Shown: piece after piece, positions 1 to 64,000 of the stretch
How positions within the stretch are numbered: position 1 is the stretch's first letter
Layout: every line of letters begins with the position of its first letter
Source of the DNA: an uncultured Sphingomonadaceae bacterium
GTDB lineage: Bacteria; Pseudomonadota; Alphaproteobacteria; Sphingomonadales; Sphingomonadaceae
Length of the DNA stretch: 64,000 nt
Reading direction: 5' to 3'
Assembly: GCA_903871605.1 (NCBI GenBank)
Contig: CAIQHF010000022.1
Coordinates: 1 to 64,000, forward strand
The notes under the pieces: generated by a model
Told to the model about the DNA's origin: nothing
The model's input: the letters and a program-made list of their open reading frames with translations, nothing else
Database searches by the model: none
Made by a program: the position numbers and the translations under genes

Positions 1-1629
1 CTGCTGCCGCTCGGCGGGGCGGGTGTCGCTCTCCTCTACCATCTGATGGGACGGTCGGTCGAAGCAGGCAACAACCTCATCGTCGAGCAAATTCACGAGC
101 CGGGTGGTGGTGTGCCGCTTCGCATGGCGCCGCTTGTGTTCCTCGGCACGATCGTCACCCACCTGTTCGGGGGATCTGCCGGGCGCGAGGGGACCGCGGT
201 TCAGCTTGGCGGAAGCCTCGCAAGTGCAACCGCGAGCCTCTTCAAACTTGATGCGCCGAGTATCCGCGTACTGCTCATGGCGGGTGTCGCAGCGGGTTTC
301 GGCGCCGTGTTCGGGACGCCTCTTGCCGGGGCGGTATTCGCACTCGAAGTCCTTGCGGTCGGCCGTGTGGAATATGCCGCGCTGGTCCCGTGCCTGGTCG
401 CCGCTCTTGTTGGCGACTGGACCTGTCAGGCATGGGGGATCCACCACACGCCCTATCATATCGGCTTTATCGCCTCGCCATCGGCACCGATCCTCATGGA
501 GCCGGTACTGCTGGCGAAGGCGGCAATCGCCGGCGTGGCGTTTGGCGTTGCCGGTCTCGTTTTCGCCGAGTCGAACCATGCCCTAGGCGGCTTTCTCAAG
601 CGCATCGTGCCCTACGGTCCGCTACGCGCGATCGTCGGCGGATTGGCCGTCATTGCCTTGGTTTATCTGCTCGGAACGCGCGCCTATCTCGGCCTGGGTA
701 TATGGTCGAACATCCCCGGTGATCCGACGATCGCGGGCTTCTTTGCCCCGCATGTCCATCCGTGGAGCTGGGCGCTCAAGATGCTGTTCACCGTGGTCAC
801 GCTCAGCGCAGGCTACAAGGGCGGCGAAGTCACACCGTTGTTCTTCATCGGCGCAGCACTGGGCAACGCGCTCGCCGGCCTCCTCAACGCGCCGATCGAT
901 CTGTTTGCCGGCATCGGGTTCGTCGCGGTGTTCGCAGGTGCAGCCAATACGCCGCTGGCCTGCACCGTCATGGGCATCGAGCTATTCGGGTCTGCCTATG
1001 CCGTGCCGATCGCGGTCGCCTGTTTCGTGGCCTACATCTGCTCGGGCCATAACGGGATCTACCTGTCGCAGCGGATCGCGGTGCCCAAGCGCGGCAACCG
1101 GGTTCTTGCCCCCAATTCGACGCTGCGCGACGCGCGCGCCATTCGTCCTCGGCCGTCGATGGCCGAACTCTACCCTGCGCCTGTCAATCAAAAGGAGCGC
1201 GATCAGATGCCCCATCGGCACACCGTAACCTCAAGCGAAATCGGCATGGTCCGGATCTATCTCAAACCGTCCGACAAGGCCGCCAAGTCCGCGCGGGGGT
1301 TCTGGGGCGGTAAGCCGCTCTACCGCGAGCTGGTTGCCACGGCGAAGCAAGACGGCATCATGAACGCGGTCGCGCACCATACTCACCACGGCTACAGCAA
1401 TCATGGTCCGGTGCGCGAAAATGGCGCGGAGGTCTGCGATCCGCATCTGACGATGTGCGTCGAACTGATCGGACACCGCGACCAGCTCGAACTGTTTTGC
1501 CGGCGCCACGGCGATCTGCTTTCCAGCAAAGTGATCGTCTACAAACATCTCGAGCATTGGCGCGTCGGGCCTTCGGGGGTGGCGCACGAAGATGCGGGCC
1601 CTGAAGTCCTGGCATCTGAACCAGGCTAG
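1..1629 (+). CDS. CLC-F type fluoride/proton antiporter with C-terminal DUF190 domain (5' truncated by window edge)
   Basis: The frame is open from base 1, so the true start lies outside the window; the ATG at 46 is internal. This is a CLC-family membrane antiporter. Instead of the chloride-type GSGIP filter it has GNNLI (67-81), the signature of the CLC-F fluoride/H+ antiporters, and the gating-glutamate motif reads GREGT (181-195), also typical of CLC-F. About ten hydrophobic segments follow, with [15 protein letters not shown] near 823-867. From about 1237 the protein continues into a soluble DUF190 domain with a His-rich patch (VAHHTHHGY near 1367-1393). DUF190 proteins are often encoded beside crcB, so a fused copy fits a fluoride role. 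The crcB gene lies downstream on the same strand. Family assignment is firm; fluoride as substrate is inferred from motif plus neighbour. Confidence 0.9.
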
Positions 1630-1701
1630 AGTCCCCAGTTCACGCATTTGACATTCCACCGAGCAATCTGCGCGACACAACAAGCAAGAGAGGAAGCCAA
1701 A

Positions 1702-1848
1702 ATGGACGGAGACGCCAAGAAGCCGACCGACAAGGACATTCTTGAAGAGATGGAAAAGGATACTGATGCTGGCGCCATCCAGGAGGAAATTGACGAGGAG
1801 GAAGAGGAAAAACGGCAGCGCGATCGAGGCGCGCCCGGTGAGGAATAG
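1702..1848 (+). CDS. small highly acidic protein between clcF and crcB
   Basis: A 48-residue ORF starts at ATG 1702 with a purine-rich AGAGAGGAAG sequence just upstream. Its TAG stop (1846-1848) directly abuts the crcB ATG at 1849, which suggests translational coupling inside a fluoride operon. The protein is mostly Asp/Glu/Lys, with an EIDEEEEEKRQRDR-like stretch in its second half, no membrane segment and no cysteine. It is probably helical and soluble. I recognise no family and give no function. The alternative, that it is only a spacer ORF, is less likely given its ribosome site and exact junction. Confidence 0.6.
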   Translation: MDGDAKKPTDKDILEEMEKDTDAGAIQEEIDEEEEEKRQRDRGAPGEE

Positions 1849-2232
1849 ATGGAAGCCCTAACCGGATTCGCCGTTGTTTGCGCAGGCGCCGGCCTACGCG
1901 GAATGCTTCGGCATGGGATTACGCTTGCATTGCGCCTATTCGGCGCCGGCTTCCCTTACGGGACTCTGGTGGTCAATATCCTCGGCTCGGCCGTGATGGG
2001 CCTCGTGATCGGGACTTTCGCCGCCCGCCACGTTGAAAGCGTACATCTCCGATTGTTTGTCACGACCGGGCTTCTAGGCGGCTTCCCGACCTTTTCGAGC
2101 TTCCAGTTGGATGCACTGACCTTATGGGAGCGAGGCCACCCCCTCGCCGCGGTCGGCTACGTCGTCGCAAGCCTGGCTTTGTCGATGGTATTCCTGTCGG
2201 GAATCATCATCGCCTCCCGTCGTTGGGGCTGA
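1849..2232 (+). CDS. crcB: CrcB/Fluc fluoride channel
   Basis: This 127-residue, four-helix membrane protein matches the length and layout of the CrcB/Fluc family, which forms dual-topology dimeric fluoride channels that relieve cytoplasmic fluoride. Visible hallmarks are GTLVVNILGSAVMG in helix 2 (with the conserved Asn) and GLLGGFPTFSSF in helix 3 (the break and Phe-box region), ending in a short basic tail. It starts immediately after the stop of the small acidic ORF. Together with the CLC-F antiporter it gives the cell both a channel and an antiporter for fluoride. A fluoride riboswitch, if present, would lie before the first gene, outside the window. Confidence 0.92.
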   Translation: MEALTGFAVVCAGAGLRGMLRHGITLALRLFGAGFPYGTLVVNILGSAVMGLVIGTFAARHVESVHLRLFVTTGLLGGFPTFSSFQLDALTLWERGHPLAAVGYVVASLALSMVFLSGIIIASRRWG

Positions 2233-2306
2233 TGATCGCGCGGAGCCTGGAACGAGCGGCTCACTACCAAAAACGGCGCGGAGATCGCACGTGAATATGT
2301 GGACAC

Positions 2307-2320
2307 ATACACATGTGTAT
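2307..2320. promoter_or_regulatory. perfect 14-bp palindrome between crcB and the carbonic anhydrase gene
   Basis: ATACACATGTGTAT is a perfect palindrome in the 110-bp space between two convergent genes. Its A/T-rich character stands out from the surroundings. It could be a repressor site or a chance palindrome; the convergent arrangement argues against a promoter role for either flanking gene. Confidence 0.3.
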
Positions 2321-2342
2321 ATCGCGTAGGAGCAGCCGCAGA

Positions 2343-2882
2343 TCAGTCTGGGCGCAGCGGACCGGCTGGCACGACAGTCTCGATCTTTCCCGTCGCCACA
2401 TCGTAGACCAGGCCGACCACGGTGAAGCTGCCCGGAATGTGCGGATTGGACCTGAGCGCCGACACGTCCACCGCGACGGAAGCATAGGGATCGGTGATGG
2501 CGAGCGCGTCGAGGTCTTCGGACGGAACGCCCATATAGGCCGCGAGCATGTCCGGCGCGTGATGATAACAGCCGACAATGCCGCAATTGGTATGGTGCAG
2601 GACGATCAAATTCCACCCCGCGCCAAGCTCCTGCCCTGCTGCCTTCGATACTGTCCGCAGGATCGTCAGCGTCTCAAGCAGCGCGGGGTTGATCCGGCCG
2701 CCGACGTTGCGGATCACTACTGCCTCGCCGCGCTCGAGCTTGAGAATGTCCATCGGGTCGACGCGCGGATCGACGCAGCCGACGATCATCGTCTTCGTCG
2801 ACGGGATGATCGTCAAGGTGGGGTCGAACTCATTGGCGGCATAATCGGCGCTACGCGCGGCGAGTGTTTCGAGAAAGTCCAT
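2343..2882 (-). CDS. beta-carbonic anhydrase
   Basis: This 179-residue protein belongs to the beta-class carbonic anhydrases, zinc enzymes that interconvert CO2 and bicarbonate in the cytoplasm. The zinc and catalytic residues are visible: Cys36, Asp38 and Arg40 in GCVDPR, and His97 and Cys100 in HHTNC. The ATG at 2882 is chosen because GAAGGAAG lies a few bases upstream; a TTG five codons earlier lacks such a site. It is a compact family member of near-minimal length. It shares a strand with the SDR gene 30 bases upstream (start side), so co-transcription is likely. Substrate is inferred from the family. Confidence 0.85.
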   Translation of the reverse strand: MDFLETLAARSADYAANEFDPTLTIIPSTKTMIVGCVDPRVDPMDILKLERGEAVVIRNVGGRINPALLETLTILRTVSKAAGQELGAGWNLIVLHHTNCGIVGCYHHAPDMLAAYMGVPSEDLDALAITDPYASVAVDVSALRSNPHIPGSFTVVGLVYDVATGKIETVVPAGPLRPD

Positions 2883-2912
2883 GATGTCTTCCTTCAAGGT
2901 TGTAGGGCGGTG

Positions 2913-3659
2913 TCAGGCGGCCTTGGGCAGTCGCGTGGACATCATCGCCTGGACCTTCTTGGGATCGGCGGTTAAAGCCTGATGGATGGCGCGCGTCTGC
3001 GCACCTGCGATAACCTCGTCACTGACGCCAGCCTGGATCGCATCGAGCGCATCCGAGACGACTTCCTGCGGCGCCATGCGCGGCTCGGGCAACGCCGCGC
3101 CCATCGCGGTGTCGGTCTGCACCGCGAGCACGCCAATGACTTGCGTGCCTTGGGCTGCAAGTTCGGCGCGGATGCTGCGGGTGAGCGACAGCCCGGCGGC
3201 CTTCGAGGCCGAGTAGGTGGCTGCCATAGGCAGACTCACGAGCGACAACATCGATAGCATGTTGAGGACCGTTCCACCGCCGGCGTCAGCAAGCTGCGAG
3301 GCGAAGGCACGGGTCATAGCGAGAGTGCCGAAGTAATTGACCTCCATCTCGCGGCGGGCGTCGTCCATGTCCGTAGCGGCGATCGCGCCTTCGAAGGCGG
3401 CGTAGCCGGCGTTGTTGATGAGCAAGGTCACATCGCTCGCGACGCTGGCCGCCGCAGCGACCTGATCGGGGTCGGTCACATCAAGCGGCAGCGGCACGAG
3501 ACGCCGATCGCCATCCTTGAGGAGCGCGCCGAGCGAGGCGGTGTCGCGCGCGGCGACGTAGACCTTGGCGGCACCGCGCTTCAGCAGGTCGGTGACGAAG
3601 GCGCGGCCGATGCCGCCGTTCGCGCCGGTGACGAGCGCGATCGATCCAGAGATATCCAT
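2913..3659 (-). CDS. short-chain dehydrogenase/reductase (SDR)
   Basis: This 248-residue classical SDR has all the family marks: the nucleotide-binding TGANGGIG near residues 13-20, NNAG in the middle, a Ser in the LSMLSLVS strand and the catalytic YSASK. It should be an NAD(P)H-dependent oxidoreductase of the cytoplasm; the sequence does not reveal the substrate. It is the middle member of a same-strand run with the carbonic anhydrase and the two NmrA-like genes, spaced by 30 to about 190 bases. An accessory redox role is a reasonable inference. Confidence 0.85.
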   Translation of the reverse strand: MDISGSIALVTGANGGIGRAFVTDLLKRGAAKVYVAARDTASLGALLKDGDRRLVPLPLDVTDPDQVAAAASVASDVTLLINNAGYAAFEGAIAATDMDDARREMEVNYFGTLAMTRAFASQLADAGGGTVLNMLSMLSLVSLPMAATYSASKAAGLSLTRSIRAELAAQGTQVIGVLAVQTDTAMGAALPEPRMAPQEVVSDALDAIQAGVSDEVIAGAQTRAIHQALTADPKKVQAMMSTRLPKAA

Positions 3660-3711
3660 GATGATGATCCTTGTGCTTGGGTTGAGCCGACGCGATCGCC
3701 GGCGCGTCGTG

Positions 3712-4590
3712 TCATTTACCGTTGAGGGTATCGGCGTGGAGGCGGGCGAACTCGCCGACCGTCATCGAACGGCGGCCCGTCAGCTTTTCGACATTGTCGT
3801 CGGCGCCTGCCATGTGGCCGTGCTGATAATCGAGCATCGCGCCGCCGAGATGCTGGACGATGTAGGCCGGGACGCCCATCTCGGTCAGCGAAGCGGTATA
3901 TTCGTCGATCGGCAGATCCTGGAAGATGATCTTGCGGCCCAGCGCCTCGGACAGCTCAGCCGCCATCTGCTCATGATCCATCTCGACCGGACCGGAGAGC
4001 GGTATGGTGGTGCCGATATGCCCTTCCGGGCTCTTCAGCAGCACGGCGATGGCACGGCCCTGGTCGTCCGCTGCGATCGGGGAGTGGCGGCCCTTGCCGA
4101 CCGGCATCCGTAATATGCCCTTCTGAAGATAGGGGAGCTGCCATGGGTAGAGCAGCCATTCGAGGAAATAGGTGGGGCGCAGATGGATGACCGGCACGCC
4201 GGACCAGTTGAAGACCTGCTCGGCGATATAGCTGTCACGGCAGGAGTTGCTGGTCGACGTGCGATCGGCCGAGCGCTGCGACAGGTTGACGATCGTGCCG
4301 ACGCCGGCATCCTTTGCAGCCTGCGCGAAGTTGACGACGGCCGTGATGAGGCCGGGCTGGACCGGCCAGACGAAGTAGGCCGCATCGACACCCGCCATGG
4401 CGGCGACGATTGAGTCGATCTCGAGCAGATCACCGATCACGATCTCCGCGCCGAGCGCGGCCAGCGCTTCCGACCGTGTGTCATGACGACGTACCATCGC
4501 GCGAACCTCAAGCCCGAGTCCAAGGGACTCGCGGACGGCAGCGCGGCCGGTATCGCCGGTGGCGCCGGTAATGAGGACTTTCCTGGACAT
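3712..4590 (-). CDS. NmrA-like NAD(P)-binding protein, copy 1
   Basis: This 292-residue Rossmann-fold protein of the NmrA/atypical SDR group has an N-terminal dinucleotide-binding ITGATGDTG motif and a conserved GAEIVIGD segment. It lacks an SDR-type YxxxK pair in the usual spacing, so it may sense or reduce NAD(P) rather than act as a classical dehydrogenase. It is a clear paralogue of the gene just upstream: both carry GAEIVIGD, FAQAAK, SEQVF/AEQVF and a WSGVP segment in the same order. That indicates an old tandem duplication. NmrA-like proteins include quinone reductases, which is one possible activity. Confidence 0.8.
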   Translation of the reverse strand: MSRKVLITGATGDTGRAAVRESLGLGLEVRAMVRRHDTRSEALAALGAEIVIGDLLEIDSIVAAMAGVDAAYFVWPVQPGLITAVVNFAQAAKDAGVGTIVNLSQRSADRTSTSNSCRDSYIAEQVFNWSGVPVIHLRPTYFLEWLLYPWQLPYLQKGILRMPVGKGRHSPIAADDQGRAIAVLLKSPEGHIGTTIPLSGPVEMDHEQMAAELSEALGRKIIFQDLPIDEYTASLTEMGVPAYIVQHLGGAMLDYQHGHMAGADDNVEKLTGRRSMTVGEFARLHADTLNGK

Positions 4591-4777
4591 GACGAGTGTT
4601 CCTTCGAATGAGGGGTTAAGCGGACATCACTTTTTAATTGGGAGAGCCGACCGGCTCAGACGCTGCTTGTTTGTGAAGTGAGAATGCGGGGAGGCGCCGC
4701 GGCTCGGTAGCCATCGGTTTGGGCTAACATCTATGATGGATCGGCATAGATGCCCGCGGCGCCCGCCCGCAATTTGC

Positions 4778-5671
4778 TCAGCTCCGAAGTGGAGCCGGCG
4801 GGTAATCGACCACGAAGCTGGGACGGTTCGCTTCGATGAACTGCTCGACTGTCTGAAGTGGTGCTCCGATGATCGCGGTTCCGATGTCGTCGGTGCCGGC
4901 GAGCAATCCCTCCTGCTGATCGATCGTGACTGCTTCGAAATGGCGCCGCATCGCCTGCGCGTCCTGCAGGCCGAACAGGTCGAGGAAGGTCGACACCGTG
5001 ACCTGCTCGTAGGGCATCGGCCTGCCGAGCACGCGGCTGACTTCGGCGGCGAGCTCTTCGTGACTGTATTCGACCGGCCCGTGCAGCGCGATGGCCTTAC
5101 CGACATAGGCCTCAGGCGTCTCAATGATGCCCGCGATAATCCGCGCGATGTCGCTACCGGCGATCGGCGCGAAGCGGCTGTCCTTGTCGTAGGGCATTAC
5201 GTAGCGGCCGTAGCGGATCAGCGGCGCGATATAGAGCAGCCACTCGGCGAAGAACGTCACCCGCAGATGCACCGACGGCACGCCAGACCAGTCGAACACC
5301 TGCTCGGACAACCAGTGGTTCTGCGTCGCCTTGCTGCGTGCCGCTGGCCGTGATTGCTTGTGCGACATGTTGACGATCAGTTCGAGGTCGGCCTCCTTCG
5401 CGGCCTGCGCGAAGATCACACCGGCCTCGACGAGACCTTCGGCCAGCGGAAAACAGAAATAAGCTCGCTGGACGCCGTTCATCGCCAGGCGAATGTCGCG
5501 CAGGCTGAGCATGTCACCAATCACGATCTCGGCGCCGAGATCTCGCAGCTTCTGGGCCCTTGCGTCATCCTTGCGGACGAGCGCACGGACGTGGAAACCC
5601 TTTTCGAGCAGACGCTCGACAGTGGGACGCCCGGTATCTCCGGCAGCGCCGGTTACAAGTATGGTGGTCAT
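4778..5671 (-). CDS. NmrA-like NAD(P)-binding protein, copy 2
   Basis: This 297-residue atypical SDR of the NmrA type has VTGAAGDTG at its N-terminus. The start at 5671 is chosen because AAGGAT precedes this ATG at good spacing; the frame stays open for 29 more codons but that extension is Arg/Pro-rich and unlike the family. It pairs with the paralogue downstream (about 190 bases away). It is divergent from the LysR gene at 5906, so that regulator probably controls it. Function beyond NAD(P)-linked redox or sensing cannot be read. Confidence 0.8.
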   Translation of the reverse strand: MTTILVTGAAGDTGRPTVERLLEKGFHVRALVRKDDARAQKLRDLGAEIVIGDMLSLRDIRLAMNGVQRAYFCFPLAEGLVEAGVIFAQAAKEADLELIVNMSHKQSRPAARSKATQNHWLSEQVFDWSGVPSVHLRVTFFAEWLLYIAPLIRYGRYVMPYDKDSRFAPIAGSDIARIIAGIIETPEAYVGKAIALHGPVEYSHEELAAEVSRVLGRPMPYEQVTVSTFLDLFGLQDAQAMRRHFEAVTIDQQEGLLAGTDDIGTAIIGAPLQTVEQFIEANRPSFVVDYPPAPLRS

Positions 5672-5840
5672 GGTCCGATCCTTCGTTGCGAAGCCGCCGG
5701 AGCCGATGCAGCCAGCCACCCTCCACCGCGCGGTCCGCGGTTTGGAATTTGGCGGCATCTGGCCGGCTCCTGAGCCGAGGTCGAAGATCGGATGATGGAA
5801 GTTATCCCGGTAGCCACTGGATCCGGCTAGGACTTATGCT

Positions 5841-5868
5841 AGACCTGCATCGATACCTGCGCAGGTCT
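5841..5868. promoter_or_regulatory. perfect 8-bp dyad in the NmrA/LysR divergent promoter region
   Basis: AGACCTGC (5841-5848) and GCAGGTCT (5861-5868) form a perfect inverted repeat with a 12-base spacer, ending 37 bases before the LysR start. LysR-type regulators commonly bind such dyads in the space shared with a divergent target gene, so this is the best candidate operator for the 5906 regulator. Confidence 0.5.
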
Positions 5869-5905
5869 GGCGCGACCGTATCGACTGGTCGCGAGGGAGT
5901 GCTCC

Positions 5906-6820
5906 GTGAAGGATATCCTGACGCTCAAACTCTACACGCGCGTCGCGCGGCTCGGCAGTTTTTCAGCCGCCGCGCGGGAGGCGGGCCTCGCCCAATCGCA
6001 GGTCTCGCGAATGATCGCGGAGCTGGAAGCGACGCTCGGCACGCGCCTGCTGTCGCGAACCACGCGGGCGGTAGCGCCAACCGAGGCGGGCACCGAGTTC
6101 CTGACGCGGGTGGAGCCGATCCTGGCGGCCCTCGAGGACGCCGAAAACAGCGTCCGCGAAACCGGAGAACTGCGTGGGCTGCTCCGCATCGGCATGCCGT
6201 CGACGATGGGGATCCGGGTTGTCATGCCGCGTCTTTCGGGTTTCGTGGAACAACATCCCCACCTTCATGTGGAGTTGCTCCTCGACGACAAATGGCAGGA
6301 CATGGTTCGCGAGGCGGTCGATGTCGGGATCAGGGTCGGTGCGCTACCGGATGCCGCCGGCACATCGAAGCTGATCGGGCGAATGCGCCGCGTCGTCGTG
6401 GCGGCGCCATCCTATGTCGCGCGCCACGGCACCCCGAAGGTGCCGAGCGACATTGCAGGTCATCGCGTCATCGCCGGTCCGGCGGCGGCGCACACATCGT
6501 CATGGACATTCACACGCGACGGCCGGAGCGAGACAGTCGATGTGAAGCCGAGCATCTCGACGAACGATACCGCAGGAGCCCTTGCTGCTGCGGCGGGCGG
6601 GCTCGGCGTTACGTCGACCACATCGTGGGCCAGCAGGCTCGAACTGGAGAGCGGCGCTCTGGTGCACCTGCTCCCCGACTGGAAGACCGCCGAGCTTCCC
6701 GTCCACGCCTACTTCCCGATGGGAAGGGCGACCCGCATCGCGGCTCGTGCCTTCGTCGACTTCATCGCCGCCGACCTTCGCGACAGCCCACCCAATGCAT
6801 CCTTCGAGCAGATCGGTTAG
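5906..6820 (+). CDS. LysR-family transcriptional regulator
   Basis: This 304-residue LysR-type regulator starts at GTG 5906. The N-terminal winged helix-turn-helix is clear (GSFSAAAREAGLAQSQVSR, then a TLGTRLLSRTTR segment). The rest is an effector-binding domain of normal length. It is divergent from the NmrA-like pair, the usual layout for a LysR regulator and its target, and a perfect dyad lies in the space between. The effector is unknown; redox-type or quinone-like ligands are common for LysR proteins next to NmrA/SDR genes, but that is inference. Confidence 0.88.
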   Translation: MKDILTLKLYTRVARLGSFSAAAREAGLAQSQVSRMIAELEATLGTRLLSRTTRAVAPTEAGTEFLTRVEPILAALEDAENSVRETGELRGLLRIGMPSTMGIRVVMPRLSGFVEQHPHLHVELLLDDKWQDMVREAVDVGIRVGALPDAAGTSKLIGRMRRVVVAAPSYVARHGTPKVPSDIAGHRVIAGPAAAHTSSWTFTRDGRSETVDVKPSISTNDTAGALAAAAGGLGVTSTTSWASRLELESGALVHLLPDWKTAELPVHAYFPMGRATRIAARAFVDFIAADLRDSPPNASFEQIG

Positions 6821-6830
6821 CGTCGCCGAC

Positions 6831-6959
6831 GTGATCCTGGACAAGACCGAGTCGCTGCCGAAACAGATCCTGCTGCTGCTGCTGCTGCTGTTGATGCTGC
6901 GACGACGTCGAGAGGCGCTCGACGATCGGCGCCATATTCCTTCTGCGAGGAGCGCATAA
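6831..6959 (+). CDS. possible small leucine-rich ORF overlapping the tehA start
   Basis: A GTG-started frame of 42 residues begins ten bases after the LysR stop. It contains a run of seven CTG codons (6870-6890), giving an eight-leucine stretch, followed by LRRRRE. Its TAA shares bases with the ATG of the transporter (TAATG), so translation could be coupled. A short hydrophobic helix with a basic flank is a plausible small membrane or leader peptide. There is no strong ribosome site and no known family; the simple repeat may be chance. Confidence 0.25.
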   Translation: MILDKTESLPKQILLLLLLLLMLRRRREALDDRRHIPSARSA

Positions 6960-7948
6960 TGGTCGCTGCTGGTTCGAAGACCCGACTTCCAGTGGTCCCG
7001 GCCGCTTTTTTCGGGATCGTCCTTGGTCTGGCTGGCCTCGCCAACGTATGGCGCGCGGCTCATATCGCCTGGGGTCTGCCGAGCATGATCGGCGAAGCGC
7101 TGTTCGCGATCGCGGCGCTCGTGTGGCTGATCGTCGCGACGCTCTATACCCTGAAGTGGATTGTCGCGCCGGAGGAGGCGCGCGCCGAAGCCGAGCACCC
7201 GGTCCAGTGCTGTTTCATCGGGCTCGGCGGGGTCGCCACATTGTTGATCGCGCAGGGCGCGCTCCCCTACGCGCGTGCCGCCGCCGTCGCGCTGTTTGCC
7301 ATCGGCGCGGCGTTCACGCTTGGGTTCGCATTGTGGCGCACAGGACTGCTCTGGCGCGGCGCGCGTGCGGCCGCAGCAAGCACGCCAGTCCTCTATTTGC
7401 CGACCGTGGCCGGCGGCTTCGTTGCGGGAACGACGGCGGCGGCGCTTGGCTGGGCCGACTGGGGCCAGCTCGCGTTCGGGGCGGCGTTCTTCTCGTGGCT
7501 GGCCATCGAGTCCGTGCTGCTCCACAGGCTCTACACAGCTGACACGCTCGCGCCTGCACTGAGGCCGACCTTAGGCATCCAGCTGGCGCCGCCGGCGGTC
7601 GGCGCGGTATGTTACCTCTCGATCGGTAGTGGCGCTCCGGATCTCGTCGCACATGCCATGATCGGCTATGCACTGCTCCAGGCGATCCTGTTGCTCCGAC
7701 TGTGGCGCTGGATCGCAGAGCAGCCGTTCGGAGCCGCTTATTGGGCCTTCACCTTTGGCGCGACGGCACTGGCCGGTGCGGCGATCAAGCTTGTCGCACA
7801 CGGCGACGCCGGAGCCATGTCTGTGCTGGCTCCGGTCTTGTTCGTCGGCGCCAATCTTCTGGTGGCTGCGATCACAATGGGGACGCTAGGATTGCTCGTC
7901 CGGCGGCGCCTTCTTCCTGCGGCGCTCGTACCGCAGCAGCAGTCGTGA
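6959..7948 (+). CDS. tehA: TehA/SLAC1-family (TDT) membrane transporter
   Basis: This 329-residue protein has about ten transmembrane segments in the pattern of the tellurite-resistance/dicarboxylate transporter family (TehA, plant SLAC1). Typical pieces are PAAFFGIVLGLAGLANVWR at the N-terminus, YLPTVAGGFVAG in the middle, and GIQLAPPAVGAVCYLS in the second half. Members act as anion channels or C4-dicarboxylate/tellurite exporters in the inner membrane. It follows the LysR gene on the same strand. About 280 bases without a clear gene separate it from the insertion sequence. Family confident, substrate not determined. Confidence 0.82.
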   Translation: MVAAGSKTRLPVVPAAFFGIVLGLAGLANVWRAAHIAWGLPSMIGEALFAIAALVWLIVATLYTLKWIVAPEEARAEAEHPVQCCFIGLGGVATLLIAQGALPYARAAAVALFAIGAAFTLGFALWRTGLLWRGARAAAASTPVLYLPTVAGGFVAGTTAAALGWADWGQLAFGAAFFSWLAIESVLLHRLYTADTLAPALRPTLGIQLAPPAVGAVCYLSIGSGAPDLVAHAMIGYALLQAILLLRLWRWIAEQPFGAAYWAFTFGATALAGAAIKLVAHGDAGAMSVLAPVLFVGANLLVAAITMGTLGLLVRRRLLPAALVPQQQS

Positions 7949-8210
7949 ATTAAGCTGGTGGTGTCGAGTTGACGGCGGAGATCCAGAAACGTCTGGTGTT
8001 GGGAAAATATGCCGTTCGCCGTATCACGCGCAAACGGCAGATATGTCCCACGATACGGCAGCAGCTGTCGACCAGACTCTGCCGTTCGCTTTCGCCGGCA
8101 GGAACGTCTTGTTCTGGCAGTAGCGGTCGTCGTCGCGTCGTGAGCCCGCTGTCAGCAGCAACCCCAATGTGCAGGCGCTAAAACTTAGCGGCAGTGCCCA
8201 TCCGACCGAA

Positions 8211-8230
8211 CTTGACCCCCTCCCCCCTAG
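8211..8230 (+). promoter_or_regulatory. left half of an interrupted C-tract operator
   Basis: TTGACC (8212-8217) runs into a C-tract ending at the CTAG target site (8227-8230). Removing the insertion sequence joins this to GGGGTAGGGG upstream of the metal-sensor gene and gives a 24-base quasi-palindrome (CCCCTCCCCCCTAG then GGGGTAGGGG) with a single mismatched pair. C-tract/G-tract dyads are the operators of CsoR/RcnR-family sensors. Confidence 0.5.
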
Positions 8231-9781
8231 GAGCCCGTCTGCGAACTCAATTTTGCCGCACGATTTTGTGTTTTGCCTAAGTAGGAGCGCGCTGCGGCCG
8301 ATTACACAGTAGAACACGCCCCGATGACACCAGGGAAGTGGCACTGGCGGTCGTGAGATGGTCGAGAGGAGCGAATTACGATCCGCAGATCACGCTGCTG
8401 CCCATAATTTGTTGATATTATGGGCGATGCAAACAAGACCCCACTCCTGTTTCACGTTATCAAGCCCGCGCAGGAGGAACTGACGAAAGCCCCGGGCTTG
8501 TTTAATCTGGCCGAAAACCGGTTCGGGTAGTTGCTTGCGGAGACGATAGCGACTTCGGTGCCCACCGAGTTTCAGCTTTCTGCGCATCGCCTGAGTGAGC
8601 GGCCCGCCCACCTTGCCACCCGTCGTCGGTCGCTTCGCGCGCCCCGTGGCTATGTATGCGGAAATGCCGCGCTCTTTGAGGGCGGCGAGATTGGCCTCGG
8701 AGCAATAGCCAGCGTCCGCCGACAGCTCCTTCGGCCGCTTTCCCATGTTCTGCGTGACTGCGTCCGTAAGCGGGACCAGCCAGGGTGCGTCAGCGGATGA
8801 GTTTGACAGCGAGTGAGCGATAATGACCTGCGCAGTCGCGTCGACCGCGGCCTGTCCGTTGTACGCCTGAACAAAGCCATCCTTGCCCGGCATTATGCGA
8901 CTGTCCGGATCAGTGAAATTGCGTTGAGCCTTCGGCTTTGGCGTGCCGGGCGGATGCTTCGGCTTCGGGCCACACGGTGGTCCGTCGCCTGGATCATCGT
9001 CCCCATTTCCGGATTTGGCTTTGGCTTTGGCGTCCGCCTGTGCCCTGGCTTCTGCTTCGAGGGCAGTCTTGGCCTCGCGAATTTTGGCCAGTCGCTTTTG
9101 TTTGTCGGCAACCCAGTCCGGCATCTCGTCACCGCGCCGATCCACGCCCACAGCCGCGTCGTCCTTGCGATCTGCAGCATCCGCGGCTTTCAGCCAGCCA
9201 GCAACTTCGGCCGCCAGAGCGGCCTCGGCCTTCTGCATCCGGGCATAGCTCATCGCCTTATGCTTCGATGCGTTGGCTTTGATCTTCGTTCCGTCCAGCG
9301 CCACATGGCCGAGTTTTACCAGGCCGGCCTGGGCGCACAGCTTGAGCACCTGCACGAACAGCCCCGACAAAGCCTTGAGGTGGCGCTTGCGAAACTCGGA
9401 AATGGTTCGGAAATCCGGCTTCGTGCTCGCCGTGACCGCGTGGAAATCAAGCCGCTCCTCGCAGGCGCGCGAAATCCGGCGGGAGGAATAGATGCCCTGC
9501 GTATAGGCGTACAGCAGCAGTGCCGTCATCATCGCGGGGTGAAAGGCTGGCGCGCCACGCGCATCCTCATAGGACGCGTAGATCGCCTCGAGATCCAGAT
9601 CATCGCGAACGAGATCCCGTACAAAATGCGCCGGATGCGAAAGCGGCACGTAGTCGAGAACCGAGGGCGGAAAGAGGGATACCTGATCGACGTCCCACGG
9701 CAGAAAGCGCTTGCTCATACGCCAGTTGAATCAAATGTCGCCCCGACAGTCCACCTCAAATCGCAGTTCCCAGACAGGCTC
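8231..9781 (-). mobile_element. complete IS1182-like insertion sequence
   Basis: The element is 1,551 bp, bounded by imperfect 17-bp inverted repeats (left GAGCCCGTCTGCGAACT, right GAGCCTGTCTGGGAACT on the opposite strand, 15 of 17 matching) and flanked by a CTAG direct repeat (8227-8230 and 9782-9785). It encodes one transposase on the minus strand. Because CTAG is palindromic and the boundaries are GC-rich, the exact ends could shift by a base or two. It lies between tehA and the CsoR-like sensor. The intact transposase and matching ends suggest a fairly recent insertion. Confidence 0.85.
8390..9718 (-). CDS. IS1182-family transposase
   Basis: This 442-residue DDE transposase has the layout of IS1182-type enzymes. 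An N-terminal domain (DUF772-like; HPAMMTALLLYAYTQGIYSSRR) is followed by a catalytic domain with GHVALDGTKIKANASKHKAM (first Asp), a charged Ala/Lys-rich linker, and DSRIMPGKDGFVQAYNGQAA. It ends with LSADAGYCSEANLAAL (second Asp) and a C-terminal EPVFGQIKQARGFRQF segment (Glu). All three acidic residues appear present, so the enzyme may be active. It fills the insertion sequence between the two inverted repeats. Confidence 0.9.
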   Translation of the reverse strand: MSKRFLPWDVDQVSLFPPSVLDYVPLSHPAHFVRDLVRDDLDLEAIYASYEDARGAPAFHPAMMTALLLYAYTQGIYSSRRISRACEERLDFHAVTASTKPDFRTISEFRKRHLKALSGLFVQVLKLCAQAGLVKLGHVALDGTKIKANASKHKAMSYARMQKAEAALAAEVAGWLKAADAADRKDDAAVGVDRRGDEMPDWVADKQKRLAKIREAKTALEAEARAQADAKAKAKSGNGDDDPGDGPPCGPKPKHPPGTPKPKAQRNFTDPDSRIMPGKDGFVQAYNGQAAVDATAQVIIAHSLSNSSADAPWLVPLTDAVTQNMGKRPKELSADAGYCSEANLAALKERGISAYIATGRAKRPTTGGKVGGPLTQAMRRKLKLGGHRSRYRLRKQLPEPVFGQIKQARGFRQFLLRGLDNVKQEWGLVCIAHNINKLWAAA

Positions 9782-9795
9782 CTAGGGGGTAGGGG
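9782..9795 (+). promoter_or_regulatory. right half of the interrupted operator, overlapping the sensor's ribosome site
   Basis: CTAG plus GGGGTAGGGG lies 5 to 19 bases before the sensor ATG. AGGGG (9791-9795) also serves as its likely ribosome-binding site. It is the partner of the C-tract at 8217-8230. With the insertion sequence between them, a sensor tetramer can no longer contact both halves together. Confidence 0.5.
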
Positions 9796-9800
9796 CGTGA

Positions 9801-10067
9801 ATGTCTCATGCATCTGATCCAGAGGTCCGCCGCGGCCTCAAGCAAGCCGCCGGTCATATCGAGTCCGTTCTCGCGATGCTCGTCGACGGGCGGTCCTGTC
9901 TCGACCTCACCCAGCAGCTTCAGGCTGTTGAAAGCACGATACGCACGGTGAAGCGGGCCTTGATCCACGATCACATGGAGCACTGCATTGCTGATGCCGT
10001 CGGCGAAGGCGGGATGACGTCGGAGCAGGCGCTCCGCGAATTCAAACAGCTCACCAAGTATCTCTGA
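9801..10067 (+). CDS. CsoR/RcnR-family metal-sensing repressor (InrS-like ligand set)
   Basis: This 88-residue all-helical repressor belongs to the CsoR/RcnR/FrmR family (DUF156). These tetramers bind C/G-tract operators and release DNA on metal binding. The likely ligands are Cys33, His58 and Cys62 (DHMEHC), with His3 and His19 near the N-terminus. The Cys-His-Cys set is that of copper-type CsoR and of the nickel sensor InrS, not the Cys-His-His set of E. coli RcnR. Since the next gene, 11 bases away, is a nickel/cobalt exporter, an InrS-like nickel or cobalt sensor is the best reading. The upstream insertion sequence probably disturbs its control. Confidence 0.85.
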   Translation: MSHASDPEVRRGLKQAAGHIESVLAMLVDGRSCLDLTQQLQAVESTIRTVKRALIHDHMEHCIADAVGEGGMTSEQALREFKQLTKYL

Positions 10068-10078
10068 GGAGCTGCCAG

Positions 10079-11221
10079 ATGCAGTCGCTTCCCGATCTTC
10101 TCGCCCAAGGCAATGCGTGGCTGTTCATTCCGACCGCGATCCTGCTGGGCGCCTTGCATGGACTGGAACCCGGCCATTCCAAGACGATGATGGCCGCCTT
10201 CATCATCGCGATCCGCGGCACGGTCTGGCAGGCGGTGCTCCTCGGCGTGTCGGCTGCGATCTCACATTCGGCGGTGGTCTGGGTGATTGCGCTAGGTGGC
10301 CAGTATCTTGGGCGAAATCTCAACGCGGAGACCAGCGAGCCCTATTTGCAGCTCGCATCGGCCGTGATTGTTCTCGGTGTCGGAGGCTGGATGATCTGGC
10401 GTACCCGACGCGAGCAAACGATCGAGACCGGCCACGACCACGATCACGATCATCACCATGATCACGGCGTCGAGACGCGCCGGATCGATACGGGTCACGG
10501 CGTCGTGGCGCTCGAAGTGTTCGAGGATGGCGTACCACCTCGCTGGCGCCTGCGGACCGAGCGTGGCCACGCCTGGGCGGCAAGTGACGTGACCGTCGTC
10601 ACCGAACGTCCCGACAAAGCGCGTCAGGCATTCACCTTCGCCGACCGGGGCGACTATCTCGAAAGCGTCGACGAGATTCCGGAGCCGCACGAGTTTCTCG
10701 CGCGCCTCAGTCTTGGGCATGGTGGCCATACCCATGATTACGAGGTCGCCTTCAGCGAGCATGATCACGGACACCGTGGTCACGATCATGGCACCGGGCT
10801 CGATGTCGGCAAAGTCGGCGAGGCAATGGACGCGCACCAGCGCGCCCATGCCAGCAACATCAGTCGCCGCTTCGACGGCAAAAGCGTCACAAGCGGCCAG
10901 ATCTTGCTGTTCGGCCTGACTGGCGGCCTGATCCCTTGCCCCGCCGCGATCACGGTATTGCTGCTATGCCTGCAGCTGAAGCAATTGACGCTCGGCATCG
11001 TCCTCGTCGCCTTCTTCAGCGTCGGCCTCGCCGTAACGATGGTCTCAGCCGGCGTGCTGGCTTCGCTCAGCGTCACGCACATCAAGAAGCGCTGGTCGGG
11101 GTTCGACAACTTCGCGAAGCGCGCGCCCTACGCTTCGGGCGGCCTCATGATCGTGATCGCGCTCTACATGGGCATATCCGGTTATATCGGCCTGACCGGG
11201 GGCCACGCGCCCCAGATTTGA
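10079..11221 (+). CDS. rcnA: RcnA/NicO-family nickel/cobalt exporter with long His-rich loop
   Basis: This 380-residue inner-membrane exporter of the NicO family has the family motif in LHGLEPGHSKTMMAAF (residues about 25-40) and a matching conserved C-terminal half (LTGGLIPCPAAITVLLLC). The central hydrophilic loop is unusually long and rich in His and Asp. It has one cluster, GHDHDHDHHHDHG, near residue 120 and a second, HDHGHRGHDHG, near residue 225. Such loops bind nickel or cobalt before export. It follows the sensor gene by 11 bases, so sensor and exporter form one operon. Length exceeds E. coli RcnA mainly because of the loop. Confidence 0.88.
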   Translation: MQSLPDLLAQGNAWLFIPTAILLGALHGLEPGHSKTMMAAFIIAIRGTVWQAVLLGVSAAISHSAVVWVIALGGQYLGRNLNAETSEPYLQLASAVIVLGVGGWMIWRTRREQTIETGHDHDHDHHHDHGVETRRIDTGHGVVALEVFEDGVPPRWRLRTERGHAWAASDVTVVTERPDKARQAFTFADRGDYLESVDEIPEPHEFLARLSLGHGGHTHDYEVAFSEHDHGHRGHDHGTGLDVGKVGEAMDAHQRAHASNISRRFDGKSVTSGQILLFGLTGGLIPCPAAITVLLLCLQLKQLTLGIVLVAFFSVGLAVTMVSAGVLASLSVTHIKKRWSGFDNFAKRAPYASGGLMIVIALYMGISGYIGLTGGHAPQI

Positions 11222-11551
11222 TCTCCTACCTTCGAGGGCGACCGGCATCCGATCCCGCATGCAGAGTTTGCTCGAGACGGGTCCTAAGCCCCTGTTTGCG
11301 ATCGTCGTGGCGACCGGCGTTGCTTGTGCTCCTGGCCGCAATGGCGTCCTGAAGCCGATGATGCGCTAAGCCGAAGCGCTTAGAGCGATTGGCGACAACG
11401 GCCATTTGTGAGACCGGCATCAGTCCGAACGGTGTGACCAGATTTGTGCTGTCCCCTATCAAAATTCCTTGAATTTCGTTGTATTCCGTTGTCATTCGAT
11501 GTGATACACAAATGCAGGCAAGTGATTGATTTGTATGACTAAAGTAGGACC
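11222..11551. other. 330-bp non-coding stretch at the island edge
   Basis: After rcnA there is no frame I can support. The last 90 bases become A/T-richer and hold the tandem 10-bp units described separately. The stretch ends at the tRNA fragment. I see no integrase gene here; if the island encodes one it should lie near the other end, outside the window. Confidence 0.5.
11473..11502 (+). repeat. three tandem 10-bp units beside the attachment site
   Basis: The units are ATTTCGTTGT, ATTCCGTTGT and CATTCGATGT, end to end. A ten-base period places each on the same DNA face, as expected for adjacent protein binding sites such as integrase arm sites. They lie about 50 bases inside the tRNA-derived end. 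Confidence 0.4.
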
Positions 11552-11596
11552 CTCTTAATCAGCGGGTCCTTGGTTCGAGCCCAAGTGCGTCCACCA
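11552..11596 (+). other. orphan 3' half of tRNA-Lys(CTT): putative attachment site (attR)
   Basis: The sequence matches a tRNA from the anticodon loop (CTCTTAA, anticodon CTT) to the 3' end. The T-arm CTTGG/TTCGAGC/CCAAG is intact (11570-11585 region), followed by the acceptor strand TGCGTCC, discriminator A and an encoded CCA (11594-11596). No matching 5' half is present: the bases before the loop do not pair with those after it. Integrative elements that recombine into tRNA 3' ends leave exactly this scar at their far end, with the intact tRNA at the other end. The orientation puts the element on the left (lower coordinates). Confidence 0.7.
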
Positions 11597-11602
11597 TAAC
11601 TA

Positions 11603-11749
11603 TCATAGACGGCGCTGGAATAGTGGTCGCTTCGATGCGAGCAGCTCTTGCTCGGCATACCATTCAGGCCAACGTCGGGTGCCTGAGCCTTTCTCATAAC
11701 CGCGAACGACGAAAGCCCGCTCTTGGTCGGCCGTATCGCGTCGGCCGAA
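11603..11749 (-). pseudogene. possible C-terminal gene fragment next to the attachment site
   Basis: A 48-codon open frame without any start codon ends at a TGA (11603-11605), seven bases past the tRNA fragment. Its translation (containing RAFVVRGYEKG and RWPEWYAEQELLASKRP) has a natural amino-acid mix, unlike typical shadow frames here. It is preceded in frame by a stop. It may be the tail of a gene cut by an earlier integration. I do not recognise the family. The rest of the 11,597-11,976 gap shows nothing else. Confidence 0.25.
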
Positions 11750-11976
11750 TCACCGTTACGTCACATAATTTTGGCTAGCTTCTTTCGCACCGTGCGAGAA
11801 CCGGGCGAGGGCTCTTGCCAAGCGTTGCTGTCAAGTCGGTGGATGGCAACACCCACCCCGTGACAACACGCGGCGATCACTGTCGGGGCACCCAGGGCGC
11901 AGCAGGTGACCGCGTCGATCAGCTCCGAATTGACGCGATTGACGATAGTGCCGTCCCTCTACGTTGCTTCCGAAGG

Positions 11977-12813
11977 TTAAGTTTGTTTCGACGAAACTGG
12001 GGTCTCGGGCACGCTCGGATGGCAGAGGCGGAAACGCGTGGGTACAGATGGTCGGTGAGATCGATGGCCACAACCTCCTGCCGAACAGCAATGCGCGGCG
12101 ATTTTCGATAGCAGCTTGGCGTGCCGCAGAACCTCGGGCACCTCGAGCGGGCCGCCATGGCCCATGTAGAAGCGCTTGGCACCGCGTTGCACGAGATGCT
12201 CCAGCTCTCGGGCGACCCGCTCAGGATCGTCCTCGAAAGGTGGACGGATGGCCCGGCCGAGAAAAGCCATTCCGCCGATCAGTATGCCCGACGCGATCAG
12301 ATCGCCGACGAGCGCGTCCTTCGATGCCAGCTCGACGGCGATAGAACCCGGGGTATGGCCGGCGGTATGCCGGACGACGCCATCGACCCCGAAATCGAGC
12401 AGGTTGGTCGTGTCGCCGTTGCTCATCATGATGTCCGGCACGAAGCCCTCATAGGGCTCGTGGGGGATCGGCGTCCTGAAGAAGAGCTTCCCCACCCAGC
12501 CGGTCGAGCAATAGGTCATCGGCTCTTTGCGGCTGTAGAAATCCGCATCGTCCCTGTGCGCCAGGATCGGCGCGCCCGACAGTGCGCGCAGGCGCGCCGC
12601 GCTGCCGGCATGATCGGTGTGCGCGTGCGTCACGATGATGAGTTTGATGTCGCGGAACGTCAGCGCGTGCCGGGCTAATACCTTGCCGATCCTATGCTCG
12701 GACCCCGGGATACCGGCATCGACGAGGATGCAGCCTGCCTCGCTGCGGATCAGATGCGCGTTGACCATGTGCATCGGCAGGATCGGAATGCGGATGATCT
12801 CGGTTTCGAACAT
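11977..12813 (-). CDS. MBL-fold metallo-hydrolase
   Basis: This 278-residue metallo-beta-lactamase-fold protein has the metal motif THAHTDHAG near residues 62-70, a later metal His in HTAGHTPGS, an Asp in ALVGD, and a final GHGGP. These are the ligands of the two-metal site in glyoxalase II/lactonase-type enzymes. Substrate is unknown; lactones or thioesters are common. The last 28 or so residues are Arg/Pro/Ser-rich and unlike the fold, so the 3' end may have been altered by mutation or rearrangement near the island edge. It is the last gene of a minus-strand run. Confidence 0.8.
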   Translation of the reverse strand: MFETEIIRIPILPMHMVNAHLIRSEAGCILVDAGIPGSEHRIGKVLARHALTFRDIKLIIVTHAHTDHAGSAARLRALSGAPILAHRDDADFYSRKEPMTYCSTGWVGKLFFRTPIPHEPYEGFVPDIMMSNGDTTNLLDFGVDGVVRHTAGHTPGSIAVELASKDALVGDLIASGILIGGMAFLGRAIRPPFEDDPERVARELEHLVQRGAKRFYMGHGGPLEVPEVLRHAKLLSKIAAHCCSAGGCGHRSHRPSVPTRFRLCHPSVPETPVSSKQT

Positions 12814-12880
12814 TGCAGAGTCCTTCGACCTTTCGCCGAGCGGTCCGGCGGCCTGGCAGTGATGGATGAACCTCGTCTCG

Positions 12881-13663
12881 CTAGGCTGCGAGCGAGTCGG
12901 CGAAGATCGTGATCGCGGCTGCCAGATCGGCCGGTGCCTCCAGCGGCGACAGATGGCCGATCCCCGGAAGCAGCTGCAGTCTCGCCTGCGGGATTCGCGG
13001 CAGCAACGCGGCCCGGAGGATCTCTGGTGGATCGACCCGATCCTCCGTGCCCGAGATCACCAACGTCGGCGCGTCGATAGCCGCGACGACCTGGCTGATG
13101 TCTTCCTGGCTCGTCGCCAGCGGCCATGCCGTTTTCGCTGGTGCGGCGCCCGCAACGCTGTCGGCGACCACGCGCTCCAGACGATCCGCCTGGAGCGGGC
13201 TGCCGGCCAGCACCTGTTCGACCGTCGCGATCACGCTCGCCCGGTCGTCATACGCATGGACCATGCCCCGCCGAACCTCCAGCGGGAGCGCCATAGGAGA
13301 CGGCGGCGATGGCGCGACCAGTACGAGCCCTTGAAGTCCGGCAGGTCGCCGCGACGCGATGAGCTGGACGACCTTGCCGCCCATCGAATGGCCGACGAGG
13401 ATATATCGTTCGAGGCCCACCGCGCTGATCACGCCTTCGGCATCGGCGGCGAGGTCGGCGAGCGCATATCCCCCGGCCGGGGCATCGGACTGGCCCCAGC
13501 CACGCTGATCGATGGCGATGCAGCGGACTCCCGATCCAAGCGCGCCGATGACGTCGCGCCACGTGCGCGACGAGCCGCCCCAATAATGCAGGAACACGAG
13601 GACCGTCGGGCCCTGCCCGTGATCCTCGACGTGAAGTCGCACGCCGTTCGTGATGATGTTCAT
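12881..13663 (-). CDS. alpha/beta hydrolase
   Basis: This 260-residue alpha/beta-hydrolase has the nucleophile elbow GHSMGGK (Ser), an acid in ISGTEDRVDPP, and the catalytic His in GIGHLSPLEAP. An N-terminal HYWGGSSRTW strand supplies the oxyanion hole, and IDQRGWGQSDAP is typical of haloalkane dehalogenase/epoxide hydrolase/esterase relatives. It is complete and of normal length. The upstream hydrolase frame runs 400 bases into it in another frame, which marks a damaged junction on the upstream gene, not here. Substrate not determinable. Confidence 0.85.
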   Translation of the reverse strand: MNIITNGVRLHVEDHGQGPTVLVFLHYWGGSSRTWRDVIGALGSGVRCIAIDQRGWGQSDAPAGGYALADLAADAEGVISAVGLERYILVGHSMGGKVVQLIASRRPAGLQGLVLVAPSPPSPMALPLEVRRGMVHAYDDRASVIATVEQVLAGSPLQADRLERVVADSVAGAAPAKTAWPLATSQEDISQVVAAIDAPTLVISGTEDRVDPPEILRAALLPRIPQARLQLLPGIGHLSPLEAPADLAAAITIFADSLAA

Positions 13664-14411
13664 CAGAATTTACCTCGCAGAAGGCTGACGGAGATAATTC
13701 CCCGTCAGCGTCTCTCGGCCCGACGCCGGGTAAGGCGGCCGCCTGAAGGATGACGTCCGCCACCACGCCCGGATGCGACAGCATGGGCACATGGCTGGAG
13801 GCGACGTGGGCGACGGTCGCGTTCATTCGCGCCGCCATCCGCTCCTGGTCGACGCGCAGGATGGCCTGATCCGCGTCGCCGACCAGATAGAAGGTGGGGC
13901 GCGTCCGCCATGCCGCCTCGCTCAACGTTCCGCCGAGCGCGGCGCCGTTGATCGGCCCCTGGGTTGCGAACAGCACCGCCTGCTCGGTCGCATCGACATC
14001 CTGCGCGAACAGCGTCGCGACGCCGGCCTTCGTCAGTTTGATGAAACCTTCCGCATCGGGGCGCATCTCGCTGCCGAGCGGCGCGGCCTCGAACTGAGCG
14101 AACAGCGAGCCGGCCGACTCACCGGCATCGGGTGCGAAGGCGTCGATATAGACGAGCCGCGCTACCTTCGGATCATTGCCCGCCTCGCCGATCACGGCGC
14201 CGGCATAGCTGTGGCCGACCAGCACGACGTCGCCCTCGGCGATCGCGATGGCGCGGCGCACCGCCGCCACGTCGGCCTCGAAGCCGATCAGCGGGAGTTG
14301 GACGGCAGTCACCGTCATGCCCTTCGCCGCGAGCATCGGGATCACTTTGGCCCAGCTCGAACCATCGGCCCATGCGCCATGAACCAAAATCACGTTGGAA
14401 ATCGTCGTCAT
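13248..14411 (-). CDS. alpha/beta hydrolase with apparent loss of its stop codon
   Basis: The first 230 or so residues form a complete small alpha/beta hydrolase of the EstC/salicylate-esterase-like group: VILVHGAWADGSSW at the N-terminus, nucleophile GHSYAGAV, and catalytic His in SSHVPMLSHP. Family members normally end shortly after this point. Here the frame continues from about 13,740 for another 150 or so Arg-rich residues that overlap the next gene out of frame and resemble no protein. A TGA lies near 13,698-13,700 in a neighbouring frame, so a one-base indel could explain the read-through. The functional part is probably 13,700-14,411. Confidence 0.7.
   Translation of the reverse strand: MTTISNVILVHGAWADGSSWAKVIPMLAAKGMTVTAVQLPLIGFEADVAAVRRAIAIAEGDVVLVGHSYAGAVIGEAGNDPKVARLVYIDAFAPDAGESAGSLFAQFEAAPLGSEMRPDAEGFIKLTKAGVATLFAQDVDATEQAVLFATQGPINGAALGGTLSEAAWRTRPTFYLVGDADQAILRVDQERMAARMNATVAHVASSHVPMLSHPGVVADVILQAAALPGVGPRDADGELSPSAFCEVNSDEHHHERRATSRRGSRAGPDGPRVPALLGRLVAHVARRHRRAWIGSPLHRHRSAWLGPVRCPGRGICARRPRRRCRRRDQRGGPRTIYPRRPFDGRQGRPAHRVAATCRTSRARTGRAIAAVSYGAPAGGSAGHGPCV
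13684..13709. other. 8-bp perfect stem hairpin between the two hydrolase genes
   Basis: GCTGACGG and CCGTCAGC enclose a ten-base A/T-rich loop in the space where the upstream hydrolase should have stopped, about 20 bases before the downstream start. It has no T-run, so it is more likely an mRNA-stability or translation-control element than a terminator. Confidence 0.4.
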
Positions 14412-14449
14412 CGTCTGTCTCCTGAAAGATGGGTGGGTGGGGGATGCCG

Positions 14450-15130
14450 TCAGGCGTGCCAGTGCGATCCGCGAATGACGGAGCAGAAGTTGCCGCGATG
14501 GAAGTGCGGCTCCTTGTCGGCGATCACGTCGGCTTTGACGTTGCCGAAGGTCGTGTCGGGCTTGTGCTTGATGCCCTCGTAGAATGCCTGGATGATGTCC
14601 TCCTTGAACCGCGCCGTGCGCGGAAAGGCGGCGACGACGGCTTTTCGGACATCGTCCGGGTAGCGATCATAGGTGAGGCCCAGCACGTCCATCTCGACGC
14701 CGGCGGTGGTGAGCGCGATCACCGGATGCATGAACTCGGGCACGCCGGGCGTGGTGTGGAGCGCGATCCCCGTCCAGACCTTCTCGATGTCCGAGGGATC
14801 GACCCCGTGGCCCGTCAAAAAGTCGCGGGCGGCGTCGGCGCCATCGACCTCGAAGCGACGGTCGGTGCTGCTGTGGGACGGCATCAGCCCCACGTCGTGG
14901 AACATCGTCGCCGCATAGAGCAACTCGGGGTTGAAGGTCAGGCCGCGCTGCTGCCCCGCGATTGCGCCGAAGAAGAAGACCCGGCTGGAATGGTTGAAGA
15001 GCAGCTCGGTCTCGGTATCCCGGACGAATTCGGTGATCGCGCGGCAGAGTGCGCTGTCGGGGATCGAGATGCCGCCGACCGCGCCCGAAGACAGGTCGTG
15101 GCCATGCGGGTGGTGTGCGTCGTGGATCAT
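14450..15130 (-). CDS. HD-domain hydrolase, cyanamide hydratase-like
   Basis: This 226-residue HD-superfamily protein has the metal-binding His-Asp in ATMFHDVGLMPSH, an upstream His in LLFNHSSRVFFFG and a later ALHTTPGVPEF segment. This order matches the cyanamide hydratase-like HD group rather than nucleotide phosphodiesterases of the GGDEF/HD-GYP type. The ATG at 15130 has GGAG eight bases upstream; the open frame further upstream is Arg-rich and not coding. It is divergent from the GlxA-like regulator, which may control it. The substrate is inferred only from family resemblance. Confidence 0.75.
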   Translation of the reverse strand: MIHDAHHPHGHDLSSGAVGGISIPDSALCRAITEFVRDTETELLFNHSSRVFFFGAIAGQQRGLTFNPELLYAATMFHDVGLMPSHSSTDRRFEVDGADAARDFLTGHGVDPSDIEKVWTGIALHTTPGVPEFMHPVIALTTAGVEMDVLGLTYDRYPDDVRKAVVAAFPRTARFKEDIIQAFYEGIKHKPDTTFGNVKADVIADKEPHFHRGNFCSVIRGSHWHA

Positions 15131-15396
15131 CGTTCGTCTCCGCCTTCGGCGGACGCGCACCGACACACCCGAAAAACGGGGTGTGCCGATGGCATGCCGC
15201 CATCTGGGTATTGGGTGCCGGGGACTGGGTCCGAAGGGCCTCGCTTCCCGCCCCTCTTCAATCGCAGACCAGCGATGTGGCAGCAACGGCGGCGCACATG
15301 GGAAAACTGCCAACCTTGTGCGATATGCTGCCTTCGAGGCGAAAGCGGCGATCACGGTGATCGACAGCCGGCGTGCGAAAGACGGAAGAGAGACGG

Positions 15397-16365
15397 ATGG
15401 CGAACCGGGATATCGCGATGGTGATCCATGACGGCGTCCAGGCACTCGACGTCGCTGGACCGCTCGATGTGTTCGCCGCCGCCAACGGGTTTCTGCCCGA
15501 ACGGGATCATTATCGCTGCCAGATCGTGGCTCGCGGCAAAGAGCCGCTCCGATCCTCGAACGGCATGCGGATGATGCCCGATCTCAGCTTCGCCGAGGCG
15601 TCCAGAATTTTCCACACCGTTTTGGTCGCTGGCGGACCCGACTTGCCGGACAGTCCCGCCGACGAGGCGATGTCGGCCTGGCTACAGCGATGGGGTGCGC
15701 AGGCCGAGCGTTACGGTTCGATCTGCAACGGCGCTTTTGCTCTTGGTCACGCCGGTCTGCTCGACGGAAAGGTGGTCACGACGCATTGGCTCTGCTCGGC
15801 CAACCTCGCCGCACGATATCCGATGGCGCGCGTCGAGCATGACAGGATCTACGCGCGGGACGACCGGCTCGTCACGTCGGCGGGAGTGACGGCCGGGATC
15901 GACCTCAGCCTGGCTCTCGTCTGCGAGGATCATGGCCCCGCCATCTCGCTGGCCTGTGCCAAGGCGCTCGTCGTCGTGGCCCAGCGGCAGGGCGGTCAAT
16001 CGCAGTTCAGTCCGCTCCTGCTACCGTCGTACGATGCTGCGACCCCGTTGGGGAAGGTCCAGGCCTATATCATGAGCCATATGAGCGAGGCGCTCCCCGT
16101 GGAGCGGCTTTCGGAGATCGCTGGTGTCAGCCCCCGTAGCATCGCCCGTCTCTTCGTGAAGGAGCTTGGCCAGACGCCGCATGAATTCGTCGAGGGCGTC
16201 CGCATAGATAATGCGCGCAATCTGCTGGAAGCGACGGATACAGCGCTCAAGGTAGTGGCTTTCGACTGTGGCTTCGCCAGCCCGGATCAGATGCGCAGCG
16301 CCTTTCAGCGCAGGCTCAATGTCACGCCCCTTCAATATCGTGAGAGCTTCCGCGTGGCGTCTTGA
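15397..16365 (+). CDS. GlxA-family regulator (DJ-1/PfpI domain plus AraC-type HTH)
   Basis: This 322-residue protein has a DJ-1/PfpI-like sensor domain (residues about 5-180) with the nucleophile-elbow cysteine in GSICNGAFALG, followed by an AraC-type DNA-binding domain with two helix-turn-helices (LSEIAGVSPRSIARLF and AFDCGFASPDQMRSAF). This is the GlxA/FtrA arrangement, in which the amidase-like domain senses a small molecule. The ATG at 15397 has a GGAAGAGAG site upstream. It is divergent from the HD hydrolase gene 266 bases away, so that gene is the likeliest target. Confidence 0.87.
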   Translation: MANRDIAMVIHDGVQALDVAGPLDVFAAANGFLPERDHYRCQIVARGKEPLRSSNGMRMMPDLSFAEASRIFHTVLVAGGPDLPDSPADEAMSAWLQRWGAQAERYGSICNGAFALGHAGLLDGKVVTTHWLCSANLAARYPMARVEHDRIYARDDRLVTSAGVTAGIDLSLALVCEDHGPAISLACAKALVVVAQRQGGQSQFSPLLLPSYDAATPLGKVQAYIMSHMSEALPVERLSEIAGVSPRSIARLFVKELGQTPHEFVEGVRIDNARNLLEATDTALKVVAFDCGFASPDQMRSAFQRRLNVTPLQYRESFRVAS

Positions 16366-16412
16366 ATCGACCAGAGCCAGAGGTTCAGTCGTGCTTGCCT
16401 GGAAAGAGCGGT

Positions 16413-16886
16413 TCACTCTTCAGGGCGGGGCGTCATCGCATCGGTATCGCCGGCGACGAAGCGGGGGACGGATTCGCTGTCTTCGGGCACCAGTCGATGG
16501 ATAAGGCTGCGCACCGCGGCGACATCGCCGGCGTCTGCCCCGCGATGAACGGCCTCGAGAACCGGATGGATGGTCCTGCTGACGAACGAGCTTGGCCCGA
16601 ATCCAGCCATGCTCCAGCGCGGATAGCGGCGCGTATCGGCCTGCTGCCGGTCGACGGTGATGACATCGCGGTGGCGGCCGTCACGGACGATGCTGTCCAT
16701 GAGCTCGTCGAGCGCCGGACGATCGCCCTCGAGCAACTGTGCGAAATAGGTCGGCGTGGCGATCAGCAAGCCCGTAATGTCGAGCACAGAGTTGCGCGCA
16801 AGCGACACGAGCCGGATATCCTCGAGCGCATCGCGCCCGGCGGGATAGTCGAGCGTGCTGCAACTCACATAGATAAGGCTCGCCAT
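16413..16886 (-). CDS. stand-alone BLUF-domain blue-light receptor
   Basis: This 157-residue protein is almost entirely one BLUF domain, an FAD-binding blue-light sensor. The key residues are visible: Tyr6 in LIYVS, Asn32 in ARNSVLDITGLL, Gln50 in YFAQLLEG, and the Trp near RYPRWSMAG. There is no fused output domain; a C-terminal helix region of about 60 residues could contact a partner. It converges on the GlxA-like gene and points away from the LysR gene. Partner and pathway unknown. Confidence 0.88.
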   Translation of the reverse strand: MASLIYVSCSTLDYPAGRDALEDIRLVSLARNSVLDITGLLIATPTYFAQLLEGDRPALDELMDSIVRDGRHRDVITVDRQQADTRRYPRWSMAGFGPSSFVSRTIHPVLEAVHRGADAGDVAAVRSLIHRLVPEDSESVPRFVAGDTDAMTPRPEE

Positions 16887-17280
16887 CAGACCTCCCCAGC
16901 GGGCCGCCGGCAGCGGCGTTGCGTACGATAAGCAAGGTAGATCGATGGGTCACCCATGCCATCGGGAATATTACGAGGCCGGCGCTCGTTCCCTGGGGTC
17001 AATCCGCTCGTCCACGCACGGAAAGACCGTCCGGCGGGGGCGCGCGGTCGGGCCCGCCGGTTCACACGGCGTCGTTCCGCCTCATCCGATCGGCTGCCTT
17101 TCGTGCATGCGAAGTATCGCGCGCGCATATGCCAGCTGGCGCGGCAATTCCAATCGCTCTTCCTAGCGACGTCGAGTCGCTGAAGGTCCGATCAAACGTT
17201 GCCCCCCACCCAATCCGTCGACTTGGTCGCCCCGCCACCCCTTTCCGGGCCGGACCCCGCTTGTACCGCCGCCCCGACCG
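16887..17280. other. 394-bp divergent intergenic region (BLUF / LysR)
   Basis: No coding frame is supported. It should hold the promoters of the BLUF gene (leftward) and the LysR gene (rightward). A 13-bp palindrome near the BLUF side is listed separately; nothing else stands out. Confidence 0.5.
16945..16957. promoter_or_regulatory. palindrome ATGGGT-C-ACCCAT upstream of the BLUF gene
   Basis: This perfect 6-1-6 inverted repeat lies about 58 bases before the BLUF start, where an operator would sit. The length is modest, so chance is possible in this high-G+C region. Confidence 0.3.
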
Positions 17281-18198
17281 ATGCAGACACCGAGGATGGC
17301 ATTCGACCCGCGACAGCTGCGCGTTCTTCTCACGGTCGTCCGCGAAGGCTCGTTCAGCGCGGCCGCACGCGAGCTGACCATGTCCCAGCCCGCGGTCTCG
17401 ATGGTCATCGCCCAGCTCGAGCGCGCGGTCGGCACGCAACTGGTCGAGCGCGGCCGCCAAGGCGCGGTTCCCACGCAGGCCGGCAGGATCCTCACGCGGC
17501 GCGCGGAGATGATCGAGACCGTGCTCGATCTCGCATCGCAGGAGATTGCGCTCGGCATGAACGAGATCGAGGGGCCGCTGGTCGTCGGCGGCACACCCGG
17601 CGCGCTGATGAGCCTGCTGCCCGCAGGCATCGCCCGGCTGGAGGAACAGGGGCATCGTTTCGCGCTGCGAATCGTCGAGCTTGCCGATCCCGACATATTC
17701 CCGATGCTCCGCTCGCTCCGGATCGACATGGCGCTGGGCACCGTCGGCGTCGGCATCGTGCCTGACGACATTGTCGAGCGCGCGATCCTGTCCGACAGCT
17801 TCGTCCTGGTCATGAAGACCGACCATGTCTATCGCGTCCCGCGCGCCAGGCTCTCGGACCTGATCGAGCTGGATTGGGTGCTGCCCGAGGTCGGAGGCGC
17901 TTTCCAGCGACAGATCGAGGCGATGTTCCTGAACGCCGGGGTCGCTGTCCCGCAGCGCGCCGTTCGCTGCGATTCGCTCGCGACGACCAAGGAGATCATC
18001 CGCAAGACGAACCGCGTCACCATCCTGCCGCAACGCGTGATCGCGACCGACATCGCCAGCGGGTTGCTTCGCCAGGTCGAGATCGCCGCCGGTCCCCCGC
18101 CGCGGTTGGTCGGCGTCCGCATGCTGCGTGAGCGCGCGCAAATGCCGCTGGCGGACCGCCTCGTCCGCGCCCTGTCCGATGCCGCGACTGATCCATAA
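17281..18198 (+). CDS. LysR-family regulator of the aromatic-glycoside locus
   Basis: This 305-residue LysR-type regulator has an N-terminal helix-turn-helix (GSFSAAARELTMSQPAVSM) followed by GTQLVERGRQGAVPTQAG and a standard effector-binding domain. It is the first gene before two same-strand operons. Each operon is preceded by the same ATGA-N12-TCAT dyad three bases upstream of a TTGACG hexamer, as expected for activation by a LysR protein bound just above the -35 box. ATG 17281 is used; an ATG five codons later is possible. The effector is probably an aromatic pathway intermediate (inference). Confidence 0.88.
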   Translation: MQTPRMAFDPRQLRVLLTVVREGSFSAAARELTMSQPAVSMVIAQLERAVGTQLVERGRQGAVPTQAGRILTRRAEMIETVLDLASQEIALGMNEIEGPLVVGGTPGALMSLLPAGIARLEEQGHRFALRIVELADPDIFPMLRSLRIDMALGTVGVGIVPDDIVERAILSDSFVLVMKTDHVYRVPRARLSDLIELDWVLPEVGGAFQRQIEAMFLNAGVAVPQRAVRCDSLATTKEIIRKTNRVTILPQRVIATDIASGLLRQVEIAAGPPPRLVGVRMLRERAQMPLADRLVRALSDAATDP

Positions 18199-18207
18199 GC
18201 AAAGATG

Positions 18208-18236
18208 ATGATGTTGGCCGTTCTCATTATTTGACG
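18208..18236 (+). promoter_or_regulatory. LysR-type box plus -35 element before the catabolic operon
   Basis: ATGA (18208-18211) and TCAT (18224-18227) form a dyad with a 12-base spacer. Three bases later comes TTGACG (18231-18236). The 15 bases CTCATTATTTGACGC (18223-18237) recur exactly upstream of the TonB-receptor operon. The box ends 80 bases before the amidohydrolase start. Confidence 0.65.
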
Positions 18237-18307
18237 CTGGCCATCGCCACGCGGCATCAGACCTCCACAAGCAAGCGAGCGCAATCGCTTCTCCCGGAGA
18301 GCTCCCG

Positions 18308-19555
18308 ATGCAGCGGACCATTTTCGATCACGTCAAAATCTTCGACGGCAGCGGCAGCCCCTCCTTCGCCGGTCGTGTCCTCGTCGAGGGCGAGCGCATC
18401 GCGCAGGTTGCCAAGCGCGACGAGCCGCTGATCGGCGCGGCCGACGCGACCGTGATCGATTGCGCAGGCGCGACGCTGATGCCGGGACTGATCGAGGCGC
18501 ATGCCCATCTGACCTGGCCGTCCTCGACCGAGCGCTTCGAGCCCCGCTTCATGCTGCCGCCCGAGGAGATGATGCTGGCCGCTGCGCGCAACGGTCGCAT
18601 CCTGCTCGACCAGGGCTTCACCAGCGCGTTTTCGGCGGGCGCCTTGGGCGAGCGCATCGAGGTGGTGCTGCGCGACGAATTCAAGTCGGGCGGATTGCCC
18701 GGACCACGCCTCAAGGCCTCGACGATCGAACGCAGCCCCGAGGGGGCCGACGGCATCGAGACCGGCAAGAAACTATCGAGGGGCCGCGGCCCCGAGGCGA
18801 TGCGTGGCTTTGTCCGGCATTGCGCCGAGATCGGCATCGACACGGTGAAGCTGGTGCTGTCGGGTGAGGACGCGCTTCTGCCCGGCAGCTCGCAGCATAT
18901 CCTCTACGACGAGGCCGAGGTCGATGCCGCCTGCGACGAGGCGCGCCTCCACGGCCTCAAGGTGGCCGCGCACACGCAGGCCGCCGAGGCCGTGAAGATG
19001 GCGCTCCGCTGCGGCGTCGACGTTCTCTATCACTGCTCCTACGCCGACGAGGAAGCGCTGGACATGCTCGAGGCGCAGAAGGACCGGATCTTCGTCGCGC
19101 CGGCGATCGGCGTGATCGTGGCGACGCTCGAGGCCTCGCCGCCGCCGCATATCGACATGCGTTCGATGAAGGAGATGGCCAAGCCCGTCGTCGAGAACAC
19201 GCAACGGCTGATTCCCGAGTTGCACAGGCGCGGCGTGCGCGTGCTCCCCGGCGGCGACTATGGCTTCCCGTTCAATCCCAACGGGACGAACGCGCGCGAC
19301 CTCCAGCATTTCGTCGATCTCTACGGCTATACGCCGGCCGAGGCGCTGTCTGCCGCGACGATGCTCGGCGGACAGATTATGGGCTTGGGGCAAGAGCTCG
19401 GGCTGATCCGGCAGGGCTACCTTGCCGACCTGCTCGTCGTAGAGGGCGATCCGACCGTCGACGTGCGCTCGCTCGTCGACAAGCGAAACCTTCGGATGAT
19501 CATGCAGCGCGGCCTTTTTCATAAGGCGCCGCAGCCGATCGCGCACGCGGCATGA
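18308..19555 (+). CDS. metal-dependent amidohydrolase (imidazolonepropionase-like)
   Basis: This 415-residue amidohydrolase has an N-terminal beta-sandwich strand, the metal motif EAHAHLTW near residue 65, a metal His in VAAHTQAAEAV, another in YHCSY and the late Asp in LPGGDYGF. These are ligands of the TIM-barrel amidohydrolase superfamily. It is the first gene of the five-gene operon and directly follows the LysR box. In aromatic pathways such enzymes act as decarboxylases or ring/amide hydrolases; which applies here cannot be read. The protein shows no signal peptide. Confidence 0.82.
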   Translation: MQRTIFDHVKIFDGSGSPSFAGRVLVEGERIAQVAKRDEPLIGAADATVIDCAGATLMPGLIEAHAHLTWPSSTERFEPRFMLPPEEMMLAAARNGRILLDQGFTSAFSAGALGERIEVVLRDEFKSGGLPGPRLKASTIERSPEGADGIETGKKLSRGRGPEAMRGFVRHCAEIGIDTVKLVLSGEDALLPGSSQHILYDEAEVDAACDEARLHGLKVAAHTQAAEAVKMALRCGVDVLYHCSYADEEALDMLEAQKDRIFVAPAIGVIVATLEASPPPHIDMRSMKEMAKPVVENTQRLIPELHRRGVRVLPGGDYGFPFNPNGTNARDLQHFVDLYGYTPAEALSAATMLGGQIMGLGQELGLIRQGYLADLLVVEGDPTVDVRSLVDKRNLRMIMQRGLFHKAPQPIAHAA

Positions 19556-19601
19556 TCTGCGCAGCAGGCTTGGCCGTTCACTCGAGGCGCGGAACAGACT
19601 C

Positions 19602-21176
19602 GTGACAGCTTCCTATGACATCGCGATCGTCGGGTGCGGCCCGGTCGGCGCCTATGCGGCCAATCTTTGCGGCCGGCACGGGCTACGCACGGTGGTGCTC
19701 GAGCGCGAGGCGGATGCCTATCCGCTGCCGCGTGCCGTGCATCTCGATCACGAGATGATGCGCCTGTTCGCCGATGTCGGCCTGCTCGACGTCATGACGC
19801 CGCTGATGTTCGCGACCGACGGCCATGTCCATATCGGGGCGGACGGCGGCGTCATCCGGTTCCTGAGTTCACCGGGGACTTCTCGCCCGTTCGGCTTCTC
19901 CAACGACTATTTCTTCTATCAGCCCGAGCTGGAAGCGGCGCTTCGCGACGGGATCGGCCGTTTCCCGGCGGTGACGCTGCGTTCCGGCGAGACGGTCGTC
20001 GCGGTCACCCCCGCCGATCGGGACGTCACGCTGTCGCTCTCCGGCGGCGAGACCATTTCCGCGCGCTATGTCATCGGATGCGACGGCGCGCGCAGCACGG
20101 TACGAAAGTCGCTCGACATCCCGCTCGACGACCTCGGCTTCGAGGAACCCTGGCTGGTCGTCGATGCCGAGGTGGACGGTCCGATCTGCTTTCCCGGTTT
20201 CAAGGGGGTCCCCGAGGGCGCCGACCTCCAACGGCTGTCGGTGATGCTGTGCGATCCCGGTCGCCCGACGACGGTGGTGCCCGGACGCGGCAATCACCGT
20301 CGCTGGGAGTTCATGCTGCTCCCCGGCGAGGTCGATGAGGCGATGATGGCGCCCGAGATCGTCGACGGGCTGGTTGCGCCGTGGGTCGAAGGCGTCGCAC
20401 ACCGCATCGTGCGCGCCGCGACCTACCGTTTCCACGGGCTGGTCGCGGAACGGTGGCGGCAGCAGCGCGCGTTCCTGGCCGGCGACGCCGCGCATCAGAC
20501 CCCACCCTTTTTCGGACAGGGGATGTGTCATGGCCTGCGCGACGTTGCCAATCTGGTCTGGAAGCTTGCGCTCGTCGTTCAGGGCAAGGCGGAGGACGAC
20601 GTGCTCGACACCTATCAACTCGAACGCGATCCGCATGTCCGCGGCGTGATCGGGGCAGCCGTCGATGCCGGGCGCTACATTTGCGAGCTCGATCCTGACC
20701 TTGCGGCGGCCCGCGATGCGAACTTGCGGACGCAAAGCGGCCCGCGCACCGCAGCGGATCTGATCCCGGCGATCGCGGCAGGCATAGTCGAAGGCGATGC
20801 CGGGGAGCGCTTCATCCAGCCGCGTGTCACGACCGCGCTCGGAATCTCCGCGCCGCTCGACGTCGCGACCGGCGGCGGCTGGGTCATGCTCACGCGCGGA
20901 GTCCTGCCCGCTGTCGGCACGAACGCGCGCCACGTCTGGGACATGATCGGGGGCAGGACATTCGCGGTCGGCCCCGATATCTCGGATGACGCCGATATCT
21001 TGGATGAAGAGGGCCATCTCGAGGCATGGTTCGAGCGCCACGGCGCGATCGCGGCGATCGTCCGCCCCGATTTCTACACCTATGCCGCGCCCGCCGACAT
21101 GCCCGCGCTGATCACGGCGATCGAGCGGCTGTCGACGCATCTTTGCCTGCGAACCGCCATCGGTGCCGAGGGATAG
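19602..21176 (+). CDS. FAD-dependent aromatic hydroxylase (MhpA/PheA-like)
   Basis: This 524-residue flavoprotein monooxygenase has the Rossmann FAD motif VGCGPVGAYAANLCGRHG near the N-terminus, the second FAD/NADPH motif YVIGCDGARSTVRK near residue 160, and LAGDAAHQTPPFFGQGMCHG near residue 300. The order and length match class A hydroxylases such as 3-(3-hydroxyphenyl)propionate hydroxylase. It should hydroxylate a phenolic ring using NAD(P)H and O2, preparing it for cleavage. GTG 19602 is the start. It lies 46 bases after the amidohydrolase and 3 before the DUF336 gene. Confidence 0.87.
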   Translation: MTASYDIAIVGCGPVGAYAANLCGRHGLRTVVLEREADAYPLPRAVHLDHEMMRLFADVGLLDVMTPLMFATDGHVHIGADGGVIRFLSSPGTSRPFGFSNDYFFYQPELEAALRDGIGRFPAVTLRSGETVVAVTPADRDVTLSLSGGETISARYVIGCDGARSTVRKSLDIPLDDLGFEEPWLVVDAEVDGPICFPGFKGVPEGADLQRLSVMLCDPGRPTTVVPGRGNHRRWEFMLLPGEVDEAMMAPEIVDGLVAPWVEGVAHRIVRAATYRFHGLVAERWRQQRAFLAGDAAHQTPPFFGQGMCHGLRDVANLVWKLALVVQGKAEDDVLDTYQLERDPHVRGVIGAAVDAGRYICELDPDLAAARDANLRTQSGPRTAADLIPAIAAGIVEGDAGERFIQPRVTTALGISAPLDVATGGGWVMLTRGVLPAVGTNARHVWDMIGGRTFAVGPDISDDADILDEEGHLEAWFERHGAIAAIVRPDFYTYAAPADMPALITAIERLSTHLCLRTAIGAEG

Positions 21177-21179
21177 ACA

Positions 21180-21611
21180 ATGGCCGGGATCACGCTTTCT
21201 TGCGCCGACACGATCATCGAGGGTGCACTCGCCCACGCGCGCAGCGCGGGCCATGCACCGCTGGCGGTCGTCGTCCTCGACGCAGGCGCTCACATGGTCG
21301 CGATGAAACGGCAGGACGGCGCGAGCCTGTTCCGCGGCCAGATCGCGACGGGCAAGGCGACCGGCGCGCTCGGCATGGGCTATGGCACGCGCGAACTCGC
21401 CGCGCGCGCGCAAAAGGGTCCGCTCTTCTACACGGCATTGATGGCGATGACCGGAGAGGTGGTCCCGTCGCCAGGCGGTGTTTTGATCCGCGATGCGGAC
21501 GGAACGCTGATCGGTGCGGTCGGCATCAGCGGCGATACCGGCGATTGCGACGAGGCTTCGGCGCTGGCCGGGATCGCCGCGGCCGGCCTGATCGCGCAAC
21601 CGGCCGGATGA
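21180..21611 (+). CDS. DUF336 (GlcG/HbpS-like) protein
   Basis: This 143-residue protein belongs to the GlcG/HbpS/DUF336 family, small alpha-beta proteins, some of which bind heme or act beside oxidoreductases. Typical segments are VVVLDAGAHMVAMKRQDGA, a middle GKATGALGMG region, and the C-terminal GGVLIRDADGTLIGAVGISG. It starts three bases after the hydroxylase stop, so the two are probably coupled. Such genes recur in aromatic and glycolate operons, but the biochemical role is not established. No signal peptide is evident. Confidence 0.8.
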   Translation: MAGITLSCADTIIEGALAHARSAGHAPLAVVVLDAGAHMVAMKRQDGASLFRGQIATGKATGALGMGYGTRELAARAQKGPLFYTALMAMTGEVVPSPGGVLIRDADGTLIGAVGISGDTGDCDEASALAGIAAAGLIAQPAG

Positions 21612-21624
21612 TCGGAGACGGACG

Positions 21625-22503
21625 ATGAAGCTACGCAGCATTGAAATCGAGCTTCCGCGCATCGACGCCGCAGCGGACTTCCTCACGCGGATCTGGGGGC
21701 TCGCCGACGGCGAACGATGCCGCGGCGCCATCTATCTTCGCGGTTCGAGCCCGCTGCCCTATCTCGTCGGGCTGTTCGAGGCCGAGACCGAGAAGGTCCG
21801 ATCGGTCACCTTCCTCTGCGACGCGCAAGAACTGGCCTCGCTCGCGGCGCGCTGCGAGGGGCGCGCGCCTTTCCGTGCGGTCTCCAGCGACGATCCCGGC
21901 GGCGGTCACGGAATCGAAGTTCAGCTCCCCGAGGGCGAGATATTTCGATTTCTCGCAGACGCCGCCGACAGCCTGGCGATCGAAGGCCGGGATCTGCCGT
22001 TCAAGCTTACCCACGTCGTGCTCAGTTCCACCGACGCGGAGGCATCGGCGCGCTTCGCCGAGGAGGTGCTCGGCTTCACCGTCTCCGATCGCACCAAGGG
22101 CATGGTGTTCGTCCGCTGCAACCGCTCGCACCATTCGATCGCCTTTGCGCGCGCAGGCTATTCCTCGCTCAACCACGTCGCGTTCGAGATGTCCGACATC
22201 GACGGCGTGATGCGGGGAATCGGCCGGATGCGCGACGCCGGCACGGCGCCCGTATGGGGACCGGGCCGCCATGGCCCGGGCGACAATGTGTTTGCCTATT
22301 TCATAGCGCCGTTCGGCGCGGTGATCGAATTCTCGACGGCGACCAATCTCGTCGAGGACGACTATCGGACGGGGTCTCCCGACGATTGGACATGGCCCGA
22401 AAACCGGATCGACCAATGGGGCGTCTCGGCAAAGGACGTGACGGCCATCACCGAAGCCGAAAAGCGCTTCCGCTTCCGCGACTGGGCGCCCGGCGCGGCC
22501 TGA
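21625..22503 (+). CDS. VOC-superfamily protein, extradiol ring-cleavage dioxygenase-like
   Basis: This 292-residue two-domain vicinal-oxygen-chelate protein has possible iron ligands in the second half: His in KLTHVVLSS, His in LNHVAFEM, and Glu in GAVIEFSTA, in the order of type I extradiol dioxygenases. HGPGDNVFAYF resembles the substrate-side motif of those enzymes. Its place between an aromatic hydroxylase and a FAH-family enzyme supports ring cleavage of a catechol-type product. It is 13 bases after the DUF336 gene. Without a closer match, a non-oxidative VOC role remains possible. Confidence 0.8.
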   Translation: MKLRSIEIELPRIDAAADFLTRIWGLADGERCRGAIYLRGSSPLPYLVGLFEAETEKVRSVTFLCDAQELASLAARCEGRAPFRAVSSDDPGGGHGIEVQLPEGEIFRFLADAADSLAIEGRDLPFKLTHVVLSSTDAEASARFAEEVLGFTVSDRTKGMVFVRCNRSHHSIAFARAGYSSLNHVAFEMSDIDGVMRGIGRMRDAGTAPVWGPGRHGPGDNVFAYFIAPFGAVIEFSTATNLVEDDYRTGSPDDWTWPENRIDQWGVSAKDVTAITEAEKRFRFRDWAPGAA

Positions 22504-22517
22504 AAAAAGGATCCATC

Positions 22518-23351
22518 ATGCGTTACATCAGCTTCGCTCACCACGGGCGCACCTCCTACGGCCGTGTCGTCGGCGACAGCGTCGCCGATCTCGGCGCGCG
22601 TCACGGGGCGCCCGACGATCTGAAGTCCGCGCTTGCCGCGGGCACGCTCGCCGAACTTCAGGCCGACACGCATCTTCCGCTTTCGACGCTGACGCTGCTA
22701 CCCGTCATCCCCAATCCCGCAAAGATCCTGTGCGTCGGCCACAATTACGAAACGCACCGCCAGGAGACAGGCCGCGCCAAGGTCGACAACCCCTCGATAT
22801 TCACGCGCTTCGCCGATACGCTGATCGGCGCGGACGATGCGATCCGCAAACCCGCCGTCTCGGACTCGCTCGATTTCGAAGGCGAACTCGCGATCGTGAT
22901 CGGCAAGGCCGGGCGCAATATCGCCGAAGCGGACGCGATGGCCCATATCGCGGGCTTTGCCTGCTTCAACGATGCTTCGATCCGGGACTGGCAATGGCAT
23001 ACCAGCCAATTCACCCCGGGAAAGAACTTCCCCGCGACCGCGCCGTTCGGACCCGAGCTCGTCACGCCTGACGAGATCGAGGATCTTGCCGCAGTCACGG
23101 TGACGACACGGCTCAACGGCGAGCAGGTGCAACATGCGCCTGTCGCGGACATGATCTTCCCGATCGCCAAGATCATCGCCTACATCTCGGCCTTCACCCC
23201 GCTCAACCCGGGCGACGTGATCGCAACGGGCACGCCCGGCGGTGTGGGTGCGAAGCGCCAGCCGCCGCTGTGGATGAAGGCCGGCGACATCGTCGAAGTC
23301 GAGATCGCAGGGGTCGGCCTGCTGCGATCGCGCATCAAGGCCGAGGATTGA
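22518..23351 (+). CDS. fumarylacetoacetate hydrolase-family enzyme
   Basis: This 277-residue FAH-family protein has a small N-terminal domain and a catalytic domain with PNPAKILCVGHNYETH. The metal-binding acids are in LDFEGELAIVIGK, with an Asp in CFNDASIRDWQ, and GTPGGVG lies near the C-terminus. Members hydrolyse or isomerise 2,4-dioxo acids produced by ring cleavage, so it fits as the step after the VOC enzyme. ATG 22518 follows the previous stop by 14 bases. It is the last gene of the first operon; about 205 bases with the second LysR box follow. Confidence 0.88.
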   Translation: MRYISFAHHGRTSYGRVVGDSVADLGARHGAPDDLKSALAAGTLAELQADTHLPLSTLTLLPVIPNPAKILCVGHNYETHRQETGRAKVDNPSIFTRFADTLIGADDAIRKPAVSDSLDFEGELAIVIGKAGRNIAEADAMAHIAGFACFNDASIRDWQWHTSQFTPGKNFPATAPFGPELVTPDEIEDLAAVTVTTRLNGEQVQHAPVADMIFPIAKIIAYISAFTPLNPGDVIATGTPGGVGAKRQPPLWMKAGDIVEVEIAGVGLLRSRIKAED

Positions 23352-23377
23352 GCAGCAGAGCAATATAAGTTGCGCTG

Positions 23378-23406
23378 ATGATCTTAGCAAAACTCATTAT
23401 TTGACG
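23378..23406 (+). promoter_or_regulatory. second copy of the LysR-type box plus -35 element
   Basis: ATGA (23378-23381), a 12-base spacer and TCAT (23394-23397) are followed three bases later by TTGACG (23401-23406). This is the same arrangement as at 18208-18236 and includes an exact 15-base match. It precedes the TonB-receptor operon by about 150 bases. Confidence 0.65.
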
Positions 23407-23556
23407 CGATCCTTTCGGTAGAGGATCACGGTTCGACAATAATCGGTCAGGCAGGAACGGATAAGCCCGCTCCTCACCTGTCCACCAATCGCCCGGGTAT
23501 CAGCCCGGACACGGAGAATGCCGCGGCAAAAAGCCGATGGCACGGGAGGGGACATC

Positions 23557-25854
23557 ATGAATTTCGCACCTGCAACCCGTCTTTTGATCGGCGCGAGCCT
23601 CGCCGCCATCGGCGCGACCGCGCACGCACAATCGACGCCGGCCGATGCCACCGACCAGGGCGCCGGCGCGCCCGCCGCGGCGAGCGCGACCTCGGAGATC
23701 GTGGTCACCGCACAGCGCCGTGCCGAGCTTGTCACCAAGGTGCCGATCTCGATCACGGTCGCGACCCAAGCGCAGCTTGAGCGGCAGCAGGTCAACACGT
23801 TCAACGATCTCAACCGGATCGCGCCATCGCTCGAAATCCAGTCGGCACCCGGCCAGAATACCGGCGGCGGCGGCGCGATCCGCGGGATCGGTACGCAGAC
23901 ATTTTCGGCGGGTGCGGTCGCCTCGGTCGGCGTCGTCGTCGATCAGGTGAGCCAGGGCAACGCCAATATCTCCGATCTCTTCGACATCTCGCGCGTCGAG
24001 GTGCTGAAAGGACCGCAGGGCACGCTGTTCGGACTCACCACCTCGGCGGGCGTGATCAACATCACCACCAACGCACCCGACCCGACGCATTTCTCCGCAC
24101 GCATCCGCTCCGAGCTTTCCGACGCGGGGACCGCCGGTTCGAAGTTCGGCAACCAGGTCGTGCAGGGCGTCGTCAATATTCCGCTGAGCACCAATGCCGC
24201 GATCCGCGTCGCGGGCACCGCCAATCTTCGCCAGGGCGTCGATCGCAACGCGCTGACCGGCAAATATAACGCCAATGATCATTATAGCGGCCGCGCCCGG
24301 CTGCTGTGGAAGCCGACCGATCGCCTGACGGTCAATGTGATCGGCGATTATGCCAAGAGCAGCTACAATGGCGGCGGCGACTTCTTCACCTTCGTCAGGG
24401 CCAGCGGGCCTGGCATCCTCCCGCTCCCGACGCCCTTCCCCATCCCGGACACGGGCGTCGCCAACCAGCTCGCCAGCTGCGGCGTGACGGCGCGCGAGGG
24501 CAACCAGGATTATTGCACCAACGAGCAGGTCAGCGGCCGCATCTACAATTATGGCGGCTCGGTACAGATCGATTATGCGGCCGACCCGTTCACCGTCTCG
24601 TCGATCACGGCCTATCGCGGCAGCAAGGAGCGCGGCGCCGGCGCGGCCGGGGACGTGTTCCGCGCCGATCCGCTCGAGTTGCAGGTCAATAACGGGGACG
24701 TCCACCGCAATCTGCGCCTGTTCACGCAGGAATTCCGGATCAGCTCGCCGGCCAACCAGTTCTTCGAATATACGGCTGGCGTGTTCCTGTCGCACCAGCG
24801 CGCGACCCGCACCCCCGAGACGCTCACCGTGGCGCTTACTCCCTTCCCCGGCGTCTATATCCCGGTCGTGCAGTCGCTCGGCGCCTACGACTCGATCCTC
24901 GACGAATCGATGGCCATCTACGGCCAGGGCACGTTCCACATCGCGCCCAAATTCCGTCTGATCGCGGGCGGCCGCTACACCGCCGCCAAGCTGGCGCTCG
25001 ACCAGTATAATTACGATATCCCCGCCGATCCTGTGCAGCATCAGTCGCTCAACAGCGACAAGATCTCGTACCGTGCCGGCGCGCAATATGACGTCGCGCC
25101 CAGGACGATGATCTATGCGACCGCCTCGCGCGGCTTCAAGGGCGGCCAGATCGCGCTGCCGTCCGCACCGGCCACCCCCTATGTCGTGCTGCCCGAGGTC
25201 CCGACGGCCTATGAGGCGGGCCTCAAGACGACGCTGTTCGGCGGATGGGTCGCCGACATCAATGCCTTCTACGAGAAGATCAAGAACTTCCAGGCGCAGC
25301 AGTGTACTGTCGACGCGACCTCGGTCATCTCGTGCGTGCAGACCAATATCAGCGGCGTGAAGACGCGGGGCGCCGAGATCAACCTGTTCGGGCGCGTGTT
25401 CCAGGGCCTGTCGGTCAATACGGGCTTCATCTTCGCCAAGGCGACCTACCCCAAGGGCTTCCTGGGGACCGACGGCACCAACATCGGCGGCAGCCAGCTT
25501 GCCTATGCACCCAAATATAAGTTCACCTTCTCGGGCCAATATGACCAGCCGATCGGCGACGGCTTCAAGGGCTTCGTCGCCGCGGACGCGGTCTGGAAGT
25601 CGCGCATCCGCTACGAGGCCAATTCGTTGCAGGACACGACCTTCCGTGCGCACTGGCTGGTCGGTGGGCGGATCGGTGCGGCAACCGCAGACGACCGCTA
25701 TCAGGTCGCGCTGTTCGTGCGAAATCTGTTCAACGTGCATGAGCCGTCGCTGTACCAGAGCGCCTTTCCCTATAATGGTGCCGCCAATATCGGTGCGATC
25801 TACGGCCCGCAGTCCTTCCGCCAGGTCGGGTTGAGCCTCGACGCCAAATTCTGA
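23557..25854 (+). CDS. TonB-dependent outer-membrane receptor (probable glycoside importer)
   Basis: This 765-residue TonB-dependent receptor has a signal peptide (ending THAQ-like at about residue 24), a TonB box region near EIVVTAQRR, a plug domain (VEVLKGPQGTLFG, VINITTN) and a long beta-barrel ending in a C-terminal aromatic residue. ATG 23557 follows GGGAGGGG; an ATG 13 codons earlier lacks a site. Plugs of this type in sphingomonads often import plant aromatics and oligosaccharides. It heads the second operon, with esterase, GH1 and GH106 genes, so the ligand is probably the glycoside itself. Confidence 0.87.
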   Translation: MNFAPATRLLIGASLAAIGATAHAQSTPADATDQGAGAPAAASATSEIVVTAQRRAELVTKVPISITVATQAQLERQQVNTFNDLNRIAPSLEIQSAPGQNTGGGGAIRGIGTQTFSAGAVASVGVVVDQVSQGNANISDLFDISRVEVLKGPQGTLFGLTTSAGVINITTNAPDPTHFSARIRSELSDAGTAGSKFGNQVVQGVVNIPLSTNAAIRVAGTANLRQGVDRNALTGKYNANDHYSGRARLLWKPTDRLTVNVIGDYAKSSYNGGGDFFTFVRASGPGILPLPTPFPIPDTGVANQLASCGVTAREGNQDYCTNEQVSGRIYNYGGSVQIDYAADPFTVSSITAYRGSKERGAGAAGDVFRADPLELQVNNGDVHRNLRLFTQEFRISSPANQFFEYTAGVFLSHQRATRTPETLTVALTPFPGVYIPVVQSLGAYDSILDESMAIYGQGTFHIAPKFRLIAGGRYTAAKLALDQYNYDIPADPVQHQSLNSDKISYRAGAQYDVAPRTMIYATASRGFKGGQIALPSAPATPYVVLPEVPTAYEAGLKTTLFGGWVADINAFYEKIKNFQAQQCTVDATSVISCVQTNISGVKTRGAEINLFGRVFQGLSVNTGFIFAKATYPKGFLGTDGTNIGGSQLAYAPKYKFTFSGQYDQPIGDGFKGFVAADAVWKSRIRYEANSLQDTTFRAHWLVGGRIGAATADDRYQVALFVRNLFNVHEPSLYQSAFPYNGAANIGAIYGPQSFRQVGLSLDAKF

Positions 25855-25878
25855 CGCAGCGCAGGGGCAGGCCGTAGC

Positions 25879-26733
25879 ATGGGAACGCAGCCGCGCGAGT
25901 TACGCCAGGCGATCGCCGCGATGGGCCAGGCGCTCGGGCCGGATGTGCTGCGGTCGGTCCAGGCGCTGTTTGGCCCCGAGCAGGATGCGATGGCGGGGAT
26001 GCCGGCTAATGCCGACATCCCCTACGGCACCCACCCCCGCCAGACGCTCGATCTCTATCGGCCGGCGCAGCCCGCGGCGCCGGCGCCGGTGCTGCTTTGG
26101 GTCCACGGCGGCGGCTTCGTGCGCGGCGAGAAGCGCGCGCCGAACCATCCGTTCAACGCGCATGTCGGTCGGTGGGCGGCGCGCAACGGCATGATCGGCG
26201 CGGTGATGGAATATCGGCTCGTCCCCGATGCGCAATGGCCCTCGGGCGGCGAGGATGTCGGTCTCGCGGTGCAGTGGCTGAGGGCGCATATCGCGGACCA
26301 TGGCGGCGACCCCGATCGGATCATATTGATGGGGACGTCGGCGGGTGCGGTACATATCGCGACCTTGCTCAAGCTCGACGGACAGGCGGGTGGCGCGCAG
26401 GCCGCGGTGCTGCTGTCGGGGCTGTACGGTTTCACCCCGCTCGACGAGCGTGACACGCTCTATTACGGCGCCCACGGCTGCTATGACGAGCGGATGCCGC
26501 GCGATGCGGTGATTGGCGCGTCGATCCCGCTGTTCGTGGTCTGCGCGCAATATGACCCGCCTCGTTTCCAGGCGGAGACGCTCGGCCTCCTCCACGCGAT
26601 GCTCGAGCATGACACCATGCCGCGTGCGATGATCGTCTCGGGCCACAATCATTTCAGCCTCGCATGCCACCTCGGCGGGGCCGACACGCGACTGGCGGAC
26701 GAGGTGATCGCCTTCATCCGCGACCAGCGCTGA
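25879..26733 (+). CDS. alpha/beta hydrolase, carboxylesterase (HSL-like)
   Basis: This 284-residue esterase of the hormone-sensitive-lipase-like group has the oxyanion motif HGGGFVRGEK, nucleophile GTSAGAVH, acid in CAQYDPPRF and catalytic His in SGHNHFS. No signal peptide is seen, so it is cytoplasmic. It follows the receptor by 24 bases. A likely role is removing acyl groups from the imported glycoside or aglycone. Confidence 0.82.
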   Translation: MGTQPRELRQAIAAMGQALGPDVLRSVQALFGPEQDAMAGMPANADIPYGTHPRQTLDLYRPAQPAAPAPVLLWVHGGGFVRGEKRAPNHPFNAHVGRWAARNGMIGAVMEYRLVPDAQWPSGGEDVGLAVQWLRAHIADHGGDPDRIILMGTSAGAVHIATLLKLDGQAGGAQAAVLLSGLYGFTPLDERDTLYYGAHGCYDERMPRDAVIGASIPLFVVCAQYDPPRFQAETLGLLHAMLEHDTMPRAMIVSGHNHFSLACHLGGADTRLADEVIAFIRDQR

Positions 26734-26754
26734 TCGCTTTTCCAGGAGAATGAG

Positions 26755-28056
26755 ATGATCGATCGCCGAACGCTGATCGCAACCGCAGGCGCGCTCGCCG
26801 CGACCAGCGCCGCCGGTGCTGTGCCCATGCGCCGCTCCTTCCCCAAGGGCTTCCTATGGGGTGCGGCGACCGCTGGGCACCAGGTCGAGGGCAATAATGT
26901 CAATGCCGACGTCTGGCTGCTCGAGAATGTGAAGCCGACGATCTTTAGCGAACCGTCCGGCGACGCCGACAATAGTTTCGAGCTGTGGCAGACCGATCTC
27001 GATCTGGTGAAGCGGCTGGGGCTCGACAGCTACAGGTTCAGCCTCGAATGGCCACGGATCGAGCCCGAGCAGGGGCTCTGGTCGATCGCGATGCTCGATC
27101 ACTACAAGCGCATCGTCGAGGGGTGCCGCGCACGCGGCCTCACCCCGATCGTGACCTTCAATCACTACACGACACCGCGCTGGTTTGCCGCGCGCGGCGG
27201 ATGGGTTGCCGCCGATTCGGCGATGCTATTCGCGCGCTTCTGCGATCGCGCCGCGCGTCACCTGGCCTCCGGCATCGGCTATGCGACGACGCTCAACGAA
27301 CCCAACATCATGCGTATCCTCAATTATGTGCTGCCCCCGCAGTTCGTCGCGGGGCAGCGCGCCATGCTGGCGGCGGCGGCGCGCGCGTGCGTCACAACCG
27401 CCTTCTCCGCCGGCAACGCGGTCAATCCCGAGGACATCGACGCGGTAACCCATAACCTCGTTGCCGGCCACAAGGCGGGACGCGAGGCGATCAAATCCGT
27501 CCGCCCCGATCTTCCCGTCGGCGTCAGCCTCTCGATGTTCGACGATCAGCCGATCGGCCCCGGCAGCAAGCGCGACGCGATGCGTCGCGAGCTGTACGGC
27601 ATATGGCTCGACGCGGTGAAGGGCGACGATTTCCTCGGGGTGCAGAATTACGAACGCGTGCTGTGGGGTGCCGACGGGCGTCTGCCGCCGCCCAAGGGCG
27701 CGACGCTCAATGCGATGGGGGGCGAGGTCTATGCGCCGTCGCTCGCCAATGCGGTCCGCTACGCGCATGCCGCGACCGGGGTGCCGATCCTGGTGACCGA
27801 GCATGGCGTCGGCACCGACGACGATCGCATCCGCGCCGCGCTGATCCCCGCCGCGCTCGCCGAGCTGCGCAAGGCGATGGACGACGGCATACCGGTCAAG
27901 GGCTATGTCCACTGGTCGCTGATCGACAATTTCGAGTGGATCTCGGGGTTCAAGGGCAAGCTCGGCCTGTGCTCGGTGGATCGGACGAGCTTCAAGCGGA
28001 CACCGAAACCCAGCGCCGGCATCTACGGTGCTATCGCGCGGGGCAACAGCCTGTGA
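26755..28056 (+). CDS. Tat-exported GH1 family beta-glycosidase
   Basis: This 433-residue glycoside hydrolase family 1 enzyme begins with a twin-arginine signal (IDRRTLIATAGALAAT), so it is exported folded to the periplasm. The acid/base glutamate is in TLNEPN and the nucleophile glutamate in LVTEHG; the more common form is TENG. Family 1 enzymes remove beta-linked glucose or related sugars. It starts 21 bases after the esterase and its stop overlaps the next GTG start (GTGA). A periplasmic place fits a glycoside that has just crossed the outer membrane. Confidence 0.87.
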   Translation: MIDRRTLIATAGALAATSAAGAVPMRRSFPKGFLWGAATAGHQVEGNNVNADVWLLENVKPTIFSEPSGDADNSFELWQTDLDLVKRLGLDSYRFSLEWPRIEPEQGLWSIAMLDHYKRIVEGCRARGLTPIVTFNHYTTPRWFAARGGWVAADSAMLFARFCDRAARHLASGIGYATTLNEPNIMRILNYVLPPQFVAGQRAMLAAAARACVTTAFSAGNAVNPEDIDAVTHNLVAGHKAGREAIKSVRPDLPVGVSLSMFDDQPIGPGSKRDAMRRELYGIWLDAVKGDDFLGVQNYERVLWGADGRLPPPKGATLNAMGGEVYAPSLANAVRYAHAATGVPILVTEHGVGTDDDRIRAALIPAALAELRKAMDDGIPVKGYVHWSLIDNFEWISGFKGKLGLCSVDRTSFKRTPKPSAGIYGAIARGNSL

Positions 28057-29009
28057 GCCGGGCGCTGACGTTGAAGACGCTGGCCGCCGCGATCGCGCTC
28101 ATGCTCCCCGCCGCGCTCCCTGCGCAGATGCCCGATTTCAAGCTGCTGCCGATCGCCCGCCCAGCCGATCCGGCCGCGCTCGAGCTCTGGCCGCGTTCGA
28201 CGCTGCCACCGCCTTCGGTGCCTGAGCGCTGGGGGCGACTGGTTGCGGATATCGGTACGCAGCACATGGATGCACGCATCGCGCGCAATGTCTCCTATCC
28301 GACGATCACGCCGGTGCTGCCCGATCCGACCAACGCCACGGGCGCCGCCGTCGTCGTCGCACCGGGCGGCGCCTTCCTGTCGCTATCGATGGATTCCGAG
28401 GGCTTCGATGTGGCGCATTGGCTGGCGGCGCACGGCATCGCCGCGTTCGTCCTCAAATACCGGCTCAATCCCACCCCGGCGAACGACCGCGACTTCATGG
28501 CGACGGTCGGTCGCATCATGGGCGCCGCGATCCGGTCGGGCGGCACGGCCGACATCCGCGACGATTATGCCGCAACGGATGCGTTACAGGCACTTCGGCT
28601 TGTGCGTGACGGCGCCTCGAAATGGCATGTCGACCCGAAGCGCGTCGGCATCATCGGATTTTCGGCCGGCGCCATGACCGCGCTGCAATCGGTACTGACC
28701 GGCGAGCCCGCGGCGCGGCCCGCCTTCCTCGGTTATATCTACGGGCCGATGGTGGCCGTGGACGTCCCGGCCGGCGCGCCGCCGATGTTCGCTGCGCTCG
28801 CGCTGGACGATCCGCTTTTCGGCCGCCAGGGCTTCGGCATCGTGCAGGCCTGGCAAAAAGCGGGACGCCCCGCCGAGCTCCACGCCTATGAGCATGGCGA
28901 TCACGGCTTCGGAATGGGGCGGCCGGGCACCACGACGGTGCTGCTGATGGACGAGTTCAGATTATGGCTCGCCAGCAACGGCCTGCTGCGCGCGGGCGGT
29001 GCTCGGTGA
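28053..29009 (+). CDS. secreted alpha/beta hydrolase (acetylxylan-esterase/BD-FAE-like)
   Basis: This 318-residue protein has an N-terminal signal peptide (AIALMLPAALPAQ) and an esterase fold: oxyanion strand VVVAPGGAFLS, nucleophile GFSAGAMT, and the C-terminal His in HGDHGFGMG. It resembles the esterases that accompany glycosidases in plant-polymer loci. GTG 28053 overlaps the GH1 stop (GTGA); the open frame further upstream is a shadow of GH1. Its stop likewise overlaps the next GTG. A role in deacylating the glycoside is inferred from context. Confidence 0.82.
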   Translation: MSRALTLKTLAAAIALMLPAALPAQMPDFKLLPIARPADPAALELWPRSTLPPPSVPERWGRLVADIGTQHMDARIARNVSYPTITPVLPDPTNATGAAVVVAPGGAFLSLSMDSEGFDVAHWLAAHGIAAFVLKYRLNPTPANDRDFMATVGRIMGAAIRSGGTADIRDDYAATDALQALRLVRDGASKWHVDPKRVGIIGFSAGAMTALQSVLTGEPAARPAFLGYIYGPMVAVDVPAGAPPMFAALALDDPLFGRQGFGIVQAWQKAGRPAELHAYEHGDHGFGMGRPGTTTVLLMDEFRLWLASNGLLRAGGAR

Positions 29010-32000
29010 TCCGCTGGCTCGCCGCGCTCCTCCTTGCCTCGACCGGGGCATGCGCGGGCGCAGCCGATCCGCTCGCCGACGGCTTCGCCACGCCGCCGCA
29101 AAGCGCCCGGCCGCGCGTCTGGTGGCATTGGATGAACGGCAACATCACCAAGGACGGCATCGCCAAAGACCTCGCCTGGATGAGCCGGATCGGAATCGGC
29201 GGCGCGCAGACCTTCGATGCGGCAATGGCGACGCCGCAGATCGTTGACCGGCGCCTCGCCTATATGAGTCCCGAATGGAAGGACGCCTTTCGTACCGCCG
29301 CCGCGGACGCGGACCATCTCGGCCTCGAGCTCGGCATTGCCTCTTCGCCCGGCTGGAGCGAGACGGGCGGCCCGTGGGTGGCGCCCAAGGACGGGCTCAA
29401 GAAGCTGGTTTGGAGCGAAACCGAGATTGTCGGGGGACGGCATTTCGTCGGCAGGCTCGCGTCGCCTCCGGTCACCACCGGCCCGTTCCTTACCGCACCG
29501 TTTGACGATCCGCTCGCCGCGTTCGGCGGCAAGCCGATCGTGCCCCCGACCTATTATGCCGATGCGGTTGTGCTGGCCTATCCCCTCGCCGACCCCGCGC
29601 CATTGCCGCCGGCGCGGATGACGGCGGACGGCAAGCTGCTCGATGGCACGCTCGTCGACGGCCACGATCTCGCCGGCGGGATCGCGATCGAGCAGGGCAC
29701 CGCGGCAAAGCCCGGGATGGTCGCGATCGACTATGCCGCACCCCAGACAATCCGCTCGGCGACCATCGCCATTCCGGGCGCAAAATCGATGTTCGTCGAT
29801 GCGACGATCCTGCCGGTGCTCGAGGCGGAAGACGCGACCGGATGGCGACGCATCGCAACGCTGCCGCTCGCCGAAGCGCCGACCACCGTCGCGTTCGCGC
29901 CGGTCACCGCCCGGCGGTTCCGACTGCTGCTCGAGCCAAGTCCACCGGCCGGTGCTCCAGGGCTCGGCGACGGCGCACCGGGCGCGATCGTCGGCGGTAT
30001 CTTTCCGACTGGCCCCGCCACGACGACGGTCAAGCTCGCCGAGCTGCGCCTGGAGTCCGCCCCCAGGGTCGACCGCTTCGAGCAGAAGGCCGGCTTCGCG
30101 ATCGCGCGCGATTACTATGCGCTCGCCACCACCGCGGGGGACGACGCAGGCGTCGCGCCGGGCCGCGTGATCGACATCAGCCGCCACATGCGGCCCGACG
30201 GTACGCTCGACTGGACACCGCCGCCGGGGCGCTGGCGGATCCTCCGCCTCGGCGCCTCGCTGCTCGGCACCACCAACCATCCGGCGACGCCCGAGGCGAC
30301 CGGGCTCGAGGTCGACAAGTTCGATCGTGCGGCGGTGCACGAGTATCTGGAAACCTATCTCGGCACCTATCGCGACGCCGCCGGCCCGGGCCTGATCGGG
30401 ACGCACGGCGTGCGCGCGATGGTGACGGACAGCATCGAGGTGGGCGCCGCCAACTGGACGCCGAAGATGATCGCGCAATTCCAGCGGCTGCGCGGCTATG
30501 ACCCAACCCCCTGGCTGCCCGCGCTGACCGGCACGATCATCGGCTCGCGCGCGCAGTCCGACGCGTTCCTGTACGACTATCGCCGGACACTCGCCGAGCT
30601 GATCGCGAGCGAGCATTATGGCGAGATCGCCAAGACGGCGCACGCGCATGGCTTGACGCTGTACGGCGAGGCGCTCGAAAGCCTCCGTCCCTCGCTCGGC
30701 GACGACATGGCGATGCGCAGCCACACCGATGTCCCGATGGCGGCGATGTGGGCCTATAATCGCGGTGGGACACCGCGCCCGACATTGCTCGCCGACATCA
30801 AGGGCGCGGCATCGGTGGCGCACATCTATGGGCAGAATATCGTCGCGGCCGAATCCTTCACCTCGGCCTTCTCGCCATGGGCATATGCGCCGTCGGATCT
30901 CAAGCGCATCGCCGACCTCGAATTCGCGCTGGGCGTCAACCGGCCTGTCGTCCACACCTCGGTCCACCAGCCGACCGACGACAAGCTGCCGGGCCTCTCG
31001 CTCGCTATCTTCGGGCAGTATTTCAACCGCCACGAGACCTGGGCCGAGATGGCGGGGCCGTGGGTCGAATATCTCGCGCGCAGCGGCTATCTGCTCCAGC
31101 AGGGGCGCTACTATGCCGACGTGGCCTATTTCTACGGCGAGGAGGCGCCGCTGACGTCGCTCTATGGCGACCGCCCGATCGGCGATGCGCCTACCCATTA
31201 TGGCTATGATTTCGTCAATCCCGACGTGTTGTCGAACAAGCTGACCGTCGAGAATGGCGACCTCGTGGCACCGACCGGGGCGCGATACCGTATCCTCTAC
31301 CTCGGCGGCTCGAGCCGCCGGATGACCTTGCCGACGCTGCGCCGCATTGCCGCACTCGCGCAGGCCGGAGCGGTGATCGTCGGCGAACCACCGGAAAGCT
31401 CGCCCAGTCTTGCCGACGATCCTGCGGCGTTCGCACGGCTGACCCGCATGCTGTGGAGCGGCAAGCCCGTGACGCCGATCGGCAAGGGCCGCGTCATCGC
31501 CGGGCATGATGTCGAACGCGCGCTCGCCTCATTGGGGATCGCCCCCGATTTCGTCTATGCCTCGCCGGAAGCGGATGACGACATCCTGACGCTGCACCGT
31601 AGGCTTGCGGACGGTGACCTGTATTTCGTCGACAATCGCGCCAACCGCCAGACACGGGTCGAGGCCCGCTTCCGCGTCTCCGGCAGGCAGCCCGAACTCT
31701 GGCATGCCGACAGCGGTACCGCCGAGCCGATTTCGTACAGGTTCGAGAATGGGCAGACGATCGTGCCGCTCGATCTCGCAGCCGAAGAATCCGTCTTCGT
31801 AGTCTTCAGAAAGACCACGCGCGTGCAGTCCGCGACCGTGGCGAAGCCGACATGGCGAGAATTGCCGCCAATCGCCACGCCATGGACCGTGCGCTTCCAG
31901 CCCGATCGTGGCGCGCCCGCGTCGGTCTCGCAACCGTCGCTTCGCCCCCTCAACGAGAGCGGTACACCGGGCATCCGGTATTTTTCCGGGATTGCCACCT

Positions 32001-32335
32001 ATTCGAACAGCTTCACGCTCGCCAAGGCGCCGGGCCGCAGCCTGCTGCTCGATCTCGGCAAGGTCGGCGATATCGCTGAAGTGCGCGTCAACGGCATACG
32101 CGTCGGTACCGCCTGGCACGCGCCCTACCGCGTCGACATCGCGGCCGCCGCGCATGTCGGGCAGAACCGGCTGGTCATCAGCGTCGCCAATCTCTGGGTG
32201 AATCGTCTGATCGGCGACGCACAGCCCGATGCGCATAAGATCAGCTGGACGCCATTGCCGACCTATCGCGCGGATGCGCCGTTGCGCGCGTCGGGTCTGA
32301 TCGGACCGATCGCGTTGCTCGAGCCTGTCGAGTGA
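29006..32335 (+). CDS. rhaM: GH106 family alpha-L-rhamnosidase
   Basis: This is a 1,109-residue secreted enzyme. GTG 29006 overlaps the upstream stop (GTGA) and is followed by a signal peptide (WLAALLLASTGACAGA). The start of the mature protein (PRVWWHWMNGNITKDGI) is characteristic of GH106 alpha-L-rhamnosidases, the family that includes Sphingomonas RhaM of nearly the same length. A large beta/alpha catalytic region follows. A jelly-roll/galactose-binding-like region (about residues 985-1090) ends the protein. It should remove terminal alpha-L-rhamnose from glycosides, extra-cytoplasmically. Confidence 0.88.
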   Translation: MIRWLAALLLASTGACAGAADPLADGFATPPQSARPRVWWHWMNGNITKDGIAKDLAWMSRIGIGGAQTFDAAMATPQIVDRRLAYMSPEWKDAFRTAAADADHLGLELGIASSPGWSETGGPWVAPKDGLKKLVWSETEIVGGRHFVGRLASPPVTTGPFLTAPFDDPLAAFGGKPIVPPTYYADAVVLAYPLADPAPLPPARMTADGKLLDGTLVDGHDLAGGIAIEQGTAAKPGMVAIDYAAPQTIRSATIAIPGAKSMFVDATILPVLEAEDATGWRRIATLPLAEAPTTVAFAPVTARRFRLLLEPSPPAGAPGLGDGAPGAIVGGIFPTGPATTTVKLAELRLESAPRVDRFEQKAGFAIARDYYALATTAGDDAGVAPGRVIDISRHMRPDGTLDWTPPPGRWRILRLGASLLGTTNHPATPEATGLEVDKFDRAAVHEYLETYLGTYRDAAGPGLIGTHGVRAMVTDSIEVGAANWTPKMIAQFQRLRGYDPTPWLPALTGTIIGSRAQSDAFLYDYRRTLAELIASEHYGEIAKTAHAHGLTLYGEALESLRPSLGDDMAMRSHTDVPMAAMWAYNRGGTPRPTLLADIKGAASVAHIYGQNIVAAESFTSAFSPWAYAPSDLKRIADLEFALGVNRPVVHTSVHQPTDDKLPGLSLAIFGQYFNRHETWAEMAGPWVEYLARSGYLLQQGRYYADVAYFYGEEAPLTSLYGDRPIGDAPTHYGYDFVNPDVLSNKLTVENGDLVAPTGARYRILYLGGSSRRMTLPTLRRIAALAQAGAVIVGEPPESSPSLADDPAAFARLTRMLWSGKPVTPIGKGRVIAGHDVERALASLGIAPDFVYASPEADDDILTLHRRLADGDLYFVDNRANRQTRVEARFRVSGRQPELWHADSGTAEPISYRFENGQTIVPLDLAAEESVFVVFRKTTRVQSATVAKPTWRELPPIATPWTVRFQPDRGAPASVSQPSLRPLNESGTPGIRYFSGIATYSNSFTLAKAPGRSLLLDLGKVGDIAEVRVNGIRVGTAWHAPYRVDIAAAAHVGQNRLVISVANLWVNRLIGDAQPDAHKISWTPLPTYRADAPLRASGLIGPIALLEPVE

Positions 32336-32784
32336 CGGACGGCAGCCAAGCGACCCGCAGCTTCGGATTGCGCTATTATCTCCATGAGGCCGCGGTGAGC
32401 GCCGCGATCAACGCGGTACTCAGCATTGTCTTTGCGTTGCTGGTGTTCGGCGGCCGGCCCTCTGTTCCGACGCATGGCCCGTACAGCCTGGCGGTCGATG
32501 CGGTGCCGCAGACCTTCATGATCAGCCTGATGGCGAGCCTGGTGCCCATGCTGATCGCGCGTCGGCGTTTCGCGCTGGAATGCGCCAGGCGACGCGTCGC
32601 CATCGACGCCTTCGGCTGCGCGATCATCGCGACCGCAATCGGGGGCGCGCTGCATTGGCTGCTTCTGCCGGGGTCGGGTTGGACGCTGCGGGCGGCGCTG
32701 ATCTACAAGACGGTCTATGGTGCCACGCTGGGAGCGGCGATCACCGTTGCGGCGCTCCGTGCGCGAAGCCGGCCACGCGCCTAG
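32332..32784 (+). CDS. small multi-pass membrane protein, function unknown
   Basis: This 150-residue protein has about four hydrophobic segments (AVSAAINAVLSIVFALLVFGG, TFMISLMASLVPMLI, a central AIIATAIGGALHWLLL region, ATLGAAITVAAL). GTG 32332 overlaps the GH106 stop (GTGA), so it is the last, coupled gene of the glycoside operon. No conserved motif identifies a function. It may be an accessory membrane component or simply a passenger of the operon. Confidence 0.7.
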   Translation: MTDGSQATRSFGLRYYLHEAAVSAAINAVLSIVFALLVFGGRPSVPTHGPYSLAVDAVPQTFMISLMASLVPMLIARRRFALECARRRVAIDAFGCAIIATAIGGALHWLLLPGSGWTLRAALIYKTVYGATLGAAITVAALRARSRPRA

Positions 32785-32866
32785 GCGGTGCGCGCGATAG
32801 CACAGCAACGCCTTGCGCCTCGCCGATATTGCGCTAGCAGCGCGGGGGAAACAGCCGCGGGGTCCA

Positions 32867-34183
32867 ATGATGCGCATCACGATGATCGGAACGGGCTATG
32901 TCGGGCTGGTATCGGGTGCCTGCTTTTCCGATTTCGGCCATGAGGTGATCTGCGTCGACAAGGATCCGGCCAAGATCGCGGCCCTGGAACGGGGTGTGAT
33001 GCCGATCTTCGAGCCCGGCCTCGATGCGCTCGTCGCCGCCAACGCCAAAGCCGGAAGGCTGTCCTTCACCACCGATCTCGCATCCGGCGTGAAGGGAGCG
33101 GAAGCGGTGTTCATCGCGGTCGGAACCCCGTCCAGGCGCGGCGATGGCCATGCCGACCTCAGCTATGTCTTCGCCGCGGTGCGCGAGGTCGCCGCCGCGC
33201 TCGATGGTCCCGCGGTGCTGATCACCAAGTCGACCGTTCCCGTCGGCACCGGCGACGAGGTCGAGCGGATCGTCGCCGAGGTCGCGCCGGACAAGAATAT
33301 CAGCGTCGCCTCCAACCCCGAATTCCTGCGCGAAGGCGCGGCGATCGACGACTTCAAGCGCCCCGACCGCGTCGTGATCGGTACCGACGATGAATCGATC
33401 CGCGGCGTGCTGCGCGCAATCTATCGGCCTTTGTCGCTCAACCAGTCCTCGCCGATCCTGTTCACCGGCCGTCGCACCGCCGAGCTGATCAAATATGCCG
33501 CCAATGCGTTCCTGGCGACCAAGATCACCTTCATCAACGAGATCGCCGATCTCTGCGAGGCGGTCGGCGCCGACGTCCAGGAGGTGTCGCGCGGGATCGG
33601 GATGGACAATCGCATCGGCCGCAAATTCCTCCATGCAGGCCCCGGCTATGGCGGGTCCTGCTTCCCCAAGGACACGCTGGCGCTGCTCAAGACCGCCGAC
33701 GACTACGAATCCCCGCTGCGCATCGTCGAGGCCACGATCGCCGCCAACGACGCCCGCAAGCGCGCGATGGGACGAAAGGTCATCAAGGCGATGGGCGGCG
33801 AGGTGCGTGGACGCACCGTCGGCGTGCTCGGACTGACGTTCAAGCCCAATACCGACGACATGCGCGACTCGCCCGCTATCTCGGTGATCCAGACGTTGCA
33901 GGACGCCGGGGCGAAGGTGCGCGCCTTCGATCCCGAGGGCATCGAGCAGGCCAAGCTGGTGCTGACCGGGGTCGAATTCCTCGACGACCCCTATGCGGTC
34001 GCCGACGGCGCCGACGCGCTGGTGATCGTGACCGAGTGGGACGCGTTCCGCGCGCTCAATCTCGGGCGGATCGCCCGCCTGTTGACGACGCCGCTGCTCG
34101 TCGACCTGCGCAACATCTATCCGCCCGAAGACGTCGCGGCGGCCGGGTTGCGCTATCACGGCGTCGGCAAGGCGAGCGCCTAG
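32867..34183 (+). CDS. ugd: UDP-glucose 6-dehydrogenase
   Basis: This 438-residue enzyme oxidises UDP-glucose to UDP-glucuronate with NAD. The N-terminal Rossmann motif is IGTGYVGLVSGACFSDFGH, the catalytic cysteine lies in GPGYGGSCFPKDT, and the C-terminal NAD/UDP domain begins near TVGVLGLTFKPNTDDMRDSP. ATG 32867 and 32870 are adjacent; either may be used. Its stop shares CTAG with the stop of the convergent epimerase gene. With the epimerase it supplies UDP-glucuronate and probably UDP-galacturonate for surface polysaccharide. Confidence 0.93.
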   Translation: MMRITMIGTGYVGLVSGACFSDFGHEVICVDKDPAKIAALERGVMPIFEPGLDALVAANAKAGRLSFTTDLASGVKGAEAVFIAVGTPSRRGDGHADLSYVFAAVREVAAALDGPAVLITKSTVPVGTGDEVERIVAEVAPDKNISVASNPEFLREGAAIDDFKRPDRVVIGTDDESIRGVLRAIYRPLSLNQSSPILFTGRRTAELIKYAANAFLATKITFINEIADLCEAVGADVQEVSRGIGMDNRIGRKFLHAGPGYGGSCFPKDTLALLKTADDYESPLRIVEATIAANDARKRAMGRKVIKAMGGEVRGRTVGVLGLTFKPNTDDMRDSPAISVIQTLQDAGAKVRAFDPEGIEQAKLVLTGVEFLDDPYAVADGADALVIVTEWDAFRALNLGRIARLLTTPLLVDLRNIYPPEDVAAAGLRYHGVGKASA

Positions 34184-35181
34184 CGCGCGATATAGTCTCG
34201 ATACCAGTCCACCCAGATCGGGATGCCGACGTCGATCGGCGTCGAGGGCCGGAATCCGAGGTCGCGCTCGATCGCCGAGATGTCGGCATAGGTGGCCGGC
34301 ACGTCGCCGGGCTGCATCGGCTTGTCGATCCGGACCGCCTGTCGCCCGCAGGCCTGCTCGATCAACGCGATGAGCTTCTCGAGCTCCTCGGCGCGGTTGT
34401 TGCCGATATTGTAGAGTGCATGCGGGCCGAGGCTGCCGCCCGGCTTGACTGCACCGTCATCAGCAGGCGGATGATCGAGCGTCGCAACGATGCCGTCGAC
34501 GATGTCATCGATGAAGGTGAAGTCGCGGCGCATCCGGCCGCCGTTGAATACCTCGATCGGTTCGCCGGCGAGAATCTTCGCGGTGAAGCCCCACACCGCC
34601 ATGTCGGGGCGCCCCCACGGGCCATAGACGGTGAAGAAGCGCAGCCCCGTCTGCGGCAGCCGGTAGAGATGCGCATAGGCTTCGCTCATCAACTCGTCCG
34701 CCTTCTTGGTCGCGGCATAGAGCGAGATCGGGAAATCGACGCGCTGCTCGACGCTGAACGGTAGATCGGGGCTGGTGCCGTAGACCGACGACGAGGAGGC
34801 ATAGACGAGATGTGCCGCCTGCCGTTCGCGGGCGAGTTCGAGAATGTTGAGGTGGCCGGTAAGGTTCGAGGCCGCATAGGCGCGCGGATTGGTGATCGAA
34901 TAGCGCACCCCCGCCTGCGCGCCGAGATGGACGATCCGGTCGATGTCGGTCGTCGCCAATGCCGCGGAGAGCGCCTCATGGTCGGAAAAGTCGAGCGCGT
35001 GGAAGACGAAACGCGCGCCCGCCGCCCCGTTCGCGATCGCCGCCAGACGGTCGCGCTTGAGTGCCACCGGATTATAGTCGTTGAGATTGTCGATCCCGAC
35101 CACGCTCTCGCCGCGCGCCAACAGCCGGCGGCTGACATGCGAGCCGATGAAGCCCGCAGCCCCTGTGACGAGAATCGTCAT
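34180..35181 (-). CDS. UDP-glucuronate 4-epimerase-like NAD-dependent epimerase
   Basis: This 333-residue extended SDR begins MTILVTGAAGFIGSHVSRRL and has NLNDYNPVALKRDRL, a segment typical of UDP-glucuronate 4-epimerases (LspL/Cap1J type). The Ser-Tyr-Lys catalytic set lies in ASSSSVYG and the SLYAATKKA stretch. It converts UDP-glucuronate to UDP-galacturonate. The neighbouring ugd makes its substrate. The start at 35181 overlaps the galE stop (ATGA). A dTDP-glucose dehydratase-like alternative is less likely. Confidence 0.85.
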   Translation of the reverse strand: MTILVTGAAGFIGSHVSRRLLARGESVVGIDNLNDYNPVALKRDRLAAIANGAAGARFVFHALDFSDHEALSAALATTDIDRIVHLGAQAGVRYSITNPRAYAASNLTGHLNILELARERQAAHLVYASSSSVYGTSPDLPFSVEQRVDFPISLYAATKKADELMSEAYAHLYRLPQTGLRFFTVYGPWGRPDMAVWGFTAKILAGEPIEVFNGGRMRRDFTFIDDIVDGIVATLDHPPADDGAVKPGGSLGPHALYNIGNNRAEELEKLIALIEQACGRQAVRIDKPMQPGDVPATYADISAIERDLGFRPSTPIDVGIPIWVDWYRDYIAR

Positions 35182-36194
35182 TGTCCTGCGCGCCGCCGCT
35201 CGAGCCCGCGTTCCCACGCGAGCGCGTGCGTCACGATCGTGTCGAGCCGGGCGTAGCGCGGCTGCCAGCCGAACGCTTCGACGATCGCGTCGTTGGCCGC
35301 GACCAGCGCGTCGGGATCACCCGCACGCCGCGGCTCCAATCGGCGCTCGATCACGGCACCGCTCGCCGCTTCGACCGCCGACAGCACCTCGAGCACCGAG
35401 AACCCGCGGCCATAGCCGCAATTGAGCGTATGGATGCGCGTGGGCTCGGCGATCAGCGCCTCGAGCGCGAGAAGATGCGCGGCCGCGAGATCGGACACGT
35501 GGATGTAATCGCGCACGCCGGTGCCGTCCGGCGTATCATAATCGGTGCCGAACACGCTGACATGACCGCGCTTCCCGGTCGCCGCCTCGGTCGCGACCTT
35601 GATCAGGTGCGTCGCCCCCTCGGTCGCCTGCCCGGTTCGGCCGTCGGGATCGGCGCCGGCGACGTTGAAATAGCGCAACGCGCAATAGTTGATCGGATGC
35701 GCCGCCGCGGTATCCCGGAGCATCATCTCGGTCATCAGCTTGGACATGCCATAGGGGTTGATCGGCACGGTAGGCGTATCTTCGCGCACCGGGCTGACCT
35801 CGGGCACGCCGTAGGTCGCGGCGGTCGACGAGAAGATGAAGTGGCGCACCCCACCCGCGACCGCGGCGGCCAACAGCGTTCGACTGTTGCTCGTGTTGTT
35901 GCCGTAATATTTCAGCGGATCGGCGACCGATTCGGGCACGACCACGGAGCCGGCGAAATGCATGATCGCGCCGATCGAAAAAGTCGCCAATGTCCGCGCC
36001 ACCGTCTCGGCGTCGCCGACGTCGCCCTCGACGAATGTCGCGCGGGGGTCGACCGCCCAGCGAAAGCCGGTGACCAGATTGTCGAGCACGATCACCGGCC
36101 AGTCCGCGTCGAGCAGCGCCAGCACGGCATGGCTGCCGATATATCCGGCACCGCCGGTGACCAATATGGGAAAGCGATCGATCACCATCGTCAT
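35178..36194 (-). CDS. galE: UDP-glucose 4-epimerase
   Basis: This 338-residue enzyme interconverts UDP-glucose and UDP-galactose. The N-terminal NAD motif is VTGGAGYIGSHAVLALL; the catalytic YxxxK is in NPYGMSKLMTE, with SSTAATYG upstream. VRDYIHVSDLAAAH and HTLNCGYGRGFSVLEV are family blocks. Its ATG at 36194 overlaps the S9 peptidase stop (ATGA), and its own stop overlaps the next start, making a three-gene coupled run. The gene sits in a nucleotide-sugar cluster with ugd. Confidence 0.93.
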   Translation of the reverse strand: MTMVIDRFPILVTGGAGYIGSHAVLALLDADWPVIVLDNLVTGFRWAVDPRATFVEGDVGDAETVARTLATFSIGAIMHFAGSVVVPESVADPLKYYGNNTSNSRTLLAAAVAGGVRHFIFSSTAATYGVPEVSPVREDTPTVPINPYGMSKLMTEMMLRDTAAAHPINYCALRYFNVAGADPDGRTGQATEGATHLIKVATEAATGKRGHVSVFGTDYDTPDGTGVRDYIHVSDLAAAHLLALEALIAEPTRIHTLNCGYGRGFSVLEVLSAVEAASGAVIERRLEPRRAGDPDALVAANDAIVEAFGWQPRYARLDTIVTHALAWERGLERRRAGQ

Positions 36195-38113
36195 TGCCCC
36201 TTCAGATAGCGGTCGAACCACGCGATCGTACGCTGACGTGCATCGGCGACATGCTCGGGCGCGCGAATGCCGTGCCCCTCGTCGGGATAGATGATCAGGC
36301 TGGTCGCCACGCCGGCCGCCTTGAGCCCGTTCCAATATTCGACCGATTGGCTCGGTGGCACTTCGATATCGCGCTCGCCCACCGTGATCAGCGTCGGCGT
36401 GCGCGCCTGCTTGATCGTGCGGATCGCCGAGATATCCCAATAGGCCTGCGGATCGTCATAGGCCGACTTGCCGAAATAGGGGATCATCCAGGCGTTGATG
36501 CCGTTCGTGCCATAATAGCTGATCCAATCGGATAGCCCCGCCGCCGCGACGATCGCCTTGAAGCGATGCGTCTGCGTATTGGCCCACATCGACATGAACC
36601 CGCCATAGGAACCGCCCATCATGCCGAGCCGCGAATCGTCGATCGGCGCGGCGGCTTCGGCGGCATCGATACCGGCGAGAATGTCCCTCAGATCGCCGCC
36701 GCCGAAATCGCGGCGATTGGCGACGGTAAACGCCTCGCCCTGTCCGTAGCTGCCGCGCGGATTGGGGAAGAACACCCAATAACCCGCCTTGACGAGCCCG
36801 GCGAGCGGGCCCTGCCAGATGAAAGTCGGCACCGTCGCCGCCGCGGGGCCGCCGTGCACCACGGTGATCATCGGCGCCCGGGCCGATGGCGCATACGCAC
36901 CGCGCGGCGCGACCAGCCAGCCTTGCACGTCGCTGCCGCCGCTCTGCCATGTCAGACTGCGCGCAGCGACGATCGGTGCGAAGCCGTCATTGTCATGGCT
37001 GATCTGTTTCGGTGCCGACGGAGGCCCGACGACGATCGCCGGCCCATGGTCGAAATCCTGCGTAACCGTCGCTATCGTGCCGGTGCGCGCGAACGCCACC
37101 TTGGCATCTGCCGCCGAAAGGCTCGCCGCCGCCGTCCAGAGCGGTGTGCCGGCACCCCTCGCCGGGTCGATCGGGACGATCACCGCCTGCGATCCGATCA
37201 GCGCGGTGGCCCGCAATCCGCTCGCCGTCCAAGCGAGCGAGGTGAAGCTGCCCTTAAAGTGCGGCGTGATGTCGCTCGCTACGCCACCGGCGAGCGGCAC
37301 CGTCCAGACATCGCCGCCCACCGATCCGTAATCGCTCATCAGCCCGCCGATGAACGCGACTGACCTCCCGTCGGGCGACACGCGCGGGAAATCGACCTGT
37401 GTCGCGGGCTGCGCGATCCTTCGCATGCCGCCGGTCGCGATATCGATCGCGTCGATCGTAGCCACCCACCAATTGGCATCGCCATTGCCCGGCGCGGTGG
37501 TGGCGACGAAGCCGCCTCCATCGGGGAGCCAATCATATTCGTACACGAACCGGTCTGCGGGCGAGACGATCCTGAGCGCACCGCCCGTAGCCGGCACGAT
37601 CGCGATGCGCTGTTCGTCATCGGTCTGCCCGATTTCGCCGACTTCGCGGATTCCGGCCTGCGTCGCCCCGGTCTCCTTGCGCGCGCCGATCGTGACGAGC
37701 AGCGCGATACGCGTGCCGTCGGCGGACCAGCGCGGCATCGCGGCCAGGCCATGTACCGTTGCCAGCCGGCGCGGCGCGCGGGCGCCGGGCGTTTGCACCA
37801 TCAGCGTCGCCGTGCCGGCCGCCTTGTCGCGGACGACGAAGGCCAGCTGGCCGGCCGGACCGAAGCTCAGCCCGGAATAGCCGCAGCTGTGGCACGGATC
37901 GAGCGTCGCCAAGACGTGACCGTCGCCGGCTGCGCGGACGACGATGACGCCCGGCGCGATCTGCGGCGCGTCCGGCTCCGCCGCGCTCTCGACGCTGGCC
38001 ACGCGGTCGCCGGCGGGCGCCAGCGCCAGGTCGGCATATTGGTGGAGCGGCTGCGCCGATGCGGACGTGCCCGCGACGAGCAGCGAAACAAGCAGGCCAT
38101 ATTGCGCGCGCAC
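36191..38113 (-). CDS. secreted S9 family prolyl-oligopeptidase-like peptidase
   Basis: This 640-residue peptidase has an N-terminal signal peptide (GLLVSLLVAGTSASAQ), a beta-propeller region (residues about 30-390) and a C-terminal alpha/beta-hydrolase domain. The nucleophile is in GMMGGSYGGFMSMW, the acid in TVGERDIEVPP and the His in YPDEGHGIR. GTG 38113 follows GGAAAGGA; the open frame extends far upstream antisense to acs, which is not part of this gene. It cleaves peptides after import or in the periplasm. The coupling with galE looks incidental. Confidence 0.88.
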   Translation of the reverse strand: MRAQYGLLVSLLVAGTSASAQPLHQYADLALAPAGDRVASVESAAEPDAPQIAPGVIVVRAAGDGHVLATLDPCHSCGYSGLSFGPAGQLAFVVRDKAAGTATLMVQTPGARAPRRLATVHGLAAMPRWSADGTRIALLVTIGARKETGATQAGIREVGEIGQTDDEQRIAIVPATGGALRIVSPADRFVYEYDWLPDGGGFVATTAPGNGDANWWVATIDAIDIATGGMRRIAQPATQVDFPRVSPDGRSVAFIGGLMSDYGSVGGDVWTVPLAGGVASDITPHFKGSFTSLAWTASGLRATALIGSQAVIVPIDPARGAGTPLWTAAASLSAADAKVAFARTGTIATVTQDFDHGPAIVVGPPSAPKQISHDNDGFAPIVAARSLTWQSGGSDVQGWLVAPRGAYAPSARAPMITVVHGGPAAATVPTFIWQGPLAGLVKAGYWVFFPNPRGSYGQGEAFTVANRRDFGGGDLRDILAGIDAAEAAAPIDDSRLGMMGGSYGGFMSMWANTQTHRFKAIVAAAGLSDWISYYGTNGINAWMIPYFGKSAYDDPQAYWDISAIRTIKQARTPTLITVGERDIEVPPSQSVEYWNGLKAAGVATSLIIYPDEGHGIRAPEHVADARQRTIAWFDRYLKGQ

Positions 38114-38266
38114 GAAAATCCTTTCCGCAGTCCCCTTAAGACGGCGATAGCATGGCAACCGTCCCGCGCAACGCGCTAGCCGCGCGTGGCCGACGCAATC
38201 GGGCTCTTGCAAGCCGGGGTCGGCGCGATCACAAGCCGGCGCAGCACCAGCAGGAGAGATGCGGCG

Positions 38267-40168
<1,902 letters not shown>

Positions 40169-40231
40169 GCCGTTCAGGAGACGCTAACGCGCTTCTGTCA
40201 CAAGCGCGACGTCCGTCTTCGGGAGTCGCCA

Positions 40232-40774
40232 GTGATCCGATCGTTCCTCTTGGTGCTGCTCGCCGCCGGCGCGATGGGCAGCGCGGCTCTCGCCCAATCG
40301 CAGCCGCGCCCGATGCCCGCCTATCAGGACGATGAATCCTACGGCCAGCCGACGCCGTCCGACGACAATGCGAGCAGCCACGATGCGCGCGCCGAGAGCG
40401 GCTATCCGCGCGATTTCGGCAACCCGCGGACAAAGCAGAGCAACGATCGATCCGATGCGGCGCCGAGCGATCCCTTTGACGGCTATCCGCCGCCACCAAC
40501 GGCCGACCGCGCGGAAGATGCCGCACACCGGGCCGACCGCCGCCGGACCAGCGAGCTCAACCAGCGCGCCCGCGCGCATCCCAAGCCAAGCAACGGCGGG
40601 GACGATTATGCCCGGCAGAGCGCGCAATATCGCGCCGAGCTCGACGAGCACGCCCGCGCGATGCAGAATTATCACGACGCCAACGCACGCTATGCCGAGC
40701 GCATCGCCCGCTGGCGCGCACGCGCCGACGCGTGCGAGGCGGGACAGACCGACGCGTGCGAGGGCCCCGAATAG
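40232..40774 (+). CDS. secreted low-complexity protein, function unknown
   Basis: This 180-residue protein starts at GTG with a clear signal peptide (SFLLVLLAAGAMGSAALAQ). The mature part is rich in Asp, Arg, Pro, Gln and Tyr, with a Cys pair near the C-terminus (ACEAGQTDACEG) that could form a disulfide. The second half looks like a charged coiled coil (RAELDEHARAMQNYHDANAR). No family recognised. It lies between acs and the convergent gntK and is probably a periplasmic or envelope-associated protein. Confidence 0.6.
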   Translation: MIRSFLLVLLAAGAMGSAALAQSQPRPMPAYQDDESYGQPTPSDDNASSHDARAESGYPRDFGNPRTKQSNDRSDAAPSDPFDGYPPPPTADRAEDAAHRADRRRTSELNQRARAHPKPSNGGDDYARQSAQYRAELDEHARAMQNYHDANARYAERIARWRARADACEAGQTDACEGPE

Positions 40775-40776
40775 GC

Positions 40777-41283
40777 TTAGGCGAAGCGCTCGACGATCGT
40801 GGCAAGCGGTAGCGTCGCATCGATCTCCGCCACATCGATCTCGTCCGGCGCAGGCCGTTCCAGCGTCGCGAACTGGGTGGCGACGAGCGACGCGGGCATG
40901 AAATGCCCGGGCCGTCCGGCCACGCGCCGTTCGGCGGTTTCGCGCGTGAGCGCAAGGTAGAGGAAATGGCAGCCGCCCGCGGCGACACGCAGTCGGTCGC
41001 GATAGGCGCGCTTGAGCGCCGAGCAGGCGACCACGACGCCATCCGGATAGCGGACACGATCGGCGAGCACCGCGCCGACCGCGTCGAGCCAGGGCGCGCG
41101 GTCGATATCGTCGAGCGCGATCCCGGCATGCATCTTGGCGACGTTCGCCGCGCTGTGCAGATCGTCGCCGTCGCAGAACGCCACGCCGAACCGGGCAGCG
41201 ATCCCCTGCCCGACGCTGGTCTTGCCCGATCCCGACACGCCCATGACGACCAGCGCGAGCCGCGGAGCGACGTTCGTGCTCAT
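40777..41283 (-). CDS. gntK: gluconokinase
   Basis: This 168-residue kinase has the P-loop GVSGSGKTSVGQG, the substrate-region FCDGDDLHSAANVAKMHAG and VACSALKRAYRDRLR, the standard blocks of GntK-type gluconokinases. It phosphorylates gluconate to 6-phosphogluconate. Its ATG overlaps the gor stop (ATGA), so gor and gntK are coupled. Length is normal. Confidence 0.9.
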   Translation of the reverse strand: MSTNVAPRLALVVMGVSGSGKTSVGQGIAARFGVAFCDGDDLHSAANVAKMHAGIALDDIDRAPWLDAVGAVLADRVRYPDGVVVACSALKRAYRDRLRVAAGGCHFLYLALTRETAERRVAGRPGHFMPASLVATQFATLERPAPDEIDVAEIDATLPLATIVERFA

Positions 41284-42629
41284 TTGAACAGCACGAGTTC
41301 CTCGGCCATCGTCGGATGCAGCGCGATGGTGTCGTCGAACTGCTGTTTGGTCAGCCCCGCCTTTACCGCAACCGCAGCCGCCTGGAGGATTTCAGGCGCA
41401 TCGGGCCCGATCATGTGCAGGCCGATGACCTTGCCTGTCGTGTCGTCGCAAATCATCTTGTAGAGCGAACGCTCGTCGCGATTGGCGAGCACGTTCTTCA
41501 TCGGCTTGAAATCCGACGTATAGACCTTGACGGTGCCGTAGCGCTCCTTGGCCAGCGCCTCGGTGAGCCCCACCGCCGCGATCGGAGGATGGCTGAACAC
41601 CGCGGAGGGAATGCAGTCATAGTCGACGTGACGCGGGTTGCCGCCGAACTGCGTGTCGGCGAATGCATGCCCCTCGCGGATCGCGACGGGGGTGAGCTGG
41701 ACCCGATTGGTGACGTCGCCGACCGCGAAGATCGACGGCACGGTCGAACGGCTGTCCGCGTCGACCTTGATCGCGCCTTCCGCGTCGATCTCGACGCCCA
41801 GCGCCTCGAGGCCCAACCCCTCGCTGTTGGGGCGACGGCCGATCGCGAACAGCACGACGTCGGCCTCGAGCGGCTCGTGGCCGGTCAGATGGCCGACCAG
41901 CGTGCCGTCGTCGCGCTTCTCCAGCCGCTCGAGCGGCGCGTTGAAGCGGAAGTCGATGCCCTTCTTGATCGAGATCTGGAGCAACCGGTCGCGAACGCTG
42001 TCGTCATAGTGGCGCAGGATGTCGGCGCCGCGATTGACGATCGTCACATGCGCACCGAACTCGTTGAAAATACCAGCAAACTCGTTGGCAATATACCCGC
42101 CGCCCGCGATCGCGATCCGCTTGGGGACCGAGTCGAGATGAAAGGCCTCGTTCGAGGTGATGCCAAATTCGGCGCCCGGGCAGGTCGGCACCGCCGGGCG
42201 TGCGCCGGTCGCAATCAGGATGATGCCAGCGCTATGCCGCGTACCGTCGGCAAGCTCGACCTCGTTGGCGCCTGCGACAGTCGCACGCTGGTGAAAGCTG
42301 GTGACGCCATGGCTGTCGAGCGTGTTTTGATAGAGCCCCTCGAGCCGGTCGACGTCGGCGAGGACATGATCGCGCAGCACTTTCCAGTCGAACGCGCAAC
42401 TGTCGGGCACCTGCCAGCCGAAACGCTTGGCATCCTTGAGATCCTCGGCGAAATGCGCGCCATAGACGAGCAGCTTCTTGGGCACGCAGCCACGGATCAC
42501 GCAGGTGCCGCCGACGCGAAACTCCTCGGCCATCGCCACCCTGGCGCCGTGCGCGGCCGCGATCCGCGCGGCGCGGACGCCACCGGAGCCCCCGCCGATC
42601 ACGAACAGGTCGAAGTCATGGTCGGACAT
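41280..42629 (-). CDS. gor: glutathione-disulfide reductase
   Basis: This 449-residue pyridine-nucleotide disulfide oxidoreductase reduces glutathione disulfide with NADPH. It has the FAD motif VIGGGSGGVRAARIAA, the redox-active pair in GGTCVIRGCVPKK and a second nucleotide-binding motif IAGGGYIANEFAG. The active-site His-Glu is in ALHPTMAEELV. ATG 42629 gives normal length; the frame is open for another 95 codons but that stretch is the GGCCCCC repeat translated. The gntK start overlaps its stop. The upstream region contains the heptanucleotide repeat. Confidence 0.92.
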   Translation of the reverse strand: MSDHDFDLFVIGGGSGGVRAARIAAAHGARVAMAEEFRVGGTCVIRGCVPKKLLVYGAHFAEDLKDAKRFGWQVPDSCAFDWKVLRDHVLADVDRLEGLYQNTLDSHGVTSFHQRATVAGANEVELADGTRHSAGIILIATGARPAVPTCPGAEFGITSNEAFHLDSVPKRIAIAGGGYIANEFAGIFNEFGAHVTIVNRGADILRHYDDSVRDRLLQISIKKGIDFRFNAPLERLEKRDDGTLVGHLTGHEPLEADVVLFAIGRRPNSEGLGLEALGVEIDAEGAIKVDADSRSTVPSIFAVGDVTNRVQLTPVAIREGHAFADTQFGGNPRHVDYDCIPSAVFSHPPIAAVGLTEALAKERYGTVKVYTSDFKPMKNVLANRDERSLYKMICDDTTGKVIGLHMIGPDAPEILQAAAVAVKAGLTKQQFDDTIALHPTMAEELVLFK

Positions 42630-42788
42630 CAAGCAAGGCTCCCGGAGGCAGTCCGACGCACAGGCGTGCGCAGGGGGTGGCGCGCATGTAGCGATCCCGG
42701 CTCCAAACGCCAACGCCCCGCCCGAAGAAGCGCCGCTCGCTCGCGCAGGCGGCGGCCCGGAACGGCACGCGGAGCGCTCGCGTCCTCT

Positions 42789-42834
42789 GGCCCCCGGCCC
42801 CCGGCCCCCGGCCCCCGGCCCCCGGCCCCCGGCC
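42789..42834. repeat. heptanucleotide tandem repeat (GGCCCCC, about 6.5 copies)
   Basis: Six perfect GGCCCCC units (42789-42830) and GGCC lie in the space between divergent gor and lepB, about 100 bases before the lepB start. Seven-base units are prone to slip by replication, so copy number could vary and shift promoter spacing. Confidence 0.85.
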
Positions 42835-42937
42835 TGCACGCGGGAAGGCCCGTATTTGTTCCACAACGACGAGAGCCACGCCCCCAGCGGCCGTTCGCGC
42901 GCTTGACCTCGGCCCACGGCTTGCCCAAAGCGCCGAT

Positions 42938-43789
42938 GTGCCCGCCACCTCCCAGACGACGCGAAACCCAGCCCGCGCCACCCACGCGCCCAGCGACTGG
43001 CGGGGTACGATCCGCTTCGTCCTGATCGTCGCGCTGATGGCGCTGGGGCTTCGCTCGTTGGTCGTGATGCCGCGCAGCATCCCGTCCGAGTCGATGATGC
43101 CGCGGCTGCTGGTGGGTGATTATCTGCTCGTTGCGAAATGGCCCTATGGCTGGTCCCGCTTCAGCCTGCCCTGGGCGCCACCCGCGCCGCATGGTCGGCT
43201 GTTGGGCCGCGCACCCTCGCGTGGCGACGTCGTCGTCTTCCGTGCGCCACCCGACGACCATGAGGATTATATCAAGCGGCTGATCGGCTTGCCCGGCGAT
43301 CGCGTCCAGATGCGTCACGGCATGCTGTGGCTCAACGGCAAGCCCGTGCCGCGCGTCCGGATCGCCGATTTCTCGGTCCCGATCGCGGCCAACACCGAAT
43401 GCAGCGTGATCGCCAATGTGCAGGTGCCCTACGGCGCGGGGGCCGACGCCGAGGGCCATCCCGTCTGCCGGTTCGCGCGCTACCGCGAGACGCTGCCGGG
43501 CGGGGTCAGCTACGAGGTGCTCGATCAGGGCGAGACGCCGCAGGACGACACGCCCGTGATCACCGTTCCCGCCGGACATTATTTCATGCTCGGCGACAAC
43601 CGCGACATGTCGGCGGACAGCCGGTTCGCGGCCATCGCCGGTGGCGGCATCGGGATGGTGCCCGCCGAGAATCTCGAGGGTCGCGCGATCGTGACGATCT
43701 TCTCGGTCGATGGGTCGGCGCGTCTGCTCGATCCGGCGACATGGTTGCCCGCGATCCGCCCGGCGCGCATCGGACATGGCTTCCGATGA
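42938..43789 (+). CDS. lepB: signal peptidase I
   Basis: This 283-residue membrane peptidase removes signal peptides from secreted proteins. One transmembrane segment (FVLIVALMALGL) is followed by the catalytic Ser block SIPSESMMPRLLVGDYLLV, the Lys block DYIKRLIGLPGDRV and the late GHYFMLGDNRDMSADSR box. GTG 42938 gives normal length. Its TGA overlaps the rnc ATG (ATGA). The gene heads the conserved lepB-rnc-era run. Expression could be affected by the heptanucleotide repeat upstream. Confidence 0.93.
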   Translation: MPATSQTTRNPARATHAPSDWRGTIRFVLIVALMALGLRSLVVMPRSIPSESMMPRLLVGDYLLVAKWPYGWSRFSLPWAPPAPHGRLLGRAPSRGDVVVFRAPPDDHEDYIKRLIGLPGDRVQMRHGMLWLNGKPVPRVRIADFSVPIAANTECSVIANVQVPYGAGADAEGHPVCRFARYRETLPGGVSYEVLDQGETPQDDTPVITVPAGHYFMLGDNRDMSADSRFAAIAGGGIGMVPAENLEGRAIVTIFSVDGSARLLDPATWLPAIRPARIGHGFR

Positions 43790-44448
43790 GCGCGGCGTTT
43801 CCCGCGCATGTCATCGATGCGATCGGCCACGTGCCGCGCGACGAAAAGCTGTTTCTCGCGGCGCTGACGCATTCGAGCCATGCCGGCGCAAGCTATCAGC
43901 GCCTCGAATTCCTCGGTGACCGCGTGCTTGGTCTGGTGATGGGCGAATGGCTGTTCGAGCTTTTCCCCGATGAACCCGAAGGCAAGCTGTCGCGGCGGCT
44001 CAATGCGCTGGTCTCGGGCGATACCTGTGCGGAGATCGCGCGTGATCTCGATCTCGGCCCCCATCTGCGGCTGGGCAAGCAGGCGCGCGACGATGGCGCG
44101 CAGCATAGCAGCTATGTGCTCGGCGACATTGTCGAGGCGCTGATCGGCGCGCTCTTCCTCGAGGCGGGGCTCGACGGTGCGCGTGCCTTCGTCCGCCGCG
44201 TCTGGGGCGACCGCGTCCATCTCGACAAGGCGCCGAAACATCCCAAGGCCGAGCTGCAGGAATTCGCCGCCGCCAAGCAATGGCGTCCGCCGATCTACGA
44301 AATCGCGTCGCGCTCGGGTCCGCATCACGCGCCCAGGTTCGTCGTCACCGTCACTATCCCCGGCCGCGCCACCGCCGAGGGCCACGGCACTTCCAAGCAG
44401 GAGGCCGAGACCGAGGCGGCACGCGCGATGCTGGAGCAGGTGAAGTGA
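43786..44448 (+). CDS. rnc: ribonuclease III
   Basis: This 220-residue endonuclease cleaves double-stranded RNA in rRNA and mRNA processing. The catalytic signature QRLEFLGDRVLGLVMGEWLF lies near residue 40, a second acidic pair is near LGDIVEALIGALF, and the C-terminal double-stranded-RNA-binding domain is visible (PKAELQEFAAAKQW, then SKQEAETEAARAML). ATG 43786 overlaps the lepB stop. Confidence 0.94.
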   Translation: MSAAFPAHVIDAIGHVPRDEKLFLAALTHSSHAGASYQRLEFLGDRVLGLVMGEWLFELFPDEPEGKLSRRLNALVSGDTCAEIARDLDLGPHLRLGKQARDDGAQHSSYVLGDIVEALIGALFLEAGLDGARAFVRRVWGDRVHLDKAPKHPKAELQEFAAAKQWRPPIYEIASRSGPHHAPRFVVTVTIPGRATAEGHGTSKQEAETEAARAMLEQVK

Positions 44449-44469
44449 CGTTTGGCACCTTCCTGTTCT

Positions 44470-44537
44470 CCCGCGAAGGCGGGAGCCCAGAGTTTCAAGC
44501 GCTACGCCCGCAGCCCTGGACCCCCGCCTTCGCGGGG
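44470..44537. repeat. REP-like inverted repeat between rnc and era
   Basis: CCCGCGAAGGCGGGAGCCCAG and, 24 bases on, CTGGACCCCCGCCTTCGCGGGG are inverted copies. This pair of palindromic half-elements is a common sphingomonad intergenic repeat. It sits inside the rnc-era operon, so it may form an mRNA hairpin that affects stability of the two parts. Confidence 0.75.
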
Positions 44538-44563
44538 GAACGGCCGACGATGGGAATACTATC

Positions 44564-45460
44564 ATGACCGAACAACGCTGCGGCCTCGTCGCGATCGTCG
44601 GCGCGCCCAATGCAGGCAAGTCGACGCTGACCAATGCGCTGGTCGGGCAGAAGGTCGCGATCGTCAGCCCCAAGGCGCAGACCACGCGCGTCCGGCTGAT
44701 GGGGATCGCGATCGAGGGCGCCAGCCAAATCCTGCTGGTCGATACGCCGGGCATCTTCGATCCCAAGCGCCGTCTCGACCGCGCGATGGTGGCGGCCGCG
44801 TGGGAAGGCGCACAGGACGCCGACCTGATCGCGCTCGTCGTCGACGCCAAGACCGGCCTCACCAAGCGGATCGAGCCGCTGGTCGAGTCGCTGTCGAAAC
44901 GGCGCGAAGCCAAGATCGTCATCCTCAACAAGGTCGACGCGACACCGAAGGAGAAGCTGCTCGCGACCGCGCAAGCGCTGCAGGAGCGCCTCCAGCCCGA
45001 GGATATATTGTTCGTCTCGGCGACGACCGGCGACGGCGTTCCCGAACTCAAGGCACTGCTCGCCAAACGCGTGCCCGAAAGCCCGTGGCATTTCCCCGAG
45101 GATCAGGTCTCCGACGCCACCGACCGGATGCTCGCCGCCGAGGTGACGCGCGAACAACTCTATCTCCAGCTCCATGCCGAGCTGCCCTATGCCTGCGCGG
45201 TCGAAACTGAGAAATATGACGAGCGCAAGGATGGATCGGTCGCGATCCACCAGCAGATACTCGTCGAGCGCGACAGCCAAAAGGCGATCATCCTCGGCGC
45301 GCGCGGCGTGCGCCTCAAGGAGATCGGCAGCCGCGCGCGGGCCGAACTCGCGCCGCTGCTCGGCAAGACGGTCCATCTGTTCCTGCACGTCAAGGTCAAG
45401 CCCGACTGGGAAGAGGATCGCGGGCTCTACCGCGAGATTGGCCTCGACTGGGTCGAGTAG
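44564..45460 (+). CDS. era: GTPase Era
   Basis: This 298-residue GTPase is needed for 30S ribosome assembly. The G1 motif is GAPNAGKSTL, G3 is DTPGIFD and G4 is NKVD. The C-terminal KH-type RNA-binding domain is visible (LVERDSQKAIILGARG, followed by LKEIGSRAR). It follows rnc by about 115 bases that contain the REP-like repeat. Normal length and all motifs intact. Confidence 0.95.
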   Translation: MTEQRCGLVAIVGAPNAGKSTLTNALVGQKVAIVSPKAQTTRVRLMGIAIEGASQILLVDTPGIFDPKRRLDRAMVAAAWEGAQDADLIALVVDAKTGLTKRIEPLVESLSKRREAKIVILNKVDATPKEKLLATAQALQERLQPEDILFVSATTGDGVPELKALLAKRVPESPWHFPEDQVSDATDRMLAAEVTREQLYLQLHAELPYACAVETEKYDERKDGSVAIHQQILVERDSQKAIILGARGVRLKEIGSRARAELAPLLGKTVHLFLHVKVKPDWEEDRGLYREIGLDWVE

Positions 45461-45554
45461 CCGCGCTCGGCGCCATCCCCCGTTCCACTCGGCATGTTAA
45501 TCTTCTCTTCGTCTTTCGCGATTAGTCTGGCGACCGCATTACCCGGAGACGATC

Positions 45555-45881
45555 GTGCAAGCGAATGCCGAACTCCAGCTGTCGACGAGCGAGCTTCGTC
45601 AGGTCGAACGGTTTAACACCCGGGTCGAGGCCGGTATCAGGCGATCGGGATCGATCTCGATTCCCGCGACGGTCACCGACCTCTCGCTCACCGGCTTCCA
45701 GGTCGAATCGGAGGAGCGGCTGCCGCTCGACTGCATCGTCTGGCTCAAGCTCGGCACGCTGGCGCCGCAAATGGCACGGGTGATGTGGAACCGCAAATTG
45801 ATCGCCGGTTGTCAGTTCGGCGCGCCGCTCCATCCGTCGGTGCTCGCGCAATTGGTCGCCCTCACCACGTCGCGCGGCTAA
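45555..45881 (+). CDS. PilZ-domain protein
   Basis: This 108-residue protein is a single PilZ domain, a c-di-GMP-binding fold. The core block VTDLSLTGFQVESEERL fits the D/NxSxxG motif, and an Arg-rich N-terminal segment (RQVERFNTRVEAGIRRSG) supplies candidate nucleotide-contacting arginines, though the exact RxxxR spacing is only approximate. GTG 45555 is the start. It lies between era and the convergent response regulator. Output partner not evident. Confidence 0.75.
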   Translation: MQANAELQLSTSELRQVERFNTRVEAGIRRSGSISIPATVTDLSLTGFQVESEERLPLDCIVWLKLGTLAPQMARVMWNRKLIAGCQFGAPLHPSVLAQLVALTTSRG

Positions 45882-45903
45882 GAATCCCTGCGCGTCGGCG
45901 CGC

Positions 45904-46671
45904 TCAGCGCAGGGCGACGACGGGCACGAACATATAGCCCTCGTTGCGCACCGTCCGGATGAGATCCTCGCCGCCCGAATGACCGGCAAGCTTGCGACGC
46001 AGCCGGCTCACCTGCACGTCGATCGCGCGATCATAATGTTCGCTGTCCTGCCCCGTCGCATAGTCGAGCAGGCGATCGCGGCTGAGCACGCGGCGGGGAT
46101 GCTCGACGAAGGCGCGCATCAGGCGGAACTCGCTGTCCGAAAGCGACACCATGACGCCCTGCGGGTCGAGCAGCGTTCGCCCGATCAGGTCGATCGCCCA
46201 ACCCGCGAAGCGGGCCATCCCGTCGGCCGCCGCGTCGACCCCGGACGCCGGCGCATCGCTCGCCGCAGCCATGCCCCGGCCTTCACGTCGCCTGAGCACG
46301 GTGCGGATCCGGGCGAGCAATTCGCGCGGATTGCACGGTTTGGCGAGATAATCCTCGGCGCCCATCTCAAGCCCGACGATCCGATCGATGTCGGTTCCCA
46401 CCGCCGAAAGCATGATCACCGGCGGCGCATCGTCGTGCTGAAGCTTGCGCAGCGCCGACAGGCCATCCTCGCGCGGCATCATCACGTCGAGCACGATCAG
46501 ATCATAGCGACGGCGCAGCAGCTTGTCGCGCATCTCGCGCGGATCGGCGGCGGTGTCGGTGCGATAGCCATGCTTGTCGAGGAACGACGAGATCAGCGTC
46601 CGGATGCCGGCGTCGTCGTCGACGATGAGGATATGCGTCGCGAGGTCCATTGGCAGCAGGATGGCGTTCAT
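45904..46671 (-). CDS. OmpR-family response regulator
   Basis: This protein of about 255 residues has an N-terminal receiver (HILIVDDDAGIRTLISSFL, phospho-acceptor Asp in LIVLDVMMPRED, Lys in YLAKPCNPRELLARI). A linker leads to a C-terminal winged-helix domain (VSLSDSEFRLMRAFVEHP, HYDRAIDVQVSRLRRKL). ATG 46671 is used; ATG 46650 just before HILIVDDD is equally possible. Its partner is probably the kinase at 47,202-49,199, encoded divergently with a small membrane protein between, which is an unusual arrangement for a cognate pair. Confidence 0.9.
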   Translation of the reverse strand: MNAILLPMDLATHILIVDDDAGIRTLISSFLDKHGYRTDTAADPREMRDKLLRRRYDLIVLDVMMPREDGLSALRKLQHDDAPPVIMLSAVGTDIDRIVGLEMGAEDYLAKPCNPRELLARIRTVLRRREGRGMAAASDAPASGVDAAADGMARFAGWAIDLIGRTLLDPQGVMVSLSDSEFRLMRAFVEHPRRVLSRDRLLDYATGQDSEHYDRAIDVQVSRLRRKLAGHSGGEDLIRTVRNEGYMFVPVVALR

Positions 46672-46804
46672 GCCCCGGCATTGCCAGCCCGACATTGCGC
46701 GAAAATGGCGGGAGGGTCGCGAAACGCCATGTGCCGACACAATTCGCAACAATCGGCGGCGGGCACGACATCCATGCGCAAGCCGCAGCGCTTAACGAGG
46801 GGAC

Positions 46805-47125
46805 ATGACGCGCTCCAGCCAGACGAAGATACCAACCGGCCGGCCGGGCATGCTCGTCGCGATCGGCGGCGTCATCCCCATGGCCGGGATCGGCCAGGCG
46901 CACGCCGAGGCCGGCCATCCGCAGCCCATCGTCGATGGACATGGCTCGATTCCGACCGCGGCGATCGTCGTGGCGGCGCTGACGCTGCTCGCCTTCGCGG
47001 TGGCGGGGCTAGCCGGTCGGATGCGTTGGCGGCTGGGCGTGCTGGCGCTGATCCTGTGCGGCGCGCTGCTCGGCGCGGGAACCATCATCGACGGCATCCA
47101 GATGGCGATCGCGGTGAGCCGATGA
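46805..47125 (+). CDS. small two-helix membrane protein beside a two-component system
   Basis: This 106-residue protein has a hydrophobic N-terminal stretch (GMLVAIGGVIPMAGIGQAHA, possibly a signal sequence) and two further segments (IPTAAIVVAALTLLAFAVAG and LGVLALILCGALLGAGTII). It lies between the divergent response regulator and the kinase, on the kinase strand. No family recognised. It might be a sensor accessory. Confidence 0.6.
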   Translation: MTRSSQTKIPTGRPGMLVAIGGVIPMAGIGQAHAEAGHPQPIVDGHGSIPTAAIVVAALTLLAFAVAGLAGRMRWRLGVLALILCGALLGAGTIIDGIQMAIAVSR

Positions 47126-47201
47126 ACCGCCGCCGGCCGATCGTGACGACCGCTGCCCCGAGGCGTGACGACAGGGTCGTCGGCGTGCCATACCGCCGGT
47201 C

Positions 47202-49199
47202 ATGACCCTGTTCCGCCGCCCCCTGCTCTGGCGCGAACCGCCGATCCTGTTCCAGATCCTCGTATTGCTGCTGGGCGGGCTGGTCGTGGCGCAACTGGTG
47301 ACGTTGCTGCTGACGCTCGTGCTACCGCCGGCACCGGCATCTCAGCACAGCTTCGGAGAGATTGCCGCCGCGCTGGCCCAGAACGAACCGTCGGGCCGAC
47401 TCACGCGGACCGAGCAATCGGGGCCGCCCGACGTGCACGGACCGGGATGGTTCACCTCCACCGAATCACGCCACCAACTCGCGACGTTGGTGGGCGTGCG
47501 CGACGAGGATGTCCGGCTGGCCTTCTACGCCCCGCTGCCGTTTGCCGGCATCACGGCACCCCCGCCACGGCCGGGCATGCCGGTCGATCGGATCAGCTGG
47601 CAGGTATGGCCGGAGCCATTGGCGCCGCGTCCCGCAATGACCGCGCGCCTGATCCCGGCAAGCCTGATCATTGACGGGCCGGGCCCGCCCGGCGGCGGGG
47701 GCATGGCGGGCGGCATGTCAGGGAGCATGGCGGGGGGTGGCGGCCCGGGCGACCGGCGCTCCCCCGACGGCGGATTTTCGCGCGGCAACGGCCAGCGTGG
47801 CCTGCAGCCCGGGAACCGCACGCGTGGCGGCGGTGGATGGCGCGACGGCGATGGCCTGGGCGACCACCGGGCGTCGCCCGCCGATCTGGATCACCAGCCG
47901 ATCGGACCCTATGCACGCGACGAGGACGAGGATGCCGCGCACGACATGATCGGTGGTCGTACGGGGGACGCGAACGCGCCGGCCGTTGCGCCGAGCGCCG
48001 GCATCGACGCCGCGCAGGCGGAGTCGGCGACATTGCCCGACAGGCCGCCGCCGCCGCCGCCGGTCATCGCGACCGAGCGGCACGATGCGCCGCCGGATGC
48101 GAGCCAGAACGCGCCCGCGCCACTTGCCGGAACCGCCAAACCAGCCGGCGCGCGCGCGCAGCAGGGACGCGATCCAGTGGCGCGTGCGCTGCCGATCGTG
48201 CCGCCGCGCGCCTTGTTCGGCCTCGCGCCCGCGCCCTTCGTCGAGGGCGACTTCATCGCCGCCCTGCGCCTGCCCGACGGGCGCTGGGCCGTCGTCCAGC
48301 CCAGGGCCGAGGGCTTTCCCAATGCGTGGCAACGGCGCGTGATCCTGTGGTTCGCAATCGCCTTCGCGCTGGTCGCGCCGATCGGGTGGCTGTTCGCGCG
48401 GCACATCGTGCGACCGCTCGCGCGCTTCACCGCCGCCGCCGAACAGCTCGGTCGCGATCCCTCCGCCGCGCTCGTCGCGCTCGAGGGACCGGCCGAGATC
48501 GGCCGCGCCGCCCGCGCGTTCAACGTGATGCAGAACCGGCTGCGCAGCTTCGTCGACGACCGCACAGCGATGGTCGGCGCGATCAGCCATGACCTGCGCA
48601 CGCCGCTCACCCGTCTGCGTTTTCGCATCGAGGAGGTCGAAGACGACGCGCTCCGCGACGGCATGAACGAGGAGGTGTTCGAGATGGAGGCGATGATCAG
48701 CTCGGTCCTGTCATTCATCCGCGACGCCTCGACGCCCAATATCCGCGAGCGACTCGATCTCGGCATGCTGATGGAGGACGTCGCGCAGGATGCGGCGCTG
48801 ATCGGTAGCGACGTCAGGGTCGAGCAAACCGCGTCCGCGCCGGTCGAGGTCGATGTGCTGGGCATGCGGCGACTGCTTGCCAATCTGGTCGAAAATGCCG
48901 TCAAATATGGCCAGCGCGCGAGAATAAGGCTCGCCGTGCACGACGACGCCGCGATCGCGGAGATCATCGACGACGGCCCGGGCGTCCCCGAGGACGAGCT
49001 CGAGCGCGCGTTCGAACCCTTCTATCGCGCATCCAACGCCGCCCACTCGGGAAAGACGGGCACCGGCCTCGGGCTCGCCGTGTGCCGGTCGATCGCGCGC
49101 GCGCATGGCGGCGACGTCCGGCTGCATCGCTCGCCCGAGGGCTTTTCGGCGGAGCTGCGGCTGCCGCTTGCCCACGACAGCAGCCGGATCGCGGCGTAG
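47202..49199 (+). CDS. membrane sensor histidine kinase with long low-complexity sensor insert
   Basis: This 665-residue kinase has a first membrane segment at residues about 15-42, an extracytoplasmic region, and a second segment near 381-400. A HAMP region follows, then His463 in GAISHDLRTPL, and an ATP-binding domain (LLANLVENAVKYG, DDGPG, GTGLGLAVCR). The oddity is residues about 160-329, a stretch rich in Gly, Asp, Arg and Pro (GGGGMAGGMSGSMAGGGG then acidic and Pro-runs) inside the sensor region. It is the likely partner of the divergent OmpR-family regulator. Confidence 0.88.
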   Translation: MTLFRRPLLWREPPILFQILVLLLGGLVVAQLVTLLLTLVLPPAPASQHSFGEIAAALAQNEPSGRLTRTEQSGPPDVHGPGWFTSTESRHQLATLVGVRDEDVRLAFYAPLPFAGITAPPPRPGMPVDRISWQVWPEPLAPRPAMTARLIPASLIIDGPGPPGGGGMAGGMSGSMAGGGGPGDRRSPDGGFSRGNGQRGLQPGNRTRGGGGWRDGDGLGDHRASPADLDHQPIGPYARDEDEDAAHDMIGGRTGDANAPAVAPSAGIDAAQAESATLPDRPPPPPPVIATERHDAPPDASQNAPAPLAGTAKPAGARAQQGRDPVARALPIVPPRALFGLAPAPFVEGDFIAALRLPDGRWAVVQPRAEGFPNAWQRRVILWFAIAFALVAPIGWLFARHIVRPLARFTAAAEQLGRDPSAALVALEGPAEIGRAARAFNVMQNRLRSFVDDRTAMVGAISHDLRTPLTRLRFRIEEVEDDALRDGMNEEVFEMEAMISSVLSFIRDASTPNIRERLDLGMLMEDVAQDAALIGSDVRVEQTASAPVEVDVLGMRRLLANLVENAVKYGQRARIRLAVHDDAAIAEIIDDGPGVPEDELERAFEPFYRASNAAHSGKTGTGLGLAVCRSIARAHGGDVRLHRSPEGFSAELRLPLAHDSSRIAA

Positions 49200-49293
49200 G
49201 CCAGCGCGCCGGCGGCCCCGCCGCCATCTGCAATACGCTGACATTTGCCCGACTCATCGATCGGCGATCACCCGACGAGCGATGGAGGTGCAC

Positions 49294-49467
49294 ATGAAGA
49301 AACGACCTGTCGGCCGCGCAAAGTGCGCGCTGGGACGACATACGCCGCGATCCCCGCAGGAAAGCGCGGAGCTGCCGATCAGGCGCGACGTCTGCCGCTA
49401 CTGCCACCAGCCGATCCTGCGCACGCAGGCGACGCGGATCTGGTTCCTGTCATCAAGGCTCGCCTGA
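49294..49467 (+). CDS. small basic protein with a CxxC pair
   Basis: This 57-residue protein starts at ATG 49294, preceded by GGAGGTG. It is rich in Arg and Lys and carries CRYCHQP, which with a cysteine near the N-terminus (RAKCALGRH) could form a small zinc knuckle. No family recognised. It sits between the kinase and the convergent PepSY gene. Confidence 0.55.
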   Translation: MKKRPVGRAKCALGRHTPRSPQESAELPIRRDVCRYCHQPILRTQATRIWFLSSRLA

Positions 49468-49476
49468 GGCCGGCGG

Positions 49477-50667
49477 CTACGCCGGTCTTTGGCCGACGGT
49501 CGCCGGCGCGTCGCGCCGATCGCGGCGCCGCGCGACAGCCGCACGCCAGCGACGGCCGCGCCACCACATGATGAGCCCGGTGATGCCGAGCACGGTCGGT
49601 GCGAGACCCCAGAGGACCATCACCACGCGCCAGCCCACACCGAGGGCCGTGCCATCATGGAGATGACGGATCGCGAGCGCGAGCCCGGCGCGCCGCGGGG
49701 CGACCGTCGCCACACCCGTCGCGTCCTCGACGGTGACATCGGCCTGCCCTTGGCGCGAGGCGAGCGTGATCCGCCACGGCCCGCCCTCGGCACTCGGCCA
49801 ATTGATCGTTACCGGCTTGCCGTCGGCGACGAGACGGGCGGCCACCAGGGCCCGGTCCGGCGAAAGCAGGGGATGTTCGGCGGGGATCATCCTGCCGCGC
49901 TCGCCCCGGCCACCGCCAGGCGCGGCCAGGCCGACCGTCGCCATCATCTGCGGCCAGGCGATCCAGACGCCGGTGAACGCCTGAAATGCGAGCGGCAGGG
50001 CGATCCAGAAGCCGATCATGTGGTGCAGATTGGTGTCGAGCCTTCGGTCGCCGCGCTTCCAGCGAAGGCCGCTCGCCAGGCTGCCGACGGTCGGCCACCA
50101 CAGCCATAAGCCGCCCACCGCCATCAGGACCATCGCAACCCCGAGCAGCCCGACCAGTGTGCGCCCGGTGCCGGGGACGAACAGGCTGCCGTGAAAGTCG
50201 TGCGCGAGACGGACGAGACCGCTATCCCCGCGCGCCCGATCGAGCAGCGTCCCCGTCGTCGGATCGAGCCATAGCGTCATCCGCTGCGGCGGCGCCCTGC
50301 CCGTGGTGTGATCGCGGCGGCCACCCTGGTCGTTGCGAACACTGCCTCCCGCCGCGCTGCCGACATGCCCCTGCGGCGCATTGGTCGCCATGACGACCAC
50401 CGGCCCCGCGCCGTCGGGGAAGCGGATCATCGCGATCCGTTGGTCGGGGTTGAGCGCCCGCCCCGCCGCCGCCGCATAGGCGGACGGTGCCAGCGTCGCG
50501 GTGCCATGGACGGCATAACGCTGCGGATTGAGGCCATGATCGATCGCGTCGTCCCACGCGAGCACGACGCCGCTCAATCCCAGCGGGATGAGCAGGATCA
50601 TCAGGACCAGCCCGATCCATTTATGCACCTGCCACCACGCCCGGCGCAGCGCCTGTCGGTTAGCCAT
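49477..50667 (-). CDS. PepSY-domain membrane protein (PiuB-like)
   Basis: This 396-residue protein begins with WWQVHKWIGLVLMILLIPLGLSGVV, the first helix of the PepSY-associated transmembrane family, and has three further segments, ending LAPTVLGITGLIMWWRGR. These proteins are linked to siderophore-iron uptake, possibly as ferric reductases. ATG 50667 has GGGAAG six bases upstream. It is the third gene of the Fur-box operon, after the receptor and the PiuC dioxygenase. Confidence 0.85.
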   Translation of the reverse strand: MANRQALRRAWWQVHKWIGLVLMILLIPLGLSGVVLAWDDAIDHGLNPQRYAVHGTATLAPSAYAAAAGRALNPDQRIAMIRFPDGAGPVVVMATNAPQGHVGSAAGGSVRNDQGGRRDHTTGRAPPQRMTLWLDPTTGTLLDRARGDSGLVRLAHDFHGSLFVPGTGRTLVGLLGVAMVLMAVGGLWLWWPTVGSLASGLRWKRGDRRLDTNLHHMIGFWIALPLAFQAFTGVWIAWPQMMATVGLAAPGGGRGERGRMIPAEHPLLSPDRALVAARLVADGKPVTINWPSAEGGPWRITLASRQGQADVTVEDATGVATVAPRRAGLALAIRHLHDGTALGVGWRVVMVLWGLAPTVLGITGLIMWWRGRRWRAAVARRRDRRDAPATVGQRPA

Positions 50668-50734
50668 CGTCATCTTCCCATTGTCCTGTCCGGGCGCGCG
50701 CACGACGCTGCCCACGCTTGCTGGCCTGCTTGGC

Positions 50735-51418
50735 TCACACCTCCGCCCAGCGCCGGAGCAGGTTGTGATAGAGGCCGGTCAGTTGGATCACCGTCCGATC
50801 GTCATTGCCTTTCTCGGCGGCGAGCGTCTGCACCGCTTGGTCGAGTTCGAAGAGGTGGCGCCGCGCTTCGCCGTCGCGCACCATCGACTGGATCCAGAAG
50901 AAGCTCGCCACCCGCGTACCGCGCGTCACCGGCGCGACCCGGTGAAGGTTCGACGCCGGATAGACGATCATGTGACCGGCGGGCAGCTTGACCGACTGCG
51001 TGCCGTAGCTGTCCTCGACGATCAGCTCGCCGCCGTCATATTCGTCGGGATCGGCGAGAAAGAGCGTCTCCGAGATGTCGCTGCGCAGCCGAAGGTCGGT
51101 GCCGCGCATCATCCGGACCGCGTTGTCGATGTGCGTGCCGAATGCCTGGCCTGCGGCATAGCGGTTGAACAACGGCGGGAAGACCTTGGCAGGAAGCGAC
51201 GCGGCGACGAACAGCGGGGTCCTGCCCAGCGCCTCGAGCACCAGATCGCCCGCCTCGCGCGCCGCAGGACAGCCGGCGCTCAGCTGCTCGTTGCGCTTGG
51301 CGAGCGCGGCCTGCGGCCCCGATGTCGCATTGCCGTCGATCCAAACGCCCGCATCGATGATCGTGCGCAATCGTGCGACGCCGGCGACGTCGAACAACCC
51401 GGCTATCTCGATCATCAT
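50735..51418 (-). CDS. piuC: Fe(II)/2-oxoglutarate dioxygenase, PiuC/PKHD-type
   Basis: This 227-residue dioxygenase has the iron motif [10 protein letters not shown] (His-x-Asp) and the distal His and Arg in [15 protein letters not shown], the PKHD-type hydroxylase pattern. Length equals the usual PiuC family length. ATG 51418 follows GAGGGGAA. It is the middle gene of the siderophore operon, 57 bases after the receptor stop and 68 before PepSY. PiuC proteins are iron-regulated; the exact substrate is unsettled. Confidence 0.9.
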
Positions 51419-51474
51419 CCGCAAGTTCCCCTCGACGCTGCGGCTATCGGAAACGGCGCCACCGGCGGCAAGTC

Positions 51475-53952
51475 TCAAAAGCTGTAGAAGAGGCTCGCCG
51501 TCACCGAGCGCGTCGCACCCGGTTCGGCCCAGCCATTATTGCGGATGCTGGTATAATAGTGCTTGTCGGTGAGATTCTGCACATTGACCTGAGCGGTCAG
51601 CGCGCGCGTGACGGCGTAGCTCGCGAACAGGCGGTGGAGCAGATAAGCCTTCGACATCGGGTATCTGCCATTGATCAGATGGTTGGCGTCGGTGACGATC
51701 GCGAAGCGGCCCTGATAGGTGAGCCCGTAGCCGAGCTGAAACCCGAAGGGCAGCTGATAGGTGGTGAACAGGCTGCCCGAATGTTTGGGGGTCTGCTGGA
51801 GCGGGCCGCCCGTCGTCGGCAGCGCCGCGAGCACCGTCGGGCAGTCGCCTGCCTGGGGATCGGCGAGGCATCGGTCGGGTCCGCCCTGCAGCACCTTGCT
51901 CTTGAGATAGGTGTAGTTGGCGAAGAGTGTCCAGGCCTTGGTGAGGTTGCCGGTGGCACCCAGCGCAATCCCGTCGACGCGCGAGCGACCGTCCGACACC
52001 TGTACCGGGGCCGGGTTGCCGCTGCCATCCGTCGACGCGATGCGGAAGTTGCTCCGCTCGTTGCGGAAGGCGGCGACGGTGAGCTGGAGCCGGTGGTGGA
52101 AGAGATCGGCCTTGGCGCCAATCTCGTAATTCTTCGCCTTCTCGGGCTTGAAGTCACAATAGTTGATGAAGGTCGAGGTGCCGAAGGTGCCGGTGCTGCA
52201 GCCGCCGTTGACCGTCGAGATCGCGGGGGTCTTCGAATTGCCGTAAGCGACGTAGAGGCTCGTCGAGCCGGTCGGCTTGAACACGCCGCCCGCGCGATAG
52301 GAAAATAGAGTGTCGCTATCGTGCTGCGGCACGACCGAGGTCAGCGCGCCGAAGGAAGAGCCCGGCGTCACGCTATAGTTGTAGGCGGTATAATCGCCTT
52401 CGCTATGTTCGTAGCGCAGCCCGAAATTGACCTCGAAATAGCGGCCGATCCGCGAGGTGTCGAAGAGATAGGCGGCATAATCCTTATGGTCGCCCACCCC
52501 GACGCTCGACTTGGCGAAATTGACCGGGCCGGTGTAGATATTCCCCTGCGACGGATCGGCGATGTTGATCAGCGGCAGGCCCGTGGTCAGATAGGGATTG
52601 CTGCCGTCGGCATTGAGCAACACCTTGCCCGTCGTGAGATCATAATGCTCCCACGTCGCCGCGCCACCCAGCACGACCTCGTTGCGGATCGGTCCGGTCG
52701 CGAAGCTGGCGCGCAGGTCGAGCTGGTCGTAGCCGAGCTGGTTGCGCGTATCGCGCAGATTGCCGCGCGGTCCGCCGGGCAGATAATAGCCCTCCGGCAC
52801 GACAACATTGTGCGGGGCGGCAGCGGTGCCGAGGTTGATCGTGCAGGATCCGTCCGCCGCCGCCTGCGTGACGCCGGTGTTCGCCGGAGTCGCGGTGAGA
52901 CACTGGCCGTCGAGCGCGTACACGCCTGCCTGCGGCGGATCGACAATGGTGAGCTGACGGATATTCTCGTAGCGGGTCAGGTTGCGGATCGAGACGTGAT
53001 CGGAAAAATCGTGCTCGAAGATCGCTGTCAGCTGCGTGATCGTCTGCTTCTGCTCGTCGATATTGCGATATCCGTAATAGGCGCCATAGGGCACACCATC
53101 GGGCTTGCCGCCGACCGCGGCAAACCACGGGACGCCATATTGCGGCGTGTTGTCGTCATGCTGGTAGAGCCCGGCCAGCGTCAGCCGCGTAGGCGAATCG
53201 ATCCCGATCGTCACAGCGGGCGCGACGCCCCAGCGACGGAAATGCTCATATTCGAGGCCCGGCGTGTTGTCGCGGTGATAGACCGCGTTGAGCCGGACCG
53301 CGATCAGGTCGTTGACGCGGATGTTGGAATCGATCGTCGCGCGGTAATAATCGTCGGTGCCGACGCTTGGGCTGATCACGGTGAGATCGTGCGCCTGGGG
53401 CAGTTTCGACACGAGGTTGATCGTGCCGCCGACCGAGCCCGATCCGTTGAACACCGAGTTGGCGCCGTTATAGACCTCGATCTGCTGGAGATCGAAGGTC
53501 TCGGTGCGGCTATACTGGGCGCTGTCGCGCACGCCGTCGATCGTGATGTCGGTATTTGCCGAATAACCGCGCAGGTTGATCGAGTCGCCGAAGCCGCCGC
53601 CGCCCTCGCCGGCGCCGAACGTGATCCCCGGCAGCGTCGCGAGCGCGTCGCGCAGCGTCAGCAGATTCTGCTTCTTGAGCGTGACGTTGTCGATGACGGT
53701 GATCGTCTGCGGCGTATCGAGCAGGGGCGCGGTGGACTTGGACGACGCGACGTCCGGCTGCGCATATTTACCGCGCACCGTGATGAACTGCGCGCCGCCC
53801 TCGCCCGCGGACGCGGCGCCTGAAGCAGCATCCGCCACCCCGTCCGTCGCTGCAACCTCGGCCTGCGCTGCATGCGGCGACAGGATCACCCCGACACAGG
53901 CGAGTGCCAAAAATGGCGGCGCAGCCAGGGTATTTCGGTCGGAGTTGGACAA
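51475..53952 (-). CDS. TonB-dependent siderophore receptor
   Basis: This 825-residue outer-membrane receptor has a signal peptide ([18 protein letters not shown]), a plug with [20 protein letters not shown] and [19 protein letters not shown] (catecholate-siderophore-receptor-like) and a barrel ending [12 protein letters not shown] 53952 follows GGGAGG and gives a normal signal peptide; the open frame continues upstream but without coding character. A Fur-type box lies 48 bases before the start. It heads the operon with PiuC and PepSY genes. Confidence 0.9.
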
Positions 53953-53999
53953 GGCGGCCTCCCTTCGATCGTTGTGATCGATTTTTCTTCGCCCGCTAA

Positions 54000-54014
54000 T
54001 GATAGTGACTATCA
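54000..54014 (-). promoter_or_regulatory. Fur box (7-1-7)
   Basis: TGATAGT-G-ACTATCA is a perfect 7-1-7 inverted repeat. It differs from the Fur heptamer consensus TGATAAT-N-ATTATCA at one base per arm and is extended by flanking A/T pairs. It lies just upstream of the siderophore-receptor start, where Fur would block transcription under iron-replete conditions. Confidence 0.85.
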
Positions 54015-54260
54015 ATAGAGTCAATCGCAATCGCGTCTGAGGCGCGAATGCTGCGCGGCGGCGCCCTTAAAGCACCGAAAATGAAGGGGTCGGCCCTCTC
54101 GCCGGGCCGGTCGCGACGGTATGTTGGCGGGACGCCATCCGCCGCTATGCGCGTTTCGGCGTATCCCGAGCGTGAAAATGGCGGTATGCGGAGCTCTCAG
54201 GCAGCGGCTCGCGGCTTGGGCAGCGTCGCGCGTGAGCGCGCGGCCGGCAAGCAAGATCGC

Positions 54261-54337
54261 TGGTGGGCCCGGCAGGACTTGAACCCGCAACCTAACCGTT
54301 ATGAGCGGTCAGCTCTAACCAATTGAGCTACAGGCCC
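54261..54337 (-). tRNA. tRNA with CAT anticodon (tRNA-Ile2 favoured, or tRNA-Met)
   Basis: Read on the minus strand: acceptor GGGCCTG pairs with CGGGCCC, D-arm AGCTCAATTGGTTAGAGCT, anticodon loop CTCATAA (CAT) on a GACCG/CGGTT stem, T-arm GCGGG-TTCAAGT-CCTGC, discriminator A and encoded CCA (54261-54263). The acceptor and arms look more like the lysidine-modified isoleucine tRNA than an elongator or initiator tRNA-Met, but the anticodon alone cannot decide. Confidence 0.92.
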
Positions 54338-54365
54338 CCAGCGAGGCTCCCGATAGCGCGCCGCT

Positions 54366-55412
54366 TCACCGCGTGGCAAGCCGAAGACCGACATCGCGCG
54401 CGCGCCACATCGCCGCGATCAGCATATCGGCGCCGATCGGCTCGACCCCCTCGCGCGCCAGCAGCTCGAGCACGCCGTCCCACCATGCATAGAAACGACG
54501 CAGATCGGCGGCGTCGCGCACATAGGGCGTGTGGCCCGGCACGACCGAGGGCGAGTGGAACGAGATCGACAGCAGGCGCCGGCCGTCGTCGAGCAGCGTC
54601 CGGATCGCGCGCACCGCATCGATCAGCGGCGTGCCCTCCGGCGTCAGCGCGATGCGGCTGAGCGCCCCCGATCGCGACAACAGACCGCGCCCGTGCGCCA
54701 CGCGGCCGGCCGCGGGATAGAGCCATCGGCCGAGGCGGCGCGCCCGCCCGGCATATACCGCGGTGAGCGGCAGCTCGAGCAGGAGCCGGCCGGGCGCGCT
54801 CCAACTCGGCGAGGCATCGTGCCGCATGAAATCGGGACCGCCTTCGATCGAATAGTCGAACAGCGCACGCACGGAGACGTCGAGCCGATAACCCGCCTCC
54901 TCGAGCAGTCGCGCCGTGTTCGGTCCGACGCCATAGCGTCCTGCGCGATAGATTTGCGGGCGTTTGCCGAAGCTCGTCTCGATCCGATCGGTCAGCGCAA
55001 GCAACTTGGCGCGTTCGATCGGCTCCGGGAGATTGCCGACGAAGCTGTTGGCGACGGTGAGGTCCTCGACGAACGGCGGATTGACCCACGGGTGGAGCTG
55101 CGTTCCGATCGCGCATTCACCCGCCTCGAGCAGCGGCCGCATCGCCTCGACCGCGGCCGGATCGGATGCGACGGGATAATCGACCAGATAGGTCGGGCAG
55201 ATGCCGAACCCAGCGAGCCGGCGATGCGCCTCGGGCAGTGCTGCGATCGCCGTCGTCGCGGTCGCGTCGCGACGACGCGGCTGCGTCCAGTCGAACTCCT
55301 CCTCGGTGTCGACGAAGACGAGAAAGCGGCGGCCGAGCGACTCGGGCGGCGTGGCGATATCGGCGGGAAGCGGCGGCCGGTCGATGCGCCCCCCCCCGGC
55401 GGCTGGCGCCAT
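54366..55412 (-). CDS. polysaccharide-deacetylase-family protein (WalW-like)
   Basis: This 348-residue protein has the metal-binding acid block LVFVDTEEEFDW near the N-terminus, TQLHPWVNPPF (metal His) and ISFHSPSVVPGHTPYV near the C-terminus, the order of NodB-like polysaccharide deacetylases. It may de-N-acetylate an envelope glycan. Its ATG follows the kinase TGA by one base (TGAGATG), so the two genes are translationally linked. A run of nine G (55389-55397 on the minus strand) codes for GGG at residues 6-8. No signal peptide. Confidence 0.8.
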   Translation of the reverse strand: MAPAAGGGRIDRPPLPADIATPPESLGRRFLVFVDTEEEFDWTQPRRRDATATTAIAALPEAHRRLAGFGICPTYLVDYPVASDPAAVEAMRPLLEAGECAIGTQLHPWVNPPFVEDLTVANSFVGNLPEPIERAKLLALTDRIETSFGKRPQIYRAGRYGVGPNTARLLEEAGYRLDVSVRALFDYSIEGGPDFMRHDASPSWSAPGRLLLELPLTAVYAGRARRLGRWLYPAAGRVAHGRGLLSRSGALSRIALTPEGTPLIDAVRAIRTLLDDGRRLLSISFHSPSVVPGHTPYVRDAADLRRFYAWWDGVLELLAREGVEPIGADMLIAAMWRARDVGLRLATR

Positions 55413-55413
55413 C

Positions 55414-57216
55414 TCAGCCGCCGGTGCTGACGCGCGAGGGATCGGCGGCGGTGGGAAGCCGAAGCACGAAGCGGTCGGCTTCGATGATCATCGTCCCGCC
55501 CGCCGCAGTGGCGAGGCGGCGGACGAGATGCAGCGAGAAGCCGAGGCCGAGCAACGGCGCGTCGGGCGCCTCGCCCTCCGGCCCATAGCCCGGATCGAGC
55601 AACGCCTGCTCGGCCTGCCCGGCGAGCCGGCGCGGATGACCCACCGCCAGCTCGAGGAGCCCACTCGACGACGCGGCGAGCGTGACGCGGATCGTCTCGC
55701 GCTCGTCGGCAAGCGCGGTGCAACAGGCGATCAGCCGCGCGATCATCCGGCGCAGCGCGGCGGGATCTCCGATGGCCGGCGCGAGACCGGGCGCGACACC
55801 ACATTCGAGCAAAGCGCCGCGGCGGAACAGCGCCGGCGCATAATCCGCGCAGATCGAACCAAGCATCGCGCCAAGATCGACGCTTGCGCGCTGCAGATCA
55901 AGCCGTCGCGTCTCGAGCCTTGCGGCGACATCGAGATCGTCCACCGCGGCAAGCAGACGACCGGCCTGCTCGGCGATGCTCTGCGCACGATCGCGATAGG
56001 CGATCGATGCCGGCCCGCGCATCTGTCGGCGGATCATCTCGGCAAATCCGCCGATCGCGTTGAGCGGGGTCCGCAGTTCGTGGACGAGTTGGCGCAGCGA
56101 GTCGGGATCGAGCCCCGCGCTATAGGCGTCTGCCGCGGGGTTGGCGGGCACGACCCGCTCATGCGCGCGGGGACGCCGTGCCGTGCAGCGATAGCCGCGA
56201 AAGCGGCCGTCGGCTGGCGCAAAGACGGGCACGCCCGCGATCCGCCATTCGCCGCTGGCGGTCGAGTCGCCGGCGACGACGAGTCGTGCGTCGCGGAACG
56301 GTGCGCGGCGCCGGAACGCGCCGGGCGCCTGCGCGTCGACGCCATAGCGCCCGGACGCCGGAGCCGCGATCGTCTCGCCGATCAACGGACCGCGTGGCAC
56401 GCCATCGACCCAGCAGATGACGCCGCCGGTGCCGGTCTCGAAGCGGAAACTCGCCGCGTCGCCAGAGAGGGGCGTGTCGGCGCCGCGCGCGCCGCTGTCC
56501 CGATCCCGACGAAACCGCGCGATGCGTGTGATGATCGCCCGGATCTGCCCTTCGCCGACACCATGTTCGAGCGCCTGGACCGGCGGTGTCGGGGCGTCCT
56601 CGGATGCCGCGGTCGCGGCATCCGAATCGGTGGTGTCGTGCACCAGCGTGAGCCGCTGGTCGACCGAGCGCACCTTGCCGGTGGACCCGTCGTCCGGATC
56701 GATCGGCGGCGGCAGGCCATCCCCCTCGCCGACGTCGCTGGCAATCTGCATGTCGGTGCGGCCGAAGCTCGCCAGCGCCGCCTCGATCACCGGCCCCAGA
56801 TCGCGGCGGTGGCGCAGGAAGCCGCGTCCGGTCGGCGAGAGTCGCGGCAGGATCGACAGCCATCCAGCCGGCTCGAGCCGCACCTGCTGGAGGATCGCGC
56901 CGGACACGACGGGGACGTCGGCGGCAAGGAAGGCAACCAGCGGCGCCGCGATCGTTCGGCCGGCGAGAGCGCGCGCGATTTCCTGCCGGACCGCCAGGGG
57001 CACTTCGGCGCGGAGCGTGCGCAACCGGTCGAATGCCTCGCTCGTCGCCTCAGCTTCGCCGTCCCCGGCCTGCTGAGCGAGCAGGTCGAGCAACTGGCGC
57101 CACTGCGCGACGCGATCCGCCGGTCGGTCGACCGGTCGCGCAAGCACCGTGGCAAGCCTGTCGTCGAACCGCACGCACGTCTCCAACCACCCAGGATACG
57201 ACCACTGCCCCAGCAA
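55414..57216 (-). CDS. sensor histidine kinase with soluble N-terminal region
   Basis: This protein of about 600 residues has an N-terminal helical region (DUF2336-like, about residues 20-160), a central stretch without a recognised domain, a HisKA helix with the phospho-acceptor in LVHELRTPLNAIGGFAE and a weak ATPase domain (GLGFSLHLVRRLATAAGG). No membrane segments are obvious, so it is probably cytoplasmic. TTG 57216 is the longest start; a GTG at about codon 16 is possible. It is coupled to the deacetylase and divergent from the Lrp gene. Its regulator partner is not in the window. Confidence 0.78.
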   Translation of the reverse strand: MLGQWSYPGWLETCVRFDDRLATVLARPVDRPADRVAQWRQLLDLLAQQAGDGEAEATSEAFDRLRTLRAEVPLAVRQEIARALAGRTIAAPLVAFLAADVPVVSGAILQQVRLEPAGWLSILPRLSPTGRGFLRHRRDLGPVIEAALASFGRTDMQIASDVGEGDGLPPPIDPDDGSTGKVRSVDQRLTLVHDTTDSDAATAASEDAPTPPVQALEHGVGEGQIRAIITRIARFRRDRDSGARGADTPLSGDAASFRFETGTGGVICWVDGVPRGPLIGETIAAPASGRYGVDAQAPGAFRRRAPFRDARLVVAGDSTASGEWRIAGVPVFAPADGRFRGYRCTARRPRAHERVVPANPAADAYSAGLDPDSLRQLVHELRTPLNAIGGFAEMIRRQMRGPASIAYRDRAQSIAEQAGRLLAAVDDLDVAARLETRRLDLQRASVDLGAMLGSICADYAPALFRRGALLECGVAPGLAPAIGDPAALRRMIARLIACCTALADERETIRVTLAASSSGLLELAVGHPRRLAGQAEQALLDPGYGPEGEAPDAPLLGLGFSLHLVRRLATAAGGTMIIEADRFVLRLPTAADPSRVSTGG

Positions 57217-57283
57217 GATTGACTAACTGTTCCCATGGGAGGGCACAAAGCCAAGTTTCTGCCACTGTTACAGAGTGAGACAA

Positions 57284-57311
57284 TTGCCAGAACTCGCAAC
57301 ATTCTTATAGG
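57284..57311 (+). promoter_or_regulatory. candidate promoter for the Lrp gene
   Basis: TTGCCA (57284-57289) and TATAGG (57306-57311) are 16 bases apart and lie 33 bases before the start. This resembles a housekeeping -35/-10 pair in an A/T-richer stretch. Confidence 0.4.
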
Positions 57312-57343
57312 AGAGAGGATCAACGACGAAAGGAAGCTTGCCG

Positions 57344-57826
57344 GTGGCCTCGCCGCTGTATCTCGATTCGATCGACCGGATTATCCTCGCCGAACTACAG
57401 GAGGATGGACGGATCACCAACGTCGAGCTTGCGCGCCGCGCCGGTCTGACGGCGCCGCCTTGCCTGCGTCGCGTCCGCGCGCTCGAGGAGGGCGGCGTGA
57501 TCAACGGCTACCATGGACGGCTGAACCCGGCCGCTCTGGGCTATGGGATCACCGTGTTCGCGCTGGTCAGCCTGCGTAGCCAAGCCGAAGAGGATCTGCG
57601 CGACTTCGAGACCCACGTCGCGACGCTGCCCGAGGTTCGCGAATGCCACATGCTCAATGGCGAGATCGACTTCATCCTCAAGATCGTCGCGCACGATCTC
57701 CAGTCGTTCCAGAGTTTCCTGACGTCCAAGCTGACGACCGCGCCGCATGTCGCCAGCGTCAAGACCTCGCTAACGATCCGCACGTCGAAGGATCAACCCG
57801 GCGTACCCGTCGATCAGCATGGCTAA
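57344..57826 (+). CDS. Lrp/AsnC-family transcriptional regulator
   Basis: This 160-residue regulator has an N-terminal helix-turn-helix (RIILAELQEDGRITNVELAR, then RAGLTAPPCLRRVRAL) and a C-terminal RAM ligand domain (SLRSQAEEDLRDFETHVATL, then VRECHMLNGEIDFILKIVAHD). GTG 57344 has AAGGAAG at good spacing; a TTG two codons earlier is too close to that site. It is divergent from the kinase and converges on the TPR gene, separated by a strong hairpin. Target unknown; Lrp proteins usually sense amino acids. Confidence 0.9.
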   Translation: MASPLYLDSIDRIILAELQEDGRITNVELARRAGLTAPPCLRRVRALEEGGVINGYHGRLNPAALGYGITVFALVSLRSQAEEDLRDFETHVATLPEVRECHMLNGEIDFILKIVAHDLQSFQSFLTSKLTTAPHVASVKTSLTIRTSKDQPGVPVDQHG

Positions 57827-57827
57827 A

Positions 57828-57855
57828 ACGGCGCCGGTCCACGGACCGGCGCCGT
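57828..57855. terminator. strong bidirectional intrinsic terminator
   Basis: A perfect 13-bp stem (ACGGCGCCGGTCC / GGACCGGCGCCGT) with a tiny loop lies between two convergent genes. On the minus strand it is followed by TTTT, giving a classic rho-independent terminator for the TPR gene; it can also stop the Lrp transcript. Confidence 0.85.
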
Positions 57856-57862
57856 CCCGGAC

Positions 57863-59146
57863 TTAGTGCGCTGCGGCGGGCGCCGCGGCGGGCGCAGAGC
57901 CCTTGTTCGTCCAGATCGTCCAATATTGCGCGAGCGGCTGCGCCGGCCCGCGGACCAGCGCAAAGGCCGCAACCGCACCGGGCTTGTCGCCCGATTGCGC
58001 GAGCGCCTCGCCCAGATGCAGGTTGACGACGTTGGCGTCGGCCCCCTTCTGGAGCGCGACCTTGTAGAGGTCGGCGGCCTTGGCGAATTCGCCATAGCCC
58101 AGATAGGCGTCGCCGATCAGCAGCGCCTGCTTGCCGTCGGCGGACGCGCGCGCGCGCTTCTCCGATGCCGGAAGATCGGCCTTGTCCGCCGCGATCTTGG
58201 ATCCGGCGACCTGCTTGACCTCGGCGAGCGCCTTGCTGGTGGCGAGCGCCTTATTGTCGACCATGTTCGACGACATGCCCTGGTCGATCACCGCCTTGGC
58301 CTCGCCCGGATAGCCCTTGTTGAGCGCGGAATTGGCGTAGTCATAATAATCGCGTTCGCCGGCGAGCGCGTTGGCGACGCGCATCAGCCGCATCGTATCG
58401 ATGTCGGTCTGCGGGTCGAGCCGGCTGGTGTCGCGATAGGTGGTCAGCGACACGCGCCAGAGATCGGCGCGCGGATAGGCATCGACCAGTTCCTGCCCAT
58501 ATTTGATCACCGCGGCCGACATCTTGCCGTCATAGGCGATCGCGAGCGCGCGACGATACCAATCCTCGTCGACGGCCTGTCCCGCCGCCTTCTTGGCCTG
58601 GATCGCCTGGTCGACGATCGGCAGCGCCTCGGCGCCGCGGCCTTCGCGGGTCTTGACCTGAGCGAGCAGGATCGCGGTGTCGCCATCGGTCGGCTTGAGC
58701 TGCACGAGCTGCGTGAACGCCGCATCCGCGCCCGCCAGATTGTTGGCATTATACGCCAGGCGACCCTTCATATCGAGGATTTGCGCGAGCTGCTCCGGCG
58801 GCGCCTTGCCGCTCGCGATCACCGCGTCGGCGGCCGGCCCCACTGCGGCGGTGTCGTTGGTGTTCTGGGCGATGATCAGCGCCATCAGCGCGACCTGATA
58901 CTTGTCGTCGGGCGTCGTCGCGGCGGCCTGCGCGGCGGGAAGCGCCCCCTTGGCGGTCGGGTAGTCCTTCGCCTGGATCGCCTTCTGCAGCGGCTGCGCG
59001 GCAACCGCGAAGGCGGGGCTGAAATGCGGCTTCGAGGGATCGTCGGCCGCGGAGACCTTCTTGGCGAGCGCCGGGGTCGCCCCGGTCAGAGCCACCGCGC
59101 CGAGCGCGAAAGACAGCGCCAGCGCCGTCGTCGATGCGAACTTCAT
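57863..59146 (-). CDS. periplasmic TPR-like repeat protein, function unknown
   Basis: This 427-residue protein has a signal peptide (LALSFALGAVALTGATPALA) and is almost entirely helical, with TPR-like repeats (YNANNLAGADAAFTQLVQLK, GYGEFAKAADLYKVALQKGA and relatives). The C-terminus is Ala-rich. It is probably an envelope scaffold. It is monocistronic between a terminator and the yaaA region. Confidence 0.75.
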   Translation of the reverse strand: MKFASTTALALSFALGAVALTGATPALAKKVSAADDPSKPHFSPAFAVAAQPLQKAIQAKDYPTAKGALPAAQAAATTPDDKYQVALMALIIAQNTNDTAAVGPAADAVIASGKAPPEQLAQILDMKGRLAYNANNLAGADAAFTQLVQLKPTDGDTAILLAQVKTREGRGAEALPIVDQAIQAKKAAGQAVDEDWYRRALAIAYDGKMSAAVIKYGQELVDAYPRADLWRVSLTTYRDTSRLDPQTDIDTMRLMRVANALAGERDYYDYANSALNKGYPGEAKAVIDQGMSSNMVDNKALATSKALAEVKQVAGSKIAADKADLPASEKRARASADGKQALLIGDAYLGYGEFAKAADLYKVALQKGADANVVNLHLGEALAQSGDKPGAVAAFALVRGPAQPLAQYWTIWTNKGSAPAAAPAAAH

Positions 59147-59337
59147 AGGAAAACCTCTCCTCTTGCGGCAACCGGGAGCGCCGCGCGCGTGGTGCTAACC
59201 GCTGCCTAGCTCCGGTTCAAGCGTGCGGACTGCGCGATACGCTGCCGTCCGAGGGCTGAACACGCATTGAACGCCGCGGGTTGCATAACAAGGAACATGG
59301 TTGACCGCCCGTCGGCGTTTGCTACCGCCGGCCGGCC

Positions 59338-60096
59338 ATGATCGCGCTCCTCTCTCCCGCCAAGACGCTCGACTATGAGCGCCCCCTGCCCGCGCTGACG
59401 CCGACCGCGCCGCGTTTCGCCGACGAGGCGATCTTTCTCGCCGAGCGCGCGGCCAAGCTCTCCAAGCGCAAGCTGATGGAGATGATGGCGATCTCGGACA
59501 AGCTGGCGGCGCTCAACGCCGAGCGCTTCCGCGATTTCGCCGACGCGCCCGAGCGACCCGCGCTTTTCGCCTTCGCTGGCGACGTCTATACCGGCTTCGA
59601 GGCGTATAGTCTCGACGAGGCGGCGATCAGCTTCGCGCAGGATCATGTCCGCATCTTGTCGGGCCTGTACGGCCTGCTGCGACCGCTCGATGCGATCCGG
59701 CCCTATCGGCTGGAGATGGGTCGGCACTGGGCGCCCGGCCGCGCCAAGACTTTGGTCAAATGGTGGGGAACGCGGATCGGCGACCTGCTCCGCGACGATC
59801 TTGCTGCCGAAGGTTCGCACGCCGTCATTAACCTCGCCAGCCAGGAATATTGGGCGGCGATCGCACAGGCGACGCCGGCCGGCGCACGGGTCATATCGAT
59901 CGAGTTCATGGAGGACGGCCCCAAGGGACTGCGCTTCAACAGCTTCGCCGCCAAGCGCGCGCGCGGCATGATGGCGCGCTATATCTGCGAGCACCGGCTG
60001 AGCGACATCGAAGCGCTGAAAGGCTTCGACAGCGACGGCTACGCCTATGATGCGGATGCGTCGGACGATCAGCGCTGGCGGTTCGTGCGGCGATAA
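59338..60096 (+). CDS. yaaA: peroxide stress protein YaaA (UPF0246)
   Basis: This 252-residue protein matches the YaaA/DUF328 family. It begins MIALLSPAKTLDYERP and has the blocks GDVYTGFEAYSLDEAAISFA, ILSGLYGLLRPLDAIRPYRL and VISIEFMEDGPKGLRFNSFA. E. coli YaaA lowers intracellular iron and protects DNA under hydrogen peroxide. Length and motifs are typical. It lies just before the gyrA upstream repeat region. Confidence 0.93.
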   Translation: MIALLSPAKTLDYERPLPALTPTAPRFADEAIFLAERAAKLSKRKLMEMMAISDKLAALNAERFRDFADAPERPALFAFAGDVYTGFEAYSLDEAAISFAQDHVRILSGLYGLLRPLDAIRPYRLEMGRHWAPGRAKTLVKWWGTRIGDLLRDDLAAEGSHAVINLASQEYWAAIAQATPAGARVISIEFMEDGPKGLRFNSFAAKRARGMMARYICEHRLSDIEALKGFDSDGYAYDADASDDQRWRFVRR

Positions 60097-60098
60097 AG

Positions 60099-60118
60099 CC
60101 CTCTCCCTCGGGAGAGGG
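60099..60118 (+). terminator. hairpin after yaaA
   Basis: CCCTCTCCC and GGGAGAGGG form a nine-base stem with a two-base loop directly after the yaaA stop. There is no T-run, so it may act as a rho-independent-like stop or as part of a repeat element that continues toward gyrA. Confidence 0.5.
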
Positions 60119-60241
60119 TCGGGTGAAGGTGCCCGGCGTTCGATCTTGCCACCGGCCGCCCATGCGACGCTTGCGCGTCGCGCCCCCTCACCCCGACTCT
60201 CGCCCGCCGGGGAAAGTGCTGCACAGTGTCGGCCACACCCT

Positions 60242-60269
60242 CTCGCGCACGCGCACGCGTATGCGCGAG
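60242..60269. repeat. inverted repeat upstream of gyrA
   Basis: CTCGCGCA and TGCGCGAG flank a GC-rich loop, with partly matching outer arms (CCACACCC / GGGTGG). It lies in the 263-base yaaA-gyrA gap, which also carries CCCTCACCCC-type fragments typical of degenerate intergenic repeats. No other feature is seen there apart from the gyrA leader. Confidence 0.45.
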
Positions 60270-60359
60270 GGGTGGCGCCACGATGACAGCTGGGCTAATG
60301 CGATCGAAACGGTGCCGACACGCGCGCCGATGACCTGAACACAACCGAAAGCCCTAGAT

Positions 60360-63137
<2,778 letters not shown>

Positions 63138-63168
63138 ACGGCAGGGATTTCCAAGCACCCTCCCAGGA

Positions 63169-63251
63169 CCGTTCGCAGTGAGCGAAGTCGAAGTGCGTGT
63201 TGCAGGCGCGGCGTTTGTGGCGCGTCCTTCGACTGCGATCAGGGCGAACGG
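63169..63251. repeat. hairpin repeat after gyrA (REP-like)
   Basis: Arms at 63169-63193 (CCGTTCGC...AGTCGAAG) and 63227-63251 (CTTCGACT...GCGAACGG) are inverted copies with four mismatches in 25 bases. This layout, starting CCGTTCGC and with GTCGAAG inside, is the common sphingomonad intergenic hairpin. It may end the gyrA and the convergent DUF488 transcripts. Confidence 0.75.
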
Positions 63252-63263
63252 GGGCTAGTGGCG

Positions 63264-63695
63264 TTACGCGAACAGGTGCTCGACCTCCGCCTCGGGATAG
63301 ACCTCGTCGATCAGCACCTGCCGATGGCAATGCGTCGGCTCGCGCTCGAAGCAGAGCAGCGCCGACGGCCGTTCGGTCGCGAGATCGCGCAGCTGCTCGG
63401 CCGCGACGATCGCGGCGGGCTCGGCAAGCGTAGAGCGATAGATATCCGCCATTATCGCGTGCCGGCCCCTGCGCGCCGCCTCGCGCCCCTCGGGTGGCGT
63501 GCCGAGCGCCTTCAAGTGGACATAGTCGATACCATGCTCGGCGAGCGCGAGACGCAGCGGCGTCTTGGAAAAACCCGGCCGGCGCGACAAAGGCAGCTGG
63601 CGGATGTCGATCAGCCGCCGCACCCCGGCAGCGGCGAGCGCTGCGATCAGCGCTGGCTGCGTCGCGCCCTCATAGCCGATCGTGAAGAGCTTCAT
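63264..63695 (-). CDS. DUF488-family protein
   Basis: This 143-residue protein begins MKLFTIGYEGATQPALIAAL and has a late ALLCFEREPTHCHRQVL block with conserved Cys and His, matching the DUF488 family of unknown function. ATG 63695 overlaps the stop of the upstream membrane gene (ATGA), so the two are translationally coupled. Confidence 0.85.
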   Translation of the reverse strand: MKLFTIGYEGATQPALIAALAAAGVRRLIDIRQLPLSRRPGFSKTPLRLALAEHGIDYVHLKALGTPPEGREAARRGRHAIMADIYRSTLAEPAAIVAAEQLRDLATERPSALLCFEREPTHCHRQVLIDEVYPEAEVEHLFA

Positions 63696-64000
63696 GGGTG
63701 GGCGAGACGACGGAGCTGCAGCGCCGCCAGGATCGTGACGACCCCGCCGAACAGGAAGCTCAGCGCCACGAACAGCCCGAAGAGCTGCACGCCCATCAGC
63801 GGGAAGACGAGCAGCAGGATGGCAAGCAGGACGTTGAGCACGCCCGTCAGCGCGAGCAGCGAACGGACATGGCCGCCGGGCATCCGCATTGCCGCGGCGA
63901 TCTCGACGATCCCGCGTAGCCCCAGCCATACCGCCAGCGCATATGTGATGCCGATCGCACCCGCGAGCGGATGGACCAGCATGACCAGGCCGATCACGAA
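63692..64000 (-). CDS. DUF308/HdeD-like membrane protein (5' end beyond window)
   Basis: The visible 100 or so residues contain hydrophobic segments (AIGITYALAVWLGLRGIVEI, SLLALTGVLNVLLAILLLVF, LFGLFVALSFLFGGVVTIL) in the pattern of HdeD/DUF308 membrane proteins. The frame is still open at the window edge; a GTG at 63997 may be internal, since the family is usually about 180 residues. It is coupled to the DUF488 gene. Confidence 0.75.
   Translation of the reverse strand, partial: FVIGLVMLVHPLAGAIGITYALAVWLGLRGIVEIAAAMRMPGGHVRSLLALTGVLNVLLAILLLVFPLMGVQLFGLFVALSFLFGGVVTILAALQLRRLAHP

Follow-up and report, generated by a model that had tools for sequence, protein, structure and literature searches.

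A LysR-type regulator and two matching predicted operators before a ring-cleavage operon and a glycoside uptake operon in an uncultured Sphingomonadaceae bacterium

Genes and Features of the Locus

The window, i.e., the whole stretch of 64,000 nucleotides that was analysed, contains a gene for a LysR-type transcriptional regulator (LTTR), which is followed on the same strand by two groups of genes, termed operon 1 and operon 2 here (Table 1). Membership of the regulator in the LTTR family is indicated by both of its domains, since the N-terminal HTH domain scored 75.8 bits and the C-terminal substrate domain 86.3 bits (cut-offs 26.6 and 28, respectively); the best match among solved structures was TsaR (E 6.3e-17). 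The original prediction had placed a LysR gene just upstream of the first site, and indeed the gene (PF00126 and PF03466) ends at position 18198. Its stop codon TAA (18196–18198) falls inside predicted operator 1. The gene is co-directional with operon 1, not divergent from it; divergence of an LTTR gene from its target, with a common operator, is frequent, but not obligatory.

The alignment of the GH106 protein with PDB entry 6q2f, which we take to be the rhamnosidase RHA-P, covers residues 36–1121 of the query. Because GH106 occurs together with GH1, the gene content points to a rhamnoglucoside with a phenolic aglycone as substrate; the inducer would probably be a flavonoid-type rhamnoglucoside or its aglycone. 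No RNA family reached its gathering score between positions 17000 and 33000.

Table 1. Features of the regulator gene, the two predicted operators and the two operons.
Feature	Position	Strand	Remarks
LysR-type regulator (LTTR), 305 aa	17281–18198	+	Pfam HTH_1 and LysR_substrate
Predicted operator/promoter 1 (46 bp)	18193–18238	+	Same register as the sites in 19/19 LysR-AmH intergenic regions of relatives
Operator 1, T-N11-A dyad	18193–18211
Operator 1, second conserved block CTCATTATTTGAC	18223–18235
Operator 1, -35-like TTGACG	18231–18236
Amidohydrolase (AmH), operon 1, first gene	18308–19555	+	Amidohydro_1; conserved neighbour in relatives
FAD aromatic hydroxylase (FMO), MhpA-like, operon 1	19602–21176	+	FAD_binding_3; NF004829 480 bits (cut-off 390)
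HbpS/GlcG-like protein, operon 1	21180–21611	+	PF03928
Extradiol-type ring-cleavage dioxygenase, VOC fold, operon 1	21625–22503	+	PF00903; catechol 2,3-dioxygenase-like match below cut-off
Fumarylacetoacetate-hydrolase (FAH) family protein, operon 1, last gene	22518–23351	+	PF01557
Predicted operator/promoter 2 (46 bp)	23363–23408	+	Relatives-only matrix score 20.0, best in window
Operator 2, recognition dyad	23363–23381
Operator 2, AAAACTCATTATTTGAC block	23389–23405
Operator 2, -35-like TTGACG	23401–23406
TonB-dependent outer-membrane receptor, operon 2, first gene	23557–25854	+	PF00593, PF07715
BD-FAE-type esterase, operon 2	25879–26733	+	PF20434
GH1 beta-glucosidase-like glycosidase, operon 2	26755–28056	+	PF00232
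Alpha/beta hydrolase, operon 2	28053–29009	+	PF07859 / PF01738
GH106 alpha-L-rhamnosidase, last gene assigned to operon 2	28964–32335	+	PF17132 1047.8 bits; PDB 6q2f 1374.2 bits

Two Sites in the Window and in the Genome

The original prediction described two copies of a composite motif, each with the same 15 bases and further matching bases to the left. These were all found again: ATGA-N12-TCAT-N3-TTGACG is present at 18208–18236 and 23378–23406, CTCATTATTTGACGC is the same at 18223 and 23393, and TGATGAT to the left of it is common to both sites. The genome-wide search for the composite motif, which had been proposed as a check, was run with ATGATNTTNGCNNNNCTCATTATTTGACGC, a pattern derived from the two window sites themselves. 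Allowing up to 3 mismatches, only these two sites were obtained in the window and in the genome of 4,276,050 bases; the reversed control gave no match in the genome, and 100 shuffles of the window gave none either.

An exact 15-base repeat is per se weak evidence; 44 left-maximal pairs of this length occur in the window, versus a mean of 15.5 in Markov sequences. The CTCATTATTTGACGC pair is the only one with at least 60% AT in a window of 66% GC, and no such pair appeared in 30 simulated sequences. A pure-GC tandem array with the 7-bp unit GGCCCCC was noticed at 42789–42834. The bare pattern ATGA-N12-TCAT-N3-TTGAC with up to 3 mismatches was not enriched (4 found, 6.65 expected). The evidential weight lies in the full site and in its conservation in relatives.

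A scoring matrix was built from 19 distinct sites of 20 loci of relatives, with the window left out. Applied to the window, it ranked site 2 first and site 1 second (9.2), the third place scoring -2.1; the best score in 30 Markov sequences was -0.5. Model R1, a sequence model made from 26 sites with those of the window among them, likewise matched only these two in the genome at E ≤ 10 (site 2, E 1.7e-4; site 1, E 0.145), and thus no further site which could enlarge the regulon was found in this genome at that threshold. The sites, the absence of further genomic copies, their conservation and the tie to the LysR family come directly from the analysis.

Anatomy of the Site and a Corrected LysR Box

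The composite site of the relatives consists of the dyad CCATAG-N7-CTATGG (T-N11-A), about 8 variable bases and AAAA-N-TCATTATTT(T/G)AC. From this, the LysR box given in the original prediction, ATGA-N12-TCAT, has to be moved: its letters belong to the site, ATGA forming the dyad's right arm, TCAT lying in the second block, but the main dyad is CCATAG-N7-CTATGG, situated 15 bp further left. T4 and A16 were invariant in 26 aligned sites, including both of the window. As in LTTR promoters, an imperfect T-N11-A dyad thus stands upstream of the -35. From its centre to the downstream -35 hexamer there are about 29 bp, the usual distance for LysR activators, which would put the centre near -64 with TTGACG as the -35.

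In 42 distinct sites of relatives, the seven position pairs of CCATAG-N7-CTATGG were complementary in 77% of cells, whereas the four pairs of ATGA-N12-TCAT reached 51%, and the latter was therefore rejected as the main LysR dyad; these percentages are tilted towards CCATAG-N7-CTATGG, because the matrix that picked the 42 sites contains its columns. Pairs 3-17, 4-16 and 5-15 were complementary in all 42 sites and could not exceed shuffles, since those positions never vary. Pair 6-14 (36/42) was not above shuffles; pair 2-18 (31/42) was the only one of this dyad which was (p ~0.001). Some support for ATGA-N12-TCAT came from pair 18-33, complementary in 24 of the 42 sites and above shuffles (p ~0.0025).

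A second conserved block, columns 29–43, adjoins the -35. Judged by its sequence, TCAT...TTGAC is probably an activation site that merges into the -35. This arrangement bears on a different reading, according to which the shared sequence would be the promoter of an alternative sigma factor and not a LysR operator. The longest identical block, CTCATTATTTGACGC, adjoins the -35-like hexamer, as such a promoter would have it, and column 63 holds a weakly conserved A (0.70 bits) which fits the second base of a -10; site 2 has this A, site 1 is without it at that spacing. Against this, the most conserved columns include dyad columns 3–5 and 15–17, which are 29 bp upstream of the -35, and a strong -10 consensus is lacking: the hexamers at both window sites are poor, with 3/6 matches each. 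The site also follows the regulator, being present in 31 of 34 loci with a LysR match versus 3 of 52 without. A sigma-factor promoter is therefore very improbable, and a LysR operator is preferred.

The two window sites depart from the relatives in the same way, with TGATGA where these mostly have CTATGG. Pair 6-14 is A-T instead of G-C, so that the dyad is preserved there, and T15 is replaced by G, which breaks pair 5-15. Site 2 has kept the A-tract of the relatives; site 1 is without it and has the lower matrix score. Common off-consensus letters (A6, T14, G15 and G41) could be taken to mean that site 2 arose recently by duplication of site 1 and has no selected function. Yet the flanks are unrelated (14/60 identical on each side), and agreement is 16/19 in the conserved columns versus 7/13 in columns which are variable in relatives. 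Since the conserved columns agree and the flanks differ, the sites look as if held by selection and not recently copied, and we give a functionless duplicate hardly any chance.

Conservation in Relatives

A pattern scan for the dioxygenase in the genome_contigs collection gave 98 relatives, of which the best 80 were used. About half of these hold much of the cluster, among them Novosphingobium, Sphingobium, Alteromonadaceae, Caulobacter, Niveispirillum and others. A frequent order is that of the window, LysR-AmH-FMO-HbpS-VOC-FAH-TonB-esterase-GH1, in some cases with GH106. Wherever LysR stands directly before AmH among the best 80 of 98 relatives, the composite site was found between the two genes (19/19 loci). 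Besides the training sites, the 80 loci gave 16 matches scoring at least 12 (15 separate places) and 31 scoring at least 5; with the reversed matrix, 6 matches of at least 5 were obtained, the best scoring 9.2.

Within the family, the dioxygenase occurs in 7 of 397 genomes, including the window's own. All five new family clusters with LysR, which were outside the training set, have a site beside this gene (55.4, 46.5, 42.1, 18.5 and 15.4); the one other new cluster, on a contig fragment, has neither LysR nor a site. A family-wide search with a pattern like that of the original prediction (up to 3 mismatches) had matches in 3 of 298 genomes, the own one included; the remaining matches have scores of -16.5 and -14.7 by the relatives-only matrix and appear to be due to chance.

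Counted over 86 loci, LysR and site occurred together in 31, LysR alone in 3, the site alone in 3 and neither in 49, an association that is not one of independent cases, because the loci are related. In this count L024 (9.8) and L039 (7.7), which have sites before AmH, were scored as without a site, and L040 (11.0) as with one. L028 and L032 have a more distant LysR (33–34%), and L026 is a contig end. Model R1 gave 48 matches in total over the genomes of 25 relatives, which were drawn from loci many of which had supplied model sites. Matches at E ≤ 1 were present in 23 of them, in several of which even the top match is weak (G319, 0.65; G313, 0.32; G323, 0.11); no match at this threshold was obtained in two Caulobacter genomes, those of L010 and L042, loci without a LysR hit.

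In 19 of the 21 loci checked, the window among them, the LysR stop codon is located within the operator. Its offset takes three different values, and the operator therefore does not simply result from the end of the coding sequence. Helix alpha-3 of the regulator and a base of the dyad vary together: QPA was found with A6 in 5/5 sites and QPS with G6 in 33/35. As an independent proof this covariation was rejected, since the label changes once on the LysR tree, with long branches nearby. Among 10 genomes from the genus, the one containing the window was alone in having the LysR at E ≤ 1e-60, and for this reason the island was probably acquired.

Positions of the Sites in the Clusters of Relatives

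Among 38 loci with AmH, a site scoring at least 12 is present upstream of this gene in 26 (20 training loci and 6 others) and one scoring 5–12 in 3. The remaining nine are without a site of at least 5 there (L010, L028, L030, L032, L035, L036, L040, L042 and L083, the last of which starts inside the AmH gene). GH1 is present in 31 loci, and in seven of these it is preceded by a site of at least 12 (L015, L018, L021, L025, L035, L036 and L038, three being near-identical); an eighth, in L040, scores 11.0. Further sites stand before TonB receptors (L009, L015, L019 and L135, GH106 then following in L019 and L135) and before MFS genes (L008 and L046). The Marisediminitalea genome of L018 (G308) has three sites before three units, namely ring cleavage, GH1, and a TonB receptor with GH106; the third of these predicted operators (L135, 5757) is about 18 kb from the L018 cluster. 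The occurrence of sites before both kinds of units in several genomes is the strongest support for joint regulation. A strict rule that every unit has its own site had to be rejected: the split clusters L035, L036 and L040 contain LysR and a GH1 site (22.8, 21.4 and 11.0, respectively), and none before AmH.

The gap between FAH and the TonB receptor is a different case. None of the 21 relatives with the window's FAH-TonB order carries a site there (best score -9.4), and because of this the predicted second operator of the window is considered unusual and particular to its lineage. It could be argued that site 1 is the sole working switch and that operon 2 is mainly read through from operon 1, with site 2 as a weak promoter or a spare one, as the empty gap in all 21 other clusters of the same order would allow. 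A simple scan found no terminator between the operons, so that read-through from operon 1 may occur, and a scan for sigma-70 promoters gave only a promoter-like match on the minus strand there. Site 2, however, is nearer to the sites of relatives than site 1 (20.0 versus 9.2), and it stands, with its A-tract, directly before operon 2. Read-through as the main route is thus unlikely, and site 2 is preferably regarded as a second operator.

Several other matches were noticed. In L132 (G029), the FAD hydroxylase and the VOC dioxygenase are divergent, with sites upstream of each at 8438 and 9388 (15.4 and 8.5). Off-cluster sites precede a gene of the nucleoside-hydrolase family (PF01156) in L133 at 6710 (G305:C1:914709, E 8.2e-6) and in L137 at 5435 (G320:C38:143434, E 0.023); this gene is a possible extra member of the regulon in the two relatives. 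Another off-cluster match (G314:C34:4396, E 0.017) is near a contig end, with no clear gene. These three matches and places in G308 and G309 were examined; the weaker off-cluster matches have E values of 0.02 to 0.9. The start positions given for such extra model matches deviate by a few bases, since matches begin at model position 1 or 2. The rhizobial locus L074, which has a more distant LysR, shows a weaker site near a gene for an ABC solute-binding protein and may belong to another system. The genome of L019 (G309) has operator matches on contigs C57 and C68 (C57 was examined), which suggests a second copy of the cluster in the MAG or a mixed bin.

Joint Regulation and a Proposed Mechanism

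We estimate at about 85% the probability that the LysR protein uses both sites as operators and has the two operons as its regulon. The joint activation of both operons that had been predicted at the outset is hence retained in part: joint control is strongly supported by the sites of relatives, but such clusters do not generally have the second site. Binding by LysR, activation and the direction of the effect are what we infer from the sequences. For LysR regulators, a tetramer scheme with RBS and ABS is outlined in PMC11739112. In the window, one DNA-binding pair of a LysR tetramer would occupy the T-N11-A dyad, whose centre is some 29 bp before the -35, and the other pair would contact CTCATTATT, the block adjoining the -35. 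Binding of the inducer could then re-set the contact with CTCATTATT, whereupon RNA polymerase would be recruited, and ring cleavage (18308–23351) and glycoside uptake with deglycosylation (23557–32335) would be switched on jointly.

The following broader picture is offered tentatively. The cluster could be a sporadic catabolic island for phenolic glycosides, common to Alpha- and Gammaproteobacteria, with a small regulon of its own and an operator that often lies within the 3'-terminal part of the regulator gene, the frame being variable. Many units, not all, may gain their own copy of the operator upon rearrangement; in the window, a single long operon may have been divided by a lineage-specific operator into two that are co-induced. 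The change of helix alpha-3 from QPA to QPS would track that of the dyad from A6 to G6 as one event, and the nucleoside-hydrolase-family gene could be a further member.

Such a regulon would place the ring cleavage of a plant phenolic glycoside under the same named regulator as its uptake and deglycosylation. It provides a precise operator to test, with a corrected box for footprints or for the design of biosensors, and the lineage-specific second operator would be a clean, testable case of regulon rewiring.

Comparison with Known Systems

The title and abstract openings searched, most subscription journals being outside the search, contained no description of a two-operon LysR regulon of this kind. 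Searches for a footprint of the fde system gave nothing beyond PMC10799723, and those for naringin and Caulobacter nothing of use.

FdeR, from the naringenin degradation system of Herbaspirillum seropedicae, is a LysR-type activator whose T-N11-A boxes are described as overlapping with the -35 of the fde operon (PMC10799723). By this description the window is alike, having a LysR-type regulator, a T-N11-A dyad by the -35 and an aromatic operon. It differs in that the regulator is co-directional with the operon, with its stop codon in the operator, and in that a second predicted operator serves an operon for uptake and deglycosylation. In the fde pathway, the hydroxylase FdeE and the dioxygenase FdeC are reported to act on the A-ring (PMC11069340). 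The inducible isoflavone cluster ifc of Variovorax, with transcriptional regulators, is described as containing an FAD monooxygenase and a glyoxalase-type, FdeC-like protein (PMC11069340), comparable by description to the FAD hydroxylase and VOC dioxygenase here. Cupins and an alpha/beta hydrolase are named for ifc; genes for GH106, GH1 and TonB receptors are not named in the available text of PMC11069340, and the word LysR does not occur in its main text. By analogy, the ring chemistry of the window resembles that of the fde/ifc flavonoid pathways (PMC10799723, PMC11069340). RHA-P of Novosphingobium sp. PP1Y is a GH106 rhamnosidase acting on flavonoid glycosides (cited in PMC10653915); the window's GH106 belongs to the same family and matches PDB 6q2f, and the available part of PMC10653915 describes no regulatory site for RHA-P. 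Taken together, this is a LysR switch of a known and fairly ordinary kind, and what is particular here is the lineage-specific second operator.
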